Of a DNA stretch of 47,637 nucleotides, positions 1 through 47,637 are shown piece after piece. Made by a program: the position numbers and the translations under genes. The DNA lies in the IMG/VR virus record IMGVR_UViG_3300037189_007203, positions 1-47,637 of that record; one strand, written 5' to 3'. The stretch's first letter is position 1, and every line of letters starts with the position of its first letter. The notes under the pieces were generated by a model that was not told the DNA's origin, ran no database searches, and saw only the letters and a list, made by a program, of their open reading frames with translations. Origin of the DNA: a virus.

Positions 1-87
1 ATACTGGATGTTCGTGACCTTGGTCTTTTTGGCGTTCTTGAACTCTGGGGGCATGTACTTCCAGATGACCGCCTGTTGCATCTGGAT
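1..87. repeat. Terminal direct repeat, left copy
   Basis: Bases 1-87 are identical to bases 47551-47637. The overlap lies inside terL, and the terL frame continues perfectly across it, so the linear window is a circular (or terminally redundant) genome cut open inside terL. An exact repeat this short is typical of assembly overlap in a circular contig. A genuine short terminal repeat is possible but not needed to explain it. Confidence 0.97.
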
Positions 88-447
88 GGACGTCTGGGAT
101 GTCGTGTGCAGGCACCATACACGGCTTTCTGGCCTAGTGCATAGCAACTGCATGACACGCTTGGCGGCGTATTCCGTCTTTCCTGCTCTGTTGCCTCCCA
201 TGATGAGCAGTTCGTTGCCCTTCATGAGCAGTTTGTCGGCCTCGGCCCAACTGTCTGGCTCGTAGCCGTGCCTGTACGGGTCGTTCTGTTCAGCCCTAAT
301 CTTCTCCTCACGACGCTTGAGGATTTCCGTCAATGCGTCTGGGCCTAACTCCTGAGCCAAGTCCAAGACTTCGGCCTCGGTGGGCATCTTGATTACGGGA
401 TGCTTGGTCAGTTCTATCCCGCAGACTATCTCCTTCTCGAAAGCCAT
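1..447 (-). CDS. terL: Terminase large subunit, N-terminal part (gene crosses the contig junction)
   Basis: This is the 5' part of the packaging motor gene; the rest is at 46369-47637 on the same strand. Joined through the 87-base repeat it gives a 542-residue protein, a normal TerL length. Translating this strand from the ATG at 447 shows the ATPase Walker A motif GGNRAGKT at residues 84-91, preceded by a charged N-terminal region. The start overlaps the stop of the upstream gene by one base (TGATG), which supports the start and suggests translational coupling. The protein would dock on the portal, hydrolyse ATP to pump DNA into the prohead and cut the concatemer. It is split only because of where the circle was opened. 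Confidence 0.95.
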   Translation of the reverse strand, partial: MAFEKEIVCGIELTKHPVIKMPTEAEVLDLAQELGPDALTEILKRREEKIRAEQNDPYRHGYEPDSWAEADKLLMKGNELLIMGGNRAGKTEYAAKRVMQLLCTRPESRVWCLHTTSQTSIQMQQAVIWKYMPPEFKNAKKTKVTNIQY

Positions 448-1112
448 CAGTCGTCTGCGTCCACTGGGGACGGGAATGCGACGTCGTTGAGCAGGGAGGG
501 CTTGATATGGCCTCCGCTGAACCTGAATCCGCCAGCCGCACCAATCTTTCCAGCGATGGGGCAGAATTGGCTCAGGTCGGGTAACGAGAAAACGCCGCCG
601 CCGCTCATCATGGAGTGAAGGTTGCTCTTGAAGTTGAATTTGGATGCATAACCCCCGTACGGAAGTCCGCCCTTGAACGAACTTCTCGCCCTACGAACGT
701 TCTGAGGATTCTTGGACTTTTTGAAAAAATCCTCATGCGTCCTAATGCTCGCTACGGCTGGGTTGTTGTTGCTGTAGGCTACTGGGTCCTTCTTGTTAAA
801 AGGGTTCTTCTCCGTCAGGAGCCCGAGTCTGTTTCTTTCGAAGGCGGACTCACGCATATTAGCCAAGGTCTTGTTGTTTTCCTCGACCTCGCTCTTTCTG
901 GTGAGCATCCCATTGGAATTACGGACGAAGGCGGACGAGCCCATGGCCTTGTTACGCCCTTCGGCGGCTTCAATGCCATCGCCAGCAAGCCAACCGCTGT
1001 CAGTCTTCCTCGTCAAAAGCCCCTTGGAGTCACGCACGAATGCGGACTCCCCCGAGGCTGGATTCAACCCGCTGTTCCCTTTAGACGGAACGTATTTGTC
1101 GTCTTCCGCCAT
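447..1112 (-). CDS. Unknown protein with three SAFxR...LTxK repeats, directly upstream of terL
   Basis: This 221-residue protein is not recognised. Its N-terminal half carries three copies of a 14-residue motif: SAFVRDSKGLLTRK (23-36), SAFVRNSNGMLTRK (60-73) and SAFERNRLGLLTEK (89-102). The C-terminal half (about 135-221) is rich in Gly, Ser, Phe and Asn and has no obvious domain. The stop overlaps the terL start by one base and the next gene upstream ends 14 bases away, so it is in the late transcription unit. The place just before terL is often used by a small terminase subunit, but nothing in the sequence identifies one. A virion or packaging accessory role is inference. Confidence 0.8.
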   Translation of the reverse strand: MAEDDKYVPSKGNSGLNPASGESAFVRDSKGLLTRKTDSGWLAGDGIEAAEGRNKAMGSSAFVRNSNGMLTRKSEVEENNKTLANMRESAFERNRLGLLTEKNPFNKKDPVAYSNNNPAVASIRTHEDFFKKSKNPQNVRRARSSFKGGLPYGGYASKFNFKSNLHSMMSGGGVFSLPDLSQFCPIAGKIGAAGGFRFSGGHIKPSLLNDVAFPSPVDADD

Positions 1113-1126
1113 AAAGGGACTGCGAA

Positions 1127-1792
1127 TTACTTGCTACCGCCGTTTCTGTCCTGCTCCTTCTTGCGGCTCCAGTAAGAATTAGCGGCGGCGGCACCCGCAC
1201 CAGCGGCACCAGCACCACCGATGACGCCCTTCTCGAAGTCGGAAAGACCAGAGTTGGGGATGGTCTTTAGGTGCTTCTGGATGTCGCCTTTGTCAGCCAT
1301 GATGGACTTCCAATCGACTCCCTTATCGGTCATGTAATTGCCGTCATCCTTCTTGGTGACGTAATTATCGGACTTGGCCTTCTTGGCGGCGTTGTCGAAG
1401 TAACCATTGATGTAGTCCTTATCGAGTCTTCCGTCGGTGGGCAGGGGTTGGGGCTTTCTGTTAGGATTCGGGGAGGCGAACATTCCGTGGTAGCCATCAT
1501 TCTTGCCAGCGTCAGAGTTGTAAAACTCGTTGCTCTCCTTCTTGAGTCTGGCACCGAATTCGGCGGACGGGGTGTTGTCCTTTTTGGGGCCAAAAATCTT
1601 AGTAGGGGGAGTCGCTCGCTCTTTGCGACCAATCTGGGCACCAGCCTGACGTTCCCTTACCTGCGGGTCATAGGGGCCTTGGCCGATAGGCTTTTCCGAC
1701 CCACCAGACGGAATCGTGGGCATGTCCGAGTCGGTGCCCTTCATCCAGTCAACGATACGTTGGGTGATTTTCTTCTTCTGTTGTTCTCTCAT
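1127..1792 (-). CDS. Unknown 221-residue protein with Gly/Ala-rich hydrophobic C-terminus
   Basis: This is an unrecognised protein with a basic N-terminus (MREQQKKKITQRIVDWMK) and a long polar, low-complexity middle rich in Lys, Asp, Pro and Asn. A hydrophobic Gly/Ala run, GVIGGAGAAGAGAAAA, lies near residues 188-203 and is followed by a basic tail. Such small-residue segments are common in phage internal virion proteins that contact membranes, so a virion component is possible. The ATG at 1792 follows an A-rich leader with no Shine-Dalgarno sequence (AAATAAAAAAACCCCATG), a start context seen elsewhere in this genome. It lies between a 43-residue ORF and the SAFxR repeat protein in the late operon. 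Confidence 0.78.
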   Translation of the reverse strand: MREQQKKKITQRIVDWMKGTDSDMPTIPSGGSEKPIGQGPYDPQVRERQAGAQIGRKERATPPTKIFGPKKDNTPSAEFGARLKKESNEFYNSDAGKNDGYHGMFASPNPNRKPQPLPTDGRLDKDYINGYFDNAAKKAKSDNYVTKKDDGNYMTDKGVDWKSIMADKGDIQKHLKTIPNSGLSDFEKGVIGGAGAAGAGAAAANSYWSRKKEQDRNGGSK

Positions 1793-1823
1793 GGGGTTTT
1801 TTTATTTGGTGGGGTTTTTAAAT

Positions 1824-1955
1824 TTAGCAACGCTTGCCACCCCTCTGGGGCTTTTTACCTTTGGAGCGGTATTCAGGCTCAGTCTTGGCCTTACGCTCAT
1901 AGGCTTCATACTTGGTGCTTTCAGCCTTCTCATGTTTGTCATTCTTGTACTTCAT
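1824..1955 (-). CDS. Small basic protein, 43 residues
   Basis: The predicted product is short, Lys/Arg/Glu-rich and ends GGKRC. Support comes from the ATGA overlap with the stop of the gene before it (stop 1952-1954, start 1953-1955) and from its filling an otherwise empty stretch of a tightly packed operon. Strongly charged composition suggests nucleic-acid or protein binding, but no family is recognised. It is too short for default gene calling. Confidence 0.6.
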   Translation of the reverse strand: MKYKNDKHEKAESTKYEAYERKAKTEPEYRSKGKKPQRGGKRC

Positions 1956-2395
1956 TGGGGTCTGGGTTTAGTAGAGGTGCTGAAGAGTCTCTGGGCAGAA
2001 GCGGGTCTTTGCGAGCAGAAAAACGAGGAACCCTTCGGTGTAACCAGAATCTCCGCACCACGATAGAACAGGCGAGCGTCGAAAGTCTGCACAGTGATGA
2101 CGTTCGTGTGGCCGTCCGCAACCGCCGTCATGAGGCGACGATTCGGAAAGTCACATCTAACCACCTTCGCTTTGAAGGTGGTTGATTCGATTTCGGCTGG
2201 CTTGGCCTCCTTAACGCCGAATTTCTCCAAGACCTTAGCCTTCCCCGAAGGGGAAAAAATTACGGGACACAGTTTCTCGGGCTTGTCGCCCACCTTCTCC
2301 TTGTCCCAGTCCGCCCCCCGTTGGAGGGTCAGGCGGAACTCCTTGAGTTCCTCCTTGGGGATGCCGTAGAGGCGTACCAGTTCAGACTCTCTCAT
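1952..2395 (-). CDS. Unknown protein, 147 residues
   Basis: The protein begins with a charged helical stretch (MRESELVRLYGIPKEELKEF) and ends with a basic Ser/Arg/Pro tail. No catalytic motif or family is recognised. The start at 2395 overlaps the stop of the RusA-like gene by 14 bases and its stop overlaps the next small gene by four, so it is co-transcribed from the resolvase towards terL. Its place between a Holliday junction resolvase and packaging genes may hint at DNA processing, but that is inference. Confidence 0.75.
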   Translation of the reverse strand: MRESELVRLYGIPKEELKEFRLTLQRGADWDKEKVGDKPEKLCPVIFSPSGKAKVLEKFGVKEAKPAEIESTTFKAKVVRCDFPNRRLMTAVADGHTNVITVQTFDARLFYRGAEILVTPKGSSFFCSQRPASAQRLFSTSTKPRPQ

Positions 2396-2873
2396 TGAGG
2401 TGCTTGCGGATTTGCTCGCAGTATTCGCTGTCGATGAAGTTGCAGGGCTTAATCCAGACCCCGACGAAGGGCCGCTTGGTGCGGAACTTCATCACCTTGC
2501 CGAACACCACCTGAGAGTCGTCCCCCCAGAAGCCCATCTTGGTGAGGGTATCGAGCATGGACTTGGCCAGATTGTCGAAGTCGGGCTTGGTGGTCATGGC
2601 GGAGTCCTTGCCCTTGTCGGACTTGATGAGGGGGAAACCGAAGTAAAGGGTCACTTCGAGCGGTCCTTCGTAGGGAACGTCAGGGATGAAATGGTTTGCA
2701 CACAGCGAAAACTCCTTCATCCACTTCACCACCTCCGATTTGGAGGTCTTCCCGACGAACTGCCGCCCGTCCTTGGTCTTGAGGATTCTGAGGTCTGACT
2801 GGTGGGTAGTCCTGATAGGGACTAGTTCTACCAAAAACTTGCGTTCGAGGTAGTTGGGTATGTTATCGGCCAT
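2382..2873 (-). CDS. rusA: RusA-family Holliday junction resolvase
   Basis: RusA enzymes are small homodimeric endonucleases that cut four-way DNA junctions during recombination and before packaging. The 163-residue product shows the family core: a beta-strand segment (PLEVTLYFGF), then KPDFDNLAKSMLDTL (D98, D100) and WGDDSQV (D118, D119), matching the clustered acidic metal-binding residues of RusA. I chose the ATG at 2873 (MADNIP). In-frame ATGs at 2912 and 2933 are possible, but they add a tail not expected for the family and overlap the divergent gene at 2911. This is the first gene of the long minus-strand late block, so branched replication intermediates would be resolved as packaging begins. 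Confidence 0.9.
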   Translation of the reverse strand: MADNIPNYLERKFLVELVPIRTTHQSDLRILKTKDGRQFVGKTSKSEVVKWMKEFSLCANHFIPDVPYEGPLEVTLYFGFPLIKSDKGKDSAMTTKPDFDNLAKSMLDTLTKMGFWGDDSQVVFGKVMKFRTKRPFVGVWIKPCNFIDSEYCEQIRKHLNERV

Positions 2874-2910
2874 GGTTGACAGGTGGTCAAATGGCAGATA
2901 GGAGTCAATC

Positions 2911-3519
2911 ATGGATAACGAGCGTCTAAGCACAAACCCCTCATCTCAGCATAAAGCCTCAAAAGTGCCCAAAGAGCGTAAAGACAAGGCAGAGGCCCTA
3001 TTGAGGGAGGGTAAGCCAATCCTCGAAATCGCCAAGGAGGCCAAGATGTCGCCCAATAACGTCATGGCGGTCAAAAGGGCCATGCCCGAGTCAACTGGCC
3101 TTCAGGACGAGTTCAAGGCCACCACTGTCCGAAACCTCAAAAACTTCGTCCAGCAGGCTTCCCGTAAGTTGGTCGATGAACTGGACAACCTGCACGTCTC
3201 CCAGATTCCCATCGCCATGGGCATCGCCATCGACAAGATTCAGACCCTGCAAGACCAGCCCCAAAGCGTCGTAGAACACCGCTTCAGCATTTCACATGAT
3301 ACTATCAATAAACTACTTACGGAGCGTGGTGAGGCCCTCAAAAGGGCTAAAGAACAGGCTATTGACGCTGAAGTGGTGGTGCAAAAGCCAGATTCTACTC
3401 AGGCTTTTCTGGATTGGTCTAAAAATCCAAAGCATTCCTTTTTGAGCGGAAAGGATACATCTCCTAACCCGTTCGGCGAGAGCGACCTGCCAGCAATCGA
3501 CCCCCCTCCCCCCCTCTAA
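2911..3519 (+). CDS. Helix-turn-helix DNA-binding protein (candidate regulator or small terminase)
   Basis: Residues about 20-58 form a helix-turn-helix: KERKDKAEALLREGKPILEI followed by AKEAKMSPNNVMAVKRAM. A long helical region follows (EFKATTVRNLKNFVQQASRK, then LVDELDNLHVSQIPIAMGIA) and the C-terminus is Pro-rich and disordered. An N-terminal HTH plus helical oligomerisation region is seen in phage small terminases and in some regulators, so both roles are open. It is transcribed alone on the plus strand, divergent from the RusA/terL operon by only 37 bases, and followed by a repeat-rich noncoding region that could be its binding site. The last codons sit in a C-rich tract near 3501-3515, where a sequencing indel would change the C-terminus. 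Confidence 0.8.
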   Translation: MDNERLSTNPSSQHKASKVPKERKDKAEALLREGKPILEIAKEAKMSPNNVMAVKRAMPESTGLQDEFKATTVRNLKNFVQQASRKLVDELDNLHVSQIPIAMGIAIDKIQTLQDQPQSVVEHRFSISHDTINKLLTERGEALKRAKEQAIDAEVVVQKPDSTQAFLDWSKNPKHSFLSGKDTSPNPFGESDLPAIDPPPPL

Positions 3520-3746
3520 TTTGGGGTGATTAGGTCAGGATTGGATTTCGCACAAGATTCATTATGTCTAGTCTGGACGTAATCCTACGTGATTAGGTCA
3601 GGGTTAGACTAAAAGCAGGTCAAATCAGGCATCATACCACTTGGGGTATTGACATGGGGTATGCTTTGTTAGGTATTACCAGTGCCCTATGCGACGCGTT
3701 AAATCAGCCTAACCTGACCTTAGCCTGATTGGGTCATCCTTGGGGT
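3520..3746. repeat. Noncoding repeat region (candidate operator, origin or bidirectional terminator)
   Basis: This 227-base gap lies between two convergent genes. GATTAGGTCAGG occurs twice directly (3528-3539 and 3591-3602), and a near inverted copy, CCTAACCTGACC, lies at 3708-3719. Related pieces (AGGTCAAATCAGG near 3618, CCTGATTGGGTCA near 3724) and several TTGGGGT words are also present. A TTGACA hexamer at 3649-3654 has no convincing -10 partner. No ORF with a believable start was seen. Direct plus inverted repeats fit a binding site for the neighbouring HTH protein or an origin, which is inference. Confidence 0.55.
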
Positions 3747-4184
3747 CTAGGATTGGCCCTGAGGGCTTGGATTGACCGACATAGGCAAGGAGTGGCAACC
3801 AATCCTCCAAAGGGCTTGGATGGGCACTAGGATGACCTCTGAGGCATTGTCATCTCCACCTGATACCAGACGTGAGCCATGCAGGCCCTTGGTCGAATGG
3901 CACATCCTGAGGAACGTCCTGAGGTCTTCGGTAGGCCAGACCATGGTCATGCAGTGCTTGCCACCGAGCATGAAGTTGTGAACCCAGAAGTCGGACGTGG
4001 TGACGGCTATGCCTGATGCCTTGCCTCTGCACCTGAACTCGAAGACGGCGTTGCCAGTGGTGGCCCAAGTATCTCGCTCGGTCTTGACCTCTACCTTGGC
4101 TTGGTCGGTGCCTAGCCATGCGAGCCACTTCTCACCTGCTTGGCCGTACTGAAGGTCTAGGTCGAACTTGGCTCTGTCGCTCAT
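3747..4184 (-). CDS. PD-(D/E)XK-like phage nuclease candidate
   Basis: The 145-residue product has an N-terminal arrangement resembling a PD-(D/E)XK active site: E18 in QAGEKW, D27 in TDQAK, then E32-V-K34 in VEVKTE. The next part (VFEFRCRGKASGIAVTTSDFWV) resembles a segment seen in small phage nuclease-like proteins that ends in a conserved Asp-aromatic pair. The probable role is cutting or trimming DNA, but the substrate is unknown. The start overlaps the stop of the upstream endolysin gene (ATGA at 4181-4184), so the two are translated together. The family assignment rests on the motif pattern only. Confidence 0.65.
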   Translation of the reverse strand: MSDRAKFDLDLQYGQAGEKWLAWLGTDQAKVEVKTERDTWATTGNAVFEFRCRGKASGIAVTTSDFWVHNFMLGGKHCMTMVWPTEDLRTFLRMCHSTKGLHGSRLVSGGDDNASEVILVPIQALWRIGCHSLPMSVNPSPQGQS

Positions 4185-4822
4185 AGGATAAGTGGTATGC
4201 CAAGGTCACGCATGCTGATGTAATGGGCAAGCACCAACTTCTCGTATCTGTCTGACTGCTTGGCCTTACGTCGGGAGAGGCTGGTCGTATAGCCGATACT
4301 CCAAAGCGTAGCCTCCATGTTGTTGCACACGATGAGCGAGAACTCGCCAGTGCCCACAATCTTGAGCCCAGCCATGTTCCTAATCTTGGGCACGATGGAT
4401 GGGCCGAGGGAGTAGCATGCGTAGATGAGTGCTGGCGAGGGCTTGGCTGAGTGCGACTTGACGAACTGCTCGATGATGGCCTCTACCAGCGTGTTCGCAT
4501 AGGCACGTGCTACGCTGGCCTTGTATGCGTCATGATAGGGATGCACGGGCAGGCACTTGGCCCTACGCAACTTGTCGATGTCATGCCATGCACTCTGGTG
4601 TATCTGGAATCTGCCGATGGCTGGTCCATCAGGGCACTTCCTATCACCTACCGCCATATCGTTGTTGCCAGACTCCACAATGGAGATGGCTCCCAAGATG
4701 ATGTTCATTTCGTATCCAACTCTCATGTTGCCCTGTGCATGCACGATGCACGAACATGAGTGCATGGCCAAGAAAAAGAAGAGCAGATTCAAGATGCCCA
4801 AACGTGTGATAGGTGAACTCAT
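4181..4822 (-). CDS. Probable endolysin, lysozyme/transglycosylase-like, with signal peptide
   Basis: From the chosen start the product has 213 residues. Residues 1-30 look like a Sec signal: Arg7, a hydrophobic run (LGILNLLFFFLA), then a VHA-Q cleavage-like site. The catalytic domain begins with IILGAISIVESGNN, E50 being the likely catalytic Glu, and continues with PAIGRFQIHQSAW, the Gly-Phe-Gln-Ile signature of lysozyme-like transglycosylases. It would cut peptidoglycan at lysis. The holin gene is 8 kb away, and export by Sec would make this enzyme less dependent on the holin. The 5' end overlaps the divergent gene at 4764, so the signal peptide codons are antisense to that gene's Lys-rich start. 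A shorter start without a signal is possible. Confidence 0.75.
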   Translation of the reverse strand: MSSPITRLGILNLLFFFLAMHSCSCIVHAQGNMRVGYEMNIILGAISIVESGNNDMAVGDRKCPDGPAIGRFQIHQSAWHDIDKLRRAKCLPVHPYHDAYKASVARAYANTLVEAIIEQFVKSHSAKPSPALIYACYSLGPSIVPKIRNMAGLKIVGTGEFSLIVCNNMEATLWSIGYTTSLSRRKAKQSDRYEKLVLAHYISMRDLGIPLIL

Positions 4823-5156
4823 CGACGTGTATGCTGATAACGAAGGCGTGTGCGTTGCGGTGCTGGAGCCGAGAGAGTGGTATGACCACGCAATCGTGGA
4901 CATAGTGCAAGACCCAAGCGACTGGTCGCACCACGTAGTGTACGACAGAGGTAACTTGGTCTATTGGCACACGCTCATGTGTCTGTATCAGAAAAACAAA
5001 TACAGCACGTTCAAGTCATTGGAATCTGCATACACAAACGCTGATGAGAACTTCCACGATGACTGCGTCGAGTACGTGGAGTACAATACCATCAGAAGTC
5101 TGCCCTACATGGGCCCAAATAGGCCTCAAATTAGGGTCAATTTGGCCTCAATTTAG
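4764..5156 (+). CDS. Unknown early protein, 130 residues
   Basis: No family is recognised. The product starts MAKKKKSRFKMPKR, which resembles the start of the early protein at 5852 (MSKKTKSKFKFIK) and supports this start. An earlier in-frame ATG lies at 4746. The body is acidic and rich in Tyr, Trp and His. The last 50 bases contain a repeated GGCCTCAA...TTAG word (near 5122 and 5141). It is the first plus-strand gene of the early block and overlaps the 5' end of the endolysin gene by 59 bases on the other strand. Confidence 0.65.
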   Translation: MAKKKKSRFKMPKRVIGELIDVYADNEGVCVAVLEPREWYDHAIVDIVQDPSDWSHHVVYDRGNLVYWHTLMCLYQKNKYSTFKSLESAYTNADENFHDDCVEYVEYNTIRSLPYMGPNRPQIRVNLASI

Positions 5157-5367
5157 AAGTTTATTTCGTTGGTTATCAGCGACTTACGCAGAATCAACAG
5201 ATTGGTGGTTGCACGGGGTGAAGTAAGTTGCATGGTCATTGGAGTTGGCACTGGGTAACACCAGTAGCACTACTGACGAGAGCGGGGGCCTAAGAGCCAC
5301 GCAAACAGCCAGTAGGGCCAACTTCGCTCTTTCAAAACAACAGTTCATACACTAAACAACTACACAT
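5157..5367. other. Noncoding gap upstream of tRNA-Arg(ACG)
   Basis: No ORF with a believable start was seen on either strand. It begins with an AT-richer stretch and ends with ACTAAACAACTACACATG, resembling the A/C-rich leaders of the coding genes, whose final G is the first base of the tRNA. It probably holds the promoter for the tRNA and the following small genes, but I cannot point to convincing -35/-10 boxes. Confidence 0.4.
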
Positions 5368-5442
5368 GACTCGGTCGTCTAACGGATAGGACTTCTGGCT
5401 ACGAACCAGATAATGAGAGTTCGATTCTCTCCTGAGTCACCA
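5368..5442 (+). tRNA. tRNA-Arg, anticodon ACG
   Basis: All four stems fold. The acceptor stem GACTCGG pairs with CTGAGTC with one G-T pair, the D stem is GTC/GAC, the anticodon stem TCTGG/CCAGA closes the loop CTACGAA (anticodon ACG), and the T stem GAGAG/CTCTC closes TTCGATT. The discriminator is A and the CCA end is encoded. A34 would be converted to inosine by the host TadA enzyme, letting it read CGT, CGC and CGA. CGT is one of the two commonest Arg codons in the early genes. Confidence 0.95.
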
Positions 5443-5709
5443 TTTCTCACGCACATGAGTACATTAGGTCTGGGCCTCTGACAGTGCAAAGAGGTAAGAA
5501 GATGGGGCCATCCCATCACCCACGCCTACCAATTAGGGCGGTCTAATAAACTGTCCTTGGCTAACACCTTCGGGTGGCCAAAAAGCCTCCATCGGAGGCA
5601 CCATTTATGAGGTCCTGAAGAGTATCGTGGTTGAAACTCCAAGGCGTAAGTCGGTTAGCATGGCCGAGCCTCACCTTCACCGCCCTAACGGGCACAACCA
5701 AACCACAAC
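5443..5709 (+). promoter_or_regulatory. Structured untranslated region with three hairpins and an A/C-rich leader
   Basis: Three hairpins are visible. At 5557-5581, TTGGC pairs with GCCAA around an inner CACC-TTCG-GGTG stem with a three-base bulge. GCCTCC-ATC-GGAGGC follows at 5585-5599, and GCCC-TAAC-GGGC at 5682-5693. The region ends in the leader ACAACCAAACCACAACATG of the next small gene. No convincing ORF was found. The first two hairpins could form an early terminator, a processing site or a small RNA; none has a clean U-tract. Confidence 0.5.
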
Positions 5710-5808
5710 ATGAACAAACACCAAATCGGCACCCTGTGGGTCGTCGCTCTGGTCATCGACACGGCGGCTCTAATCGCCCTCTGCGTGACCATCGGCCTCC
5801 TCTGGTAA
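5710..5808 (+). CDS. Single-pass membrane miniprotein, 32 residues
   Basis: The predicted product starts MNKHQIGTLWVVALV and consists almost entirely of one hydrophobic segment (about residues 7-32) interrupted by one Asp. Its ATG is preceded by the A/C-rich leader AACCAAACCACAAC and a hairpin at 5682-5693, the same arrangement as recognised genes nearby, which is the main evidence that it is expressed. A small inner-membrane protein made early could modify the envelope, exclude other phages or inhibit a host membrane protein. The function is unknown. Confidence 0.6.
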   Translation: MNKHQIGTLWVVALVIDTAALIALCVTIGLLW

Positions 5809-5814
5809 ACGCCA

Positions 5815-5851
5815 GCCCCTTCGGGGGCATCACTTTCCAACCAACACACAC
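5815..5851 (+). promoter_or_regulatory. UUCG hairpin plus A/C-rich translation leader
   Basis: The perfect hairpin GCCCC-TTCG-GGGGC (5815-5828) is followed by CACTTTCCAACCAACACACAC and the ATG at 5852. There is no U-run after the stem, so it does not look like a terminator. The same hairpin-then-unstructured-leader arrangement recurs before the genes at 5710, 10327 and 10606, and after the tRNA before 11924. Confidence 0.6.
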
Positions 5852-6061
5852 ATGAGTAAAAAAACCAAAAGTAAGTTCAAGTTCATCAAGGCATCTGCCG
5901 TCAGGGCCCACATCAGGGACGTAAGCGGCAAGAGGGTGTCCACGAACTTCCTCTACATCCTCGACGGATACGTAGGCAGGAAGATTGTCGAGGCCGCTCA
6001 GACCCACAATGGCGGTGCCAAGACTGTCAACGAAGAGGTCGCTGGATACTTGGGCATGTAA
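5852..6061 (+). CDS. Small basic early protein, 69 residues
   Basis: No family is recognised. The N-terminus is strongly basic (MSKKTKSKFKFIKASAVRAH) and similar to the start of the protein at 4764. The rest is mixed alpha/beta in composition and contains VSTNFLYILDGYVGRKIVEA. A Lys-rich tail on such a small protein suggests nucleic-acid binding, but this is not shown. It is preceded by a UUCG hairpin and the A/C leader. Twenty-three bases separate it from the next gene, most of them a second copy of the leader. Confidence 0.75.
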   Translation: MSKKTKSKFKFIKASAVRAHIRDVSGKRVSTNFLYILDGYVGRKIVEAAQTHNGGAKTVNEEVAGYLGM

Positions 6062-6084
6062 TCAATCACCAACCAAACACACAC

Positions 6085-6258
6085 ATGAGCAAAACCAAAA
6101 CCTACTACGTCACGCATACCATCTACGTCTGCATGGACATCGAAGCCAAGAGCGAGCAAGAAGCCCTTGATAAGTTCGACAAGGTCGTGAACGACGAAAA
6201 GAAGTACCTCTCCGTCATCTACGACTCCGAGAGCGACACCGAGGCCAACGAATCTTAA
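6085..6258 (+). CDS. Small acidic early protein, 57 residues
   Basis: The protein starts MSKTKTYYVTHTIYVCMDIE and continues with an acidic, helical second half (AKSEQEALDKFDKVVNDEKK). The strand-then-helix pattern of a Tyr/Val-rich strand and an E-A-L-D helix resembles many tiny phage proteins of unknown role. It is too short for default ORF thresholds. Its ATG has a textbook example of the local leader, CACCAACCAAACACACAC, repeated almost exactly before the next gene. Product unknown. Confidence 0.72.
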   Translation: MSKTKTYYVTHTIYVCMDIEAKSEQEALDKFDKVVNDEKKYLSVIYDSESDTEANES

Positions 6259-6277
6259 TCACCAACCAAACACACAC

Positions 6278-6763
6278 ATGAAATACGAAATAGACATCAA
6301 CAACATCAAGGTCACCAACGCCATCGCAAGCGTCATCAATGGTGCCTTCGAGACGGGCCTTAACCCTGCGTGGTTCGAGGTAAAGTCGCTCTCCAAGGGC
6401 GGCTTCCTAGACGCCGCCTTCGCTGGGCCTGAGAACGGAGAAACCGCCAGCGGCAAGCCAGCCATCAAGGATTGGGTCGTCGAAGGAAGGCTCAACTGCG
6501 AAGGGCACAAGTCCAAGTGGACCAAGGTGACTCCCGCACTCGCAGTCGAGGAGTGGACCAAGTACGTCAAGAACACCAAGGATAAGTTCCTGCCCAGCAA
6601 GGTGGAGGCTTACCTCAAGTATCTGGACTACCTGTCCAAGCCCGACCACGACGAGAGCAGGCTCGATAGCATCCTCATGGATGAATACGAACCTGACGGC
6701 GTACACGACGATGCCATGGCCCAAATCGTCTTCAGCAACGGAGAGGGCGTCGTGTTCGGCTAA
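6278..6763 (+). CDS. Unknown early protein, 161 residues
   Basis: This is a soluble, mildly acidic protein with several Trp residues (AWFEV, KDWVVEGR, KWTKV, EEWTKYV) and no recognised motif. It begins after the leader AACCAAACACACAC. It is followed after three bases by the Cys-rich miniprotein and lies in the early operon ahead of the recombination and replication genes. Similar proteins occur in phage early regions, but I cannot assign a role. Arg codons are a mix of AGG, AGA and others, as in neighbours. Confidence 0.82.
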   Translation: MKYEIDINNIKVTNAIASVINGAFETGLNPAWFEVKSLSKGGFLDAAFAGPENGETASGKPAIKDWVVEGRLNCEGHKSKWTKVTPALAVEEWTKYVKNTKDKFLPSKVEAYLKYLDYLSKPDHDESRLDSILMDEYEPDGVHDDAMAQIVFSNGEGVVFG

Positions 6764-6766
6764 GCC

Positions 6767-6865
6767 ATGAGGCTCATCTCCATCAAGGGCTGGCTGGGGG
6801 GCGACGTCTGCGACTACTGCGGAGCAGTCTGCCCATTCGGCATGTGCCACATCTGCAACAAGTGA
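6767..6865 (+). CDS. Cys-rich miniprotein, 32 residues (possible zinc knuckle)
   Basis: The C-terminal half reads CDYCGAVCPFGMCHIC, with five Cys and one His spaced C-x2-C-x3-C-x4-C-x2-C, consistent with a small treble-clef-like or zinc-knuckle fold. It starts three bases after the previous stop and ends one base before the next start, so it fits exactly in the operon. There is no A/C leader here; translation is probably coupled to the gene before it. Zinc binding and any adaptor or inhibitor role are inference. Confidence 0.6.
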   Translation: MRLISIKGWLGGDVCDYCGAVCPFGMCHICNK

Positions 6866-6866
6866 C

Positions 6867-7334
6867 ATGAACAAAGACGCCAAGAAACAACGGAAACTCC
6901 TCGTCCTGAAACTCAAGGAGAGAGGCGTCAGCGTGACCAAGCCTCTCTTCGAGCATGGGCTCAGGGCCGAAAGGCTCAGCGGGGCCTTGGCTTGGGAGAG
7001 CAAAGTCGGACACAGGTCGGTCAGCACCAGAGCGAAGGAAAGCAAGAAGAGGGGCTACAACCCTCACAATGCCAGCGTCCAGACCCGTAAAGTAATCGTA
7101 AAGCATATCCCTATCACCCTGAGCATAGCAGAGTTGTCGAAAGCGACTGGCATGTTTAAGGGCACTGGTGGTACCACGTGGGCCGACTCTGTCAACAAAG
7201 TCGCTGACGAGTTCGCCAAGACCCACAAGGTTGAGGCCATGCGTACCCAGACCAACCTTCAGTACTACTACACCAAGGTGGGCAAAGGCTGGACCAAAAG
7301 AAATAAAAAGCCCATTGACGAACAGCCGTCCTGA
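6867..7334 (+). CDS. Unknown basic early protein, 155 residues
   Basis: This is a Lys/Arg-rich protein. The N-terminus is helical and basic (MNKDAKKQRKLLVLKLKERG). The C-terminal region contains ITLSIAELSKATGMFKGTG and a basic tail (KRNKKP). A nucleic-acid-binding role is plausible from charge, and residues about 85-140 might form a small helical DNA-binding unit, but no family is recognised. It begins one base after the Cys-rich miniprotein. Confidence 0.78.
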   Translation: MNKDAKKQRKLLVLKLKERGVSVTKPLFEHGLRAERLSGALAWESKVGHRSVSTRAKESKKRGYNPHNASVQTRKVIVKHIPITLSIAELSKATGMFKGTGGTTWADSVNKVADEFAKTHKVEAMRTQTNLQYYYTKVGKGWTKRNKKPIDEQPS

Positions 7335-7357
7335 TGGACACTGGCAAACGAACCAAC

Positions 7358-7528
7358 ATGAAATCATCGAAGCATCACGCACTCCAGCACGCCATCGCCG
7401 CAAGCGATGACAAGGCTAGGAGAATCGCATGGAAAGCCTACAGGCTCCTGTGCTACTACGAACCAAATGGCATGGACGACGTCAAGGCGTTGCTCCTCAA
7501 GTCCATCGAACTTCAAACCCAGAAATAA
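7358..7528 (+). CDS. Small helical early protein, 56 residues
   Basis: This basic, alpha-helical protein starts MKSSKHHALQHAIAAS and ends KSIELQTQK. I chose the ATG at 7358 because it follows CAAACGAACCAAC, a good match to the local A/C-rich leader. An alternative ATG at 7334 overlaps the previous stop (TGATG) and would add eight residues. No domain is recognised. The next gene, encoding a nuclease, begins three bases downstream. Confidence 0.7.
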   Translation: MKSSKHHALQHAIAASDDKARRIAWKAYRLLCYYEPNGMDDVKALLLKSIELQTQK

Positions 7529-7531
7529 CAC

Positions 7532-8422
7532 ATGATTAACTACAACGAACTGCTCAATAAGAGCGAACCCAAGGTGTCATTCCTCAAGTGCGAAAGGCAC
7601 GTGATGGAGGACGCCGACTACAGGGCCATGGACGGCATCAATCAGTCCTATCTGAAAAAGGTGTACACCCATGGCGTCATCCACGCCGAGAACCAGAGGC
7701 TCAACCCCATGGAGAAGACTCCCGCACTCGTGATGGGCAGTCTGTTCCACACGCTCGTGCTGGAAGAGGACCAGTTCACCAATCGTTACGCAGTCCTTCC
7801 AGACATCGACAGGCGTACCAAGGAGGGCAAGCAGGTGTATGCCGAATTCGAAGCGGCCTGCGGCAACAGGGACCTCATCAAAGAGATGGAACTGAACACC
7901 GCCATGCGTATGCGTGACAGTGCCGTGCCTCTCATGTATCACGGCGTCAGGCCCGACAGGACCAACGCCCTGAACGAAATCACCTACGCTGGCATCCTCG
8001 AAATCGAGTACAAGTGGGACGGCGAAGACGTCCGTTGCGAGTTCCCCTTCAAAATCAGATGCGACATGGTCGCACAGGTCGATGAGGGCGAACGCAAGGT
8101 GATTGAAATCAGGGACATCAAGTCCTTGGCATCGCTGTCGGATAACGACGTCATCGGCTCCGCCAAGTCGCACCAGTGGTCCATCCAGTGTGCGTTCTAC
8201 AGGGACGTCGTGTTCGCCCACGAGCCCAAGCCCAGCAAGTTCGTCTATGTGGCCACCGAGAAGGAGGCCCCGAACATGAGCCGTAGGTTCGTCTGCTCTG
8301 AAGAGATGTACCAGCGTGGCAGGGCCCAGTACAAGCAGGCCTTCGTGAAGTACCATCGTTGGATTATCGCTGGCAGACCCAGCACCGCAGACTATGTCGG
8401 AGAGTCCATCCTCAACGCCTGA
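7532..8422 (+). CDS. RecE/exonuclease VIII-like PD-(D/E)XK nuclease
   Basis: This 296-residue protein matches phage exonuclease VIII-type nucleases, which resect double-stranded DNA ends 5' to 3' to give single strands for an annealing protein. The family's entry region is present: DADYRAMDGINQSYLKK, then an alpha-helical TPALVMGSLFHTLVLEED. The active-site pattern is D178 in IRCDMV and D195-I-K197 in EIRDIKSL. Further on, QWSIQCAFYRDVV is the conserved helix that follows the core. The ERF annealing protein at 11086 is the expected partner. The leader is AAATAACACATG. Arg is written almost only as AGG and CGT, the codons served by the two phage tRNAs. Confidence 0.85.
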   Translation: MINYNELLNKSEPKVSFLKCERHVMEDADYRAMDGINQSYLKKVYTHGVIHAENQRLNPMEKTPALVMGSLFHTLVLEEDQFTNRYAVLPDIDRRTKEGKQVYAEFEAACGNRDLIKEMELNTAMRMRDSAVPLMYHGVRPDRTNALNEITYAGILEIEYKWDGEDVRCEFPFKIRCDMVAQVDEGERKVIEIRDIKSLASLSDNDVIGSAKSHQWSIQCAFYRDVVFAHEPKPSKFVYVATEKEAPNMSRRFVCSEEMYQRGRAQYKQAFVKYHRWIIAGRPSTADYVGESILNA

Positions 8423-9059
8423 TTTCCCCTTCAAGGGGGTGTGGGTGCCAGCCAAGGTCTTCAAGGACCAGAGGCTGACCCACGCCGACAAGTTCCTGTG
8501 GTCCATCGTGCACATCCTGAGCAACGAGAAGGGGTGCTTCGCAACCAAGGAGACTCTGGCCAACTACATGGGCTCGTCCGTACGCAACGTGCAGTACTCC
8601 CTGTCCAGACTGGCGGAGGCTGGCCTCATCGTCCGTGCCGACGGCAAGGTGTGGGACGTCGTGACCAAGGCTCTGGAGGGTGAAATGGATTGCACCCCAG
8701 ACGTGAAAATTTCTTCACCCCAAGTAGGAAAGGAATTTCACCCATATAGGAACAAGGATATGGATACGAAGAAAGTAAAGGAGGCTACGCCTCCGAATGA
8801 GGACTTTATCAGGTCTGATTCTGAACTGTCTAGGGTCTGGGACGAGTACCTTGCTTGGCGTAGGGCCAGCAAGAAGTCGGTCAACTCCCTGTACATCACC
8901 CGCTGGAACACCGAGTTCAAGAACTGGGGGGTGTTCGACGCCACCAGAGCCATCGAATCCAGCCTCAGGAACGGCTACCAAGGCATCTTCAGGCCTCAGG
9001 CGGGTATGAAGCCTCGTCCTCAGGCAAAAGGCCCCAACGACCACGCCAATGGCTTCTGA
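8394..9059 (+). CDS. Winged-helix replication initiator (lambda O/DnaD-like organiser)
   Basis: The N-terminal third (residues about 8-85) is a winged helix: VWVPAKVFKDQRLTHADKFL, then CFATKETLANYMGSSVRNVQ and YSLSRLAEAGLIVRADG, typical of phage replication-initiation proteins that bind the origin. A polar linker follows, then a C-terminal segment, LSRVWDEYLAWRRASKKS, ending in a Pro/Lys tail. In other phages this region contacts the helicase loader, and here the next gene is a loader, overlapping by 11 bases. The start at 8394 lies inside the nuclease gene (29-base overlap). A later start is possible, but it would trim into the winged helix. No replicative helicase is encoded, so the host one must be recruited. 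Confidence 0.82.
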   Translation: MSESPSSTPDFPFKGVWVPAKVFKDQRLTHADKFLWSIVHILSNEKGCFATKETLANYMGSSVRNVQYSLSRLAEAGLIVRADGKVWDVVTKALEGEMDCTPDVKISSPQVGKEFHPYRNKDMDTKKVKEATPPNEDFIRSDSELSRVWDEYLAWRRASKKSVNSLYITRWNTEFKNWGVFDATRAIESSLRNGYQGIFRPQAGMKPRPQAKGPNDHANGF

Positions 9060-9729
9060 CGCACCGCTCTGTCGCAATTTCAATTGCAACAACATCTGCC
9101 ACGTCCGTGAGTTCGGAGAGGACGGCGTAGCCATCTACGAAACCCTGTGTACCCCTTGCATGGTGCATTGGAACAAGATGGTGATGTCCTTCGGTGCTCC
9201 GAAGAAGCCCGTGCCCGAGACTCCCATGCCTGCACTGTTCGCTGATACCGAAACCGAGCGGCTGGGAATGCTTGAGCGTGTCGCTCAGGAATGGACTCCT
9301 CAGGGCAAGGGCCTGCTCATCCACGGCTCTACCCGCAAGGGAAAGACTCGTACCGCATGGTACATCGCCAACAGGCTGTGGAACGATAACCCGTACAAGA
9401 ACAAGTACCTGTTCCTCACCATGTTCGAACTTGAGGCTCGCATCGCCGCATCGTGGGGCAATAGCACTTGGGACAAGACCATGCTACACATGACCAACGT
9501 CCCGCTCTTGTTCCTCGACGACATGGGCAAGGAGAAGATGACTGACCGCATGGCATCGTGCCTGTTCGCCCTTATCGACCAGCGTACCATGCACAAGCGT
9601 CCGACCATCATCACGACCAACCTGACTGGAGAGACTCTGCTGGAGCGTTTCCACGACAAGGAGACTGGTGCGGCGTTCGTCGCCCGTCTCAAGGACGAGG
9701 ACCTGTTCGAACGGGTTGCCGCAAAATGA
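9049..9729 (+). CDS. DnaC/IstB-like helicase-loader ATPase with N-terminal Cys cluster
   Basis: This is an AAA+ ATPase of the DnaC type, which loads the hexameric host helicase at the phage origin. Walker A is GSTRKGKT at residues 93-100, Walker B is LLFLDD at 153-158, and a sensor-1-like TIITTN lies near 186-191. The N-terminal region carries C8, C13, C17, C34 and C37, suggesting a zinc-binding helicase-contact domain as in some DnaC homologues. At 226 residues it is close to the usual length. It follows the initiator gene with an 11-base overlap and leads into two small genes through ATGA overlaps, so this is a compact replication operon. Confidence 0.9.
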   Translation: MASDAPLCRNFNCNNICHVREFGEDGVAIYETLCTPCMVHWNKMVMSFGAPKKPVPETPMPALFADTETERLGMLERVAQEWTPQGKGLLIHGSTRKGKTRTAWYIANRLWNDNPYKNKYLFLTMFELEARIAASWGNSTWDKTMLHMTNVPLLFLDDMGKEKMTDRMASCLFALIDQRTMHKRPTIITTNLTGETLLERFHDKETGAAFVARLKDEDLFERVAAK

Positions 9730-9944
9730 GAGACGAGATTCAGCGGCTTGGCTTCGACGCATGGGCCGACAACAAGATGGTCAACATCATCGAGAACGCC
9801 GCCAAGGGGACTGTCGGCAACCTGTCCATCGAGAGCGAAGACTATTACGTTCTGTCGTGGTGGAACGAGAAAACCATCAACTGTTGCATCCGTGCCTACA
9901 CTGGCAAGGGGTGGGAAGTTTACGAAAAGGAAATCAAGAGATGA
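9726..9944 (+). CDS. Small protein downstream of the helicase loader, 72 residues
   Basis: The product starts MRDEIQRLGFDAWADNKMVN, with a beta-rich centre (SEDYYVLSWWNEKTINCCI) and a basic end. No family is recognised. Both junctions are ATGA overlaps (9726-9729 with the loader, 9941-9944 with the next gene), which strongly supports the start even though an open frame extends upstream within the loader gene. Translational coupling with the loader suggests a replication accessory role, by inference. Confidence 0.75.
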   Translation: MRDEIQRLGFDAWADNKMVNIIENAAKGTVGNLSIESEDYYVLSWWNEKTINCCIRAYTGKGWEVYEKEIKR

Positions 9945-10186
9945 GCGAGCCGAACCACCTTTACCATCAGGCGTTGTCATCCAACCGCAAACTGCTGAAA
10001 GAGAACGCTCGCCTCAAAGCCGAGGTCGAAGAACTGAAACGACAGCCAGACCCGCTGATGTGTTACCTCTACGCCGCAGAAATGGCCAAGGATGACATCA
10101 AGAAACTCAAGGCTGAGGTTAAGCGACTGACCGAAGAGAACGAGCAACTCCAAAACCGATGCGACTTCTTGGAGGGCAAGCAGTAA
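9941..10186 (+). CDS. Coiled-coil protein, 81 residues
   Basis: Two heptad-rich segments are visible, KLLKENARLKAEVEELKRQ (about residues 17-35) and KDDIKKLKAEVKRLTEENEQ (about 51-70), with Leu at the a/d positions. It probably dimerises. It could be a scaffold-like or regulatory coiled coil; no family is recognised. The start is set by the ATGA overlap with the previous gene. It is the last gene before a 140-base gap that probably holds a new promoter. Confidence 0.75.
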   Translation: MSEPNHLYHQALSSNRKLLKENARLKAEVEELKRQPDPLMCYLYAAEMAKDDIKKLKAEVKRLTEENEQLQNRCDFLEGKQ

Positions 10187-10326
10187 TCCCGAAGTCGTTG
10201 TCCTACATAAACTAACGTATCCTAAAAAAACTCATTTATTTTGTTGCAGGACGTCTAACTAAACGTTCTACTTCATCTACGACCCAGTAAACGCTGGGTA
10301 GAACCAACCAACCAACAACCAGCAAC
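10187..10326 (+). promoter_or_regulatory. Candidate promoter region, hairpin and A/C-rich leader
   Basis: An AT-rich stretch (CTAAAAAAACTCATTTATTTT, near 10220-10240) stands out from the surroundings and is the best early-promoter candidate here. It is followed by the hairpin ACCCAG-TAAACG-CTGGGT (10282-10299); GTTCTAC/GTAGAAC gives an alternative outer stem. Then comes a long unstructured leader, AACCAACCAACCAACAACC, before the ATG at 10327. Exact promoter boxes cannot be assigned. Confidence 0.5.
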
Positions 10327-10566
10327 ATGAGCGACATCAACATCAATCACGTCAATGCTCGTATCGAGGACCTCGAAAGGGAAATCGCTACTATCAAGGC
10401 TGAGAAGCAGAACCTCACCGACCCCGTCATCAAGGGACTAGGCGTCAAGTTCAGCGAACTCGACCTGAGCAAAGCCTCGGCTGTCATCCATCTTCACAAC
10501 GCCGTCATCGAGCGTCTTGAAGAACTGACCGCCAAGGTTAAGGCCCTCGAAGCGAAAGCCAAGTAA
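10327..10566 (+). CDS. Coiled-coil protein, 79 residues
   Basis: This is an all-helical, highly charged protein with N-terminal and C-terminal coiled-coil segments (HVNARIEDLEREIATIKAEK and ERLEELTAKVKALEAKAK). It has the look of a small dimeric or trimeric accessory protein. It has no Cys or Trp and no recognised family. The ATG follows a hairpin and a long A/C leader, so it may be well expressed. A second hairpin and leader separate it from the next gene. Confidence 0.78.
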   Translation: MSDININHVNARIEDLEREIATIKAEKQNLTDPVIKGLGVKFSELDLSKASAVIHLHNAVIERLEELTAKVKALEAKAK

Positions 10567-10572
10567 GCCCAA

Positions 10573-10605
10573 GGGGGTGAGAAGCCCCCACCAATTTCCA
10601 CACAC
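10573..10605 (+). promoter_or_regulatory. Hairpin plus A/C-rich leader
   Basis: GGGGG (10573-10577) can pair with CCCCC (10585-10589) around a seven-base loop. The stem is followed by ACCAATTTCCACACACATG. This is another case of a small hairpin placed just before the unstructured leader of an early gene. Confidence 0.5.
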
Positions 10606-10914
10606 ATGAAAGAAGTAAAGAACATCACCAAGCCCAAGGCCAAGGACGAGCCGTACAACGGCTGGCCCAACTACAGCACCTATTGGGCCGCACACGTCAT
10701 CGCCAACGACGAGAACCTGTACACGCTGTGCAAGGAACTCTGGGAGGACGGCTACAAGTCTTGGGGCTCGCTCTCCAACAAACTCAGGGAGTACGGCTCC
10801 AAGTGGCAGTCCAACTACACTGGCCTCAACTACGTCTGCTGGAAGGATAACACCATCAGGGGCGGAGAAATGACCAAGCACCTCAACGAACTTTTCCAAC
10901 CCACCAAAAAATGA
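10606..10914 (+). CDS. Conserved-type phage protein (YNGWPNYSTYW motif), 102 residues
   Basis: The N-terminal segment EPYNGWPNYSTYWAAHVIAN resembles a small phage domain family that starts YNGWxNYETWxxALWI (I recall it as DUF7249, name not checked). The rest is rich in Trp and Tyr (KELWEDGYKSWGSLSN, YVCWKD). Function in the family is unknown. It ends in an ATGA overlap with the following ribbon-helix-helix gene. The leader is AATTTCCACACACATG. Confidence 0.75.
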   Translation: MKEVKNITKPKAKDEPYNGWPNYSTYWAAHVIANDENLYTLCKELWEDGYKSWGSLSNKLREYGSKWQSNYTGLNYVCWKDNTIRGGEMTKHLNELFQPTKK

Positions 10915-11102
10915 AAGATAACAAAACCCACCGCCTCATCTGGATTAAAGTCCCGACTGAGAACGCCAAACGTCTGGATGCCCTCGCAAAGAACTGGGAC
11001 CTGACCAGAGCCTCGCTCTGCCGTCTCGTCGTCACTCAGTTCCTCAACGAGAAGAACCCGACCATCAACATCAATTCCACCAACAATGAGCAGTCCAACT
11101 AA
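10911..11102 (+). CDS. Ribbon-helix-helix (CopG/Arc-like) DNA-binding protein, 63 residues
   Basis: The sequence HRLIWIKVPTENAKRLDALA, then KNWDLTRASLCRLVVTQFLN, fits a ribbon-helix-helix fold: one basic strand for DNA contact followed by two helices. Such proteins act as dimeric repressors. The 3' end of the gene contains AATTCCACCAACAATG, so its last codons double as the A/C-rich leader of the ERF gene that starts at 11086. It may regulate the early operon by itself or with the second RHH protein at 11924; the target is not known. Confidence 0.75.
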   Translation: MKDNKTHRLIWIKVPTENAKRLDALAKNWDLTRASLCRLVVTQFLNEKNPTININSTNNEQSN

Positions 11103-11826
11103 TCCTACCTACGTGTACGACATCAGACCCGAACTCGCCGCCGCACTAGTGGCCGCATGCAGTGAAACTAGGGACGTAAGCCCAGACGCCGAGAACCCGT
11201 TTCACCACTCGTCCTATGCGACCTTGAGTGCCCATATTGCGGCCACCAAGGCAATCTTCGCCAAGCATGGTCTGGCTATCATCCAGTTCCCCATCGGCTC
11301 GGCTGAATCCGTAGGCATCCGTACCTGCATCGTCCACAAGAGCGGCGGTCAGATGGGTTACACCTGCGAACTGCCCGTCGATAAGGACAAGTTCAAGGGT
11401 CAGGATGCTGGTTCGCTTTTCTCTTATTTGAGAAGGTACGCCATCGCCTCCGTCGCAAATCTGGCTACGGCTGATGATGACGCAGAAGCGGACAGAGCCT
11501 CCAAGGCTCCTGCCCCCAAGTACATCCCTAACCCTGTCGCCGCTCCTGCCCCTAAGGCCGTTGCCAAGCCTCAGGCCGTCGCCAAGGACCCCGAGACTGT
11601 CGGAGACGCCATGAGGACTGTCCTCCACTTCGGTAAGAACAAAGGCAAGGCCCTCTTCGAACTGCCCAGCAACTCGCTGGAGTGGTACATCAAGGAGTTC
11701 CAGCCCAAGGGTTACAAGGACCAGCCTCCCAGCCCTCAGGACATCGCCCTCCGTGCCGCTCTGGACGCCATCCAGAACGCCAAGGGTCAGGCCAGCGAGC
11801 CCACCAGCGACGACGTTCCGTTCTAA
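11086..11826 (+). CDS. erf: ERF-family single-strand annealing recombinase with SSB-like tail
   Basis: ERF proteins form rings that anneal complementary single strands and help circularise or recombine phage DNA. The core (residues 10-130) shows the family features: AENPFHHSSYATLSAHIAAT, then KAIFAKHGLAIIQFP and DAGSLFSYLRRYAIASVANL followed by ATADDDAEAD. After an Ala/Pro-rich linker, a short domain (LHFGKNKGKALFELP...LEWYIKEF) resembles a small C-terminal module found in some nucleases and annealing proteins. The protein ends SDDVPF, resembling the C-terminal tip of bacterial SSB (DDDIPF). With the exonuclease at 7532 it makes a two-component recombination system. It overlaps the RHH gene by 17 bases. 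Confidence 0.9.
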   Translation: MSSPTNPTYVYDIRPELAAALVAACSETRDVSPDAENPFHHSSYATLSAHIAATKAIFAKHGLAIIQFPIGSAESVGIRTCIVHKSGGQMGYTCELPVDKDKFKGQDAGSLFSYLRRYAIASVANLATADDDAEADRASKAPAPKYIPNPVAAPAPKAVAKPQAVAKDPETVGDAMRTVLHFGKNKGKALFELPSNSLEWYIKEFQPKGYKDQPPSPQDIALRAALDAIQNAKGQASEPTSDDVPF

Positions 11827-11832
11827 TCCTTT

Positions 11833-11904
11833 GCTCCCTTAGTTCAACGGATAGAACAACTGCCTTCTAAGCAGTGAATCTAGGTTCGATTCCTAGAGGG
11901 AGCA
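11833..11904 (+). tRNA. tRNA-Arg, anticodon TCT
   Basis: The acceptor stem GCTCCCT/AGGGAGC, D stem GTTC/GAAC, anticodon stem ACTGC/GCAGT with loop CTTCTAA (anticodon TCT), and T stem CTAGG/CCTAG are all perfect. The discriminator is A. The CCA end is not encoded, unlike the other tRNA. It reads AGA and, by wobble, AGG, which is very common in this genome. It lies six bases after the ERF stop, inside the early transcript, so it must be processed out of mRNA. Confidence 0.95.
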
Positions 11905-11923
11905 ATTTTCCACCCACACACAC

Positions 11924-12244
11924 ATGAAACAGAGAACCCACAACAGGAAGTTCGGGGCAGTGAAGACTGTCATCGGCAAGACCATCATCTGCACCAACGT
12001 CTCCAAGGACTTGGCCGCTGATGTCGATGTCCTCGCCACCGCTGAAGGTATCAGCCGTTCCGACTTCATCCGTACCGCAATCGTCCGTGAGGTCGCTTTC
12101 CGTTCCTACATCAAGGAACGTGATATCGCCTCCTGCGAAATCGGCGGCGGCTTCTCCTACGGCTCCAAGGCCAAGGACAAGCAGTACGCTGAGCAGATTG
12201 CGGTGGCCTACAAGGCCTTCAACGCCGCTCTCGCCCTCAAGTAA
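11924..12244 (+). CDS. Ribbon-helix-helix-type protein, 106 residues
   Basis: Residues about 22-62 (TIICTNVSKDLAADVDVLAT, then AEGISRSDFIRTAIVREVAF) match a ribbon-helix-helix domain: a strand, then a first helix, then a second helix ending in the conserved R-S-D-F-I-R-T-A pattern. A basic N-terminus and a helical C-terminus flank it. It is probably a DNA-binding dimer and may repress early genes. Its leader is TTTTCCACCCACACACACATG immediately after the tRNA, and a strong terminator follows, so it closes the early operon. Confidence 0.8.
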   Translation: MKQRTHNRKFGAVKTVIGKTIICTNVSKDLAADVDVLATAEGISRSDFIRTAIVREVAFRSYIKERDIASCEIGGGFSYGSKAKDKQYAEQIAVAYKAFNAALALK

Positions 12245-12281
12245 GGCGACTGGCGTTAATAAGCCAAAGCCTTGTTAACAC

Positions 12282-12305
12282 GGGAGTCTTCGGACTCCCT
12301 TTTTT
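12282..12305 (+). terminator. Rho-independent terminator ending the early block
   Basis: GGGAGTC (12282-12288), the loop TTCG and GACTCCC (12293-12299) form a seven-pair stem followed directly by TTTTTT. It lies 38 bases after the last early gene and faces the convergent late block. Confidence 0.93.
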
Positions 12306-12390
12306 GCGTCTATAGGGCTGTAGGGACAGAACCAACTGTGACCCCCATTTAACCTCTCGGCACCCTCACGACACATGAATACCAACAGCC

Positions 12391-13146
12391 TCAGGATGGC
12401 TTACCTTCATCACGGGTCAAGCGTCCGCTGACCGCTTTGTGATGCTGGTACGCTTCGATGAGGAAAATCACGGCACCGAGTCCGATGAGTACGCCGACGC
12501 CAATCTTGAACCAAAGGGACTCAACCACGTCCTGAATGATGAAAGGGCATGCAAAGAAGAATGCCGACGTCGCCATCAGGGTGAGCCCGTTCTTCTTGCT
12601 CAGGCCAAGTACGCTGGAGCCAATCAACAGCAGGACGCTGGCGATGGCGAACCAAGAGCCGAGCGTGAAGCACTGGGCCCTGAGTTCCGAGAACGCCTTG
12701 TCCTTGCGGATGGCCTCGTTCTCTTCCTTGAGAGACAGGTTCTCCAACTGCACCATGTCCACCATGGTCCACAGTTCGTTGGTTTCTTCCTCCACCTTGT
12801 TAGCCCTGTCCTCGGCCTTCTTGAGTTCCTTGGAACTGGTCAGGGCTGACTTGAAGGCGTCCACCTGCTTCTGGGTGGATGGCTTGATTCCGTCCAGTCT
12901 GGTGATGGTGAGTTCGACCAACTTGGCGTGAGGCATGGAGGTGCCATCCTTGGCCACCTTGAGGGCCGCAGACGCCTCTGAGGCCTCGTTCTCGATGCGG
13001 GTGATGTACTTGTCCTTCTCTGGGTTGTCCACGACCTTGACCACGGGGGGCAAGGGCTTGGTGGAGCAACCAATCAGAGCAAGGCAGACAAAACCAGCCC
13101 AGCAACAAACCCGATGGCGAACCATCTGATGGTGTGATTGGCCCAT
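12391..13146 (-). CDS. Lipoprotein with periplasmic coiled coil and three C-terminal membrane helices (candidate unimolecular spanin)
   Basis: The product has 251 residues. It has a basic N-terminus, a hydrophobic run and a lipobox, L24-I-G-C27, followed by Ser-Thr-Lys, so the mature protein would carry lipid on Cys27. Residues about 45-155 are charged and helical (TSSKELKKAEDRANKVEEET, then LENLSLKEENEAIRKDK). Three membrane segments follow near 159-181, 187-206 and 213-230, then a basic tail. Lipid at one end and membrane helices at the other, joined by a coiled coil, is the plan of a unimolecular spanin, which fuses the inner and outer membranes at lysis. The family is not recognised, and three helices are more than usual. 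It follows the holin gene; ATG at 13125 (M8) is an alternative start. Confidence 0.75.
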   Translation of the reverse strand: MGQSHHQMVRHRVCCWAGFVCLALIGCSTKPLPPVVKVVDNPEKDKYITRIENEASEASAALKVAKDGTSMPHAKLVELTITRLDGIKPSTQKQVDAFKSALTSSKELKKAEDRANKVEEETNELWTMVDMVQLENLSLKEENEAIRKDKAFSELRAQCFTLGSWFAIASVLLLIGSSVLGLSKKNGLTLMATSAFFFACPFIIQDVVESLWFKIGVGVLIGLGAVIFLIEAYQHHKAVSGRLTRDEGKPS

Positions 13147-13152
13147 AGGTAG

Positions 13153-13482
13153 TTAGCGATTTCTTTGATTTTTTCCATGGAGAGGATTAGAGCCGTTCAA
13201 GACCCTCAAGACAAGTTGTATGAGTTCAGGCGTGGCTGAGCCGCAACAGGAATAGATGATGGCCTCGTACAGAGGCTCCACCTTTCCGTGGACGGCGAAG
13301 TAGCACAGCACCCCTACGATTCCGCCTGCGATGATTCGTCTTACCCATAGCCACCAAGGAACATCCTCCTTGGCCAAAAGCAACCTGCATAGGGCACCCA
13401 AGGCCCCGAGCATGGCTACAATCCACCCACCTTTCTTCAACTCTTCGGCGGTCTGTAGTAGGTTGTTATCTGGCGGAGTCAT
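13153..13482 (-). CDS. Holin (superfamily III/LydA-like)
   Basis: The product has 109 residues from the ATG at 13482. It has a short polar N-terminus, a first membrane segment (GGWIVAMLGALGALCRLLLA, residues 18-37), a second (RRIIAGGIVGVLCYFAVHG, about 48-66) and a third weaker helix (EAIIYSCCGSATPELIQLVL). The layout and the GALGAL...R pattern resemble LydA-type holins that open the inner membrane at lysis. The start overlaps the end of the giant gene by 17 bases. A longer upstream frame exists but runs inside the giant gene. The next gene is the lipoprotein, so holin and candidate spanin form the lysis cassette, with the endolysin elsewhere. Confidence 0.82.
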   Translation of the reverse strand: MTPPDNNLLQTAEELKKGGWIVAMLGALGALCRLLLAKEDVPWWLWVRRIIAGGIVGVLCYFAVHGKVEPLYEAIIYSCCGSATPELIQLVLRVLNGSNPLHGKNQRNR

Positions 13483-16400
13483 CTTCGTCTTCGAGGGCTT
13501 CGCCCTTGGTCGGAATCTTGCGGCCCATCGTGACCTTGCTGAAGTTCCTGTACATTCTGGAGAGCATCTCAAGGGTTTGGGTGTTGGGTTCGGCACGGCC
13601 CCTGCCACCGCCAGAGGGCATGAGCATGGCGATGCCATCGACAATCTTCTTCCTAAAGGCCTTCTTGTGGGCCTCCGTGGGCATGCGGGGCTTGAACCTG
13701 AGGACAGGTCCGCCGCACGAGAAGTAGGTGGACATGGCACGGGACAACGCCTCAGGGTCCGAAACGTTGACCTTGTTGACATGCTTCATCCATACCTTCG
13801 GTCCGACCACGCTGAACACAGGGCCGAAGGGTGCCATGGGCTTGGCGTTCTGGCTTCGGAACGAACTGCCTGACTTGGGTTCTTCCCCGCCTAGGTTCGA
13901 TACGACGCCGCCGAACGACGCTGGGAGGATGTTGCCCTTCCTGTTGTATTCGGAGGGGTTGTAGTCCTCGTTGAGTGCCGAAACCATGCTTTCTCCAGTC
14001 GTCTTTCCGTGGGTATGGCCTTGGGTGACATAGGCACCGACAGGGGACCACTCGCTCAGGAACTTGGAGATGTAGGGCAGTCTGCCCATGTACTTGGAAT
14101 TCTGGAAGAACGCCTCCCTGAGCATTGTCGGGTTGTTAATCTTTTCCATGATTGCACGGCCAGTCTTGGGGTCAACGAGCGTGTAGGTCCCGTCTGCGGC
14201 GACTGTGACCAAGGGTCTTTGGAATGCGTCGGTGGAGAACCCGTCGATGGACGCCTGCTTCTGCCCGTACATGATGGACTGGATGAACCAAGAAGGTGCA
14301 CCATACTGGGACACATACCCCATGGCCCTTCCAGCCTCGGACCAGTAGAACATCGAGGAGCCAGCGTTGGCCACGGCGGAGTCGATTACTCTCTGCCTGT
14401 CGTTCTTCTCTCCATCGCTGACCCTTCCGTAGTTCCGCTGGAAGAAATCAGTAGGCAAGTCCTTGGCCCTGTACGGCTTCCCGTCGGCATCGAGCATGCT
14501 ACTCTCTCCATAACTTACATACGGGTCGGCAGGTCTTCCGATGTATTCCATCGCACCCTCGATGTGGGCCTCGCCTCCTGCCACAGCCCTCCAGTAAGAA
14601 CTAACGTCACCCATGTCGGCAGGCATGATGCCGTCCGTCATAATCAGCGGAGCGGCTTCGATTGCCGCCTTGGTGACATGCAATCTGATGTCGCCGCTGA
14701 CGCCGTTATGCTCGAATGCGTTGCCGCTCCTGAACACGGACACGAAGAAGGCGTTGTCCACTTCGGCCAATCTCTTGAACAAGCCTCCGTGCAACTGACT
14801 CCTTACGGACTCTGGGAGCACGAAAATCTGGGCCATGATGTGTGCGAACGTGTTGTCCGACGCCATGGTGAGCATGTTCGCCTGCCTTCCGATGAGCATG
14901 GTCGGGACGATGTCCAACGAGTGACCTCTCATCACCTGCATTCTTGCGTCTGAATAGGTGATGGCACCGAAGCCAGCGTTGGCCGCACGAAGGACTGTGC
15001 CAGTGACGGCCACGGGCTTGTAGATGTCCTCGACTCCGTACGGAAGCGTACTGGTCAGTCTTGGGGCGTTGGTGCTCGGCTTAATCGGAACCTGAGGAGA
15101 GAGTTCGTCGATTCTCGCCTGCAAGTCCTTAATCTGGGCAGGAACGACGCCCATTCTCGACACATGCGAGATGAGCCCAGAAATCGAACTGGCGGCGAAC
15201 TGACCGAGTGCGGTGTTGGCCGCAACGTACTGCACGGCATAGGAGGCCGTATCTGCGTCTGGAGCGGGAGCCCTTTGTGCGTTCCTGAAGTCCAACTGAT
15301 GTGCGTTCATCGGATTGGAAATCATGCCAGCAGAAGGGAACAGCAGTTGTGCTGGGTTCATCCTGTCATGGTCTTGGCCTGACTCTATCAGGACGTACCT
15401 GTTCGGGTTCTGAGTGACCGAAGATGCCAGAGGACTGTCTTCGTATCCTCTTCCGAAACTTCCCTCGACGGGTGCTCCGTCTGGCTGTACTTCTGGCATG
15501 AGCATCTGATTCCTAGGAGACTCAAGACGCTCACGATAGGTTGCGATGAGGTTGTCGAAGAACTTGGCCTTGGCCAGCCTGCTTGCCCTCGGTCCAGCAT
15601 AATCACGAAGGTAATCCTGCTCCATGGCGTCGCTCGAAAGGACGGATTCCCTCATCGCCTCGATTCTGTCGATGGTTCTTGCCGCAACTGCGTCCCAGTC
15701 AACGTCCGTGGCACCGACCATGGCGTTGTTGGATTCGGTGATGTGGAGGGACTTGCTGATTACCTCTGGGTCTTGGGCCGCATAAATCATGAAGACGAAA
15801 CTCGGGGTAGGCTGGGGCCTGTTCGATGAGTCCTCACGATAACTGAAAGAATCGTTTTCAAAAACGTACCCCATGAACGACTTTGGAAGCAGTGCCGCCA
15901 TAAGGTCCCCGTGGGCCAGATTGTTGATTTGTACGGCGAGCCTTCTGCCGACCTGAACCGCCATCCTTCCAGCCTCTTCGTTTTCATGGATACGTCCAGT
16001 CCTGTAATCCTGAAGGTCTGGGTGTGCGTAGACTGGGATTGTCTCCTTGCCGATGTAGGGCCTGTAATGTGCGGGAACCTGCATGGTCCTACCAGTCTCC
16101 TTCAGCGTCAGGCTGTCCTTCAGCATGTAGAGTTCGATGGGAGAAAGGACGGACAGGTTCTTCATCAGGAACATGGTGTTCATCCTATTGTCACCACGGG
16201 CGTTCATCATCTGGAACTTGAGGTTCTGGTTGATGAGCGTCTGTGCGTCCTTGACCGATGCTTCCAGCCTCTTCTTGGCCTCGATTAGTTTGGCCAAGTC
16301 TCCAGACTTCTTGAGTCCTTCGATTTGCTCGAACGTATCTGGTAGTGACTTTTCTGCGGTGTTCGGGTCGCCGAAGGTATGGTACTGGAAGGAGTCAGAC

Positions 16401-19400
16401 TGGATTTCTTCGATGCCGATTACGGCCTCTGGGGCGTACTTGAATCCGCTGACGGCGTCTTCCCCGTGGAAGGCGGGCTCGGTATGGTTTGCGATTCCGT
16501 ACTCACCAGAGAGCACAGTCTCGGTGCTTCTGACGTGTCCCAACTGGAAGGTTCCGGGGTCATTGTTGTCGTAGTGACTGAAGTCGGCCACTTGTCCGCC
16601 GACGAGTTTTCTCACGGCTTCGACACGCTCGATGGTGTCGATGATGCTTTGAATCTTCTTCTTCTGCTCTGGAGACTGGGCATGGTTCATCCTGTCCTTG
16701 AGCGTTTCCTTAGCCCTTCTGGACTCTTCTAGGAGCCTGACGTTGGTCACTTCGACGAACTGAGGGCTGGACTGATAGAAACCAGTGAACGTCGCATAGG
16801 ACGCATGGTAGTTTCCTCCGTGGAAGTAAAGGTTCTGCTGGCTGGCCGACGGGTAGGGGTATGTGGAACCCACGCTCTTGAACACGCCAATTCCGACATT
16901 GAGGGAGGACGGGGCGTCTTCGCCAGACGTAGGATTCAGGGGGTTCGTTTCTCTGGTCTGATTGGAATACTCAATCTCATAAGGATTGATGAAGCCCAAT
17001 TCTCCCAAGAAGGTTTCGATGGTCTTGTACTGGTCGCCGAGCCTTCCCCAGATTACGTCCCTCATGACGTATTCCAACTGGGCAGGTCTTACGCCTCTAG
17101 TCTCCCCGAAGAATCCTTCCTTGGTCGCAGAGGTTTCCGTGGTGTTCCTGTAGAGGCTCCTCATGGCCTCGATGCTGTCCATCAGGCTTCCAGTGATTAG
17201 GTCTGGAGGCATGCCCATCTCGGCAATCGTGAACTCAAGGGACTTTTGAAGTGCGGCGGCGAGGGCCTGTGCGTCTGCATGGGTTTCTTCCACATGAAGT
17301 TTGTCTTCGATTAGTTTGGCTACCTTTTGGAGATTGTCCAAGTGGGTGTTGACCACGAAATCTTCCTTGGCCTGAACGTCGTCGATGAAAGGCAGGTTGT
17401 AGAGTCCGCTGAGCGAGCCAGCCTTGATATTCCTGTTTTCGGACAGGATGGGGTTGTTGTTGGCCCGTCTGATTTGCCTGCTGGTCCTAGGATAGACAGT
17501 GTAGATGAACTCGGCTAGGTCCTGTCTGGTGAGGGGTGTGTTCATGTTATCGTGCAGGAGGTACACGATGCCAGTCATGCGAATCTCGTCCTTGGAGACA
17601 GCGTTCTCCCTGATGAACTTGTACCACTCCGCACCAGTCATGCTGTCAGGGTAAAGGTCCCTGCCAGACTTACGCTTTCCGTAGGCGACGACCTTCATCA
17701 ACTTGGAGGAGAACTCGACTGGACCGCTTCCGTTTCCGAACGTGAGTTTTCTTCTGAGAAGTCCCTCCAGTTCTCTTGCGTCCCTGCTACCAATCATGAG
17801 GTTGGCGGACCTGACCTGCACGGGAGGGAGTTGGGTCTGTAACACGGAGCCAGTGCTGAGTGCCTGACTCACGGCATTCGCCTCGGTGGGAGTCATGGAC
17901 TTGTCGAAATCTCCGACGTAGTACGACTTGCTGTTAACCATGGCTAGGCCAGATTCGTTCTCCCTGAGGAACTTCCCAGTCTGTACGCTGAAGTCCACGT
18001 TCGAGTCTGGGTTCGTGACGCCCTGCTTAATCTGCGGAGCGTCCATGCCTGCGGCCACCAAGGCCTGAGCCATGATAGCCTTGCTGGCCTTGACTCCGAA
18101 TTGTGCCCTGATGGATTCGGCTTCGGCTAGTGTCTTGACTGGCACCACCTTCTTGGTGGTGATTGGGTTCCCGTACTGGTCGATGCCAGTCTGGAAGTCA
18201 TAGGTGACGAAGTAGCCAGTAGGCTTGGCCTTGGGTCCTCTGTGGACGATGGAGACGCCGTTCTCTTCCTTGCCGTCCCATGCGAACTTCAGCAAGTCCT
18301 GCCTATTGGGGAACATGAGTTCGATGGCGAGCGTGGTGTCCCCGTTCTTGGTGATGTGTCTTTCGGCGTCAGGGATGGAGAAGCCGTGGTCTGACTGGAT
18401 GGCAAGTTCTGCTACCTTCTCGATGTCTCCGAGCAGTCTCGGATTTCTTCCAAGCACGAGGGCGGCTCTTCTCGAAAATGCGGTCTTATGGTCTTCGACG
18501 CTCAAGACTTGGCCGTACTCAGAGGTGGCCTCTGGGTTTTTCTTGAGGATTTCTTCGATGTCAGCCGAATCAAGCGGAGAGGAGCCAGCGGAGTCTCTCA
18601 TCAAGGCCTCAAGCCTAGTGCTCTTTCCTCCTCCACGATGGTACTCGGGCCCGAGAGAACCAGAACTTGCTTTCATGCCTCCGTAGATGCTGGCTCCGTC
18701 TCCGAGCGGAGGAATCAGCATGCCCGTGCTTTGAGTCTGGCTGGCAAGGACTCTCATCAGGTTGGACATGGACCCTCCAATGAAGATGTTGTTCAGGACC
18801 GAACGGATGACTTCTGGCGTGGCGTCGGCTGGTAGCGTGATGCTTGCGTACTGATGTCCAGTCCTGTGGCCGAGGATGGAATAGGCCAAGGCGACTGCAT
18901 CGGCGTCGTTGTGTGCGTCGTCAGAAGACATCATCTTCTCGAACCCAGCACTCTGAGTTGAGTACCTGTACGGAATGCCAGACTTGTTTGCGTCGATGCC
19001 CTCGTACCTAGTTCTGATTGAATCACCCTTTGCGATTCTAGCCCTAGCAGACTTGATTAACTGCTTACGCCAAGACGCTCCTCCGATGGAGAACGCTTGG
19101 TTCATGCCAGAAGGCTCTGCGGCGTAATTCGACATGTTCATGTTCCCGAACAAGGCCATGTGGATGTTTGCTGGCGAGATGTCGCCAGTATACGGGTCGT
19201 AGCCTAGGGATTCCTGAATGCTGAATCCGATGGGAATCTTTCGTCTTTCTTCCTGAGGGGTATACTGCCTTCCGAGATAGCCAGCCTTGTATCCAGCATG
19301 GTCGCCAGTGATATTGATGACCAGCCTTCCGTCTTCGAGACGCTTCCATGCGAATCCAGCCATCGGATTAGTCATGAAGGGCATGTTCTCTGCGAAGTTG

Positions 19401-22400
19401 TCGTAATGGGTCGTGCCATTGTCCCTGTCAGGGACGAAGGGAAGGCCAGCGAACAATGCGGAGACGCCCTGTGCGTGTGCCTTGTACTTGATTCCACTAC
19501 CGCCGCTTTCGGTTTCATGCGTCTTCATGGACCTACTGGTGATGGCTCGTCCGCTGAGCCTGAATCTGGCAGGCTCGATGCTCACCTTGTCGGTTCCCAT
19601 CTTCTTGGCCTGAGCGATGATGGAATTGACCACGTTCTTTCTGATGAAGGTCTGGCTGATTTCCGAGCCCCTGAATCCTACATCTGCCTTATGTACGCCG
19701 AGAAGGCTGTCTGGGCTTTGGTTCGGCTGTGCTTCATCCCCCTCGACGACGAACACGTTAGGGTCGTTCGAAGCAGGGTCGTAAACCTTGAACAGAGCCT
19801 CGGCCAAGCCCATCTGCTCACCAGAGAATCCGATGGCAGGAATCTGAAATTCTCTCTGCTGAACGACGTTGGTGTCTGCCGCTACGATGGAGTGGCTTCT
19901 ATTGGGATGGTTGATATGCCCAGTGAAATGAGAGCCGACTGCGGTGTTGGATGCCGAGAAGGTGGGGGACTGCGACTTGTAAGCCAAGGGAGACATGTAC
20001 GTCATCAGGCTGGAGTGAGGCCTGTCCTTGGACGGATTTCCGTCGGTCATGTCTGGCACATAGGCCCTAGCGGAAGAATCCATGACGGACCAAGCGGCAA
20101 GAAGGGCGTTTTGGGTGATGGGGTCGCTGAAGACAGCCGATGCCATTTTTCCAATCCAATGAGGGGAAACTCCGCTATTGTAGATGCTGTTGATGTAGTC
20201 CCTTTCATTGACGCCCATTTCGGTGGCGTATCTTCCTTCCGTGAGGTAGAAGTCCAACTGCCTGTTCAACTCGGCACGGGTTTCGTTGCCGATTTTCTGC
20301 GAAAGATTCGGGGCTTCTGGGAGTCTCTTGATGTGCTGATATGCGTTCATCACGCCAAGCATCGTCAGGATTCCATAATTGGAATTGGAAGACGTCAGGT
20401 GGCTGATGATTGCGGAAATCTGCTTGGAATCCAGAGTCTCGAAGAAAGCCTTTCTGGCCGCATCCATCTCTGGGGTGAACTTCACTGAGAAGTCGTGACC
20501 CCTGTAGGCGTCTCTGGCGGCTTTGAGCAAGGCTCTCTGCTCGACGCTGAGTATGTCTCCGACTACGAGTTTGCCATTCTTGACGACAGGCACCTTTTCG
20601 GACATGGCGACGGCCAAGAAGGGTGCGATGCCGATAGCGTAACTTTCGATGGTATGTCCGCCGTCATGCTGTGAGTTGAACGTGTTGCTCTGGGAAGGCT
20701 GTGCCCAGAGTTGGTAGAAATTCGAATCAGCCGTAAGGGACTGGGTCACTCCGATGCCTTTCTCCCAAGAAGTCAGATAAAGGGCGGAATGGAGTGCGTG
20801 GATGCCATTCGTGTAGGGACGGGCGGAGTCGATGAGTACTCCCCTTTCGCTGAATGTGCCGCCCTGCTGGGTCTGCACGATGGTGGCCGCAAGGTCGGAC
20901 AGCGGACCGATGTAAGACATGGGCCTAGTGACGTTCCCGTTTCCGTCATTGATTGCACCGAAGATGATGGACCTAGCCGCAAGGTCCTTCAAGACGGACG
21001 CCTTTACGACTGGGATGTTGTACGACCTGTTTCCTACGCCAGAGGGAACGAGTCGGTTGTTCCAGATGGGAAGTTCCATGTTCCGCTTGTGCGTGAGTGC
21101 GGAAGAAGTGTCCGCAACCAAGTTCTCTTGCAGGACGAGGCCTCCGTCGGCACCACGATAGCCTCTCAGCAGTGCTAGTTCTTGGATGAATCCAGTGGAG
21201 ACAGAGCCTCCGTCCCCAATTTTTTGCACGTTTCTGTGGACATAGTCCCTGCTGGAGTTCTGGACGTCGCCGATTAGCAGGGTGGCGGACTGGGCCAGAG
21301 TTGCGGCCTGCGAAGAAATCTTGATAAGGAGCCTCATCTTATCAAGACCTGAAACTTCAGCCTCTTGGTCGGACAGTTCGTTCAGGACCTTTTCCGCAAG
21401 CGACCTCGTGGCGTAGGCGGATGAAGTCACGGACATCAGGTTATCTTGGATGTTGCTGTCGGAGTGGAATCTTCTTTCTCCGATGTCATCAATAAGTCCG
21501 TAGAAACTGAATTCCCTTTGCCCGATTTTGAAATCCGTATTGGTGATTGACCCAGCCCTGATTGTGGACTCTGAAGTGAATCCGACCATGGGCATGAGGG
21601 TCTGCAATTCGACGAAAGCATCCCTCACCTCTGGGCTGTAGCCGCTCGCATAAATGGCTGGTGCGATTCCGATTTGATTGTAAGTTCTGGACGCCTCCAT
21701 GTTGCGTGGGTCGGTATGGCTTTCATAGATGGACATCGAACTACCGAATGACCTGTGGGACTGCGTACCGACTCCGTTGACGGAGTGAGTCCTGAATCCA
21801 GCGAGGTCTGGCTCAAGCATGGCCAGAGACGCTTCGTCCAATAGCGAGAACTTGACGGCCATCAGTTGGTCGGCCTGCGTCGGGTCCATACCCTCGGTAC
21901 CAGAGGACAACTTTTCGATAATCTTCTGATAGAACGGCTTAATCAGGAACATCTTTCTCGCAATCCTCCTGTTGAGCAATTCGGCCTGCTGTTCGATGGC
22001 CGCTCTCATGAGCCTTTCGGCATCCGTGTCAGCAAGGCCTTGTTTGACACCAAAGTATCCAGCGTCCAGATACCCCTTATTGGCCCACTTATCAGTCAGT
22101 TTAGCCCAAACGGCATCCTCGACCCAGTCGGGCTTCCTCGGAATAAAAACCGCTCTTCCAGTCGTAAAGTCAAAGTTTAGAAGACCGAACCTGTTTTTTC
22201 CGTAACTTCCTACGGAAGAATTCATGCTCTGGAAAATCGTATCGAATTGCGGAGGCATCGCATCACGACCAACCAGAGTATCAATGAAATTTCTTACTGG
22301 GTCGTTGGTGCTGTAGTATGAGTTGCCCTTGAATGCGGCATCGACGGAAGAAATCAATTTCTGCGGAGTGGCATTTTCAACGTCGAACTTGGCCTTCATC

Positions 22401-25400
22401 AAGGCACCGACGCCCATAGACCTAGTGGCGGTTCTTTCGTGGACCAACTGCCTGTGTGCTATTGAGATGAGGTCAACCAGTTCTCCCTTGGTCAGTGTCT
22501 CAGGGAAGTCCGTAAGGTCCACTTGTGAGAACAGGGCGGCGTTGGAAAGAAGAAGTCCGTCTTCGCTGATTCCCCTGCTCTTGAGGATTTCTGGGAGGTC
22601 TTTTGCCTTAACCACCGACGGGAAGTCGTCTCTCGTGATGATGTCCATGGCCTCGGTGGGCGTGATTAACTCGCTTTCAGACACGACGATGCCGTCGATG
22701 ATTCTGGCGATGTCTTCGAGCGTCACAGTAGTCTGCCCGTCCTTGGCTATTGCGTTGTAGATGCCAAGGCTTCCGTCGCCGTGGCCCTGAACCGAGGCGT
22801 TATCAAACTCTCCGTGGAGGAGGTTCCTCGTCCTGTCTAGCGATTGTGCCTTGTTGCCCCTCACTCTGATGATGCCCTGCCTGAAGGCGAGACGGGGGAC
22901 GCCGTCCTTACCGATTTCCCAGCCTCTTCCGTAGAAGGCTACGGCATTGAGTCGCTGTAGTTCGTTGTCGAGAGTCCTCAGGACCCAAGACACCAGAGCA
23001 CCTCTGGCCATCAGTTTAAGGGGGTCGTTGGACCTTTCTTCTGGCTTCAGCCTAGAGTCCCCAGTGCCAGCAATCATCAGATTGGCCACACGGATGGGGG
23101 TTTTGTTCTTCAGGGCCAGTCCGATGGCCTTGATGCTGTTGCCAGCGTACCCGATTTCCATGGCCCCCTTGATTGCGTCCAGACCATTGACTCTGGTCAT
23201 GTCAGGGTTGATGCCAGTGGAGTTCAACTCCTCTTGGGTCATCCTCGACCTGCTTTCGGTCAGGTTGGCCTCGATTTCATGCTTCTGGGACAGGTACTGC
23301 ATCGTGCTGACAGTACTGAAGATTTCCTTGGCCTTGGCGGCAAACGAGCCGACGTCGAGGCCGTGGGGGCCAGAGTCAGCCATCTTGCTGATAATCTGGA
23401 ATGCGTTGAGGGCCTGCATCGAACGCCTCATGTACTTCAGCGAGTTGTTCATGCCGTTGTACAGCCTGTAAGCCAGAGGAGAGTTCTCGACGGAGAGCAT
23501 TCCGATTCCGCTCTCAAGGAGGTTCTCAAGTTCCATGACATGCTCGCAGACGATGTCCTTGGCATGTGCTTCCCTGATTTCACCACGCCTGAAGGATTCC
23601 ATGGCCTCCTTGGCCTTGTTCCTGATGTCTGCGATTCTCTTGGACAGCCTTTCTGCGTTCACCCTAGACATGTGCCCAGCGGGGTGGTGCATGTGTGCGT
23701 CCGCAAGCCCGAGCATGGACTCTTCCGCAACCCTGATGAGGTTGGGGTAGGCGTACTGCCTGAGGTGCATGTGCATCGGAGAGCCAGCCATCTTGATGAT
23801 GGACTGGATAATCTGTGCGTTCTGGAACTGCGTGGGGGAACTGGAGGGGTCGTCGGTGAAGAAGACCCTACCGCTGTCATTGACCACTCTTTCGGTGCTC
23901 AGGGTCCTGCCAGCCTCGCCCGTGATGTTGTTGAGCAGAATCAGGCCTGCGTTCTGGAACAACTTGCTGTCCTTGACGGAGACGGAGTCGGTCCATTGCT
24001 CACGACGCTGGATGGCATGCTGGACTTCGTGCAGGATTGTCTCGACGGCGTTACGCTCGAAGTCGATGCCGAAGGATGCGTAGTCTAGGTGGTCAGGGGA
24101 GCCACGTTCGTGCATCTCCTTGCCGATGAATCTGTCGATACCGAGCGTGATGACGTCCGCATCTGGGTTGTAGTAGGCACCATATCCGTAGTCCCACTCG
24201 ACCCTGACATCCTTGAGGGACGGGTAATGCAGGTACAGGAGCCTGTGGTCCAGCAGTTCGCCTAGTTTGAGCGAGTCCGTGGACATCATGGGGGCCTGAC
24301 TACGCATGAAGTCCTTGTAGTATGCGTCGAAGTCGGCCTGTCCTCCCTTGGAGAACGGAATAAGGTGCAACTTGCCTCCGACCTTTTCGGTCAGAAGTCT
24401 TGCTTCCTTGTCGCTGAATTCGAAGGCCTTGTAGTACTTGCCGCTGTCGGTCTTTACGAAGCGAAGGGCACCAGAGGCGACCATGTCAATCTCCTTGGCG
24501 GACATGCCAGCAAGCATGAGGTTCGCACTTCCAGACTTGCCAGACTTGATTCTGTAGGGCGACGGCTTGTTGACGTCGTAGCCCATCTGCCTGTATTGCT
24601 CATGAAGAGACTTGACCGCTTCGGCCACCCTCTTGGTGAACTTGTGATGACCCTTGGCTTCGCCAGTGATGTTAAGGGACGCACCGATGATTGAAGATGC
24701 GTTGCCGAGCCTTCTTCTGGTGCTGTTGTTGGCTACGTTCTTGGCCGTCGAAAGAGAATCCAAAGATGCGTTGGAAACAGTATGGATAATCTTGGCGTAA
24801 CCCCTGTTCGCTAGGGCTTTTGCGTAATCGGCGGGAGTGGTGTTGGCCCAATTGGCCGTGACCACGGGATTCCCGTTCTTGTCGATACGCATGAACGTAT
24901 TGCGGGTCCTGCCATAGTAGTTGTTGGGGTCGCCTGCTAGGATGCTCTTGGCCATTTCGGCCATCATCGCACCAGTAGCGACGCCATGCAGGTAGACTAA
25001 ATCTGCGTTGTTGATTCCGCCTTCGTACAGGCTTCTGACAAAGTCCTGAAGACCTTGAGCGGAGCCTTGCTTTGCAGGGTCGAAAGGAATCTTGAGTGCG
25101 TTTGCGATGTCTGCGACATGTCCGACGTGCCATCCGCTGTCGTAAGCCTTGAAGGTAGTGCCAGTGCCCCTGAGCCCAGAGAACGGAACGACTCCTAAGA
25201 TGGTGGTTTCGAGGTCGGTGGGCATCTCGACCTTCCCTCTTTCCCCGAACAGGGAGTGCATGGGGTTCGTGAGCCCAGTGGAAGGCTCCGTGGTCATGTT
25301 CAGGGCGTCTCCCTTGTCCGTGTAGGAGCCCATCAGGGTCAGTCCCTCGTTGATTGCCACGAACTTGGTGCCGTTCAGGTCCGAGATACCAGTCAGGATG

Positions 25401-28400
25401 ATTGACTTACCCTTGTCAGTGCTGGACAGGAATCTGGCTACTTGGACATCCGTGTTGGCGTCTTTTGCTCCGAATTCAATCGGGTAAGAAGGGCTGGTCG
25501 GGGAATAGACGTCCGCATACGCACCCTCCGTATCCATGGAGGACGCAACGTTCTCACGGATAAAGGCTTCGTTTCCAGCACGTCCGAAGTTCGAGAGCGT
25601 CTGCCTGTCGCCTACCTTGGTGAAGGCATGGCTGGCCCACTGGCTGGTCTTGTACTTCTGATAGACGTGCCAGAAGATGCCTACTTTGTGCGGGATTCCG
25701 TTGCTGTGTACAGTAGGAAGGGTCTTTTGGTCGTATTGGTCGAAGAACTTAGATACGATGTCGGGCAGTGCCCACTTGGCGGCATTAATCTGGGCCGTGA
25801 ACATCATGCCTAGGCTCAGGATTCTGGACTCTCCCTTGAGGAAGGACTCAGTGATTCCAATCGCCCAGTTATTCAACGCCGACTGGACCTGCTGTGGCAT
25901 CAGGGCCAGAAGGTCGATTGGGTTTCCAGCAGGGTCTAGGGGCTTGAAGCCAGAGAAGTAGCCGAACAGTTTGCTGGCGTACCTAGGCATCTCCCCGTTG
26001 GGCGTTTCGATTGTTCCAGAAACCCAAGACGGGACTCTGGAGGGTCTGACCTTAACGGCAGGGTTGATGGAGAACCCTAAGGCCATATCAGAGTAGGCCT
26101 TTTCCTGACGCTCATTGACCCAAGCATCAAACGAAGCGGCGTCTTTGTTAGGGTAGGAAGTATCGGCGTTGAATTCTGCGTAGTGCTGTCCGAGCAGTAC
26201 GCCAACCCTGTAAGACGCAAGCATGTCTCCGTCCATCTCCGCAAATGCGGTCCTGATGGCGTCGGCACGTTTGTTCTTAAAGTCAATTAGGCCCTGAAGG
26301 TAGATGCCAATCAGGGTGGCCGCAGAGGTGACGGAACCAGCGGAAGACAGGGAGTAGTCGGCCAGTCCAATCTGCCTGTTGCCCTGAGGTCCAGCCCTCA
26401 GTCCAGCAAGGACTCCGCCAGAGAATTCGGCCCTAGGGTCGTAGGTGGCTTCAAGGGCGTCGAACAGGGGGCCGATGGCTTCCCTGAACTCTTCCGAATT
26501 CTTGATTAGTTTGCTGAGTTTTACTACGGGTACGTCGTTCGGACCCTGAGACTTGCCGTGGAACCTGACATCATTGATGTGGTTCTGAATATCAAAGGAG
26601 AAGTCTGAGACTTCCTTAGACTTATGCTCGATGGTAAGGGGGAAGAACTTAGGTCTTCCGTCTCCGCCAATACTCGTCATCAGGTTCGCAGACCCGCTGT
26701 AGACAGAAGAAGGCTTAACCTGCTGGTCTGACAGCGACTCTTGGATGATTCCGTCGCCGTAGTCGTCGGACTTTGGAGCAATCTCCGCCATGTCCAACTT
26801 CTTGACGTTCTTTTCTGCGGCCTGCTGGGCTTTCGCCACGGACTTGAATACCCCGAGCAGGTTGCCGAAGGGATTGAAAAGTTTGAAGGAGGGTTCTTCC
26901 CCCCTGATTTCGTAGCCGTTTCCGTCCGTGTAGAAACTGCGTCCGTTCTGGAGTTCACGCTTAACGAAACTGCCAATCATGGCATTCCGACGCATGGGCT
27001 CATAGGCCAGACCCTTATTGAACCTGAGTGCACCCAACTGGCCCCTGAAGGCTTCTGGGAAAATCTGAGACTGCTTCAGGACGTTCGCCATGAGGTCGAA
27101 CCTGAGCGAGTGAATGGGGTAATTGGGTCCGTCTCTGCCGCCAGAGTAGCCCTCTGGGGCGTTGATGTAGGACTCGTCGTTACGCTTACGTCCGCCCCAA
27201 GTCTCGTACATGATGTCCCTGACACGCTCGGCGTTGGAGCCGAACTCTGGCCTGAGGAACTCTGCGGAGGGCTTTCTCTGGCTCGGGTCGAGAGACTGCT
27301 GTTCGAACCAGTTTACGAAAGTCTCGGAGAAATGGCCGAAGTCCTTGAACAGAGACTTCACATCACCCCTCTGCCACATGTTCATCTTACGCCTGTTCAG
27401 CACGTTGATGTCCATGGCGTGGACAGTGACATGCGAACGGGGGTTTCTCAGAGGCGAACCATTCTCGTCAACCTTACTGATGGTCAGTTCGATGGCGAAA
27501 GGTGCGAAGTGTCTTAGGGTGACGGGGACTTGACGGCCTTTTAGTCTTTCGCCGAGGGCGGCTTCCACGACCTGCTGGCTGAATCCTAGGTATTGGCAGG
27601 TGAAGGAATTGAACACTGGCTTGCCAGCATCAACCTGCTTGATGACATCGACGAGCCCCCTGAGGATGTCGAACTCCTCCTTGCTGTACACGCCGCTGTC
27701 ATAGACGGCCTGCCATGCCTCGTTGGTGAGGTTGGTAAGGTCGATTTTCTTAGTTCCGTTTGCAGTGACATCCCACTTGGGCTTGATTGCGTCAGAAAGG
27801 GTGTCGAGGGCGTTGGCAATTTTGTCGGCGTCTTCGGTAATCTGGAATTCAATCTCCTTTTTGCTCTTCACCTTGCCGCCCTTGAGGAACCTCTGCTTGC
27901 CGTTCTGCTTCATGTACGCTTCGGCCTTTTCGCCCTGTAGCGTCATGACGTTCACATCCCCGTATCTGAGGACGTCCCTCATGGTCTTGTCAGTCCACTG
28001 GTCTAGCAACTCAAACGACTGGAACTTTCCGTCATCCCAGAACACTGACTCTAGGAGCGTGGTATCACCCTTGACCTTCTTCTTGATGAGTACTCCAGCG
28101 GCCTCCAAGTCATTGACTTTTCTTTGGTTCATCAGGGTGAACCAATTTTCCATGGTGTACCTGATGGACTTGAACTTGGGGTCACGAAGGAAGATGTCTG
28201 GAGACTTTCTGAGTAGGCTGTTCGACTGATTGTATGCGAACACTTCATGAATCATCCTTTCAAGGACGGGGTGGTCATGGAAGAGTCTGAATTTTGTTAC
28301 CTTTCCGTAGCCATTGTCCCTCTCTTCTGGTGTGAAGGGATTTTGAGGGTCTGCGGCCAACTCTTTTCTGACTTCGGCCAACTGCTCCTTAACGTAGGCT

Positions 28401-30418
28401 ATGTTCCCGTAGCCTCCGTCTTGGGTCTTGTCCGATGGCCCATAAAGCCATGCGTCATCAAGTCCAAATCTTGCTTTGCTGTACTGACCGATAAACTCTG
28501 CCAGAACTGCATCTGGGACTACTCCGCCATCTACAGCCTTGCCAATGAAGTTTCTTACGGACTCGTGTGCGGTATTGTCGTTTCTGCTGAATAGAGTGTC
28601 CAAGAATCTGTGAGAGTATTCATGGACACCAGTCTCAGGGCTGGCGGCTTCTTTGTTTAGCCAGATGATGTTTCTTCCGCCAAAAGTAAGGTCGCCTCCC
28701 TTGACAGAACGTGCCTCCTCAAAAGTTCCACCTACTTGGTGCATGAACTCCTGCTGTCCGTACTCCTTAATCATTTCCTCGGCACTCTTAAATCTCACCT
28801 CGGAGTCCGGAGAAGTCACCCACCCCATCATGAACTGTGCTCTTACAGTGGCGGATACTCTTGCGGAGCCCTTTGAGTCTACGAACTTGAGAAACTCCCT
28901 GACTTCTTCCGCATGCCTAGGATTGGTCTTTGAAATCTCTACAATCTGGGCATTGTCAAAGTTCTCGATGATTCTAGAGTGTGCGATGCTGTGGTTGTAG
29001 ACGTTATGGATGTGTCTAAGGCCTCCAGAGAAGCCTCCCCAAGCAAAGCCTACGCCCATGCCGCTTGACGCACCTTCGCCTCTTGCGTTCGCATAGCCAA
29101 GTACGCCCATGTAAGCGGCGTCTCCGATGGCTCTCTTGAGGGTCGGGAATGCCATGGATGCAGGCCAGCCAACTACGACGTTGGTGAACTTGGCTACGAC
29201 CTGAGCCTCCTTGCTCATCGAGATTCTTCCCCCGTTAAGGGCCAGTCGCTCCATCAGGTCCATGCCAGAATAGGCAGGGTTAATTTTCACGACCCCTTGG
29301 GCGGCATCAATCAGTTCGTTGCCGAAGACGCTGGCATACTCTGCGATAGGCTTAACTCCAAGAGAGAAGAGTACGCTTCTTACTGGACCAAGTTCCGTGC
29401 CTCTGGCCGCAACTTCAGTTACATCGCTGAGAAGGGTCGAGGAGCCGTTGGCAAGTTCGTTTGGAACATAGCCGAGCCTAGATTCGATTGCGGTGGAGCC
29501 TCTTGCGATTCTGTCCTTAATGAAGTCGAAAGGCTTGGAAACAACTTCCGCAGTTCCGACCATCGTCTCGCCAGTTAATTTTTGTGATAGTTTTCTAAAT
29601 TTGGCGGCGTTTACCGAGAACCAGTCTTCAGCCTGCTTGGCATCTTGGGCCAGAATCGTACCAGTCGCTTCTTCTGCGACGTCCTTGAACGCATTGATGG
29701 ACGATTTGAGCCCGTTACGCTTAAAAGCAGACTTGATGAACTGAGGCGTATCTAACCCAATGTAAGAGACTGCATTGGCAAACTTAGGGTCAATGAGCGA
29801 ACGGGCGAATTGCCTGTAGTCATCAGGAACCCAGTCCTCTAACACAGTGTCCTTCCCTTCTTCTAAGGCGTTGCTCTTGTTGCCCCACCATCTGGCTTCG
29901 TTGAACTGCTTGATTCTGTCTTCGACAGTTCCTCCGCCAGTGATGAAATCTTTGAACCTAAACAGCGGAGAAGAGGGGTCTTCGGACTGTGCAAGAAGCA
30001 CATACAGGTCACGTGCGTCTCTGGCGATGCCGTCCGCAACGGATACTGATGTCTTTACTGGGTTGTTTGAGAATACGCCCTTTACGATGTCAACAGGGAC
30101 ATGGGCGATTGTTTCGACCATCTTCCCGAAGTGACTGAACGAAAACTTGTTGCGTCTGTGATTCGCTTCTTCGAATTGCCTGAAAAGATTTCTTCCCTCT
30201 GGCGTTGTATGGTCAAAGGTTCTATCCCTGTTCTCCTGCATGAAGTCATAAACTTCATCGTTTGTAAGAACCCCGCTGGGAGATTCGTCGATGTTGCCAG
30301 ACGCAGTCGGGTAAGAGAGATGGATTTGCTCCATCGCCCCGCCTTTGAACAATTCATTAGCCGCCCTGTTTAGTAGGGCGTCTTCGTCGGCGTTGAATTT
30401 AGGGTAGTTGTTTTCCAT
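13466..30418 (-). CDS. Giant polyvalent protein, 5,650 residues, with two zinc-metallopeptidase domains
   Basis: One uninterrupted frame fills over a third of the genome. The ATG at 30418 overlaps the previous stop (TAATG), fixing the start. Visible modules: a Gly-rich hydrophobic stretch (about 410-465); a gluzincin-like site HEYSH at 599-603, with a possible third ligand in MIHEVFAY further on; a second metallopeptidase HEVQH at 2130-2134, preceded by a segment around LGELLDHRLLYLHYPSLKD and followed by a candidate third ligand, E2383, in HEIEANLTESRSR; an AEWYKFIR...KDEI domain near 4260-4320; and EEIQSDSFQ at 4670-4678. The last two resemble segments typical of polyvalent phage proteins. 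ANLM recurs four times. The gene lies between internal virion proteins and lysis genes, so it is probably packaged and injected to act on host proteins. No RNA polymerase motif was seen. Confidence 0.92.
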   Translation of the reverse strand: MENNYPKFNADEDALLNRAANELFKGGAMEQIHLSYPTASGNIDESPSGVLTNDEVYDFMQENRDRTFDHTTPEGRNLFRQFEEANHRRNKFSFSHFGKMVETIAHVPVDIVKGVFSNNPVKTSVSVADGIARDARDLYVLLAQSEDPSSPLFRFKDFITGGGTVEDRIKQFNEARWWGNKSNALEEGKDTVLEDWVPDDYRQFARSLIDPKFANAVSYIGLDTPQFIKSAFKRNGLKSSINAFKDVAEEATGTILAQDAKQAEDWFSVNAAKFRKLSQKLTGETMVGTAEVVSKPFDFIKDRIARGSTAIESRLGYVPNELANGSSTLLSDVTEVAARGTELGPVRSVLFSLGVKPIAEYASVFGNELIDAAQGVVKINPAYSGMDLMERLALNGGRISMSKEAQVVAKFTNVVVGWPASMAFPTLKRAIGDAAYMGVLGYANARGEGASSGMGVGFAWGGFSGGLRHIHNVYNHSIAHSRIIENFDNAQIVEISKTNPRHAEEVREFLKFVDSKGSARVSATVRAQFMMGWVTSPDSEVRFKSAEEMIKEYGQQEFMHQVGGTFEEARSVKGGDLTFGGRNIIWLNKEAASPETGVHEYSHRFLDTLFSRNDNTAHESVRNFIGKAVDGGVVPDAVLAEFIGQYSKARFGLDDAWLYGPSDKTQDGGYGNIAYVKEQLAEVRKELAADPQNPFTPEERDNGYGKVTKFRLFHDHPVLERMIHEVFAYNQSNSLLRKSPDIFLRDPKFKSIRYTMENWFTLMNQRKVNDLEAAGVLIKKKVKGDTTLLESVFWDDGKFQSFELLDQWTDKTMRDVLRYGDVNVMTLQGEKAEAYMKQNGKQRFLKGGKVKSKKEIEFQITEDADKIANALDTLSDAIKPKWDVTANGTKKIDLTNLTNEAWQAVYDSGVYSKEEFDILRGLVDVIKQVDAGKPVFNSFTCQYLGFSQQVVEAALGERLKGRQVPVTLRHFAPFAIELTISKVDENGSPLRNPRSHVTVHAMDINVLNRRKMNMWQRGDVKSLFKDFGHFSETFVNWFEQQSLDPSQRKPSAEFLRPEFGSNAERVRDIMYETWGGRKRNDESYINAPEGYSGGRDGPNYPIHSLRFDLMANVLKQSQIFPEAFRGQLGALRFNKGLAYEPMRRNAMIGSFVKRELQNGRSFYTDGNGYEIRGEEPSFKLFNPFGNLLGVFKSVAKAQQAAEKNVKKLDMAEIAPKSDDYGDGIIQESLSDQQVKPSSVYSGSANLMTSIGGDGRPKFFPLTIEHKSKEVSDFSFDIQNHINDVRFHGKSQGPNDVPVVKLSKLIKNSEEFREAIGPLFDALEATYDPRAEFSGGVLAGLRAGPQGNRQIGLADYSLSSAGSVTSAATLIGIYLQGLIDFKNKRADAIRTAFAEMDGDMLASYRVGVLLGQHYAEFNADTSYPNKDAASFDAWVNERQEKAYSDMALGFSINPAVKVRPSRVPSWVSGTIETPNGEMPRYASKLFGYFSGFKPLDPAGNPIDLLALMPQQVQSALNNWAIGITESFLKGESRILSLGMMFTAQINAAKWALPDIVSKFFDQYDQKTLPTVHSNGIPHKVGIFWHVYQKYKTSQWASHAFTKVGDRQTLSNFGRAGNEAFIRENVASSMDTEGAYADVYSPTSPSYPIEFGAKDANTDVQVARFLSSTDKGKSIILTGISDLNGTKFVAINEGLTLMGSYTDKGDALNMTTEPSTGLTNPMHSLFGERGKVEMPTDLETTILGVVPFSGLRGTGTTFKAYDSGWHVGHVADIANALKIPFDPAKQGSAQGLQDFVRSLYEGGINNADLVYLHGVATGAMMAEMAKSILAGDPNNYYGRTRNTFMRIDKNGNPVVTANWANTTPADYAKALANRGYAKIIHTVSNASLDSLSTAKNVANNSTRRRLGNASSIIGASLNITGEAKGHHKFTKRVAEAVKSLHEQYRQMGYDVNKPSPYRIKSGKSGSANLMLAGMSAKEIDMVASGALRFVKTDSGKYYKAFEFSDKEARLLTEKVGGKLHLIPFSKGGQADFDAYYKDFMRSQAPMMSTDSLKLGELLDHRLLYLHYPSLKDVRVEWDYGYGAYYNPDADVITLGIDRFIGKEMHERGSPDHLDYASFGIDFERNAVETILHEVQHAIQRREQWTDSVSVKDSKLFQNAGLILLNNITGEAGRTLSTERVVNDSGRVFFTDDPSSSPTQFQNAQIIQSIIKMAGSPMHMHLRQYAYPNLIRVAEESMLGLADAHMHHPAGHMSRVNAERLSKRIADIRNKAKEAMESFRRGEIREAHAKDIVCEHVMELENLLESGIGMLSVENSPLAYRLYNGMNNSLKYMRRSMQALNAFQIISKMADSGPHGLDVGSFAAKAKEIFSTVSTMQYLSQKHEIEANLTESRSRMTQEELNSTGINPDMTRVNGLDAIKGAMEIGYAGNSIKAIGLALKNKTPIRVANLMIAGTGDSRLKPEERSNDPLKLMARGALVSWVLRTLDNELQRLNAVAFYGRGWEIGKDGVPRLAFRQGIIRVRGNKAQSLDRTRNLLHGEFDNASVQGHGDGSLGIYNAIAKDGQTTVTLEDIARIIDGIVVSESELITPTEAMDIITRDDFPSVVKAKDLPEILKSRGISEDGLLLSNAALFSQVDLTDFPETLTKGELVDLISIAHRQLVHERTATRSMGVGALMKAKFDVENATPQKLISSVDAAFKGNSYYSTNDPVRNFIDTLVGRDAMPPQFDTIFQSMNSSVGSYGKNRFGLLNFDFTTGRAVFIPRKPDWVEDAVWAKLTDKWANKGYLDAGYFGVKQGLADTDAERLMRAAIEQQAELLNRRIARKMFLIKPFYQKIIEKLSSGTEGMDPTQADQLMAVKFSLLDEASLAMLEPDLAGFRTHSVNGVGTQSHRSFGSSMSIYESHTDPRNMEASRTYNQIGIAPAIYASGYSPEVRDAFVELQTLMPMVGFTSESTIRAGSITNTDFKIGQREFSFYGLIDDIGERRFHSDSNIQDNLMSVTSSAYATRSLAEKVLNELSDQEAEVSGLDKMRLLIKISSQAATLAQSATLLIGDVQNSSRDYVHRNVQKIGDGGSVSTGFIQELALLRGYRGADGGLVLQENLVADTSSALTHKRNMELPIWNNRLVPSGVGNRSYNIPVVKASVLKDLAARSIIFGAINDGNGNVTRPMSYIGPLSDLAATIVQTQQGGTFSERGVLIDSARPYTNGIHALHSALYLTSWEKGIGVTQSLTADSNFYQLWAQPSQSNTFNSQHDGGHTIESYAIGIAPFLAVAMSEKVPVVKNGKLVVGDILSVEQRALLKAARDAYRGHDFSVKFTPEMDAARKAFFETLDSKQISAIISHLTSSNSNYGILTMLGVMNAYQHIKRLPEAPNLSQKIGNETRAELNRQLDFYLTEGRYATEMGVNERDYINSIYNSGVSPHWIGKMASAVFSDPITQNALLAAWSVMDSSARAYVPDMTDGNPSKDRPHSSLMTYMSPLAYKSQSPTFSASNTAVGSHFTGHINHPNRSHSIVAADTNVVQQREFQIPAIGFSGEQMGLAEALFKVYDPASNDPNVFVVEGDEAQPNQSPDSLLGVHKADVGFRGSEISQTFIRKNVVNSIIAQAKKMGTDKVSIEPARFRLSGRAITSRSMKTHETESGGSGIKYKAHAQGVSALFAGLPFVPDRDNGTTHYDNFAENMPFMTNPMAGFAWKRLEDGRLVINITGDHAGYKAGYLGRQYTPQEERRKIPIGFSIQESLGYDPYTGDISPANIHMALFGNMNMSNYAAEPSGMNQAFSIGGASWRKQLIKSARARIAKGDSIRTRYEGIDANKSGIPYRYSTQSAGFEKMMSSDDAHNDADAVALAYSILGHRTGHQYASITLPADATPEVIRSVLNNIFIGGSMSNLMRVLASQTQSTGMLIPPLGDGASIYGGMKASSGSLGPEYHRGGGKSTRLEALMRDSAGSSPLDSADIEEILKKNPEATSEYGQVLSVEDHKTAFSRRAALVLGRNPRLLGDIEKVAELAIQSDHGFSIPDAERHITKNGDTTLAIELMFPNRQDLLKFAWDGKEENGVSIVHRGPKAKPTGYFVTYDFQTGIDQYGNPITTKKVVPVKTLAEAESIRAQFGVKASKAIMAQALVAAGMDAPQIKQGVTNPDSNVDFSVQTGKFLRENESGLAMVNSKSYYVGDFDKSMTPTEANAVSQALSTGSVLQTQLPPVQVRSANLMIGSRDARELEGLLRRKLTFGNGSGPVEFSSKLMKVVAYGKRKSGRDLYPDSMTGAEWYKFIRENAVSKDEIRMTGIVYLLHDNMNTPLTRQDLAEFIYTVYPRTSRQIRRANNNPILSENRNIKAGSLSGLYNLPFIDDVQAKEDFVVNTHLDNLQKVAKLIEDKLHVEETHADAQALAAALQKSLEFTIAEMGMPPDLITGSLMDSIEAMRSLYRNTTETSATKEGFFGETRGVRPAQLEYVMRDVIWGRLGDQYKTIETFLGELGFINPYEIEYSNQTRETNPLNPTSGEDAPSSLNVGIGVFKSVGSTYPYPSASQQNLYFHGGNYHASYATFTGFYQSSPQFVEVTNVRLLEESRRAKETLKDRMNHAQSPEQKKKIQSIIDTIERVEAVRKLVGGQVADFSHYDNNDPGTFQLGHVRSTETVLSGEYGIANHTEPAFHGEDAVSGFKYAPEAVIGIEEIQSDSFQYHTFGDPNTAEKSLPDTFEQIEGLKKSGDLAKLIEAKKRLEASVKDAQTLINQNLKFQMMNARGDNRMNTMFLMKNLSVLSPIELYMLKDSLTLKETGRTMQVPAHYRPYIGKETIPVYAHPDLQDYRTGRIHENEEAGRMAVQVGRRLAVQINNLAHGDLMAALLPKSFMGYVFENDSFSYREDSSNRPQPTPSFVFMIYAAQDPEVISKSLHITESNNAMVGATDVDWDAVAARTIDRIEAMRESVLSSDAMEQDYLRDYAGPRASRLAKAKFFDNLIATYRERLESPRNQMLMPEVQPDGAPVEGSFGRGYEDSPLASSVTQNPNRYVLIESGQDHDRMNPAQLLFPSAGMISNPMNAHQLDFRNAQRAPAPDADTASYAVQYVAANTALGQFAASSISGLISHVSRMGVVPAQIKDLQARIDELSPQVPIKPSTNAPRLTSTLPYGVEDIYKPVAVTGTVLRAANAGFGAITYSDARMQVMRGHSLDIVPTMLIGRQANMLTMASDNTFAHIMAQIFVLPESVRSQLHGGLFKRLAEVDNAFFVSVFRSGNAFEHNGVSGDIRLHVTKAAIEAAPLIMTDGIMPADMGDVSSYWRAVAGGEAHIEGAMEYIGRPADPYVSYGESSMLDADGKPYRAKDLPTDFFQRNYGRVSDGEKNDRQRVIDSAVANAGSSMFYWSEAGRAMGYVSQYGAPSWFIQSIMYGQKQASIDGFSTDAFQRPLVTVAADGTYTLVDPKTGRAIMEKINNPTMLREAFFQNSKYMGRLPYISKFLSEWSPVGAYVTQGHTHGKTTGESMVSALNEDYNPSEYNRKGNILPASFGGVVSNLGGEEPKSGSSFRSQNAKPMAPFGPVFSVVGPKVWMKHVNKVNVSDPEALSRAMSTYFSCGGPVLRFKPRMPTEAHKKAFRKKIVDGIAMLMPSGGGRGRAEPNTQTLEMLSRMYRNFSKVTMGRKIPTKGEALEDEDDSAR

Positions 30419-31371
30419 TATCGGCCTCGGACAGTGCCACGCATCATCTGAGATTGCTTGGATTGCTGCCTTCCGTCGATTAGGTCGATGCCGTTGTTTC
30501 CTGCAACATCTTTCAACTTCATCAATACGCCTTCTCTTGCGTTGTCTAAAAGCATCATTTCGTTGCCACCTAGTCTGGTGAACATCGTGGAGGCTCTTTG
30601 GGGAACCATGCTCTCTGCGATGGCCATGTCGTTGTCGGACACGTTTCCTCCCATGCCCTTCATGTCTTTCATGATGCTAAGGTAGTCCATCTTGATGTTG
30701 GACTCCAACGCCCTAGCCATGGCCGAGTCCCCAGAAGGGTCCAATGAGCCAAGATAGGTGTTACCAGCGTAGATTCTTTTCAACTGATTAGACATCTGCT
30801 GGAATCTCTGGACTCTGCCGATGAGCGACCTGAAGTCTTGGGCCTTCATATCACCGCCCTTGAACGGAAGACTCTTGACGCCCATCTTACGGGCGATGCC
30901 GAACGCAGACACGGACTGGGTGGTTCCATTTCCAGCATCGACGCTGTAAGAGCCCTTTGGGGCCATGAGCATCTGATAACTGCTCTTTTTGCCGTCTTCC
31001 GAATAGTCCTCAAAGTCAATGGCTTCTCCGACTTGGAACAGGGAAGGCCCCTTGCTTTTCATCAGTGATTCGACGGCTCCATAGTCGCCGATGCCTGCAT
31101 AGAACTTGGCGTCGTTAATTCGGAAATCTGCGTTATTGGAAGCGGCACGTTCTTTTTCCATGCCTTCCCCGTACTTAGCACGGGCTTTCTGGTACTCTTC
31201 CCTGCCGATTCCACTGTACCCAGACAGGTGTGCGTACCTATTCCCCGTAATACGCTGAGAAATGTCTTCCTCTGTCTGTCTTTGGTTTCCGCCAAACATC
31301 TGGCCAGTAGTAAGGCCAGCCTGACCTTTTACGTCACCAGCATACTGGGAGTAGTCTTGTGAGTCTTCCAT
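30418..31371 (-). CDS. Probable internal virion protein, 317 residues
   Basis: No family is recognised. The protein is helical and Met/Gln/Ser-rich, starts MEDSQDYSQYAGDVKGQAGL and ends with a Gln/Met/Arg-rich tail. Its stop overlaps the start of the giant gene (TAATG) and it follows the next gene upstream by three bases, so it is translated with the giant protein. Position just before a giant, probably injected protein, and within a run of similar proteins, suggests an ejection or internal core protein. This is inferred from context. Confidence 0.7.
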   Translation of the reverse strand: MEDSQDYSQYAGDVKGQAGLTTGQMFGGNQRQTEEDISQRITGNRYAHLSGYSGIGREEYQKARAKYGEGMEKERAASNNADFRINDAKFYAGIGDYGAVESLMKSKGPSLFQVGEAIDFEDYSEDGKKSSYQMLMAPKGSYSVDAGNGTTQSVSAFGIARKMGVKSLPFKGGDMKAQDFRSLIGRVQRFQQMSNQLKRIYAGNTYLGSLDPSGDSAMARALESNIKMDYLSIMKDMKGMGGNVSDNDMAIAESMVPQRASTMFTRLGGNEMMLLDNAREGVLMKLKDVAGNNGIDLIDGRQQSKQSQMMRGTVRGR

Positions 31372-31374
31372 GGT

Positions 31375-32811
31375 TTATTTGAATTCAGGGGTTGCGATGT
31401 TCCCGTCCTTGTCGGTGTAGATTGCGTCTACGCCAGACTTGTCCCCTCCCACTTCGAAAAATACCCATTTGTACCGAGTGGAAGAGTTGACAGGGTCTTT
31501 CTTGGCCTGCTCAAACAGTTCCTTGAAGGTCTTTGGCTTCGAAAGGTCAGACGACTCTTGGTCCTTTTCTTTATTGGCTTCGTTTGCCTTCTTCGAGGCT
31601 TCGCTAGCCTTTTTTACGTGGGCGGTCCCTAGGTCAAGAATGGCACCGACGTACCTCTTTGAGACTCCTTTTTCGTCTGGTTTTCCTAGAATCCCATACT
31701 TTTTGTCGCTCGGGTCCATTACGTAACTAGGAGAGATGATTCTAGGCTCTGCCGAGTCGGACCATTTATCGCTCTTGGGGATGTCTTCGTAGACGACTTT
31801 GCCGCTCTCCGTCCTTCCAGTGGACCTTTTCCACCTATTGGCCTGCCCCTTGAAATCGTAAGCGGCCACGAATTTCTCCATTACCTTGTCGGCTGGAACC
31901 TTATAGACGCTGGTGGTCCTTCCGCTTTCATCCAGACCCTTTCTAACATCCTCCCATACTTCATTCTGAATCGAGTTCGGGACATCTTTCATTTTGCCCG
32001 AATTAGGGAAAAACCTAGAATCGTTGGTGTCTTTCCCAGAAAGAACCTTTGTGAGTGCATCGACTTCAGACTGGGTTACAACGTTTCTAGCGGCGGAAAT
32101 TTCGTCTCGCTTTGCCCTTTCGGCCTCACTCTCTCTCTTCAATTCGGTTTTTGCTTTTGCGGCAGTTACGCCAGCCCCAACTGGTGCGGCCCTTCTGACT
32201 CCGCTTCCAAGCCAATTTATGGCCGTTTTGTTCCCAGCCCAATCTTGGAAAGATTCAGTGGCTCTCCTTACTGGCCCCTCTCCTACGAGTGCACCCAGCG
32301 TATTCCTGACGGCGGCACTTGCGGGGTTACTAGAAGGGCGATTAAGCCAAGCAAAAGCAGGGTCTGGCACAATCATTGTGTCGTTTTCTACGACTTTGCG
32401 GCCAAGGGTGGAACCCAAGTCAGCGTCGCTGATGGTCGGCACCTGAATGCCGCTGTTTTTGTTGACCTTTACTGCCATGTCGAACGGCTTTCCTCCGCTT
32501 TCTGCAAACCTCTTGATGATTCTTTCCTGCTCATCTTTGCCTACAGAAAAATCCTTATTCTCCATCCCGCTTTGAACGATGTAATCGCCAAAATTAAGGA
32601 TAGGGGTCTTAGGGTCACCTGCGTCTGGAGTGACCCTTAGGTGGGCGTAGTCGGTAAGGTTCGTATTTTTCTTTAGAATCTTTACGGCCCTGTCCACGTT
32701 CCCAGCCTCCCTTTCGGTGACGTCTACGCCAAGATTAAGAGCGGTATTCGCTGGAAGTCCGAAGTCGTCAGTTACGAATTTTACGATTTTTCTTTCGAGT
32801 GAGTTTGCCAT
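31375..32811 (-). CDS. Probable internal virion protein, 478 residues
   Basis: This is an unrecognised, charged protein. It contains a short Ala-rich helical segment (GVTAAKAKTELKRESEAERA, about residues 225-245) and a Lys-rich helical region near 400-425 (KKASEASKKANEANKEKDQE). The C-terminal part is probably a small beta domain (YKWVFFEVGGDKSGVDAIYT). The start follows an A-rich leader without Shine-Dalgarno (AATTTACAACAATG). It is co-transcribed with its neighbours at gaps of 3 and 13 bases. A role in the internal core or DNA ejection is likely by position only. Confidence 0.7.
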   Translation of the reverse strand: MANSLERKIVKFVTDDFGLPANTALNLGVDVTEREAGNVDRAVKILKKNTNLTDYAHLRVTPDAGDPKTPILNFGDYIVQSGMENKDFSVGKDEQERIIKRFAESGGKPFDMAVKVNKNSGIQVPTISDADLGSTLGRKVVENDTMIVPDPAFAWLNRPSSNPASAAVRNTLGALVGEGPVRRATESFQDWAGNKTAINWLGSGVRRAAPVGAGVTAAKAKTELKRESEAERAKRDEISAARNVVTQSEVDALTKVLSGKDTNDSRFFPNSGKMKDVPNSIQNEVWEDVRKGLDESGRTTSVYKVPADKVMEKFVAAYDFKGQANRWKRSTGRTESGKVVYEDIPKSDKWSDSAEPRIISPSYVMDPSDKKYGILGKPDEKGVSKRYVGAILDLGTAHVKKASEASKKANEANKEKDQESSDLSKPKTFKELFEQAKKDPVNSSTRYKWVFFEVGGDKSGVDAIYTDKDGNIATPEFK

Positions 32812-32824
32812 TGTTGTAAATTAG

Positions 32825-33952
32825 TTAATTTCCGAATCCTTTTCCAGATTTTTGAGTGGGGTTACTTTTTGTGTACTCCCTGCTTCGTGTGAGGGATTTT
32901 TCATTGTACTTCTTTGATAGGAATTCCCTGTGTCCGCTTTCGTACCTGTCAGAGAAAGCATTTGGCATGTCCTTCTTAAGTTTTTCAATGTCTATGAATT
33001 CTGCGAAAGGCTTGAGCGAATCAGGATGACTTTGGCCAAGAGCGACACGAAAAATTCGTTCGTTCAGAAATTCGTCGATGTCTTGATTGCTCAACGGCGG
33101 CTTGACTGTCGGGGAAGCACGTGAAGTCCTGATTAAATTTACCGCCTGTCTGTCAAACTTGTCAGAATCTTCCTGACTCATCCCAGCGGCCATGTGCTTT
33201 TCTCCGCCAATTGCGTTTCTGGCAAGTGCGACACCCGCCGCAGTGGTTCCGCCAATCATGGCACCCTGAGGCCCAACCATGGAGCCAGTAGAAATTCCGT
33301 GGCTAAGTGTTCTAACATTAGACGCCTGAGTCTTGTTAGAGTTGATTCTGTCCATGATTTTAGCCTCTAACTTCTTGTCCCCGTAAAACCTAGCCACCTT
33401 AAGGTCTTCCATTTCTTGGGAGGTTTCATCAAGCATTGATGCGGCGATTTCTCCACCGATTCCGACCCCAAGGCCTACCCCTAGTGCGGTACCAACGTTA
33501 GCCGCACCCCTGACAAGTCCGCTTTTCCCAGAAAGACTGTTTCCAATCCAACTAGGTGCCATGAATTTTCCGACTGCACCTCCGAGTTTCCCAGAGTTAG
33601 CGGCTGTGACCTCTAGCCCTTGCAGTGCCTTTGGGAGATTCTTTTTAGGGATGTATTGGGCGTTGTTAGCGAAATCTACGGACCACAGGGGGATGTCATG
33701 GATACCCTTCCCAGTTCCAGTGGCCTCTGCACGTCTCCCGCTACGGCCAGCATCCCACCATCTGGCTGGGGGCATGACCACAGTTTCACCTACGACATCT
33801 TGTGCGACAAATTCGCCAGCATGACGGACATAGTCCGAGAAGGACGCACCTTTGGGCTTGTTTTGGTCAGTCATGCCATCGTCGCCTTGATGTGCAAGTA
33901 CTCCAAAGACAGGGCCTTTGGCTAAATCATGGTACTTAATCGGCTGAGCCAT
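32825..33952 (-). CDS. Probable internal virion protein with Gly-rich membrane-active segment, 375 residues
   Basis: Two Gly/Ala-rich hydrophobic stretches are visible: NVGTALGVGLGVGIGGEIAA (about residues 151-170) and VGPQGAMIGGTTAAGVALA (about 218-236). Such segments are typical of podovirus ejection proteins that build a channel through the cell envelope. The remainder is polar, with a basic C-terminus (KSNPTQKSGKGFGN). It starts one base before the end of a spacer to the coiled-coil protein gene and is in the same operon. The ejection role is inference from composition and place. Confidence 0.7.
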   Translation of the reverse strand: MAQPIKYHDLAKGPVFGVLAHQGDDGMTDQNKPKGASFSDYVRHAGEFVAQDVVGETVVMPPARWWDAGRSGRRAEATGTGKGIHDIPLWSVDFANNAQYIPKKNLPKALQGLEVTAANSGKLGGAVGKFMAPSWIGNSLSGKSGLVRGAANVGTALGVGLGVGIGGEIAASMLDETSQEMEDLKVARFYGDKKLEAKIMDRINSNKTQASNVRTLSHGISTGSMVGPQGAMIGGTTAAGVALARNAIGGEKHMAAGMSQEDSDKFDRQAVNLIRTSRASPTVKPPLSNQDIDEFLNERIFRVALGQSHPDSLKPFAEFIDIEKLKKDMPNAFSDRYESGHREFLSKKYNEKSLTRSREYTKSNPTQKSGKGFGN

Positions 33953-33953
33953 G

Positions 33954-34901
33954 TTAAGTAGTTGGGGCCTCTAAGGGTGCCCCTCCAGATGAGGAGGGTG
34001 CGGTAAACGACCTGTCGAAGATTCCTCTGGACCTGTTGTAATCCAACTGGCCGCTCTTAATGAGTTTATCAATAAGTGCCGCCTTTTTCATTGGGTCGGT
34101 TTCTTCATCAATTCTTTGCCTAAGGCTGTCAAAGTTTGCCTGCATGTCTCTGGCAATCGGAGAGTAACGCTCTGTCTTTACCGAGCCGTCTGGGTTTCTG
34201 GCAACCTCGTCAATCATGACTGGGGAGCCGTCTGGGTTTTTGGCACCAGAAGGGTCTGGAATTTTCTTACCAGTCTTAACTTCAAAATCTCCAGTATCAC
34301 CAAATTCGTACGCACCGCCCTTGGACGACATGGCAGTATGCCAAGCCAGTTCGGCGGCTTCCAAGTTCGCATTTGCATCTTGAATAAACTTGTCGTCTTC
34401 AGCCTTTTTGGCGTTTGTCCTGACAGTATCTGCGGTGGAGGCACGTTCCTTGATTAAGGCTTTTTCTCTTTCAAGGGAGGCATTGGCCTCGATTTCCCTC
34501 TGCTTTACTGCGGCGGAGGTTTCAAGGCCCCTTTGGGCCGTAGCGGCGGCAGTCTCAATGCCCCTTTGGGCCGTAGCGGCGTCTGCTTCAATCTTACGCT
34601 GTTGGGTTCCAGCATCAATTCTGGCACCTTCTCTTTGGAAGTTCCTGTCGAATTGCAGTTGTTCTCCGAGAAGTCTCTGTTGGTCCCTGTACATCTCCCT
34701 TTCAAAGTTGAACTGGTTGCTCTGCATCACGCCAGCCTGCCTGAGATTCTCTAGGCTCTTGTTGGCCATGCCCTGCATGCCACTGCCGATGATGGAGTTC
34801 GTGGCATTCTTGACCATGTCGGCACCAAAAATGTCGCCCATGGTCTGAGGGGTGATTCCCCTGTTGCTCGATTGTCCTAGGAATCCGCTTCCGATGTTCA
34901 T
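33954..34901 (-). CDS. Probable internal virion protein with repetitive coiled coil, 315 residues
   Basis: The centre of the protein is a long coiled coil with near-repeats: AATAQRGIETAAATAQRGLE is followed by TSAAVKQREIEANASLERE (about residues 105-145). The repeat is also visible in the DNA near 34500-34600. The N-terminus is Gly/Met/Asn-rich (MNIGSGFLGQSSNRGIT). Helical, repetitive proteins of this sort next to tail and core genes are common internal virion or ejection proteins. No family assignment is made. The leader AATAAACATG has no Shine-Dalgarno sequence. Confidence 0.72.
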   Translation of the reverse strand: MNIGSGFLGQSSNRGITPQTMGDIFGADMVKNATNSIIGSGMQGMANKSLENLRQAGVMQSNQFNFEREMYRDQQRLLGEQLQFDRNFQREGARIDAGTQQRKIEADAATAQRGIETAAATAQRGLETSAAVKQREIEANASLEREKALIKERASTADTVRTNAKKAEDDKFIQDANANLEAAELAWHTAMSSKGGAYEFGDTGDFEVKTGKKIPDPSGAKNPDGSPVMIDEVARNPDGSVKTERYSPIARDMQANFDSLRQRIDEETDPMKKAALIDKLIKSGQLDYNRSRGIFDRSFTAPSSSGGAPLEAPTT

Positions 34902-34903
34902 GT

Positions 34904-35659
34904 TTATTCAGTTAGAGATGCGGCCCCGACGGCTCTGATGCTTGCGGCGGTCATGATTTCCTCGAACGGACGAGGATTCGTGCCAGCGTCAGGTCCGACA
35001 GTAGCCAATTCAGCACCAGCGGCCTGAGCCTGTCTGATTTGCTGAGCCCTGATTTGCAGGGCATTGTTAGCCTCGATGTTCGAGGAGTTGACGTCAGAGA
35101 CGAGGGTGATGTCGGCGGGATTAATGATTGGTACGGCGGCGGCGGTGTTCATGGCCGAGTTTCCGCTGTTCGTCTTGTAGGTCAGTTTCTGTTCGTAAAT
35201 CTTGTGGTCAGATTCCAGACCGAACGAAAGAGACTTCATTTCGAGTTCCACGGACTTAAGTTTCTGCTCGAAGCCAAGAAGAGTGCTGTAGGCGTAGGTG
35301 TTGTTGTGGCCACCACCGAACATCGAACTCATGGCCAGTCCGTACTGGGCCAAGATGGCGGCAGTATCCACTTCGACAGTCTTGGAAGTGATGTCGGATA
35401 GGTAGTTCGAATTGAAATCTGGTGCGGACGGGGAGTTAGTCTCGATGGCCGTCTTCAAAGTGGCGTAGCCAGCCGCAACCCTGTTGACGAATCCGCCAGA
35501 AAGCGTGGCATCAGTGGCGACAATCTGAGATGCCACTCCATTGAACGCAGTGACAGCCGCCTGCATTTCAGCCGCACTACTTCTACCCTTCATGGTCACT
35601 CCGTTCAAGGAGTCCACTTGTGGGTAGGTGTAATCTAGTGTGGGTGCTGGGTCTGGCAT
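34904..35659 (-). CDS. Probable virion protein, 251 residues
   Basis: This is an unrecognised, Ala/Ser/Thr-rich helical protein: TAAILAQYGLAMSSMFGGG, then KLKSVELEMKSLSFGLESDH. It overlaps the end of the tail nozzle candidate by one base (TGATG at 35659-35661) and precedes the coiled-coil virion protein by two bases. It probably belongs to the tail interior or internal core. Function inferred from gene order only. Confidence 0.65.
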   Translation of the reverse strand: MPDPAPTLDYTYPQVDSLNGVTMKGRSSAAEMQAAVTAFNGVASQIVATDATLSGGFVNRVAAGYATLKTAIETNSPSAPDFNSNYLSDITSKTVEVDTAAILAQYGLAMSSMFGGGHNNTYAYSTLLGFEQKLKSVELEMKSLSFGLESDHKIYEQKLTYKTNSGNSAMNTAAAVPIINPADITLVSDVNSSNIEANNALQIRAQQIRQAQAAGAELATVGPDAGTNPRPFEEIMTAASIRAVGAASLTE

Positions 35660-37032
35660 CAGAAGGAGGAGAAAATGGAGCGTCCAGCCAACGAAGCCTC
35701 AACGCCTATGCTCATGATTCTTACTTTTCCTGACTTTACGATGATTTCCAGCCTACCACCCATTGACTTTTTGTTAGCCAAAGCACGTCTAACCGATGTG
35801 CCGATGTTGCCACTGAAGATGTCCATTCGGGTAACTCCGTCTGGATTGGTGGTGATGAACTTTGTTTCGACCTCTGCGGCGTTTTCGGTGGCCAGATAAA
35901 CGTAGATATCGTCGTACTTCTTGTCGAAGTGCGTCTTGAACATGTACATGCGGGAACGAATCTTGGCCTGCACGGGCGTCGTGACATCAAGACTGCCCTC
36001 GTCGAGCAGGAAGACGCCTCCAGTGCCCTTGTTGACGCCCCAAAGCCTCGGTACGCCGTCCTTACGGGCTACGCAGAGGAAATCCATGTCCACAGGGTAG
36101 AGGTGAATGGACTCAAAAAGGCCCTTATTGGCCGTATTTAGCACCAAAATGGCCCTTTTGTTGAAACCGCCGAGGAGGGGCAAAGAGTAATAGTGCCTGC
36201 CATTCAGCCCAACCGCACAAACTGTGTCGATTTTCGTCGGGTCGATGGCGTCGATGATGTCCTGAATGACTGTCGAGATGGGTGCGGAGCCTTCGGTGAA
36301 CTTTCCGCCCTGAATCGCCTTGATTCCGTCCCTGTCCAAGAAGGTCAGGAGGCCACCACTCTCCGCCCAGCCCTCTTTGGACTGAACTCCGTCCTGAGCC
36401 GACACTCTCTGGACTCCGTGCATGGTGTTCTTGTTGAGTTCTCTGCCGACATTGGCAAAGTAGCCCATGCCAGCCTCCACCACGTAGATGCTACGCTTGC
36501 CCAAAACAGTCATGGTGTTGCCGTTGGGCACGATGGCCTGAATCGGGTCGTAGGTGTGCTGAATCAGATTCACGCCGTCGATGGGGTCGAACGTTCCAGA
36601 GCCGTACTGGGTGAAGGATAATTGAGCGTTTTTGGCCGTAACCAGCCTGTTGATGATTCCAGCACAGGCCACGAAGTCTGGGTCGGTTGACTCCATGGTT
36701 GCGGCGTCTTGGTAGCCTTGACCACGGGCTTTTGTCTTTTGGGCCAGACTGACGGGAGTGGCCAAACCAGTCTGGCAGTTGAAACGGACGTTCTCTCCCC
36801 AGAGCAGGATGCTGTCGCCAGCCGCCGAATGGGCGGAGCAGGCATAGGTCACTGGAAGGGCGGGGGCATAGACCTTAGCACTCCCCTTTCTGGGGATGAC
36901 CACGCCATCGTTCAGTTCAACGTTCTCGGCATACTCAAGGAGTCCAGCCTCGGCTGGGAATCCAGCGGAGTTTGGGTAGGAGGCGAACGCTTCGAAGCGG
37001 AGGTCGCCGTCGGGCATGATTTCTCTAGGCAT
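35659..37032 (-). CDS. Tail nozzle/stabilisation protein candidate (beta-propeller-like), 457 residues
   Basis: The N-terminus (RFEAFASYPNSAGFPAEAGL, then LEYAENVELNDGVVIPRKGS) follows the pattern of podovirus tail nozzle or DNA-stabilisation proteins (T7 gp12 and P22 gp10 types), where a loop names the 'environment' strand ENV...DGxVxxRxG before a beta-propeller. The rest is beta-rich with regular turns (GLNGRHYYSLPLLGGFNKRA, and ARKDGVPRLWGVNKGTGGVF). It would close the lower end of the short tail. Neighbours are fibre-like genes upstream and internal virion proteins downstream, as in podoviruses. Confidence 0.72.
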   Translation of the reverse strand: MPREIMPDGDLRFEAFASYPNSAGFPAEAGLLEYAENVELNDGVVIPRKGSAKVYAPALPVTYACSAHSAAGDSILLWGENVRFNCQTGLATPVSLAQKTKARGQGYQDAATMESTDPDFVACAGIINRLVTAKNAQLSFTQYGSGTFDPIDGVNLIQHTYDPIQAIVPNGNTMTVLGKRSIYVVEAGMGYFANVGRELNKNTMHGVQRVSAQDGVQSKEGWAESGGLLTFLDRDGIKAIQGGKFTEGSAPISTVIQDIIDAIDPTKIDTVCAVGLNGRHYYSLPLLGGFNKRAILVLNTANKGLFESIHLYPVDMDFLCVARKDGVPRLWGVNKGTGGVFLLDEGSLDVTTPVQAKIRSRMYMFKTHFDKKYDDIYVYLATENAAEVETKFITTNPDGVTRMDIFSGNIGTSVRRALANKKSMGGRLEIIVKSGKVRIMSIGVEASLAGRSIFSSF

Positions 37033-37033
37033 T

Positions 37034-37729
37034 TTAGTCGGGGATTGTTACGTAATTGATTTTAGCCTTAGGGGGAGTCGTGCCTGAGCCGTCGGAGGGA
37101 AAGGTAATGGTGGCTACGTAGGTCCCATATTCATAAAGGTAATTCATGGGGTCTTCTGGGAACATCTCATTCGAGATTGATACGTCAAGCGTGTACTCGT
37201 TCCCATGCCAGTCGTTGTATGTGATGTTCACTTGGCAGTAAATCATACTTACCTGCGTCGTGTACCAGTCGTATCCGATGTATCCAGTCATTCCCCCAGC
37301 GGCATAGTGATGAATCCCGTTTCTTACAGGTCCATTTCCGTCCGCCTCGCCTCCGTAACTGTACCCAGTTCCTAGGTTAAGGTAAAGTTCGTCGTCATAG
37401 TCACCAACACGTTTGGTGCTGAAGCCCATGGCAGTCAGGAATGAGCCAGATGGAGACTCTGCCGAGTTGAGATGGACGCTTACTGGGAAGGCCTTAAGGA
37501 GTCTGGTAAGGGCTCTTGGGTAGCCAGCAGAATGACGTGCCTGCCACGGAGACTCCAAGTCGCTCCAATTTTCAGATACTGGAACTGAAAATTGAAATTC
37601 GGGGTTTGGAAGGAATCCAGCACCCTCCCATACGGGTGCCCTTAGGCTGGCCCAAGTATTCCCTCTCGGAGTCTGTCCTTCCCAGTCTAAAGGCTGGGTT
37701 CCGATAAAACTCTGCTTAATCAAGGTCAT
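37034..37729 (-). CDS. Tail-associated protein, unknown, 231 residues
   Basis: This beta-rich protein has many Tyr, Trp and Gly residues (YIGYDWYTTQVSMIYCQVNI, and NYLYEYGTYVATITFP) and no recognised domain. The start overlaps the preceding stop in an ATGA (37726-37729). Its place between fibre-like genes and the nozzle candidate suggests a tail spike, fibre or chaperone role, by inference. Confidence 0.65.
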   Translation of the reverse strand: MTLIKQSFIGTQPLDWEGQTPRGNTWASLRAPVWEGAGFLPNPEFQFSVPVSENWSDLESPWQARHSAGYPRALTRLLKAFPVSVHLNSAESPSGSFLTAMGFSTKRVGDYDDELYLNLGTGYSYGGEADGNGPVRNGIHHYAAGGMTGYIGYDWYTTQVSMIYCQVNITYNDWHGNEYTLDVSISNEMFPEDPMNYLYEYGTYVATITFPSDGSGTTPPKAKINYVTIPD

Positions 37730-38652
37730 ACCCTAGCGTAGAAGTATTGGGCGGACACGGCGGTTACTCCGCTTCCGACCTGAAGTCTGTCGCCCCAAAG
37801 TGAACTTGTGACCAACTGGTGGGATACCCCGTTAATAATCTGAGCCAATGCGACGTATGAGGAGTTAACGTCTGTAGATGGGAGCGCAGCCCCGCCTCCG
37901 ATGTAGACCTCGGAGGACTTAGGAAAAAACTTTGTCACGTCATCATAGTTGCACTGCACCCACACCCATCCGTTTTCTACGCTGAGTATGGATTGCATGT
38001 TAGACGGCACCACATTGTTGACCATGCCAGTTATGACCTTCCACTGAGTGACACCTAGATGTTTTCCATGTTTTACCACCAAGAACGGGTGGTCTTTTTC
38101 GTTAGCCGCCGCAGGCGTAATGAACACGTCACTCTTTAGCACTTGGGCCACTAACCACCCGCTAGGTGAGCCTGATGTCGGCTCAATGCGAGCAATGCAG
38201 ATGTCCTCGTCCAGCCAAGTTCCATCGTTTGCTAGGGCGATTACAGTCCACTTCTTCGGAGTACCATCGACTTTCCTTAGGATGATGTGCGTCGGGTTGG
38301 TAGAACTGAACGCTCCGCTACCCCACTTTACGCACCCGTCATCAGGTGCCTCGGTGCCGTCCTCTTGGTAGATTTTGTTACCGCAGGCGTAGGCAGTCTC
38401 CGAAAGGATGAAATGCTTAGGGTTGTTACTGCCACCCTTGTCGTTCCTGATGCTTCCGTTCCCGTACTGAACAGAGTTCTGCCTTACGTTCTGAACGCTG
38501 TAGTTGAAGGTGCGTCCAGCAGTCCTGTCCGTGTAGTCTTCGTCCCTGACAACCCCGACTTGGCATCTCCACTTCCCGTCATAAAAGGACACCTGCCAAG
38601 GATGTAACGGCCAAGGCTTGGGTCCCTTTACCTGCCTCGGGACTCCGAACAT
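37726..38652 (-). CDS. Tail-associated protein, unknown, 308 residues
   Basis: This is a beta-rich, Trp- and Gly-rich protein. It starts MFGVPRQVKGPKPWPLHPWQ and contains KWTVIALANDGTWLDEDICI and NGWVWVQCNYDDVTKFFPKS. Composition fits a tail fibre or receptor-binding component, but I see no named domain. It follows the 72-residue gene by three bases and overlaps the next gene by four. Confidence 0.65.
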   Translation of the reverse strand: MFGVPRQVKGPKPWPLHPWQVSFYDGKWRCQVGVVRDEDYTDRTAGRTFNYSVQNVRQNSVQYGNGSIRNDKGGSNNPKHFILSETAYACGNKIYQEDGTEAPDDGCVKWGSGAFSSTNPTHIILRKVDGTPKKWTVIALANDGTWLDEDICIARIEPTSGSPSGWLVAQVLKSDVFITPAAANEKDHPFLVVKHGKHLGVTQWKVITGMVNNVVPSNMQSILSVENGWVWVQCNYDDVTKFFPKSSEVYIGGGAALPSTDVNSSYVALAQIINGVSHQLVTSSLWGDRLQVGSGVTAVSAQYFYARV

Positions 38653-38655
38653 CGG

Positions 38656-38874
38656 TCAGAGGGGCTCCCAAGTTTCAGTCTCCCCGTTCCACTTCTCGAT
38701 GACGACATTCGGGTTAGGAACGACAGTCGTTTCAGAGGCAAATTCGATGGTGAGTTCGGAATCGTTAAGAGTCACCAACTCGCCGTTAAACAGGGGGAAA
38801 ACCAAATTAGTCCAAGCAGGAGGACAGGTAGTTTCGTTAAACCCGAAAGGCTTAGTTACTTTGTATTTAAGCAT
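38656..38874 (-). CDS. Small beta-rich tail-region protein, 72 residues
   Basis: The product starts MLKYKVTKPFGFNETTCPPA and has a second half rich in Val, Thr and Glu. No family is recognised. It overlaps the end of the fibre-like gene by eight bases and precedes the next fibre-like gene by three, so it is likely a short tail accessory or assembly protein. Inferred from context. Confidence 0.65.
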   Translation of the reverse strand: MLKYKVTKPFGFNETTCPPAWTNLVFPLFNGELVTLNDSELTIEFASETTVVPNPNVVIEKWNGETETWEPL

Positions 38875-39793
38875 CGAACGATTTAAACTTAAGGTTGGAG
38901 ACGCTAAAGTTCATAGCATCGGGAATAAGGACTGCACTAGTAGAGTATGCCGCAAACTGGAATCTATTGCCACCAGTTAGGGGTGCTTGAGAACTTGAGG
39001 CTACCAAGTTTCCATTGATGAAAAGTTTAGAACCGCCAACGCCATCAAGTTCCTGAAGGACATCAAAACCAGTCAGGAAAGTAGGATTAAAGTTGGTATT
39101 AATGGTTCTTTCGGTGGTGCCATCGTGGTTAAGGAAGTGAACTGGCTGATGACCCCACTTCTGGATTCCAAAACCAGCACCTCCAGCAGTTCCAAAATGG
39201 ATTTTAAGCCGCACGTTTGGGCTGATAGTTTGATTCCAAAGAGACACCCTATACGAAATTGAAATCCTGCGATTCCAGAGAAAATTACCCCCAGACCAGT
39301 ACACGCCACGCTGAAGGTGATTAGAGTCTAGGGTGGTCTGTGAAAATCCACTTGCTGTGTATGGGCCGTTAATGAGCCGAGCAAAAGGCCCGTCGGTAGT
39401 CACAGAGCCACCAGCACTCGTAGAAACGCTCCAGTTGGTAGCCAGCGGAATCGTAATCTCAGACGAGGACATACGGCTGATAAACTCAGACTCAGCCGTA
39501 GTGCCAGCGGACAACTCAGTCCAAGCCGCAGGGTGCGTGTCGGGAGCATAGCCAGCCGCACCGATGAAGGCGTTGAACTTGTAAATCTTGTTGGAGAAAA
39601 CTACTTGGTCGCCAGCAGAGTAAGTCTTTCCGTTGTCGTAGTCGCTGATTTTAGACGCACCGATGCCAAGATTGCTCTTGGCGACCTCTGCGTCCTGAAC
39701 GTCGCTGAGATTGTTGGCAATCTTGAGGGCCGTAGGGTCGGACTCGATGACGATTCCGCCTCCACCACCTCCTTGTGAAATATCTACTCCCAT
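38867..39793 (-). CDS. Tail fibre protein with carbohydrate-binding-like module, 308 residues
   Basis: The N-terminus has a poly-Gly run (ISQGGGGGGIVIE) and then NNLSDVQDAEVAKSNLGIGA, a motif common in tail fibres (NLSDL...A..NLG). Residues about 57-92 (YSAGDQVVFSNKIYKFNAFI, then GYAPDTHPAAWTEL) resemble a carbohydrate-binding module of the chitin-binding type 5/12. The C-terminal 200 residues look like a jelly-roll or lectin-like fold. It would bind host surface sugars. The start overlaps the stop of the 99-residue gene (TAATG). Confidence 0.75.
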   Translation of the reverse strand: MGVDISQGGGGGGIVIESDPTALKIANNLSDVQDAEVAKSNLGIGASKISDYDNGKTYSAGDQVVFSNKIYKFNAFIGAAGYAPDTHPAAWTELSAGTTAESEFISRMSSSEITIPLATNWSVSTSAGGSVTTDGPFARLINGPYTASGFSQTTLDSNHLQRGVYWSGGNFLWNRRISISYRVSLWNQTISPNVRLKIHFGTAGGAGFGIQKWGHQPVHFLNHDGTTERTINTNFNPTFLTGFDVLQELDGVGGSKLFINGNLVASSSQAPLTGGNRFQFAAYSTSAVLIPDAMNFSVSNLKFKSFDA

Positions 39794-40092
39794 TAGTTGA
39801 CGGCGTAAGCGATGTGGACGGGAGTGGACGGAGCACTGGCAATCACACGGATAATGCCGTTGTAATTGTCAAAACTGACGTTGCCGAGGGGCGGAATCAG
39901 GATGCCAGAGGTGCCAGTTTCAGACATGATGATTTGAATGGTGGCATCGGTGGACTTGTTCTGGACGATGACTACGACACGTCTGGCGGGGGTAAGGGCC
40001 GCTTGGATGAGGGTGGTGGCGGCGGTGCCAGCAACGGCGTCCTGATGGGTGAATCCCCTGATAAAAGGGGTAGCAAATGAGAAGTTAGCCAT
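39793..40092 (-). CDS. Small beta-sandwich virion protein, 99 residues
   Basis: This is a compact, beta-rich protein. It contains ARRVVVIVQNKSTDATIQII and GILIPPLGNVSFDNYNGI. The fold looks like a small decoration, fibre-tip or neck protein; no family is recognised. The leader AACTACTAAAAAATCATGG lacks a Shine-Dalgarno sequence. It lies between the head-tail adaptor and the tail fibre. Confidence 0.7.
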   Translation of the reverse strand: MANFSFATPFIRGFTHQDAVAGTAATTLIQAALTPARRVVVIVQNKSTDATIQIIMSETGTSGILIPPLGNVSFDNYNGIIRVIASAPSTPVHIAYAVN

Positions 40093-40098
40093 GATTTT

Positions 40099-40845
40099 TT
40101 AGTAGTTTCTGAAGTTGATACGCCTCACTTGGCCCTGTTGCCTGAGGACTTGGTCGAGGGCTTGGTCGAGGGCCGTTTGAGCGTCCGCTTCAGCCGCTTG
40201 GGCAAGTTCCGTCTGACCTTGCGAACGCTGGTAGTCAGCGTGAACTCCGTGGATGAGGTAGGACCCGAACAATCTGGGGACTTGAACAATTTGCCAAGAC
40301 CCGAGAGTAGGGATTGAGCCAGTGCCCGAAGGCGATTCGCCAGTGTATTCATAAAAATTGCCCTGTACGGGACTTCCGCTTACAGGTACCAGCGAACTGG
40401 TTGCACTGCCAGCATCAAAATAGACCTGCGAACCCTTTTTGTAGGACACTGCGGTGTCCCAAGGGTCGCCAAACAACTTAGGAGCATCGCTCCTGTACTC
40501 CACCCAGACATTCTGGTCTAGGTTGTTCATCAGGAAACACTCGCTTCCGTTGAGTACGAAGTCCTTTTCGATGGAATTGTGGGCAAGAGGGTCCTTCGTC
40601 CACACGGCGATGACCTGACCGACGTCGTTCGGAAGGATGACCTTGTTGCGTTCGCTGACGATTCCAGTGGGGCACTGGGTGAACTTCTTGAGTTCAGGCC
40701 ATTCGTGCTGTTCCCAAGCCGTCTGGAGCCGTCTGGAGGCGAAGTCTCTGACTGTTGCGAACCTATCAGGGGTAGTCAGGTTCCTGTCCAGACCGCAGAT
40801 TTGCAGTGCCGTATGCAGGATTTCGCTGAAGTTGATGGTACGCAT
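40099..40845 (-). CDS. Head-to-tail adaptor protein (podovirus gp11/gp4-like), 248 residues
   Basis: The N-terminal half is helical and matches the adaptor pattern of short-tailed phages: a first helix (INFSEILHTALQICGL), then RFATVRDFASRRLQTAWEQH followed by EWPELKKF. The C-terminal half has two beta segments and a Gln/Ala-rich helix (AQAAEADAQTALDQALDQVL). It would sit under the portal and carry the tail. Its start overlaps the stop of the gene upstream (TAATG). Gene order capsid, small protein, adaptor supports the call. Confidence 0.78.
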   Translation of the reverse strand: MRTINFSEILHTALQICGLDRNLTTPDRFATVRDFASRRLQTAWEQHEWPELKKFTQCPTGIVSERNKVILPNDVGQVIAVWTKDPLAHNSIEKDFVLNGSECFLMNNLDQNVWVEYRSDAPKLFGDPWDTAVSYKKGSQVYFDAGSATSSLVPVSGSPVQGNFYEYTGESPSGTGSIPTLGSWQIVQVPRLFGSYLIHGVHADYQRSQGQTELAQAAEADAQTALDQALDQVLRQQGQVRRINFRNY

Positions 40846-41213
40846 TAAATTGGCCTACCAAACTGGTCGAACAGGCCTTTAGTCCCGTTGACCAGTAGAG
40901 TGGTGTTCTCTGCTTTGGAGTTCACTTTGCACTCTGGGTTGTCTCTCAAGAAGTCCTTTACGAACCCCTTGTCTCTCCAGCAATCGTATCCGAGACGCTG
41001 GCCCCAGTAGTGGTAGGAGTCCACTGGGATTCGCATGGATAACTGTCCCAAGCCATTGACGTGCTTGTGAAGTTGCTGGTTTAATTGCCCGATTAGTTTC
41101 TTTTGTGCATGGGCCTGCACTTTACGGAGTTCCCACCCCGTCCGAAACTCCTCAAGCATAGGCTTAAGAAGGTCGGACGGGATGGTTTCATGGATGGGTT
41201 GAATGCCAGCCAT
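40845..41213 (-). CDS. Conserved-type head-region protein, 122 residues
   Basis: This small basic protein has a helical N-terminus (WELRKVQAHAQKKLIGQLNQ) and a Trp/Tyr-rich centre (SYHYWGQRLGYDCWRDKGF). Proteins with this W/Y-rich centre recur next to capsid genes of other short-tailed phages, but their function is not known to me. It begins 12 bases after the capsid stop. Confidence 0.72.
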   Translation of the reverse strand: MAGIQPIHETIPSDLLKPMLEEFRTGWELRKVQAHAQKKLIGQLNQQLHKHVNGLGQLSMRIPVDSYHYWGQRLGYDCWRDKGFVKDFLRDNPECKVNSKAENTTLLVNGTKGLFDQFGRPI

Positions 41214-41225
41214 GCTCCGCTCTGC

Positions 41226-42578
41226 TTAGGAAAGCAGACCGCCGTTGGAGTTAGCCGCCTTGTAGTCCAGCATGCCGAACGTCAGGGGCGACTGGACGAC
41301 CAGAGCCGCCATCGCTTCCATCATTCTGCGGGGACCACCGCCGTTTTCGGTCAGTTCACGGACCTGAGCGATGTTACCGCCGTAGCGGATTTCAAGCATG
41401 TCCCACGGGATGATGAAGCCCTTGGTCTTAGCGTTGTTGGCGTGGAGGTTGACGTAGACCTTGGCTTCGGCTTCGGTAGCGAAACGAGCAGGGACGGCGT
41501 TGGCAGTGCCGACGGCGACTCTTTCGTACTTGTTGCCGTTGGCGTCCTTGAGCCAGACGAGGTTTCCAGCGGCGGTGATGCCATCATAGACGGCGTAACG
41601 GCCAGTGGAGGTGTAGGAGGCACCAGTCGAGCCAGCACCAGTGTCTTCGATGCGGTAGGGGTTGACACCCGCATGGAGGAACTGGGTCGGGATGAGGGCC
41701 AGTTTACCGAAGTCGCCTTCGAAGTAGTCCACGGACACCTTGATGCTGTCAGAGTTAGCATCTCTGTTGTTCGTGATTCTGGACTCCATAGCGGGGCTCG
41801 CCTTGGTGTAAACAAGGTTGGTGAACTGACGCTTCAGGGCAGTGCCGACGACGGCTTCGTGGTTCTTGAACTGGCCAGTCTGCTCATAGACCGAGGTCAT
41901 GAGGTCCTGAACAGTGTTCTCACCCAACTGGTCAACGCTTTCGCCAGTGCCAACGATGGACGAGGCAGGGGTGCGGAAGTTTTCGCCGACGGGGCGGATG
42001 GACTGGTTCTGGGAGCCGTACTTGGCCTGCACGTTGGTGGTGGCACCAAGGAGGTCATTCTTAATCCAAGCCGTAAGACAGCGGGTGCGGTACGGGGTGG
42101 CACCATCGTCGATGGCGGGAAGAATGTCCGAGGTGAAGGTCATTTCCATCGAACGCTTGAGGTCGATGGTGGCCTTGGACAACTGGCGGCTGAGTTCGTC
42201 CTTAACACCAGCGATGTTGAGGATGTCCTGCGTCAGATTGGACACGTGAACGGCTCTGCGGAACATGTGGATGTTGTTTTCCACTTCTTCTCTGTAGCCG
42301 AGGGTGTACTGCTTGAAGGCAGGGTTGGTGGCGGGGGAGGTAGGGTCAACGTCAGCACCATCGAGAACGCCGAGTTCGATGGAGGGGTCGGGGTGGCGGT
42401 CAACCTGCCAGCGGAACGTCGTATTTCCAGGCTTAGAACCACGCTTAGCCATCGAGGTGATGGGCGTGTCCTTAGCATCGACGTTGGCGATGAGGTCAGA
42501 GAGTTCTTCTCTGATACCGACTCTAGCACCCTGAAGGGGACGCTGATTCTGGAACTGTCTTTCGAATAGTGAGGCCAT
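41226..42578 (-). CDS. Major capsid protein (SU10/DUF5309 type), 450 residues
   Basis: The N-terminal region carries the DUF5309 signature: GIREELSDLIANVDAKDTPI, then a TTFRWQVDRHPDP-like strand, matching the family's eeLadlianVdpkdTPf...WqvD pattern. The remainder has the length and alpha/beta make-up of an HK97-fold capsid subunit. It follows the scaffold gene with a 13-base gap and an A-rich leader (CATAAACTATCATG). It is probably the most abundant virion protein. No separate head protease is visible nearby. Confidence 0.88.
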   Translation of the reverse strand: MASLFERQFQNQRPLQGARVGIREELSDLIANVDAKDTPITSMAKRGSKPGNTTFRWQVDRHPDPSIELGVLDGADVDPTSPATNPAFKQYTLGYREEVENNIHMFRRAVHVSNLTQDILNIAGVKDELSRQLSKATIDLKRSMEMTFTSDILPAIDDGATPYRTRCLTAWIKNDLLGATTNVQAKYGSQNQSIRPVGENFRTPASSIVGTGESVDQLGENTVQDLMTSVYEQTGQFKNHEAVVGTALKRQFTNLVYTKASPAMESRITNNRDANSDSIKVSVDYFEGDFGKLALIPTQFLHAGVNPYRIEDTGAGSTGASYTSTGRYAVYDGITAAGNLVWLKDANGNKYERVAVGTANAVPARFATEAEAKVYVNLHANNAKTKGFIIPWDMLEIRYGGNIAQVRELTENGGGPRRMMEAMAALVVQSPLTFGMLDYKAANSNGGLLS

Positions 42579-42591
42579 GATAGTTTATGGT

Positions 42592-43599
42592 TTAGATGAA
42601 CTTACTCTTAAACACTTCGGCTAAGTCATCGACTGAACCTGAACGGCGGAAGCGGTCCACGCTCTCCTTCGCCTTGACCTCATCCACACGCATGGCGGGA
42701 CGGGGTGCGGACGAAGTCTGCATGGGTTGGACTTGTACAGTAGGATTCTGGACGAAGTTACGTGCGTTCTTCTTCTGGGCATTGTATGAAACCATGCCCA
42801 TTGCCAGTTGGGCCGCATAAATCTCGTAGTCAGGGAACTTCTTGATTTCGGGCACTGCATCGACGAACTTTCTGACAACAGATGCTCTGCTATCGGTAGG
42901 GTCATCGAGCCAAGGGAACTCCTTGCGAGCCACGTTCTTGAACTCCTGAGACTTCTTGATGTATTCAGCCTGCTGGGGAAGGAACTCTTCCATGGACCTA
43001 AGAGCCGCAACTTTCGCCTTGGCAATTTCGTCCTTGGACACGTTCTTGTCTTCGGTATCCCCTTCGTAGTATCCGTCTGGGTAACGTTCGCAGAAAAGTC
43101 GAATCTGTCTCTGTCTATCGTACTCGGCCTTGATTTTTTCCTCCGTATCCAACTCCGCATGAGGGTTATTTGTAGCGGGTTTGGAGGGAGTGGCCTGTTG
43201 ACGCTTGATAGACTCAAGTTCTTCTTCGAGTTTCTTGGCACGTTCCTCTGCTTCACGTCGCAGGGCCGTCAGTTTGTTAAGACGCTTCTGGACACCCTTA
43301 GGAGTCTCATCAATGTCGTTACGAACCTCGTCGGTTTCCGCTTCCGTGGTCGCTTCGGCTTCTGGCACCTCAGTCTGTTGGACTTCGGATTCTTCTGCCT
43401 CTGCTTCAGTGTCTTTGGTTTCGGAGTTACCGCTCTCCGCTTTCATCTGCCCGTCAGATAAGGCTCGCATGAAGAAATCAGCGAGTTTTCCGTTAGCCGA
43501 AGAGTCGGGTGTAACTTCGGTGTTGTTATCAGGCATGGGGGTATTAACCTCGGTCCCAAGTTCGAGGTCAGCGTTAGGCTGATTGGTGTTTTCTTCCAT
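42592..43599 (-). CDS. Scaffolding protein, 335 residues
   Basis: Residues about 1-95 are very acidic and disordered (ETKDTEAEAEESEVQQTEVP), residues about 100-140 form a coiled coil (KRLNKLTALRREAEERAKKL, then EEELESIKRQ), and the C-terminus is basic and ends KSKFI. This acidic N-terminus, coiled coil and basic C-terminus layout, directly before the capsid gene, is typical of phage scaffolds. A terminal protease domain was looked for and not seen. Confidence 0.85.
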   Translation of the reverse strand: MEENTNQPNADLELGTEVNTPMPDNNTEVTPDSSANGKLADFFMRALSDGQMKAESGNSETKDTEAEAEESEVQQTEVPEAEATTEAETDEVRNDIDETPKGVQKRLNKLTALRREAEERAKKLEEELESIKRQQATPSKPATNNPHAELDTEEKIKAEYDRQRQIRLFCERYPDGYYEGDTEDKNVSKDEIAKAKVAALRSMEEFLPQQAEYIKKSQEFKNVARKEFPWLDDPTDSRASVVRKFVDAVPEIKKFPDYEIYAAQLAMGMVSYNAQKKNARNFVQNPTVQVQPMQTSSAPRPAMRVDEVKAKESVDRFRRSGSVDDLAEVFKSKFI

Positions 43600-43700
43600 A
43601 GTCAGGGTTTAGTGCTCCCAGAAGCGTTGACAGTGGACACCCTTTTTAAACGGCCAGCAAGCGTGGCTAGAGCCGCACCACGCTTTGAGTCGCTTTTCTC
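43600..43700. promoter_or_regulatory. Intergenic region with hairpin (candidate late promoter)
   Basis: At 101 bases this is the largest gap in the late operon between 2873 and 12391. A seven-pair hairpin, AGCGTGG (43660-43666) with CCACGCT (43678-43684), has no U-tract after it in either direction. On the minus strand the AT-rich GTTTAAAAAGGG (near 43643-43653) could be part of a promoter for scaffold and capsid, which are needed in the largest amounts. No boxes can be assigned with confidence. Confidence 0.4.
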
Positions 43701-43946
43701 TTAAGACATGTCTGCCTTGGCCTCTTCCCTGAGTCTCTGGACCTCAAGAAGCATGTCATTGATGGCGTCCATGCGGCCTGCGGAGTGGATTCTGGCCTCG
43801 CCGACTGTATTTGCCGACATGACCTTGCCCATTTCAATCTGTAGTGCCAAGTCGCATACGACCAAGAAGGACTTGTACAGTTCCTCCCCCTCTTGAGTCC
43901 TGAATTGGAAGGACTTGATGATTTTCTTACGCTCTTCGGTCATCAT
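43701..43946 (-). CDS. Small helical protein between portal and scaffold, 81 residues
   Basis: This is an all-helical, charged protein (MTEERKKIIKSFQFRTQEGE, then MDAINDMLLEVQRLREEAKA). The start overlaps the portal stop in an ATGA and it ends before the hairpin-bearing gap. A head-assembly accessory role is possible from location, with no recognised family. Confidence 0.72.
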   Translation of the reverse strand: MMTEERKKIIKSFQFRTQEGEELYKSFLVVCDLALQIEMGKVMSANTVGEARIHSAGRMDAINDMLLEVQRLREEAKADMS

Positions 43947-46186
43947 GCTAGGGGTGCGTTAAGGTTGATGGTGGTGTTATTGGTCTGCTGGGGTGCCTGT
44001 TCGGGGGCTGGCTGGCCTACGCCCTCCTTGCTAAACTCCTTCTGAATCTCCTCGGACGCCTGAGACACGCCAATTCTGCCGATTTGCTTGTTCTTCTCTT
44101 GGTCGATGGAGAATTGCAACTGTTTGGTGTAGTTTTGGAACAGGATTTGGAAGATTTTATCCCCCTGTAGGGCCTGTTGGGCCTTCGGGTTCTTCTGGAT
44201 GATGTCCTGAGCAAACTGCAACTTGCTGGAAGCGGCGGGGTCCATCTCGGTGTAGAGGGCTTCGTTGCCAAGCATCATCATACCGATGTCGCTGACGACG
44301 TCCTTGTACAGTTTCTGGGAGGCCGTGGCTTGGTCGATGACCAGTTCTCGGGCCGCATCAGGGCTGATGGACTCAATGACCAGTTTGACCAACTTGTTCC
44401 TGTCGATGATGCCGCCGCTGTCCAGCGGAACGACAGTCTTGATGATGGCTTCCAGTTTCTTTTGGACGAATTCGGGGTCCGTATCACGCACGTCAAAGCG
44501 TACGTTGAAGTCGAACTGGCTATGAATGTCCTGCATGCCTTGCTTGAGGGGGCTTCCAGTGATTCTGATGATTTCCTCCTCGGACATGAACTGGAGGCTG
44601 AGCGAGAACATCTGGGTGTAGACCCGATTCCAGAACATCAGCCATCCGTCCACCTGAAGTTGCTTGAGCATCTGGACCTTCTGGGGGTCGATTAGTTCGC
44701 CGACGGCGAAGCCGTAGTAGTTTCCTAGGTTCTGCTCGACCTGCTGAATGACCTGAAACGCCATGCCAGCGTCGCTTCTTGGGGATTCAAGCCAAGTGTA
44801 GTCGTCCTTGTTGGATACTGGCAGGACCTGAGCGGGGGCGATTCTGTTCAAAGCACCGATACGCTTGACCACCTTGACTGGGGGAAGGACCTCGAAGGCG
44901 GTTCTGTCCCTGATGGCGTCATGCTGGGCCTTTACCTCGTCCTGCTCGGTCTTGTTGATTTCTGGGATGCCTCTGGATTCGGCGACGGCACGGCGGTTGC
45001 GTTCACGTCTGTACTCAACGAACGGGTACTCCCCGTGGGCGTAGTTGAGGATGTCCTGCTTGGCGAAGAGTTCCGCACCGCAGTGGGGGCTGAACACAGT
45101 GTAGTAGATTGCGGGGATGTCGTCGCTGTCCAACTGTCTGTAGTAAGCCCAGACAATCTCAATGAGGTTGTTACCACGCTCGATGTTCGAATTGAGCATC
45201 GTGGTGGTGGGAATCAGGTTGGGGTCGTTGAAGTAGTAGTTGTTCCCCATGCTGTTGACGGCCTTCTCGACCCATTCATCGTTCCATCCAGCAATCTTGG
45301 CGGTAGAGCGGAGTTCGACTTCGGTCATGTACTGGCGTCTGAAAATGACACGGGCTTTTTGCAGGTCAGCCGTCTCGGGCGGGAAGCACACCTCATCGAA
45401 GGGCTTGAGGGCTTCGACGTGCGGCAGGTTCTTCTGCACATAGACTTCTGGGATTTCTCCGATTCCGTTCTCCCTCATGCCCTTGACAAACTTTTTCATC
45501 TCCCTCTGCTTCAGTTGGGGCATGACATCCTTCAGGATGGCGATTGCGTAATCTTCCTTGTTCGGGTCGATGATGGCGTTGAACAGTTTGGAGAAGGTTC
45601 CTTCGCCCCTGTTGGCGTTGCCCTGCTGTTGCTCGGCGAGGGCCATGTTCTGGAGTTCGTCCAGTTTCATGTTGTTCACTCTGGTGCCCATCTGCTGTTC
45701 CCAAGTCACCTGAACGACGCTCCATCCGTAGGTGAGGGCGTAATCTGCGGCCAGTTCGGCCTCCTTGTGCAGTTCGTTCTTAATCTTAGTCTCGACCATC
45801 CATCTCATCAGGGTCGTGGCCGAAGCGGCGGACATGGTGTCGGTGATTTCGGTGCCGCCGACCTTGAGGGTGCAACCCTTGAAGGCGGTGAGAAGAAGGG
45901 CCTTCTGGTCGTTAATCAGTCGGTCAACGAGTCTGATTCTGACGTCGGACGCACCTTCGAACGGAAAAGCGGGGTCGCCGTCAGGACGGGCCCAAGAGTG
46001 CTTCTTCCCATCGTCGGTCTGACCAGTCCATCTGGTAAGCCTGATGTCGTCGGCGTAGTTCATCTTCGACACCATCGTGCCGTGGAATGCGGAACGCTGG
46101 TACTCCGACAGCAACAGGTTGATGTCGGGCTTTTCGGCGTGGTACGCCAGTTTATCAGCGTGAGGAGTCGGGCTTTTGAAGTTCAT
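43943..46186 (-). CDS. Portal protein, 747 residues
   Basis: The ring at the capsid vertex through which DNA enters. Its length and gene position, between terL and scaffold, fit podovirus-type portals. Recognisable pieces are an N-terminal region (LLSEYQRSAFHGTMVSKMNY), a central beta/alpha domain (TVFSPHCGAELFAKQDILNY), and a C-terminal Gln-rich helical end (NYTKQLQFSIDQEKNKQ, then EIQKEFSKEG), like the barrel helices. The start follows the leader CGAAAAAAATACCAATG. The 5' end overlaps the HTH gene by 32 bases and the stop overlaps the next gene by four. Confidence 0.88.
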   Translation of the reverse strand: MNFKSPTPHADKLAYHAEKPDINLLLSEYQRSAFHGTMVSKMNYADDIRLTRWTGQTDDGKKHSWARPDGDPAFPFEGASDVRIRLVDRLINDQKALLLTAFKGCTLKVGGTEITDTMSAASATTLMRWMVETKIKNELHKEAELAADYALTYGWSVVQVTWEQQMGTRVNNMKLDELQNMALAEQQQGNANRGEGTFSKLFNAIIDPNKEDYAIAILKDVMPQLKQREMKKFVKGMRENGIGEIPEVYVQKNLPHVEALKPFDEVCFPPETADLQKARVIFRRQYMTEVELRSTAKIAGWNDEWVEKAVNSMGNNYYFNDPNLIPTTTMLNSNIERGNNLIEIVWAYYRQLDSDDIPAIYYTVFSPHCGAELFAKQDILNYAHGEYPFVEYRRERNRRAVAESRGIPEINKTEQDEVKAQHDAIRDRTAFEVLPPVKVVKRIGALNRIAPAQVLPVSNKDDYTWLESPRSDAGMAFQVIQQVEQNLGNYYGFAVGELIDPQKVQMLKQLQVDGWLMFWNRVYTQMFSLSLQFMSEEEIIRITGSPLKQGMQDIHSQFDFNVRFDVRDTDPEFVQKKLEAIIKTVVPLDSGGIIDRNKLVKLVIESISPDAARELVIDQATASQKLYKDVVSDIGMMMLGNEALYTEMDPAASSKLQFAQDIIQKNPKAQQALQGDKIFQILFQNYTKQLQFSIDQEKNKQIGRIGVSQASEEIQKEFSKEGVGQPAPEQAPQQTNNTTINLNAPLA

Positions 46187-46367
46187 TGGTATTTTTTTCG
46201 ATGTAATTGAGGATTTCGTCCCTGAAGAACATGTGTTGTCCTCCTAGGGTCTTGAAAGTCTTGAAAGAGCCCTTGTTCCTGAGTCGGAGCAAGGTGGACT
46301 TGGACAGATTGAAGATGCGTGAAGCATCGGCAAGCCTGAGCAGTGGGGGTGTTTCTTTGGGTAGCAT
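46155..46367 (-). CDS. Small excisionase/MerR-type helix-turn-helix protein, 70 residues
   Basis: The product is LLRLADASRIFNLSKSTLLR, followed by LRNKGSFKTFKTLGGQHMFF and RDEILNYIEK, the winged HTH_17/excisionase pattern: helix-turn-helix, then a basic wing. I chose the ATG at 46367, one base from the terL stop; the frame stays open further upstream inside terL but codes shadow sequence there. It lies between terL and portal, overlapping the portal start by 32 bases. No integrase is present, so it is more likely a regulator or packaging-site binding protein (a small-terminase-like role) than an excisionase. Confidence 0.75.
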   Translation of the reverse strand: MLPKETPPLLRLADASRIFNLSKSTLLRLRNKGSFKTFKTLGGQHMFFRDEILNYIEKNTNELQKPDSSR

Positions 46368-46368
46368 T

Positions 46369-47637
46369 TTAGTAAGAGCCTCCTCCGATTGCCTTGTAGG
46401 TGTCAGAGCCGCCATACATGGGGTCCATGACAGCCAGATACCTGAGGGTGTCGATTGGGTCCTTGCTGGCACCCTTTTCGGCGTCCAGCCCAGTCCACTC
46501 ACGCAGGCACCAAATCAGGTTGTGGCATTTTTCGGAGATGAAAAGTTTGGGGAGGTTGACCATGGAAACCTCCTGATTGGGGTCATACGAAAGCCAATCG
46601 TTGATGATTGAGACGCCTTCTTCCAGCCTGAGGCCAGCCGCAGGGGTGAAGTACATCGGGTTTTCGCCATCGTCGAGCAGTTGGATGAGGGTCGTTCCGC
46701 CCTCCTTCTGGATGATTGTCGTTCCGCCAGCACGAGGGTCGATGTACCTGTCGGCGATGACTTCGCCCTTCTCGATGTCTAGGATGTGCTTCTTGATTTC
46801 ATCCAAGCCCATGCCAGCACCCTGACGTTGGGCTGGGCCAGCCTTTCCGTCGTGCTTTTCGCCAGCCATGGCCCACTCGCCCATGCTGATGTCAGGCCAT
46901 TCCCTGTAGATGAACTTGGAGCCGTCTGGGAGGACACGCATCCAGAGCATGAACCAGTTTCTGGCACCTGCTGGGTCAACCGCCATGTAGTTAGTGCCTT
47001 CCTCTGGCACTAGTTCTTCTGGGATGATGTTGGCCTCCCCGAATCTCGGAAACTGCGAGCCAGAAAGGGACTCAGCCCAGCCATACGCACGGATTTTGAC
47101 CTCGTAGGGCCCTCTCCCACGTAATGCTAACTTGATTTGTTCGAACGGAGAGTACTTGTTAAGGATTGAATGAAACCAGATTACATTGGCCGAACCCTTG
47201 CTACACTCTGCAACGTAGGGCATGTGCCCCTTGGGGATGCTTGGGACATTCTGGGTATCTGGAAGGAGGTCTGCAAAGAGCGTCTTCTTAATCCTAGAGC
47301 CAGCGACGTAGTCTTTGACGACGGGAGTGAACCCAGTGATGGGCGTGAAGGTAAGAATCATCTTACCAGAGCGGGTGACTAGTCGGTAGCGGAGCGTCTC
47401 AATCCAGTCTTGAGGCACGAGTTCGTCGCACCAGATGAAGTCTGGTTCGCCACCTTCGATGACCTTCTTCTCCTGCCCGTAATTCATGAAGAAGATTTGG
47501 GACCTGTTCGGCAAAACGAACGTAGCGTCAGAAAACCCGTTTTTCTGGGAATACTGGATGTTCGTGACCTTGGTCTTTTTGGCGTTCTTGAACTCTGGGG
47601 GCATGTACTTCCAGATGACCGCCTGTTGCATCTGGAT
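46369..47637 (-). CDS. terL: Terminase large subunit, C-terminal part (gene crosses the contig junction)
   Basis: This part continues from 1-447 across the junction. Numbered on the joined protein, Walker B is FIWCDE at 187-192. The nuclease domain shows D341 in YMAVDPAG, D416 and D420 in ADRYIDPRAG, and D513/D516 in SKDPIDTLRY, the expected metal-binding acidic residues of the RNase H-like fold. The stop at 46369-46371 is one base from the start of the next gene. It forms the packaging motor with the portal. Completely intact when joined. Confidence 0.95.
   Translation of the reverse strand: MQMQQAVIWKYMPPEFKNAKKTKVTNIQYSQKNGFSDATFVLPNRSQIFFMNYGQEKKVIEGGEPDFIWCDELVPQDWIETLRYRLVTRSGKMILTFTPITGFTPVVKDYVAGSRIKKTLFADLLPDTQNVPSIPKGHMPYVAECSKGSANVIWFHSILNKYSPFEQIKLALRGRGPYEVKIRAYGWAESLSGSQFPRFGEANIIPEELVPEEGTNYMAVDPAGARNWFMLWMRVLPDGSKFIYREWPDISMGEWAMAGEKHDGKAGPAQRQGAGMGLDEIKKHILDIEKGEVIADRYIDPRAGGTTIIQKEGGTTLIQLLDDGENPMYFTPAAGLRLEEGVSIINDWLSYDPNQEVSMVNLPKLFISEKCHNLIWCLREWTGLDAEKGASKDPIDTLRYLAVMDPMYGGSDTYKAIGGGSY
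47551..47637. repeat. Terminal direct repeat, right copy
   Basis: Identical to bases 1-87. See the left copy; the overlap closes the circle inside terL. Confidence 0.97.

Follow-up and report, generated by a model that had tools for sequence, protein, structure and literature searches.

A recurrent A/C leader before early gene starts in a phage family without Shine-Dalgarno enrichment

To our knowledge, how ribosomes choose a start without Shine-Dalgarno (SD) pairing is poorly understood beyond a few phyla. The viral DNA analysed here (the window: positions 1 to 47,637 of IMG/VR record IMGVR_UViG_3300037189_007203) raises this question, since stretches of A and C recur immediately before its early start codons. 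A sequence-only reading had listed eight starts sharing such a leader. All eight could be read in the sequence, and the enrichment proved stronger than had been described.

All leaders of the window discussed here lie on the plus strand. The first early gene (5710..5808) encodes a 32-aa hydrophobic ORF conserved in 15 of 30 contigs, and its leader (5694..5709) belongs to a pure A/C run of 17 nt touching the ATG. Pure runs touching the ATG are also found at 5852 (15 nt; leader with a TTTCC box, 5834..5851), 6085 (18 nt; 6067..6084), 6278 (18 nt; 6260..6277), 10606 (8 nt; leader ACCAATTTCCACACAC, 10590..10605) and 11924 (14 nt; leader with a TTTTCC box, 11906..11923). The leaders of 6085 and 6278 occupy gaps of 23 and 19 nt, respectively, and carry no hairpin. 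At 10327 (10300..10326) there are single-G interruptions, and a 20-nt A/C run is broken by a G shortly ahead of the ATG. The alternative start 7358 has a short, weak leader (7 nt; 7351..7357), and an orthologue in one relative, G030, starts at the equivalent ATG. The leader reported inside coding sequence is indeed present, as a 9-nt run (11077..11085) before the Erf-like gene 11086 and within a ribbon-helix-helix-like gene. A further leader start, absent from the earlier list, is 10911, with a run of 15 nt (10896..10910) within the 3' end of gene 10606.

Among A/C runs of at least 12 nt in the whole window, 6 of 12 on the plus strand end exactly at an ATG, as does 1 of 9 on the minus strand. 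The pattern [AC]12-ATG occurs six times on the plus strand, compared with a mean of 0.15 and a maximum of 2 in 300 dinucleotide shuffles, and all six copies precede early plus-strand genes.

Relatives were collected by means of the portal protein; an exonuclease search yielded a single record. In 34 related records, near-duplicates kept, an A/C run of 13 precedes ATG at 97 sites, against 5 for the reversed control. Later counts used 30 of these records, leaving out G009 (near identical to the window), G022, G029 and G031, and included G008 up to base 40,000 of 40,382. G014, a near copy of G013, was omitted from the leader composition and folding, the run-11 start counts and the hairpin-by-gap counts, and retained in the SD-core counts, the leader site listing and the orthologue leader comparison. 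Genes were called by codon bias alone; those on the strand opposite to the longest gene of the contig were considered early and those on the same strand late, a rule that may mislabel short contigs.

The proposal that the motif would be more frequent before starts than elsewhere was borne out. In 29 contigs, runs of at least 11 nt precede 70 of 389 early ATG starts and 17 of 2,331 internal ATGs (p 1.4e-45, shared ancestry not corrected for). On the early strand of these contigs ATG comes directly after [AC]11 in 87 cases and GTA in 3; the other runs before ATG are [CT]11 (25), [GT]11 (12), [AG]11 (3) and [AT]11 (1). The 18 orthologues of 10327 all keep an A/C fraction of 0.87-1.00 across 15 nt while the sequence itself changes. 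Positions -15 to -1 have an A/C content of 0.702 where early starts overlap the preceding gene (n=116) and of 0.547 at the remaining early 3' ends (n=226; p 1.4e-15), a contrast that is missing from the late genes (p 0.23). The leader is conserved as composition, not as sequence, and where an upstream gene overlaps it, the 3' end of that gene is made to conform. Within leaders, A and C alternate more (0.69) than in shuffles (0.535), and among 66 leaders C stands at -1 in 0.71 and at -3 in 0.62, and A at -2 in 0.79. The description of the leader as unstructured agrees with folding, which gives a mean unpaired probability at -18 to +12 of 0.81 at leader starts and 0.52 at other early starts.

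Outside this phage family the leader sequence itself is no marker, because the exact 14-mer CCAACCAACACACA is not start-specific in other viral contigs (10 of 121 matches lie before ATG). Runs of the CCAACCAACACACA type in those contigs continue into ATA in 61 of the 121 cases.

Counting GGAG-N4..9-ATG against its reversed pattern was considered unsuitable for detecting SD use, since triplet bias inflates that ratio throughout, and windows at the gene level were used instead. The SD cores GGAG, GAGG and AGGA, 4-20 nt before the start, are not enriched at early starts: 46 of 443 have one, as do 66 of 428 windows from coding sequence. Nor are they at late starts, where the figures are 114 of 752 and, in coding control windows, 144 of 733, in keeping with the claim that late genes lack SD sequences. 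The A-rich late leaders of that reading do exist; the enrichment is only mild (A 0.41 at -13 and 0.40 at -6). At -3 and -6, A reaches 0.38 and 0.64 in the 66 A/C leaders and 0.35 and 0.40 at late starts; of the two positions favoured in Bacteroidota Kozak-like starts, the leaders therefore fit at -6 and fail at -3. Two features speak against leaderless mRNAs: some leaders fill gaps of 12-23 nt between cistrons, and conserved structures lie upstream.

The structures reported before five of the starts are present, all on the plus strand. The hairpin GCCC-TAAC-GGGC (5682..5693) immediately adjoins the leader of 5710 on its upstream side; it is retained in relatives, with TAAC, TCAC, GCAA or GAAA loops and one compensated stem pair (GCCA/TGGC). 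GCCCC-TTCG-GGGGC (5815..5828) precedes 5852, GGGGGT-GAGAA-GCCCCC (10573..10589) precedes 10606, and at 11924 a tRNA-Arg (TCT; 11832..11905) occupies the place of the hairpin. The hairpin before 10327 (10282..10299) covaries, with a score of 0.646 against 0.204 in shuffles (reached by 0 of 500), in an alignment of 12 of the 18 orthologues whose choice favours structure: G014 and G001 (near copies of G013 and G032) were omitted, as were G006, G011, G016 and G021, in which the hairpins are shifted, short or absent. Early sites were surveyed for hairpin-leader modules at 80 non-redundant sites of 92. Stable tetraloops close 40% of 80 early intergenic hairpins and 7% of 399 hairpins in early coding sequence. 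Of the leader starts, 26 of the 41 whose gap is at least 40 nt have a hairpin, compared with none of the 14 whose gap is 0-39 nt and none of the 14 that overlap; with a stricter hairpin score the figures are 13 of 41 and 22 of 117, and the excess loses significance (p 0.07). The upstream hairpins are thus conserved RNA structures at several positions and not part of every leader.

Intrinsic terminators were rejected as an identity for these hairpins: no T tract follows them, the flanks reading ACAACC or NNNCTTTCC, and a terminator scan placed a plus-strand terminator at 12282 and none at the leader hairpins. Among the covariance models of Rfam 15, only those of the two tRNAs reach the gathering score. 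The stretch ATCACTTTCC after UUCG hairpins bears an apparent likeness to the 16S 3' tail.

Portal relatives are found in Verrucomicrobiota genomes, one of which shows no SD enrichment; an SD-poor verrucomicrobial host is therefore a likely candidate. The idea that distant relatives use an alternative genetic code was dropped, as the stops fall at the end of the portal gene.

Taken together, the A/C stretch is probably an SD-independent ribosome landing site, mainly for the early genes of this phage family. Its composition would keep the 11-40 nt before the AUG, together with A/C-leaning first codons, single-stranded, because A and C cannot pair together. A 30S subunit would then bind the open leader and locate the AUG without SD pairing, perhaps assisted by ribosomal protein bS1 or a similar factor. 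Given upstream room, a stable hairpin or a tRNA would bound the leader and may block upstream RNA from pairing with it, thereby insulating it, or shield the 5' end. Of the conserved translation enhancer proposed earlier, the conserved, start-linked signal is seen in the relatives; its enhancing action we infer from composition, position and the known ACA/CA enhancers. Several observations count against a landing site: 319 of the 389 early starts have no run of at least 11, two sampled genomes of the candidate lineage have such leaders at 0 of 185 and 0 of 194 starts, and one of these genomes, G389, uses SD. The 14-mer that in other viral contigs mostly does not precede ATG, the lack of a hairpin at all 28 leaders with gaps below 40 nt and the non-significant hairpin excess at the stricter score weigh on the same side.

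Known systems offer partial parallels. Stabilising 5' stem-loops such as that of ompA consist of a hairpin followed by an open ribosome-binding stretch, an arrangement shared by the phage modules, although several phage hairpins lie instead between genes. The omega leader of tobacco mosaic virus, rich in CAA and reportedly active in bacteria, is likewise of CAA type, open and without SD; it comes from a plant RNA virus and no common origin is suggested. In enteric bacteria, according to PMC3879156, an A/C-rich stretch near the start (ACA motifs or CA repeats, as in yifK and dppA) raises initiation, and that paper cites CA repeats (its reference 32) and an ACAA repeat promoting initiation without SD (its reference 36). 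The phage leaders share this stretch and likewise have ACA or CA repeats in the vicinity of the start; however, the yifK/dppA enhancer lies next to an SD and is targeted by an sRNA, whereas the phage leader shows no SD enrichment and touches the AUG. Bacteroidota Kozak-like starts, according to PMC6847099, do without an SD, are weakly structured and prefer A at -6, with a stress on A at -3. The phage leaders are alike in the first three features and differ in the frequent C at -3 and in being composed of A plus C instead of being A-rich. SD-scarce bacteria with an intact anti-SD include Akkermansia and Verrucomicrobia bacterium IMCC26134 (PMC10783764), and CCTCC is likewise retained in the 16S of two genomes of the candidate class, G103 and G061; the portions of that article considered here mention no A/C run or hairpin like those of the phage leaders. 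By analogy, the phage leaders may be akin to the known ACA/CA enhancers and non-SD starts.

The leader might need only to be unstructured and G-free, A/C being the cheapest solution at about 54% G+C, with no factor reading the sequence and with the hairpins as unrelated intercistronic RNA elements. This is a serious possibility, at somewhat below even chances: leader sequences vary freely, the unpaired probability is high and hairpins are also seen at distances above 100 nt from starts. Against it, other runs that do not self-pair, [CT]11, [AG]11 and [AT]11, are all rarer before ATG than [AC]11, and the A/C alternation and the preferences for C at -1 and A at -2 point the same way. Alternatively, hairpin and leader could form the 5' UTR of early transcripts, selected mainly for mRNA life time. 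A conserved TTGCA (10244..10248, plus strand), 38 nt upstream of the 10282 hairpin, is a possible -35 element; 15 of the 18 orthologues of 10327 carry TTG[CT][AG] 83-87 nt ahead of their start, and hairpins in register begin 38-40 nt after it, so that, if the motif is a -35 box, transcription would start just before the hairpin. A sigma-70 scan gives no promoter match at this TTGCA, though, the 5852 hairpin sits in a 43-nt intergenic gap and many leaders have no hairpin, which makes 5'-end protection as the main selected function rather doubtful.

The runs were also considered as DNA operators controlling early transcription, bound for instance by the products of 10911 and 11924, which we take to be ribbon-helix-helix-like. 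Two repressor-like genes in the same block (weak PHROGs matches) speak for this; the runs hold one orientation, touch the ATG and are found in the short spaces between cistrons and within the ends of coding sequences, and [GT]11-ATG is rare (12 against 87); the idea was rejected as very improbable. Equally improbable is that the modules are shared boundary sequences aiding phage recombination, with no role in translation: the same hairpin-leader module does precede non-orthologous genes, but its copies keep composition and pairing, not identity.

A bolder form of the landing-site explanation would treat the A/C leader and the hairpin or tRNA in front of it as one portable RNA module. Such modules would form a class of SD-free landing sites of their own, recognised by a specific factor of host or phage, and would give early phage mRNAs precedence over those of a Verrucomicrobiota host poor in SD; we regard this reading as unlikely. 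The phage family nevertheless offers a strong and repeated natural signal, with many divergent copies and a covarying hairpin at one site, and SD-free start choice thereby becomes directly testable. The leader signal would also improve start calling in phages, where gene finders trained on SD sequences may misplace starts.

The early genes of the window, a 47,637-base IMG/VR virus record, lie on the plus strand (about 5.7-12.2 kb) and encode exonuclease, replication O-like, DnaC-like and Erf-like proteins. The minus strand carries the structural genes for major head and scaffold proteins and the portal, the last being named after annotated relatives. A single 5,650-aa open frame (13466-30418, minus strand) occupies more than one third of the record, and frames of similar size are present in several relatives. 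The early block is headed by a hydrophobic ORF of 32 aa (5710-5808, plus strand), kept in 15 of 30 contigs and missed by length-limited gene calls, and is closed by a strong intrinsic terminator with a TTCG loop and six T (12282-12299, plus strand). Two tRNA-Arg genes, acg (5368-5442) and tct (11832-11905), are located on the same strand.

All the leaders first noted, that is, runs of A and C touching an ATG, fall within this block. Pure A/C runs of at least 12 nt are rare in the window: the plus strand has 12 and the minus strand 9, and an ATG stands directly at the end of six of the former and one of the latter. The pattern [AC]12-ATG was observed 6 times, whereas 300 dinucleotide shuffles contained it 0.15 times on average and never more than twice. 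The list of leader starts in the sequence-only reading was correct overall, but 7358 (run of 7) and 10606 (run of 8) are weak, 10327 is interrupted and 10911 had been overlooked.

Relatives were gathered by a portal-protein search of viral contigs, which matched 208 stretches; 80 of them were retained. In 34 related records, near-duplicates included, there are 97 occurrences of thirteen A/C residues followed by ATG, compared with 5 of the reversed pattern; the forward pattern is present in 28 records and absent from 6. A/C runs of at least 11 nt before ATG amount to 115 sites in 30 contigs (92 early strand, 23 late strand). Called starts account for 84 and intergenic positions for 12, most of the latter at a very short first ORF (32-33 codons); a further 10 are internal and in frame, 5 are upstream alternative starts, 3 are out of frame and 1 is antisense. 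With one near-duplicate contig removed and related genes counted as independent, such runs precede 70/389 ATG starts vs 17/2,331 internal ATGs on the early strand, and 10/698 vs 9/14,896 on the late strand; part of the early internal cases are likely genuine starts missed by the gene caller. The A/C leader is real, conserved across the family and linked to starts.

The leader is conserved as composition, not as sequence. In all 18 orthologues of 10327 the A/C fraction of the last 15 nt is 0.87-1.00, with individual letters varying. Other early genes are devoid of the leader; for orthologues of 8394 and 9049, for instance, the fraction is mostly 0.5-0.8. Among 66 leaders, C occupies -1 in 0.71 and A occupies -2 in 0.79, A/C alternation reaches 0.69 vs 0.535 by chance, and the first codons likewise lean to A and C. 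Where early starts overlap the preceding gene, the 3' end of the latter has an A/C content of 0.702 (n=116) vs 0.547 at other early gene ends (n=226), indicating that the signal alters how adjacent proteins end at their C-termini; the corresponding late values are 0.606 and 0.590. The 14-mer CCAACCAACACACA also matches other viral contigs, mostly continuing into ATA (61/121 matches), not ATG.

Mean unpaired probability (-18 to +12) is 0.81 at leader starts (69) vs 0.52 at other early starts, 0.54 at late starts and 0.42 at internal ATGs (150 each). The upstream hairpin is found in a module ordered as hairpin, ACAACC or NNNCTTTCC, A/C run and ATG. With gaps of at least 40 nt, hairpins precede 26/41 leader starts vs 32/117 other early starts (p 5e-5), although part of these 26 may be tRNA arms and a stricter score gives 13/41 vs 22/117 (p 0.07). 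No hairpin was found at the 28 leader starts with shorter or negative gaps; hairpins are not a general part of leaders. At 11924 the window has the tRNA alone, whereas orthologues in three related records carry a hairpin between tRNA and leader; in several relatives, too, a tRNA seems to end just upstream of an A/C leader. Loops of the stable GNRA, UNCG or UMAC classes are carried by 40% of 80 early intergenic tetraloop hairpins, but by 7% of the 399 located within early coding regions. At 5815-5838, a box ATCACTTTCC following UUCG hairpins resembles the 16S rRNA tail ATCACCTCCTTTC.

The hairpin of the 10327 orthologues has a 6-pair stem, with pairing in 93.1% of alignment cells. Its covariation, in an alignment of 12 of the 18 orthologues whose selection favours structure, is 0.646 vs 0.204 in shuffles (0/500 as high) and at most 0.126 in slid versions; pairs changed on both sides (4) and further pair types (8) did not exceed shuffles (108/500 and 153/500). 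A TTGCA-like motif (window 10244-10248 and equivalents) stands at a fixed distance upstream of this hairpin: TTG[CT][AG] lies 83-87 nt before the start in 15/18 orthologues, and in-register hairpins begin 38-40 nt downstream of it. If this motif were a -35 box, the transcript would open with the hairpin; a sigma-70 scan gave no support for the -35 reading.

Shine-Dalgarno (SD) cores at -20 to -4 are not enriched in early genes (46/443 vs 66/428 in coding background) or in late genes (114/752 vs 144/733), the latter as previously claimed. With respect to the host, a scan of 84,980 genome species returned one portal relative (an Opitutia MAG, 25% identity), and a profile search found relatives in 11/387 Verrucomicrobiota genomes; since the profile was run within that phylum only, Verrucomicrobiota is a lead as candidate host phylum. 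In one of these genomes, G156, the portal relative sits inside a 3.75-Mb contig, starts show C at -1 and -2, and SD cores are not enriched (23/194 vs 34/191); another, G389, uses SD (62/185 vs 24/184). The anti-SD is retained in the 16S of two genomes of the candidate class. No sampled start of G156 or G389 has a run of at least 11, but runs of at least 5 are enriched 2.6-2.9-fold at starts relative to internal ATGs. The phage leader thus resembles an intensified version of a weak tendency of the candidate host.

Comparable signals are described in the literature. In enteric bacteria, dppA expression fell more than 100-fold once four ACA motifs were replaced (PMC3879156, where an ACAA repeat active without SD is also cited), and CA repeats figure in PMC9031893. 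In Flavobacterium, structure and upstream A tune non-SD initiation (PMC6847099); non-SD genes of several phyla show C signals just upstream of starts and weak structure (PMC5397173), and SD-scarce Verrucomicrobia are listed in PMC10783764. A limited literature search found no report of a hairpin plus A/C leader in phages. In the best-supported reading the leader would function in translation: as A does not base-pair with C, it would stay open as a landing site for ribosomes not relying on SD pairing.

Follow-up and report, generated by a model that had tools for sequence, protein, structure and literature searches.

The window, the whole 47,637-bp viral record analysed here, is dominated by a single open reading frame on its minus strand. 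This giant frame runs for 16,953 bp and 5,650 codons with its sole stop at the end, and its start overlaps the stop of the upstream gene as TAATG. The record carries an exact 87-bp direct repeat at its termini, and the frame of the terminase large subunit reads through the repeat junction; this sets the unit genome, which is probably complete, at 47,550 bp. The giant frame occupies 35.7% of this unit genome. A first-pass annotation made from the letters alone had proposed one unbroken gene, with its start fixed by the TAATG overlap, taking up over a third of a phage genome, and the frame was confirmed to the base and without interruption. In random sequence of the same composition, 5,650 stop-free codons would occur with a probability of about 1e-101. 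A dN/dS of 0.06-0.24 in the C-terminal part (window versus the relative L010) indicates purifying selection.

As had also been proposed, the gene sits in the late block, between tail/ejection-type genes and a holin-like gene directly downstream. The motifs named in the earlier reading were all recovered: both HExxH sites lie exactly where they had been placed, a plausible downstream Glu is present for each, AEWYKFIR (placed near residue 4260) is found at 4263 and EEIQSD at 4670. Coordinates are collected in Table 1. Elsewhere in the window, two tRNA-Arg genes lie among the plus-strand genes, at 5368-5442 and 11832-11905 (anticodons ACG and TCT).

Table 1. Features of the giant gene and its surroundings, in window coordinates.
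Feature	Position	Strand	Remarks
Direct terminal repeat	1..87		Identical to 47551-47637
Holin-like gene directly downstream of the giant	13153..13482	-	Weak Phage_holin_3_2 match
Giant ORF, 5,650 aa	13466..30418	-	Frame and homologues
EEIQSD domain, aa 4525-4700	16319..16846	-	
W...L..GVxKDEIRxTG domain, aa 4226-4330	17429..17743	-	Contains AEWYKFIR
Zincin 2 domain, aa 1985-2415	23174..24466	-	LPD23/DUF6782-linked type, by profile homology
E2381 (HEIEA), candidate third zinc ligand, site 2	23276..23278	-	Invariant, 15/15
HEVQH, aa 2130-2134	24017..24031	-	HExxH kept, 15/15
Diverged-allele segment, window versus G004	24531..34573		Giant aa 1-1962 and four preceding genes
Hypervariable block, aa 1201-1950	24569..26818	-	
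N-terminal module, aa 1-1200	26819..30418	-	Best conserved part among distant relatives
Putative zincin 1, aa 545-760	28139..28786	-	
E725 (E-x-F-A), candidate third zinc ligand, site 1	28244..28246	-	Invariant, 15/15
HEYSH, aa 599-603	28610..28624	-	
Gly-rich, weakly hydrophobic conserved segment, aa 403-466	29021..29212	-	
317-aa Cys-free ejection-type gene	30418..31371	-	Adjoins the giant
478-aa Cys-free ejection-type gene	31375..32811	-	Very fast evolving
375-aa Cys-free ejection-type gene	32825..33952	-	Gly-rich hydrophobic segment, aa 156-174
315-aa Cys-free ejection-type gene	33954..34901	-	

The giant protein family and its modules

Homologues of the giant are encoded by 14 public virome contigs, which gives 15 sequences with the window. 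Seven IMG/VR contigs are close relatives, and further members were added by profile scans. Eleven of the homologues are unbroken from end to end, as is the window frame. These eleven span 5,615-6,436 aa (L008, 5,653; L009, 5,729; L010, 5,649; L011, 5,632; L041, 5,615; L131, 5,828; L132, 5,831; L133, 5,710; L134, 5,676; G015, 6,436; G017, 6,301). In full-size records the gene takes a share of about 36-38% (5,649 aa in 47,557 bp; 5,831 in 47,772; 6,436 in 51,894; 6,301 in 49,248). Portal proteins, where found, are 71-97% identical among the phages that bear these homologues, which are therefore related phages of one larger group. Large tracts of the giant fall to 10-20% identity across all 15 sequences.

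The homologues in L013 and G008 run off contig ends. L012 (record G006) holds the sole broken homologue, in which one missing base yields pieces of 2,367 and 3,289 aa. The break (L012:7571-7600) falls just after the zincin 2 glutamate helix and shows an ATGA stop-start overlap with GAGG just upstream. It is either a natural split gene or a sequencing error; if not an error, it marks the point at which a naturally two-piece form would be divided. Two further observations concern other frames. L136 (record G016) encodes a different giant of at least 4,797 aa with HEFTH, HEGRH and HEIQH and without EEIQSD, and the minus strand of L045 (record G008, a far relative) carries a 700-aa Pro/Lys-rich frame, MAKPRPKPKPKPRG...

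The long stretches that had matched nothing at first pass are equally silent in the databases: no Pfam, NCBIfam or PHROG family covers the giant. Scans of overlapping pieces against Pfam, PHROG and NCBIfam and Pfam scans of the aligned relatives and distant members returned nothing, and PDB sequence profiles gave nothing credible. A tblastn search with each half of the giant found no match among 50,697 phage records, and a pattern built on one conserved segment gave 23 hits in bacterial genomes, none of them a relative. A match to a birnavirus RdRp (E 0.01, below cut-off) was taken as chance.

Zincin 2 has the HE[IV]QHA helix, the preceding YP..V...GA.Y....I.LG strands and the distal Glu that form the signature of LPD23/DUF6782-linked zincins. 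Together with its preceding strands it aligns to outside polyvalent zincins at 99.8% in hhalign (E 4.5e-29), and those zincins match Pfam LPD23 (6e-14) and, below cut-off, DUF6782 'putative metallopeptidase'. Pfam models scanned directly over the giant missed the domain. By profile homology, zincin 2 belongs to the LPD23/DUF6782-linked polyvalent zincins. AlphaFold2 modelled aa 1225-2424 at low confidence (pLDDT 48.5); at zincin 2 this low-confidence model places three strands, the HExxH helix and the distal Glu on a helix, an arrangement that fits a zincin.

Profile comparison ties site 1 to zincins only weakly (p 0.004). Of the 15 sequences, 14 have the first HExxH intact, and the variant in L134 is HExxxH (HEILSH), a form reported for polyvalent zincins (Iyer et al. 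2017, PMC5512222). Site 1 is accordingly described here as a putative zincin, from its invariant candidate ligands.

The other two motifs belong to larger domains. AEWYKFIR lies in a W-x3-L...GVxKDE-I-R-x-[TS]-G domain and EEIQSD in an H-x-R...EEIQSD domain, with EE[ILF]QSD invariant in 15/15 homologues. Both modules occur in the same order in a 4,012-aa protein of Nostoc phage Nsp-JY18, annotated as a 'lysin' (XAI95354; iE 2e-5 for W...GVxKDE), which also has 0 Cys and a 47.6-kb genome. It differs in its LPD22-like N-terminus (just below cut-off), its single HExxH, which lies elsewhere, and its length, 1,600 aa shorter, and no global alignment is possible. The EEIQSD domain may also recur in Pelagibacter phage HTVC028P gp34, Pseudoalteromonas phage PH1 and Dolichospermum phage Dfl-JY45. 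This recurrence is suggestive only, because the region reaches 57% (E 1e-4) in profile-profile comparison with a joint alignment. The outside records were found with query peptides written as consensus motifs; it is the alignments that carry the conclusions. In HTVC028P gp34 and PH1, the EEIQSD region falls outside all Pfam families. A 2,387-aa protein of Dfl-JY45 (L035:6175-13338) carries four ART-PolyVal stretches and two copies of an EEIQSD-like domain (ELQSD/EIQSD). Assignment of the EEIQSD domain to ART-PolyVal was dropped, with no PF18760 match in 9 members and a candidate YHGG His that is not invariant. The AlphaFold2 model of aa 4500-4935 was of low confidence (pLDDT 54.7), and Foldseek found no significant match for this model or for that of aa 1225-2424. 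Profile scans of the giant and its relatives identified no second biochemical activity beside zincin 2.

Cysteine depletion and inheritance in blocks

The giant contains 3 Cys in 5,650 residues, against 59 expected from the rest of the genome (Poisson P ~8e-22), and none of the three positions is conserved among homologues. The five preceding genes contain none in 1,736 residues (Poisson P ~1e-8), and the rest of the genome has 74 in 7,074. Ejected proteins taken as controls are Cys-free: N4 vRNAP (0/3500), T7 gp15 (0/747), T7 gp16 (0/1318) and P22 gp7, gp20 and gp16 together (0/1309). The other T7 and P22 proteins counted have 1.0-1.3% Cys. Counts in other giants are 0/4667 for BcepIL02 gp70, 1/3787 for H66 gp60 and 0/3764 for Parlo 081. 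A published account of N4-like vRNAP attributes its lack of Cys to the need to pass the tail free of disulphides (PMC3915230). Because the depletion matches that of known ejected proteins, it supports ejection of the giant. It is support rather than proof, since some capsid proteins (the N4 major coat protein, the T7 scaffold) also lack Cys and some ejection proteins contain it (three in N4 gp54, one in T7 gp14).

Within the giant, the Gly-rich segment at aa 403-466 gives no strong TM peak in hydropathy; an interaction of this segment with the membrane is possible. Among the preceding genes, the 478- and 375-aa genes (31375-33952) are 20-35% identical or undetectable between phages whose portals are more than 90% identical.

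Compared with its nearest relative (G004), the window is 92-96% identical in DNA almost everywhere; over 24.5-34.5 kb, identity is down to 68-71% or undetectable. At the protein level, a 251-aa gene is 97% identical and the next four genes are 48, 25, 21 and 68% identical. In the giant itself the values are 62% for aa 1-1200, 25% for aa 1201-1950 and 97% for aa 1990-3000. A second, short gap between the two genomes (9730-10170, no blastn match) lies among early genes.

Hypervariability of the middle 750 aa persists even in comparison with a relative that shares 86% identity in the N module. The dN/dS of this block, about 0.4-0.54 (versus G004 and L011), is above that of the flanks and is a rough value because dS is saturated. 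L010 is split in its affinities: L012 is closest for the N module (74%) and for the neighbouring 317-, 478- and 375-aa proteins, the window for the C module and tail proteins. Trees of the N, middle and C blocks disagree; in AU tests the C tree is rejected by the N data (2e-93) and by the middle block (1e-4), and the N tree by the C data (2e-51).

Judged from these comparisons, the N-terminal third of the giant and the four preceding ejection-type genes recombine as a unit, apart from the C-terminal two-thirds. The first-pass annotation had read the giant as a packaged multi-domain effector; its polyvalent type, zincin 2 homology and Cys depletion speak for a packaged, injected protein, but the giant is not one unit and consists instead, by the same comparisons, of at least three separately inherited blocks. 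Since the N-terminal third travels with upstream ejection-type genes, a large share of its residues probably serves delivery and not an effector function, with the caveat that co-exchange of neighbours can also reflect simple linkage.

A probable delivery part, a proposed payload and the alternatives

We consider it likely that the giant is a polyvalent protein which a podovirus-like phage packages in its virion and ejects, and that it has two functional parts, one for delivery and one serving as payload. Two marks of polyvalent proteins are present, a polyvalent-group zincin within the chain and a location among virion genes, and the giant combines zincin 2 with the two modules also found in another giant. 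It resembles polyvalent proteins (PMC5512222) in its very long chain, zincin(s), late-gene context, reused modules and predicted packaging and injection; unlike them, it has no annotated enzymatic domain beyond the zincins, and its family is invisible to Pfam, NCBIfam and PHROGs. A positional parallel is Pseudomonas phage H66 gp60 (PLxRFG, 3,787 aa), which has a homologous zincin (hmmsearch 3e-8) and a single Cys, is annotated as a virion protein verified by mass spectrometry, and lies directly before holin, lysozyme and spanin. The giant likewise closes the virion block, of which it is the largest gene, with the holin immediately after it. H66 gp60 differs in carrying LPD23, LPD3 and weak methyltransferase matches and in lacking EEIQSD, and the remainder cannot be aligned. 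Packaging and injection are the most likely fate of the giant.

For the N-terminal part (about aa 1-1960, including zincin site 1 and the Gly-rich segment), we propose that it would form an envelope-crossing delivery complex with the four preceding Cys-free proteins, filling the place of T7 gp16, P22 gp16 or the N4 vRNAP N-terminus. A role in crossing the envelope is most likely for this part because it is inherited with Cys-free ejection-type genes, occupies the gene position of T7 and P22 gp16, and contains the Gly-rich aa 403-466. Sequence profiles found no homology between the N module and T7 gp16, N4 vRNAP or BcepIL02 gp70.

The C-terminal part (about aa 1960-5650) would be the payload, made up of the DUF6782/LPD23-type zincin, several unnamed domains and the W...GVxKDE and EEIQSD modules. 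It would thread unfolded through the tail, enter the cytoplasm and act early in infection; N4 vRNAP, a globular protein ejected through a tail channel of about 35 Å, provides a precedent for such unfolding (PMC12633501). Zincin 2 would probably cut the chain itself, by auto-processing at or after delivery, or cut host proteins, and P1 DdrB is a precedent for zincin self-processing (PMC5512222). More tentatively, and short of calling it probable, we suggest that delivery machinery and cargo are fused in one chain: the first third may be an ejectosome subunit co-evolving with its neighbours, the rest an exchangeable payload and the hypervariable block a spacer, with a zincin that may free the payload once it has arrived.

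The whole chain could instead be a DNA-injection machine, an outsized analogue of T7 gp16 that stays in the envelope, uses its zincins only for maturation of the complex or for opening the cell wall, and brings no payload to the cytoplasm. Gene position and Cys depletion suit an envelope conduit as well as a payload, and profile scans found no recognisable effector enzyme in the giant. However, the giant has modules in common with polyvalent giants, and its C-terminal two-thirds are inherited apart from the ejection genes; we regard this explanation as unlikely.

Also quite unlikely, in our assessment, is an anti-restriction coat of the P1 DarA/DarB or Bcep22 DarB-like kind, packaged to guard the phage DNA against host nucleases on entry. 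In its size, its gene position and its lack of Cys the giant resembles BcepIL02 gp70 (4,667 aa) and JC1 gp69 (4,515 aa). Each of these is the largest protein of its phage and closes the virion block; BcepIL02 gp70 contains 0 Cys, and JC1 gp69 has been found in virions (PMC9144972). Against this, the giant has no detectable homology to either protein, and no helicase, methyltransferase or transglycosylase domain was found in it; a protective function as such may still apply.

An N4-type virion RNA polymerase with diverged motifs would account for a giant, Cys-free, ejected protein that has a zincin-like HExxH domain and stands at the end of the virion block, as N4 vRNAP (3,500 aa) does. Nevertheless, a conserved set of polymerase motifs is missing from the giant's family, profile comparison with vRNAP gives no match (E at least 0.09), there is no sequence homology, and the gene takes 36% of the genome against 15% in N4, so that this explanation is very improbable. 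An assembly artefact or a decayed gene that stays open by chance, for which only the one-base break in L012 could speak, is refuted by 11 independent unbroken homologues and purifying selection.

The two-part, ejected polyvalent protein favoured here extends a known class. Giant packaged polyvalent proteins of 4,515-4,667 aa have been described in Bcep22-like podophages, and a 12,242-aa polyvalent protein is known from a plasmid (PMC5512222). What is new is the giant's family, its share of the genome and the intragenic exchange that may separate delivery from payload. The family is an uncatalogued one of phage proteins of 5.6-6.4 kaa, present in several lineages of one phage group, whose genes fill 36-38% of small genomes; such a cost implies a large benefit early in infection. 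Natural recombination within the gene points to a possible boundary between delivery and payload functions, and the passage of a giant protein through a 3-4 nm tail thereby becomes directly testable. Depletion of Cys could also serve as a simple screen for injected proteins among uncharacterised phage genes.
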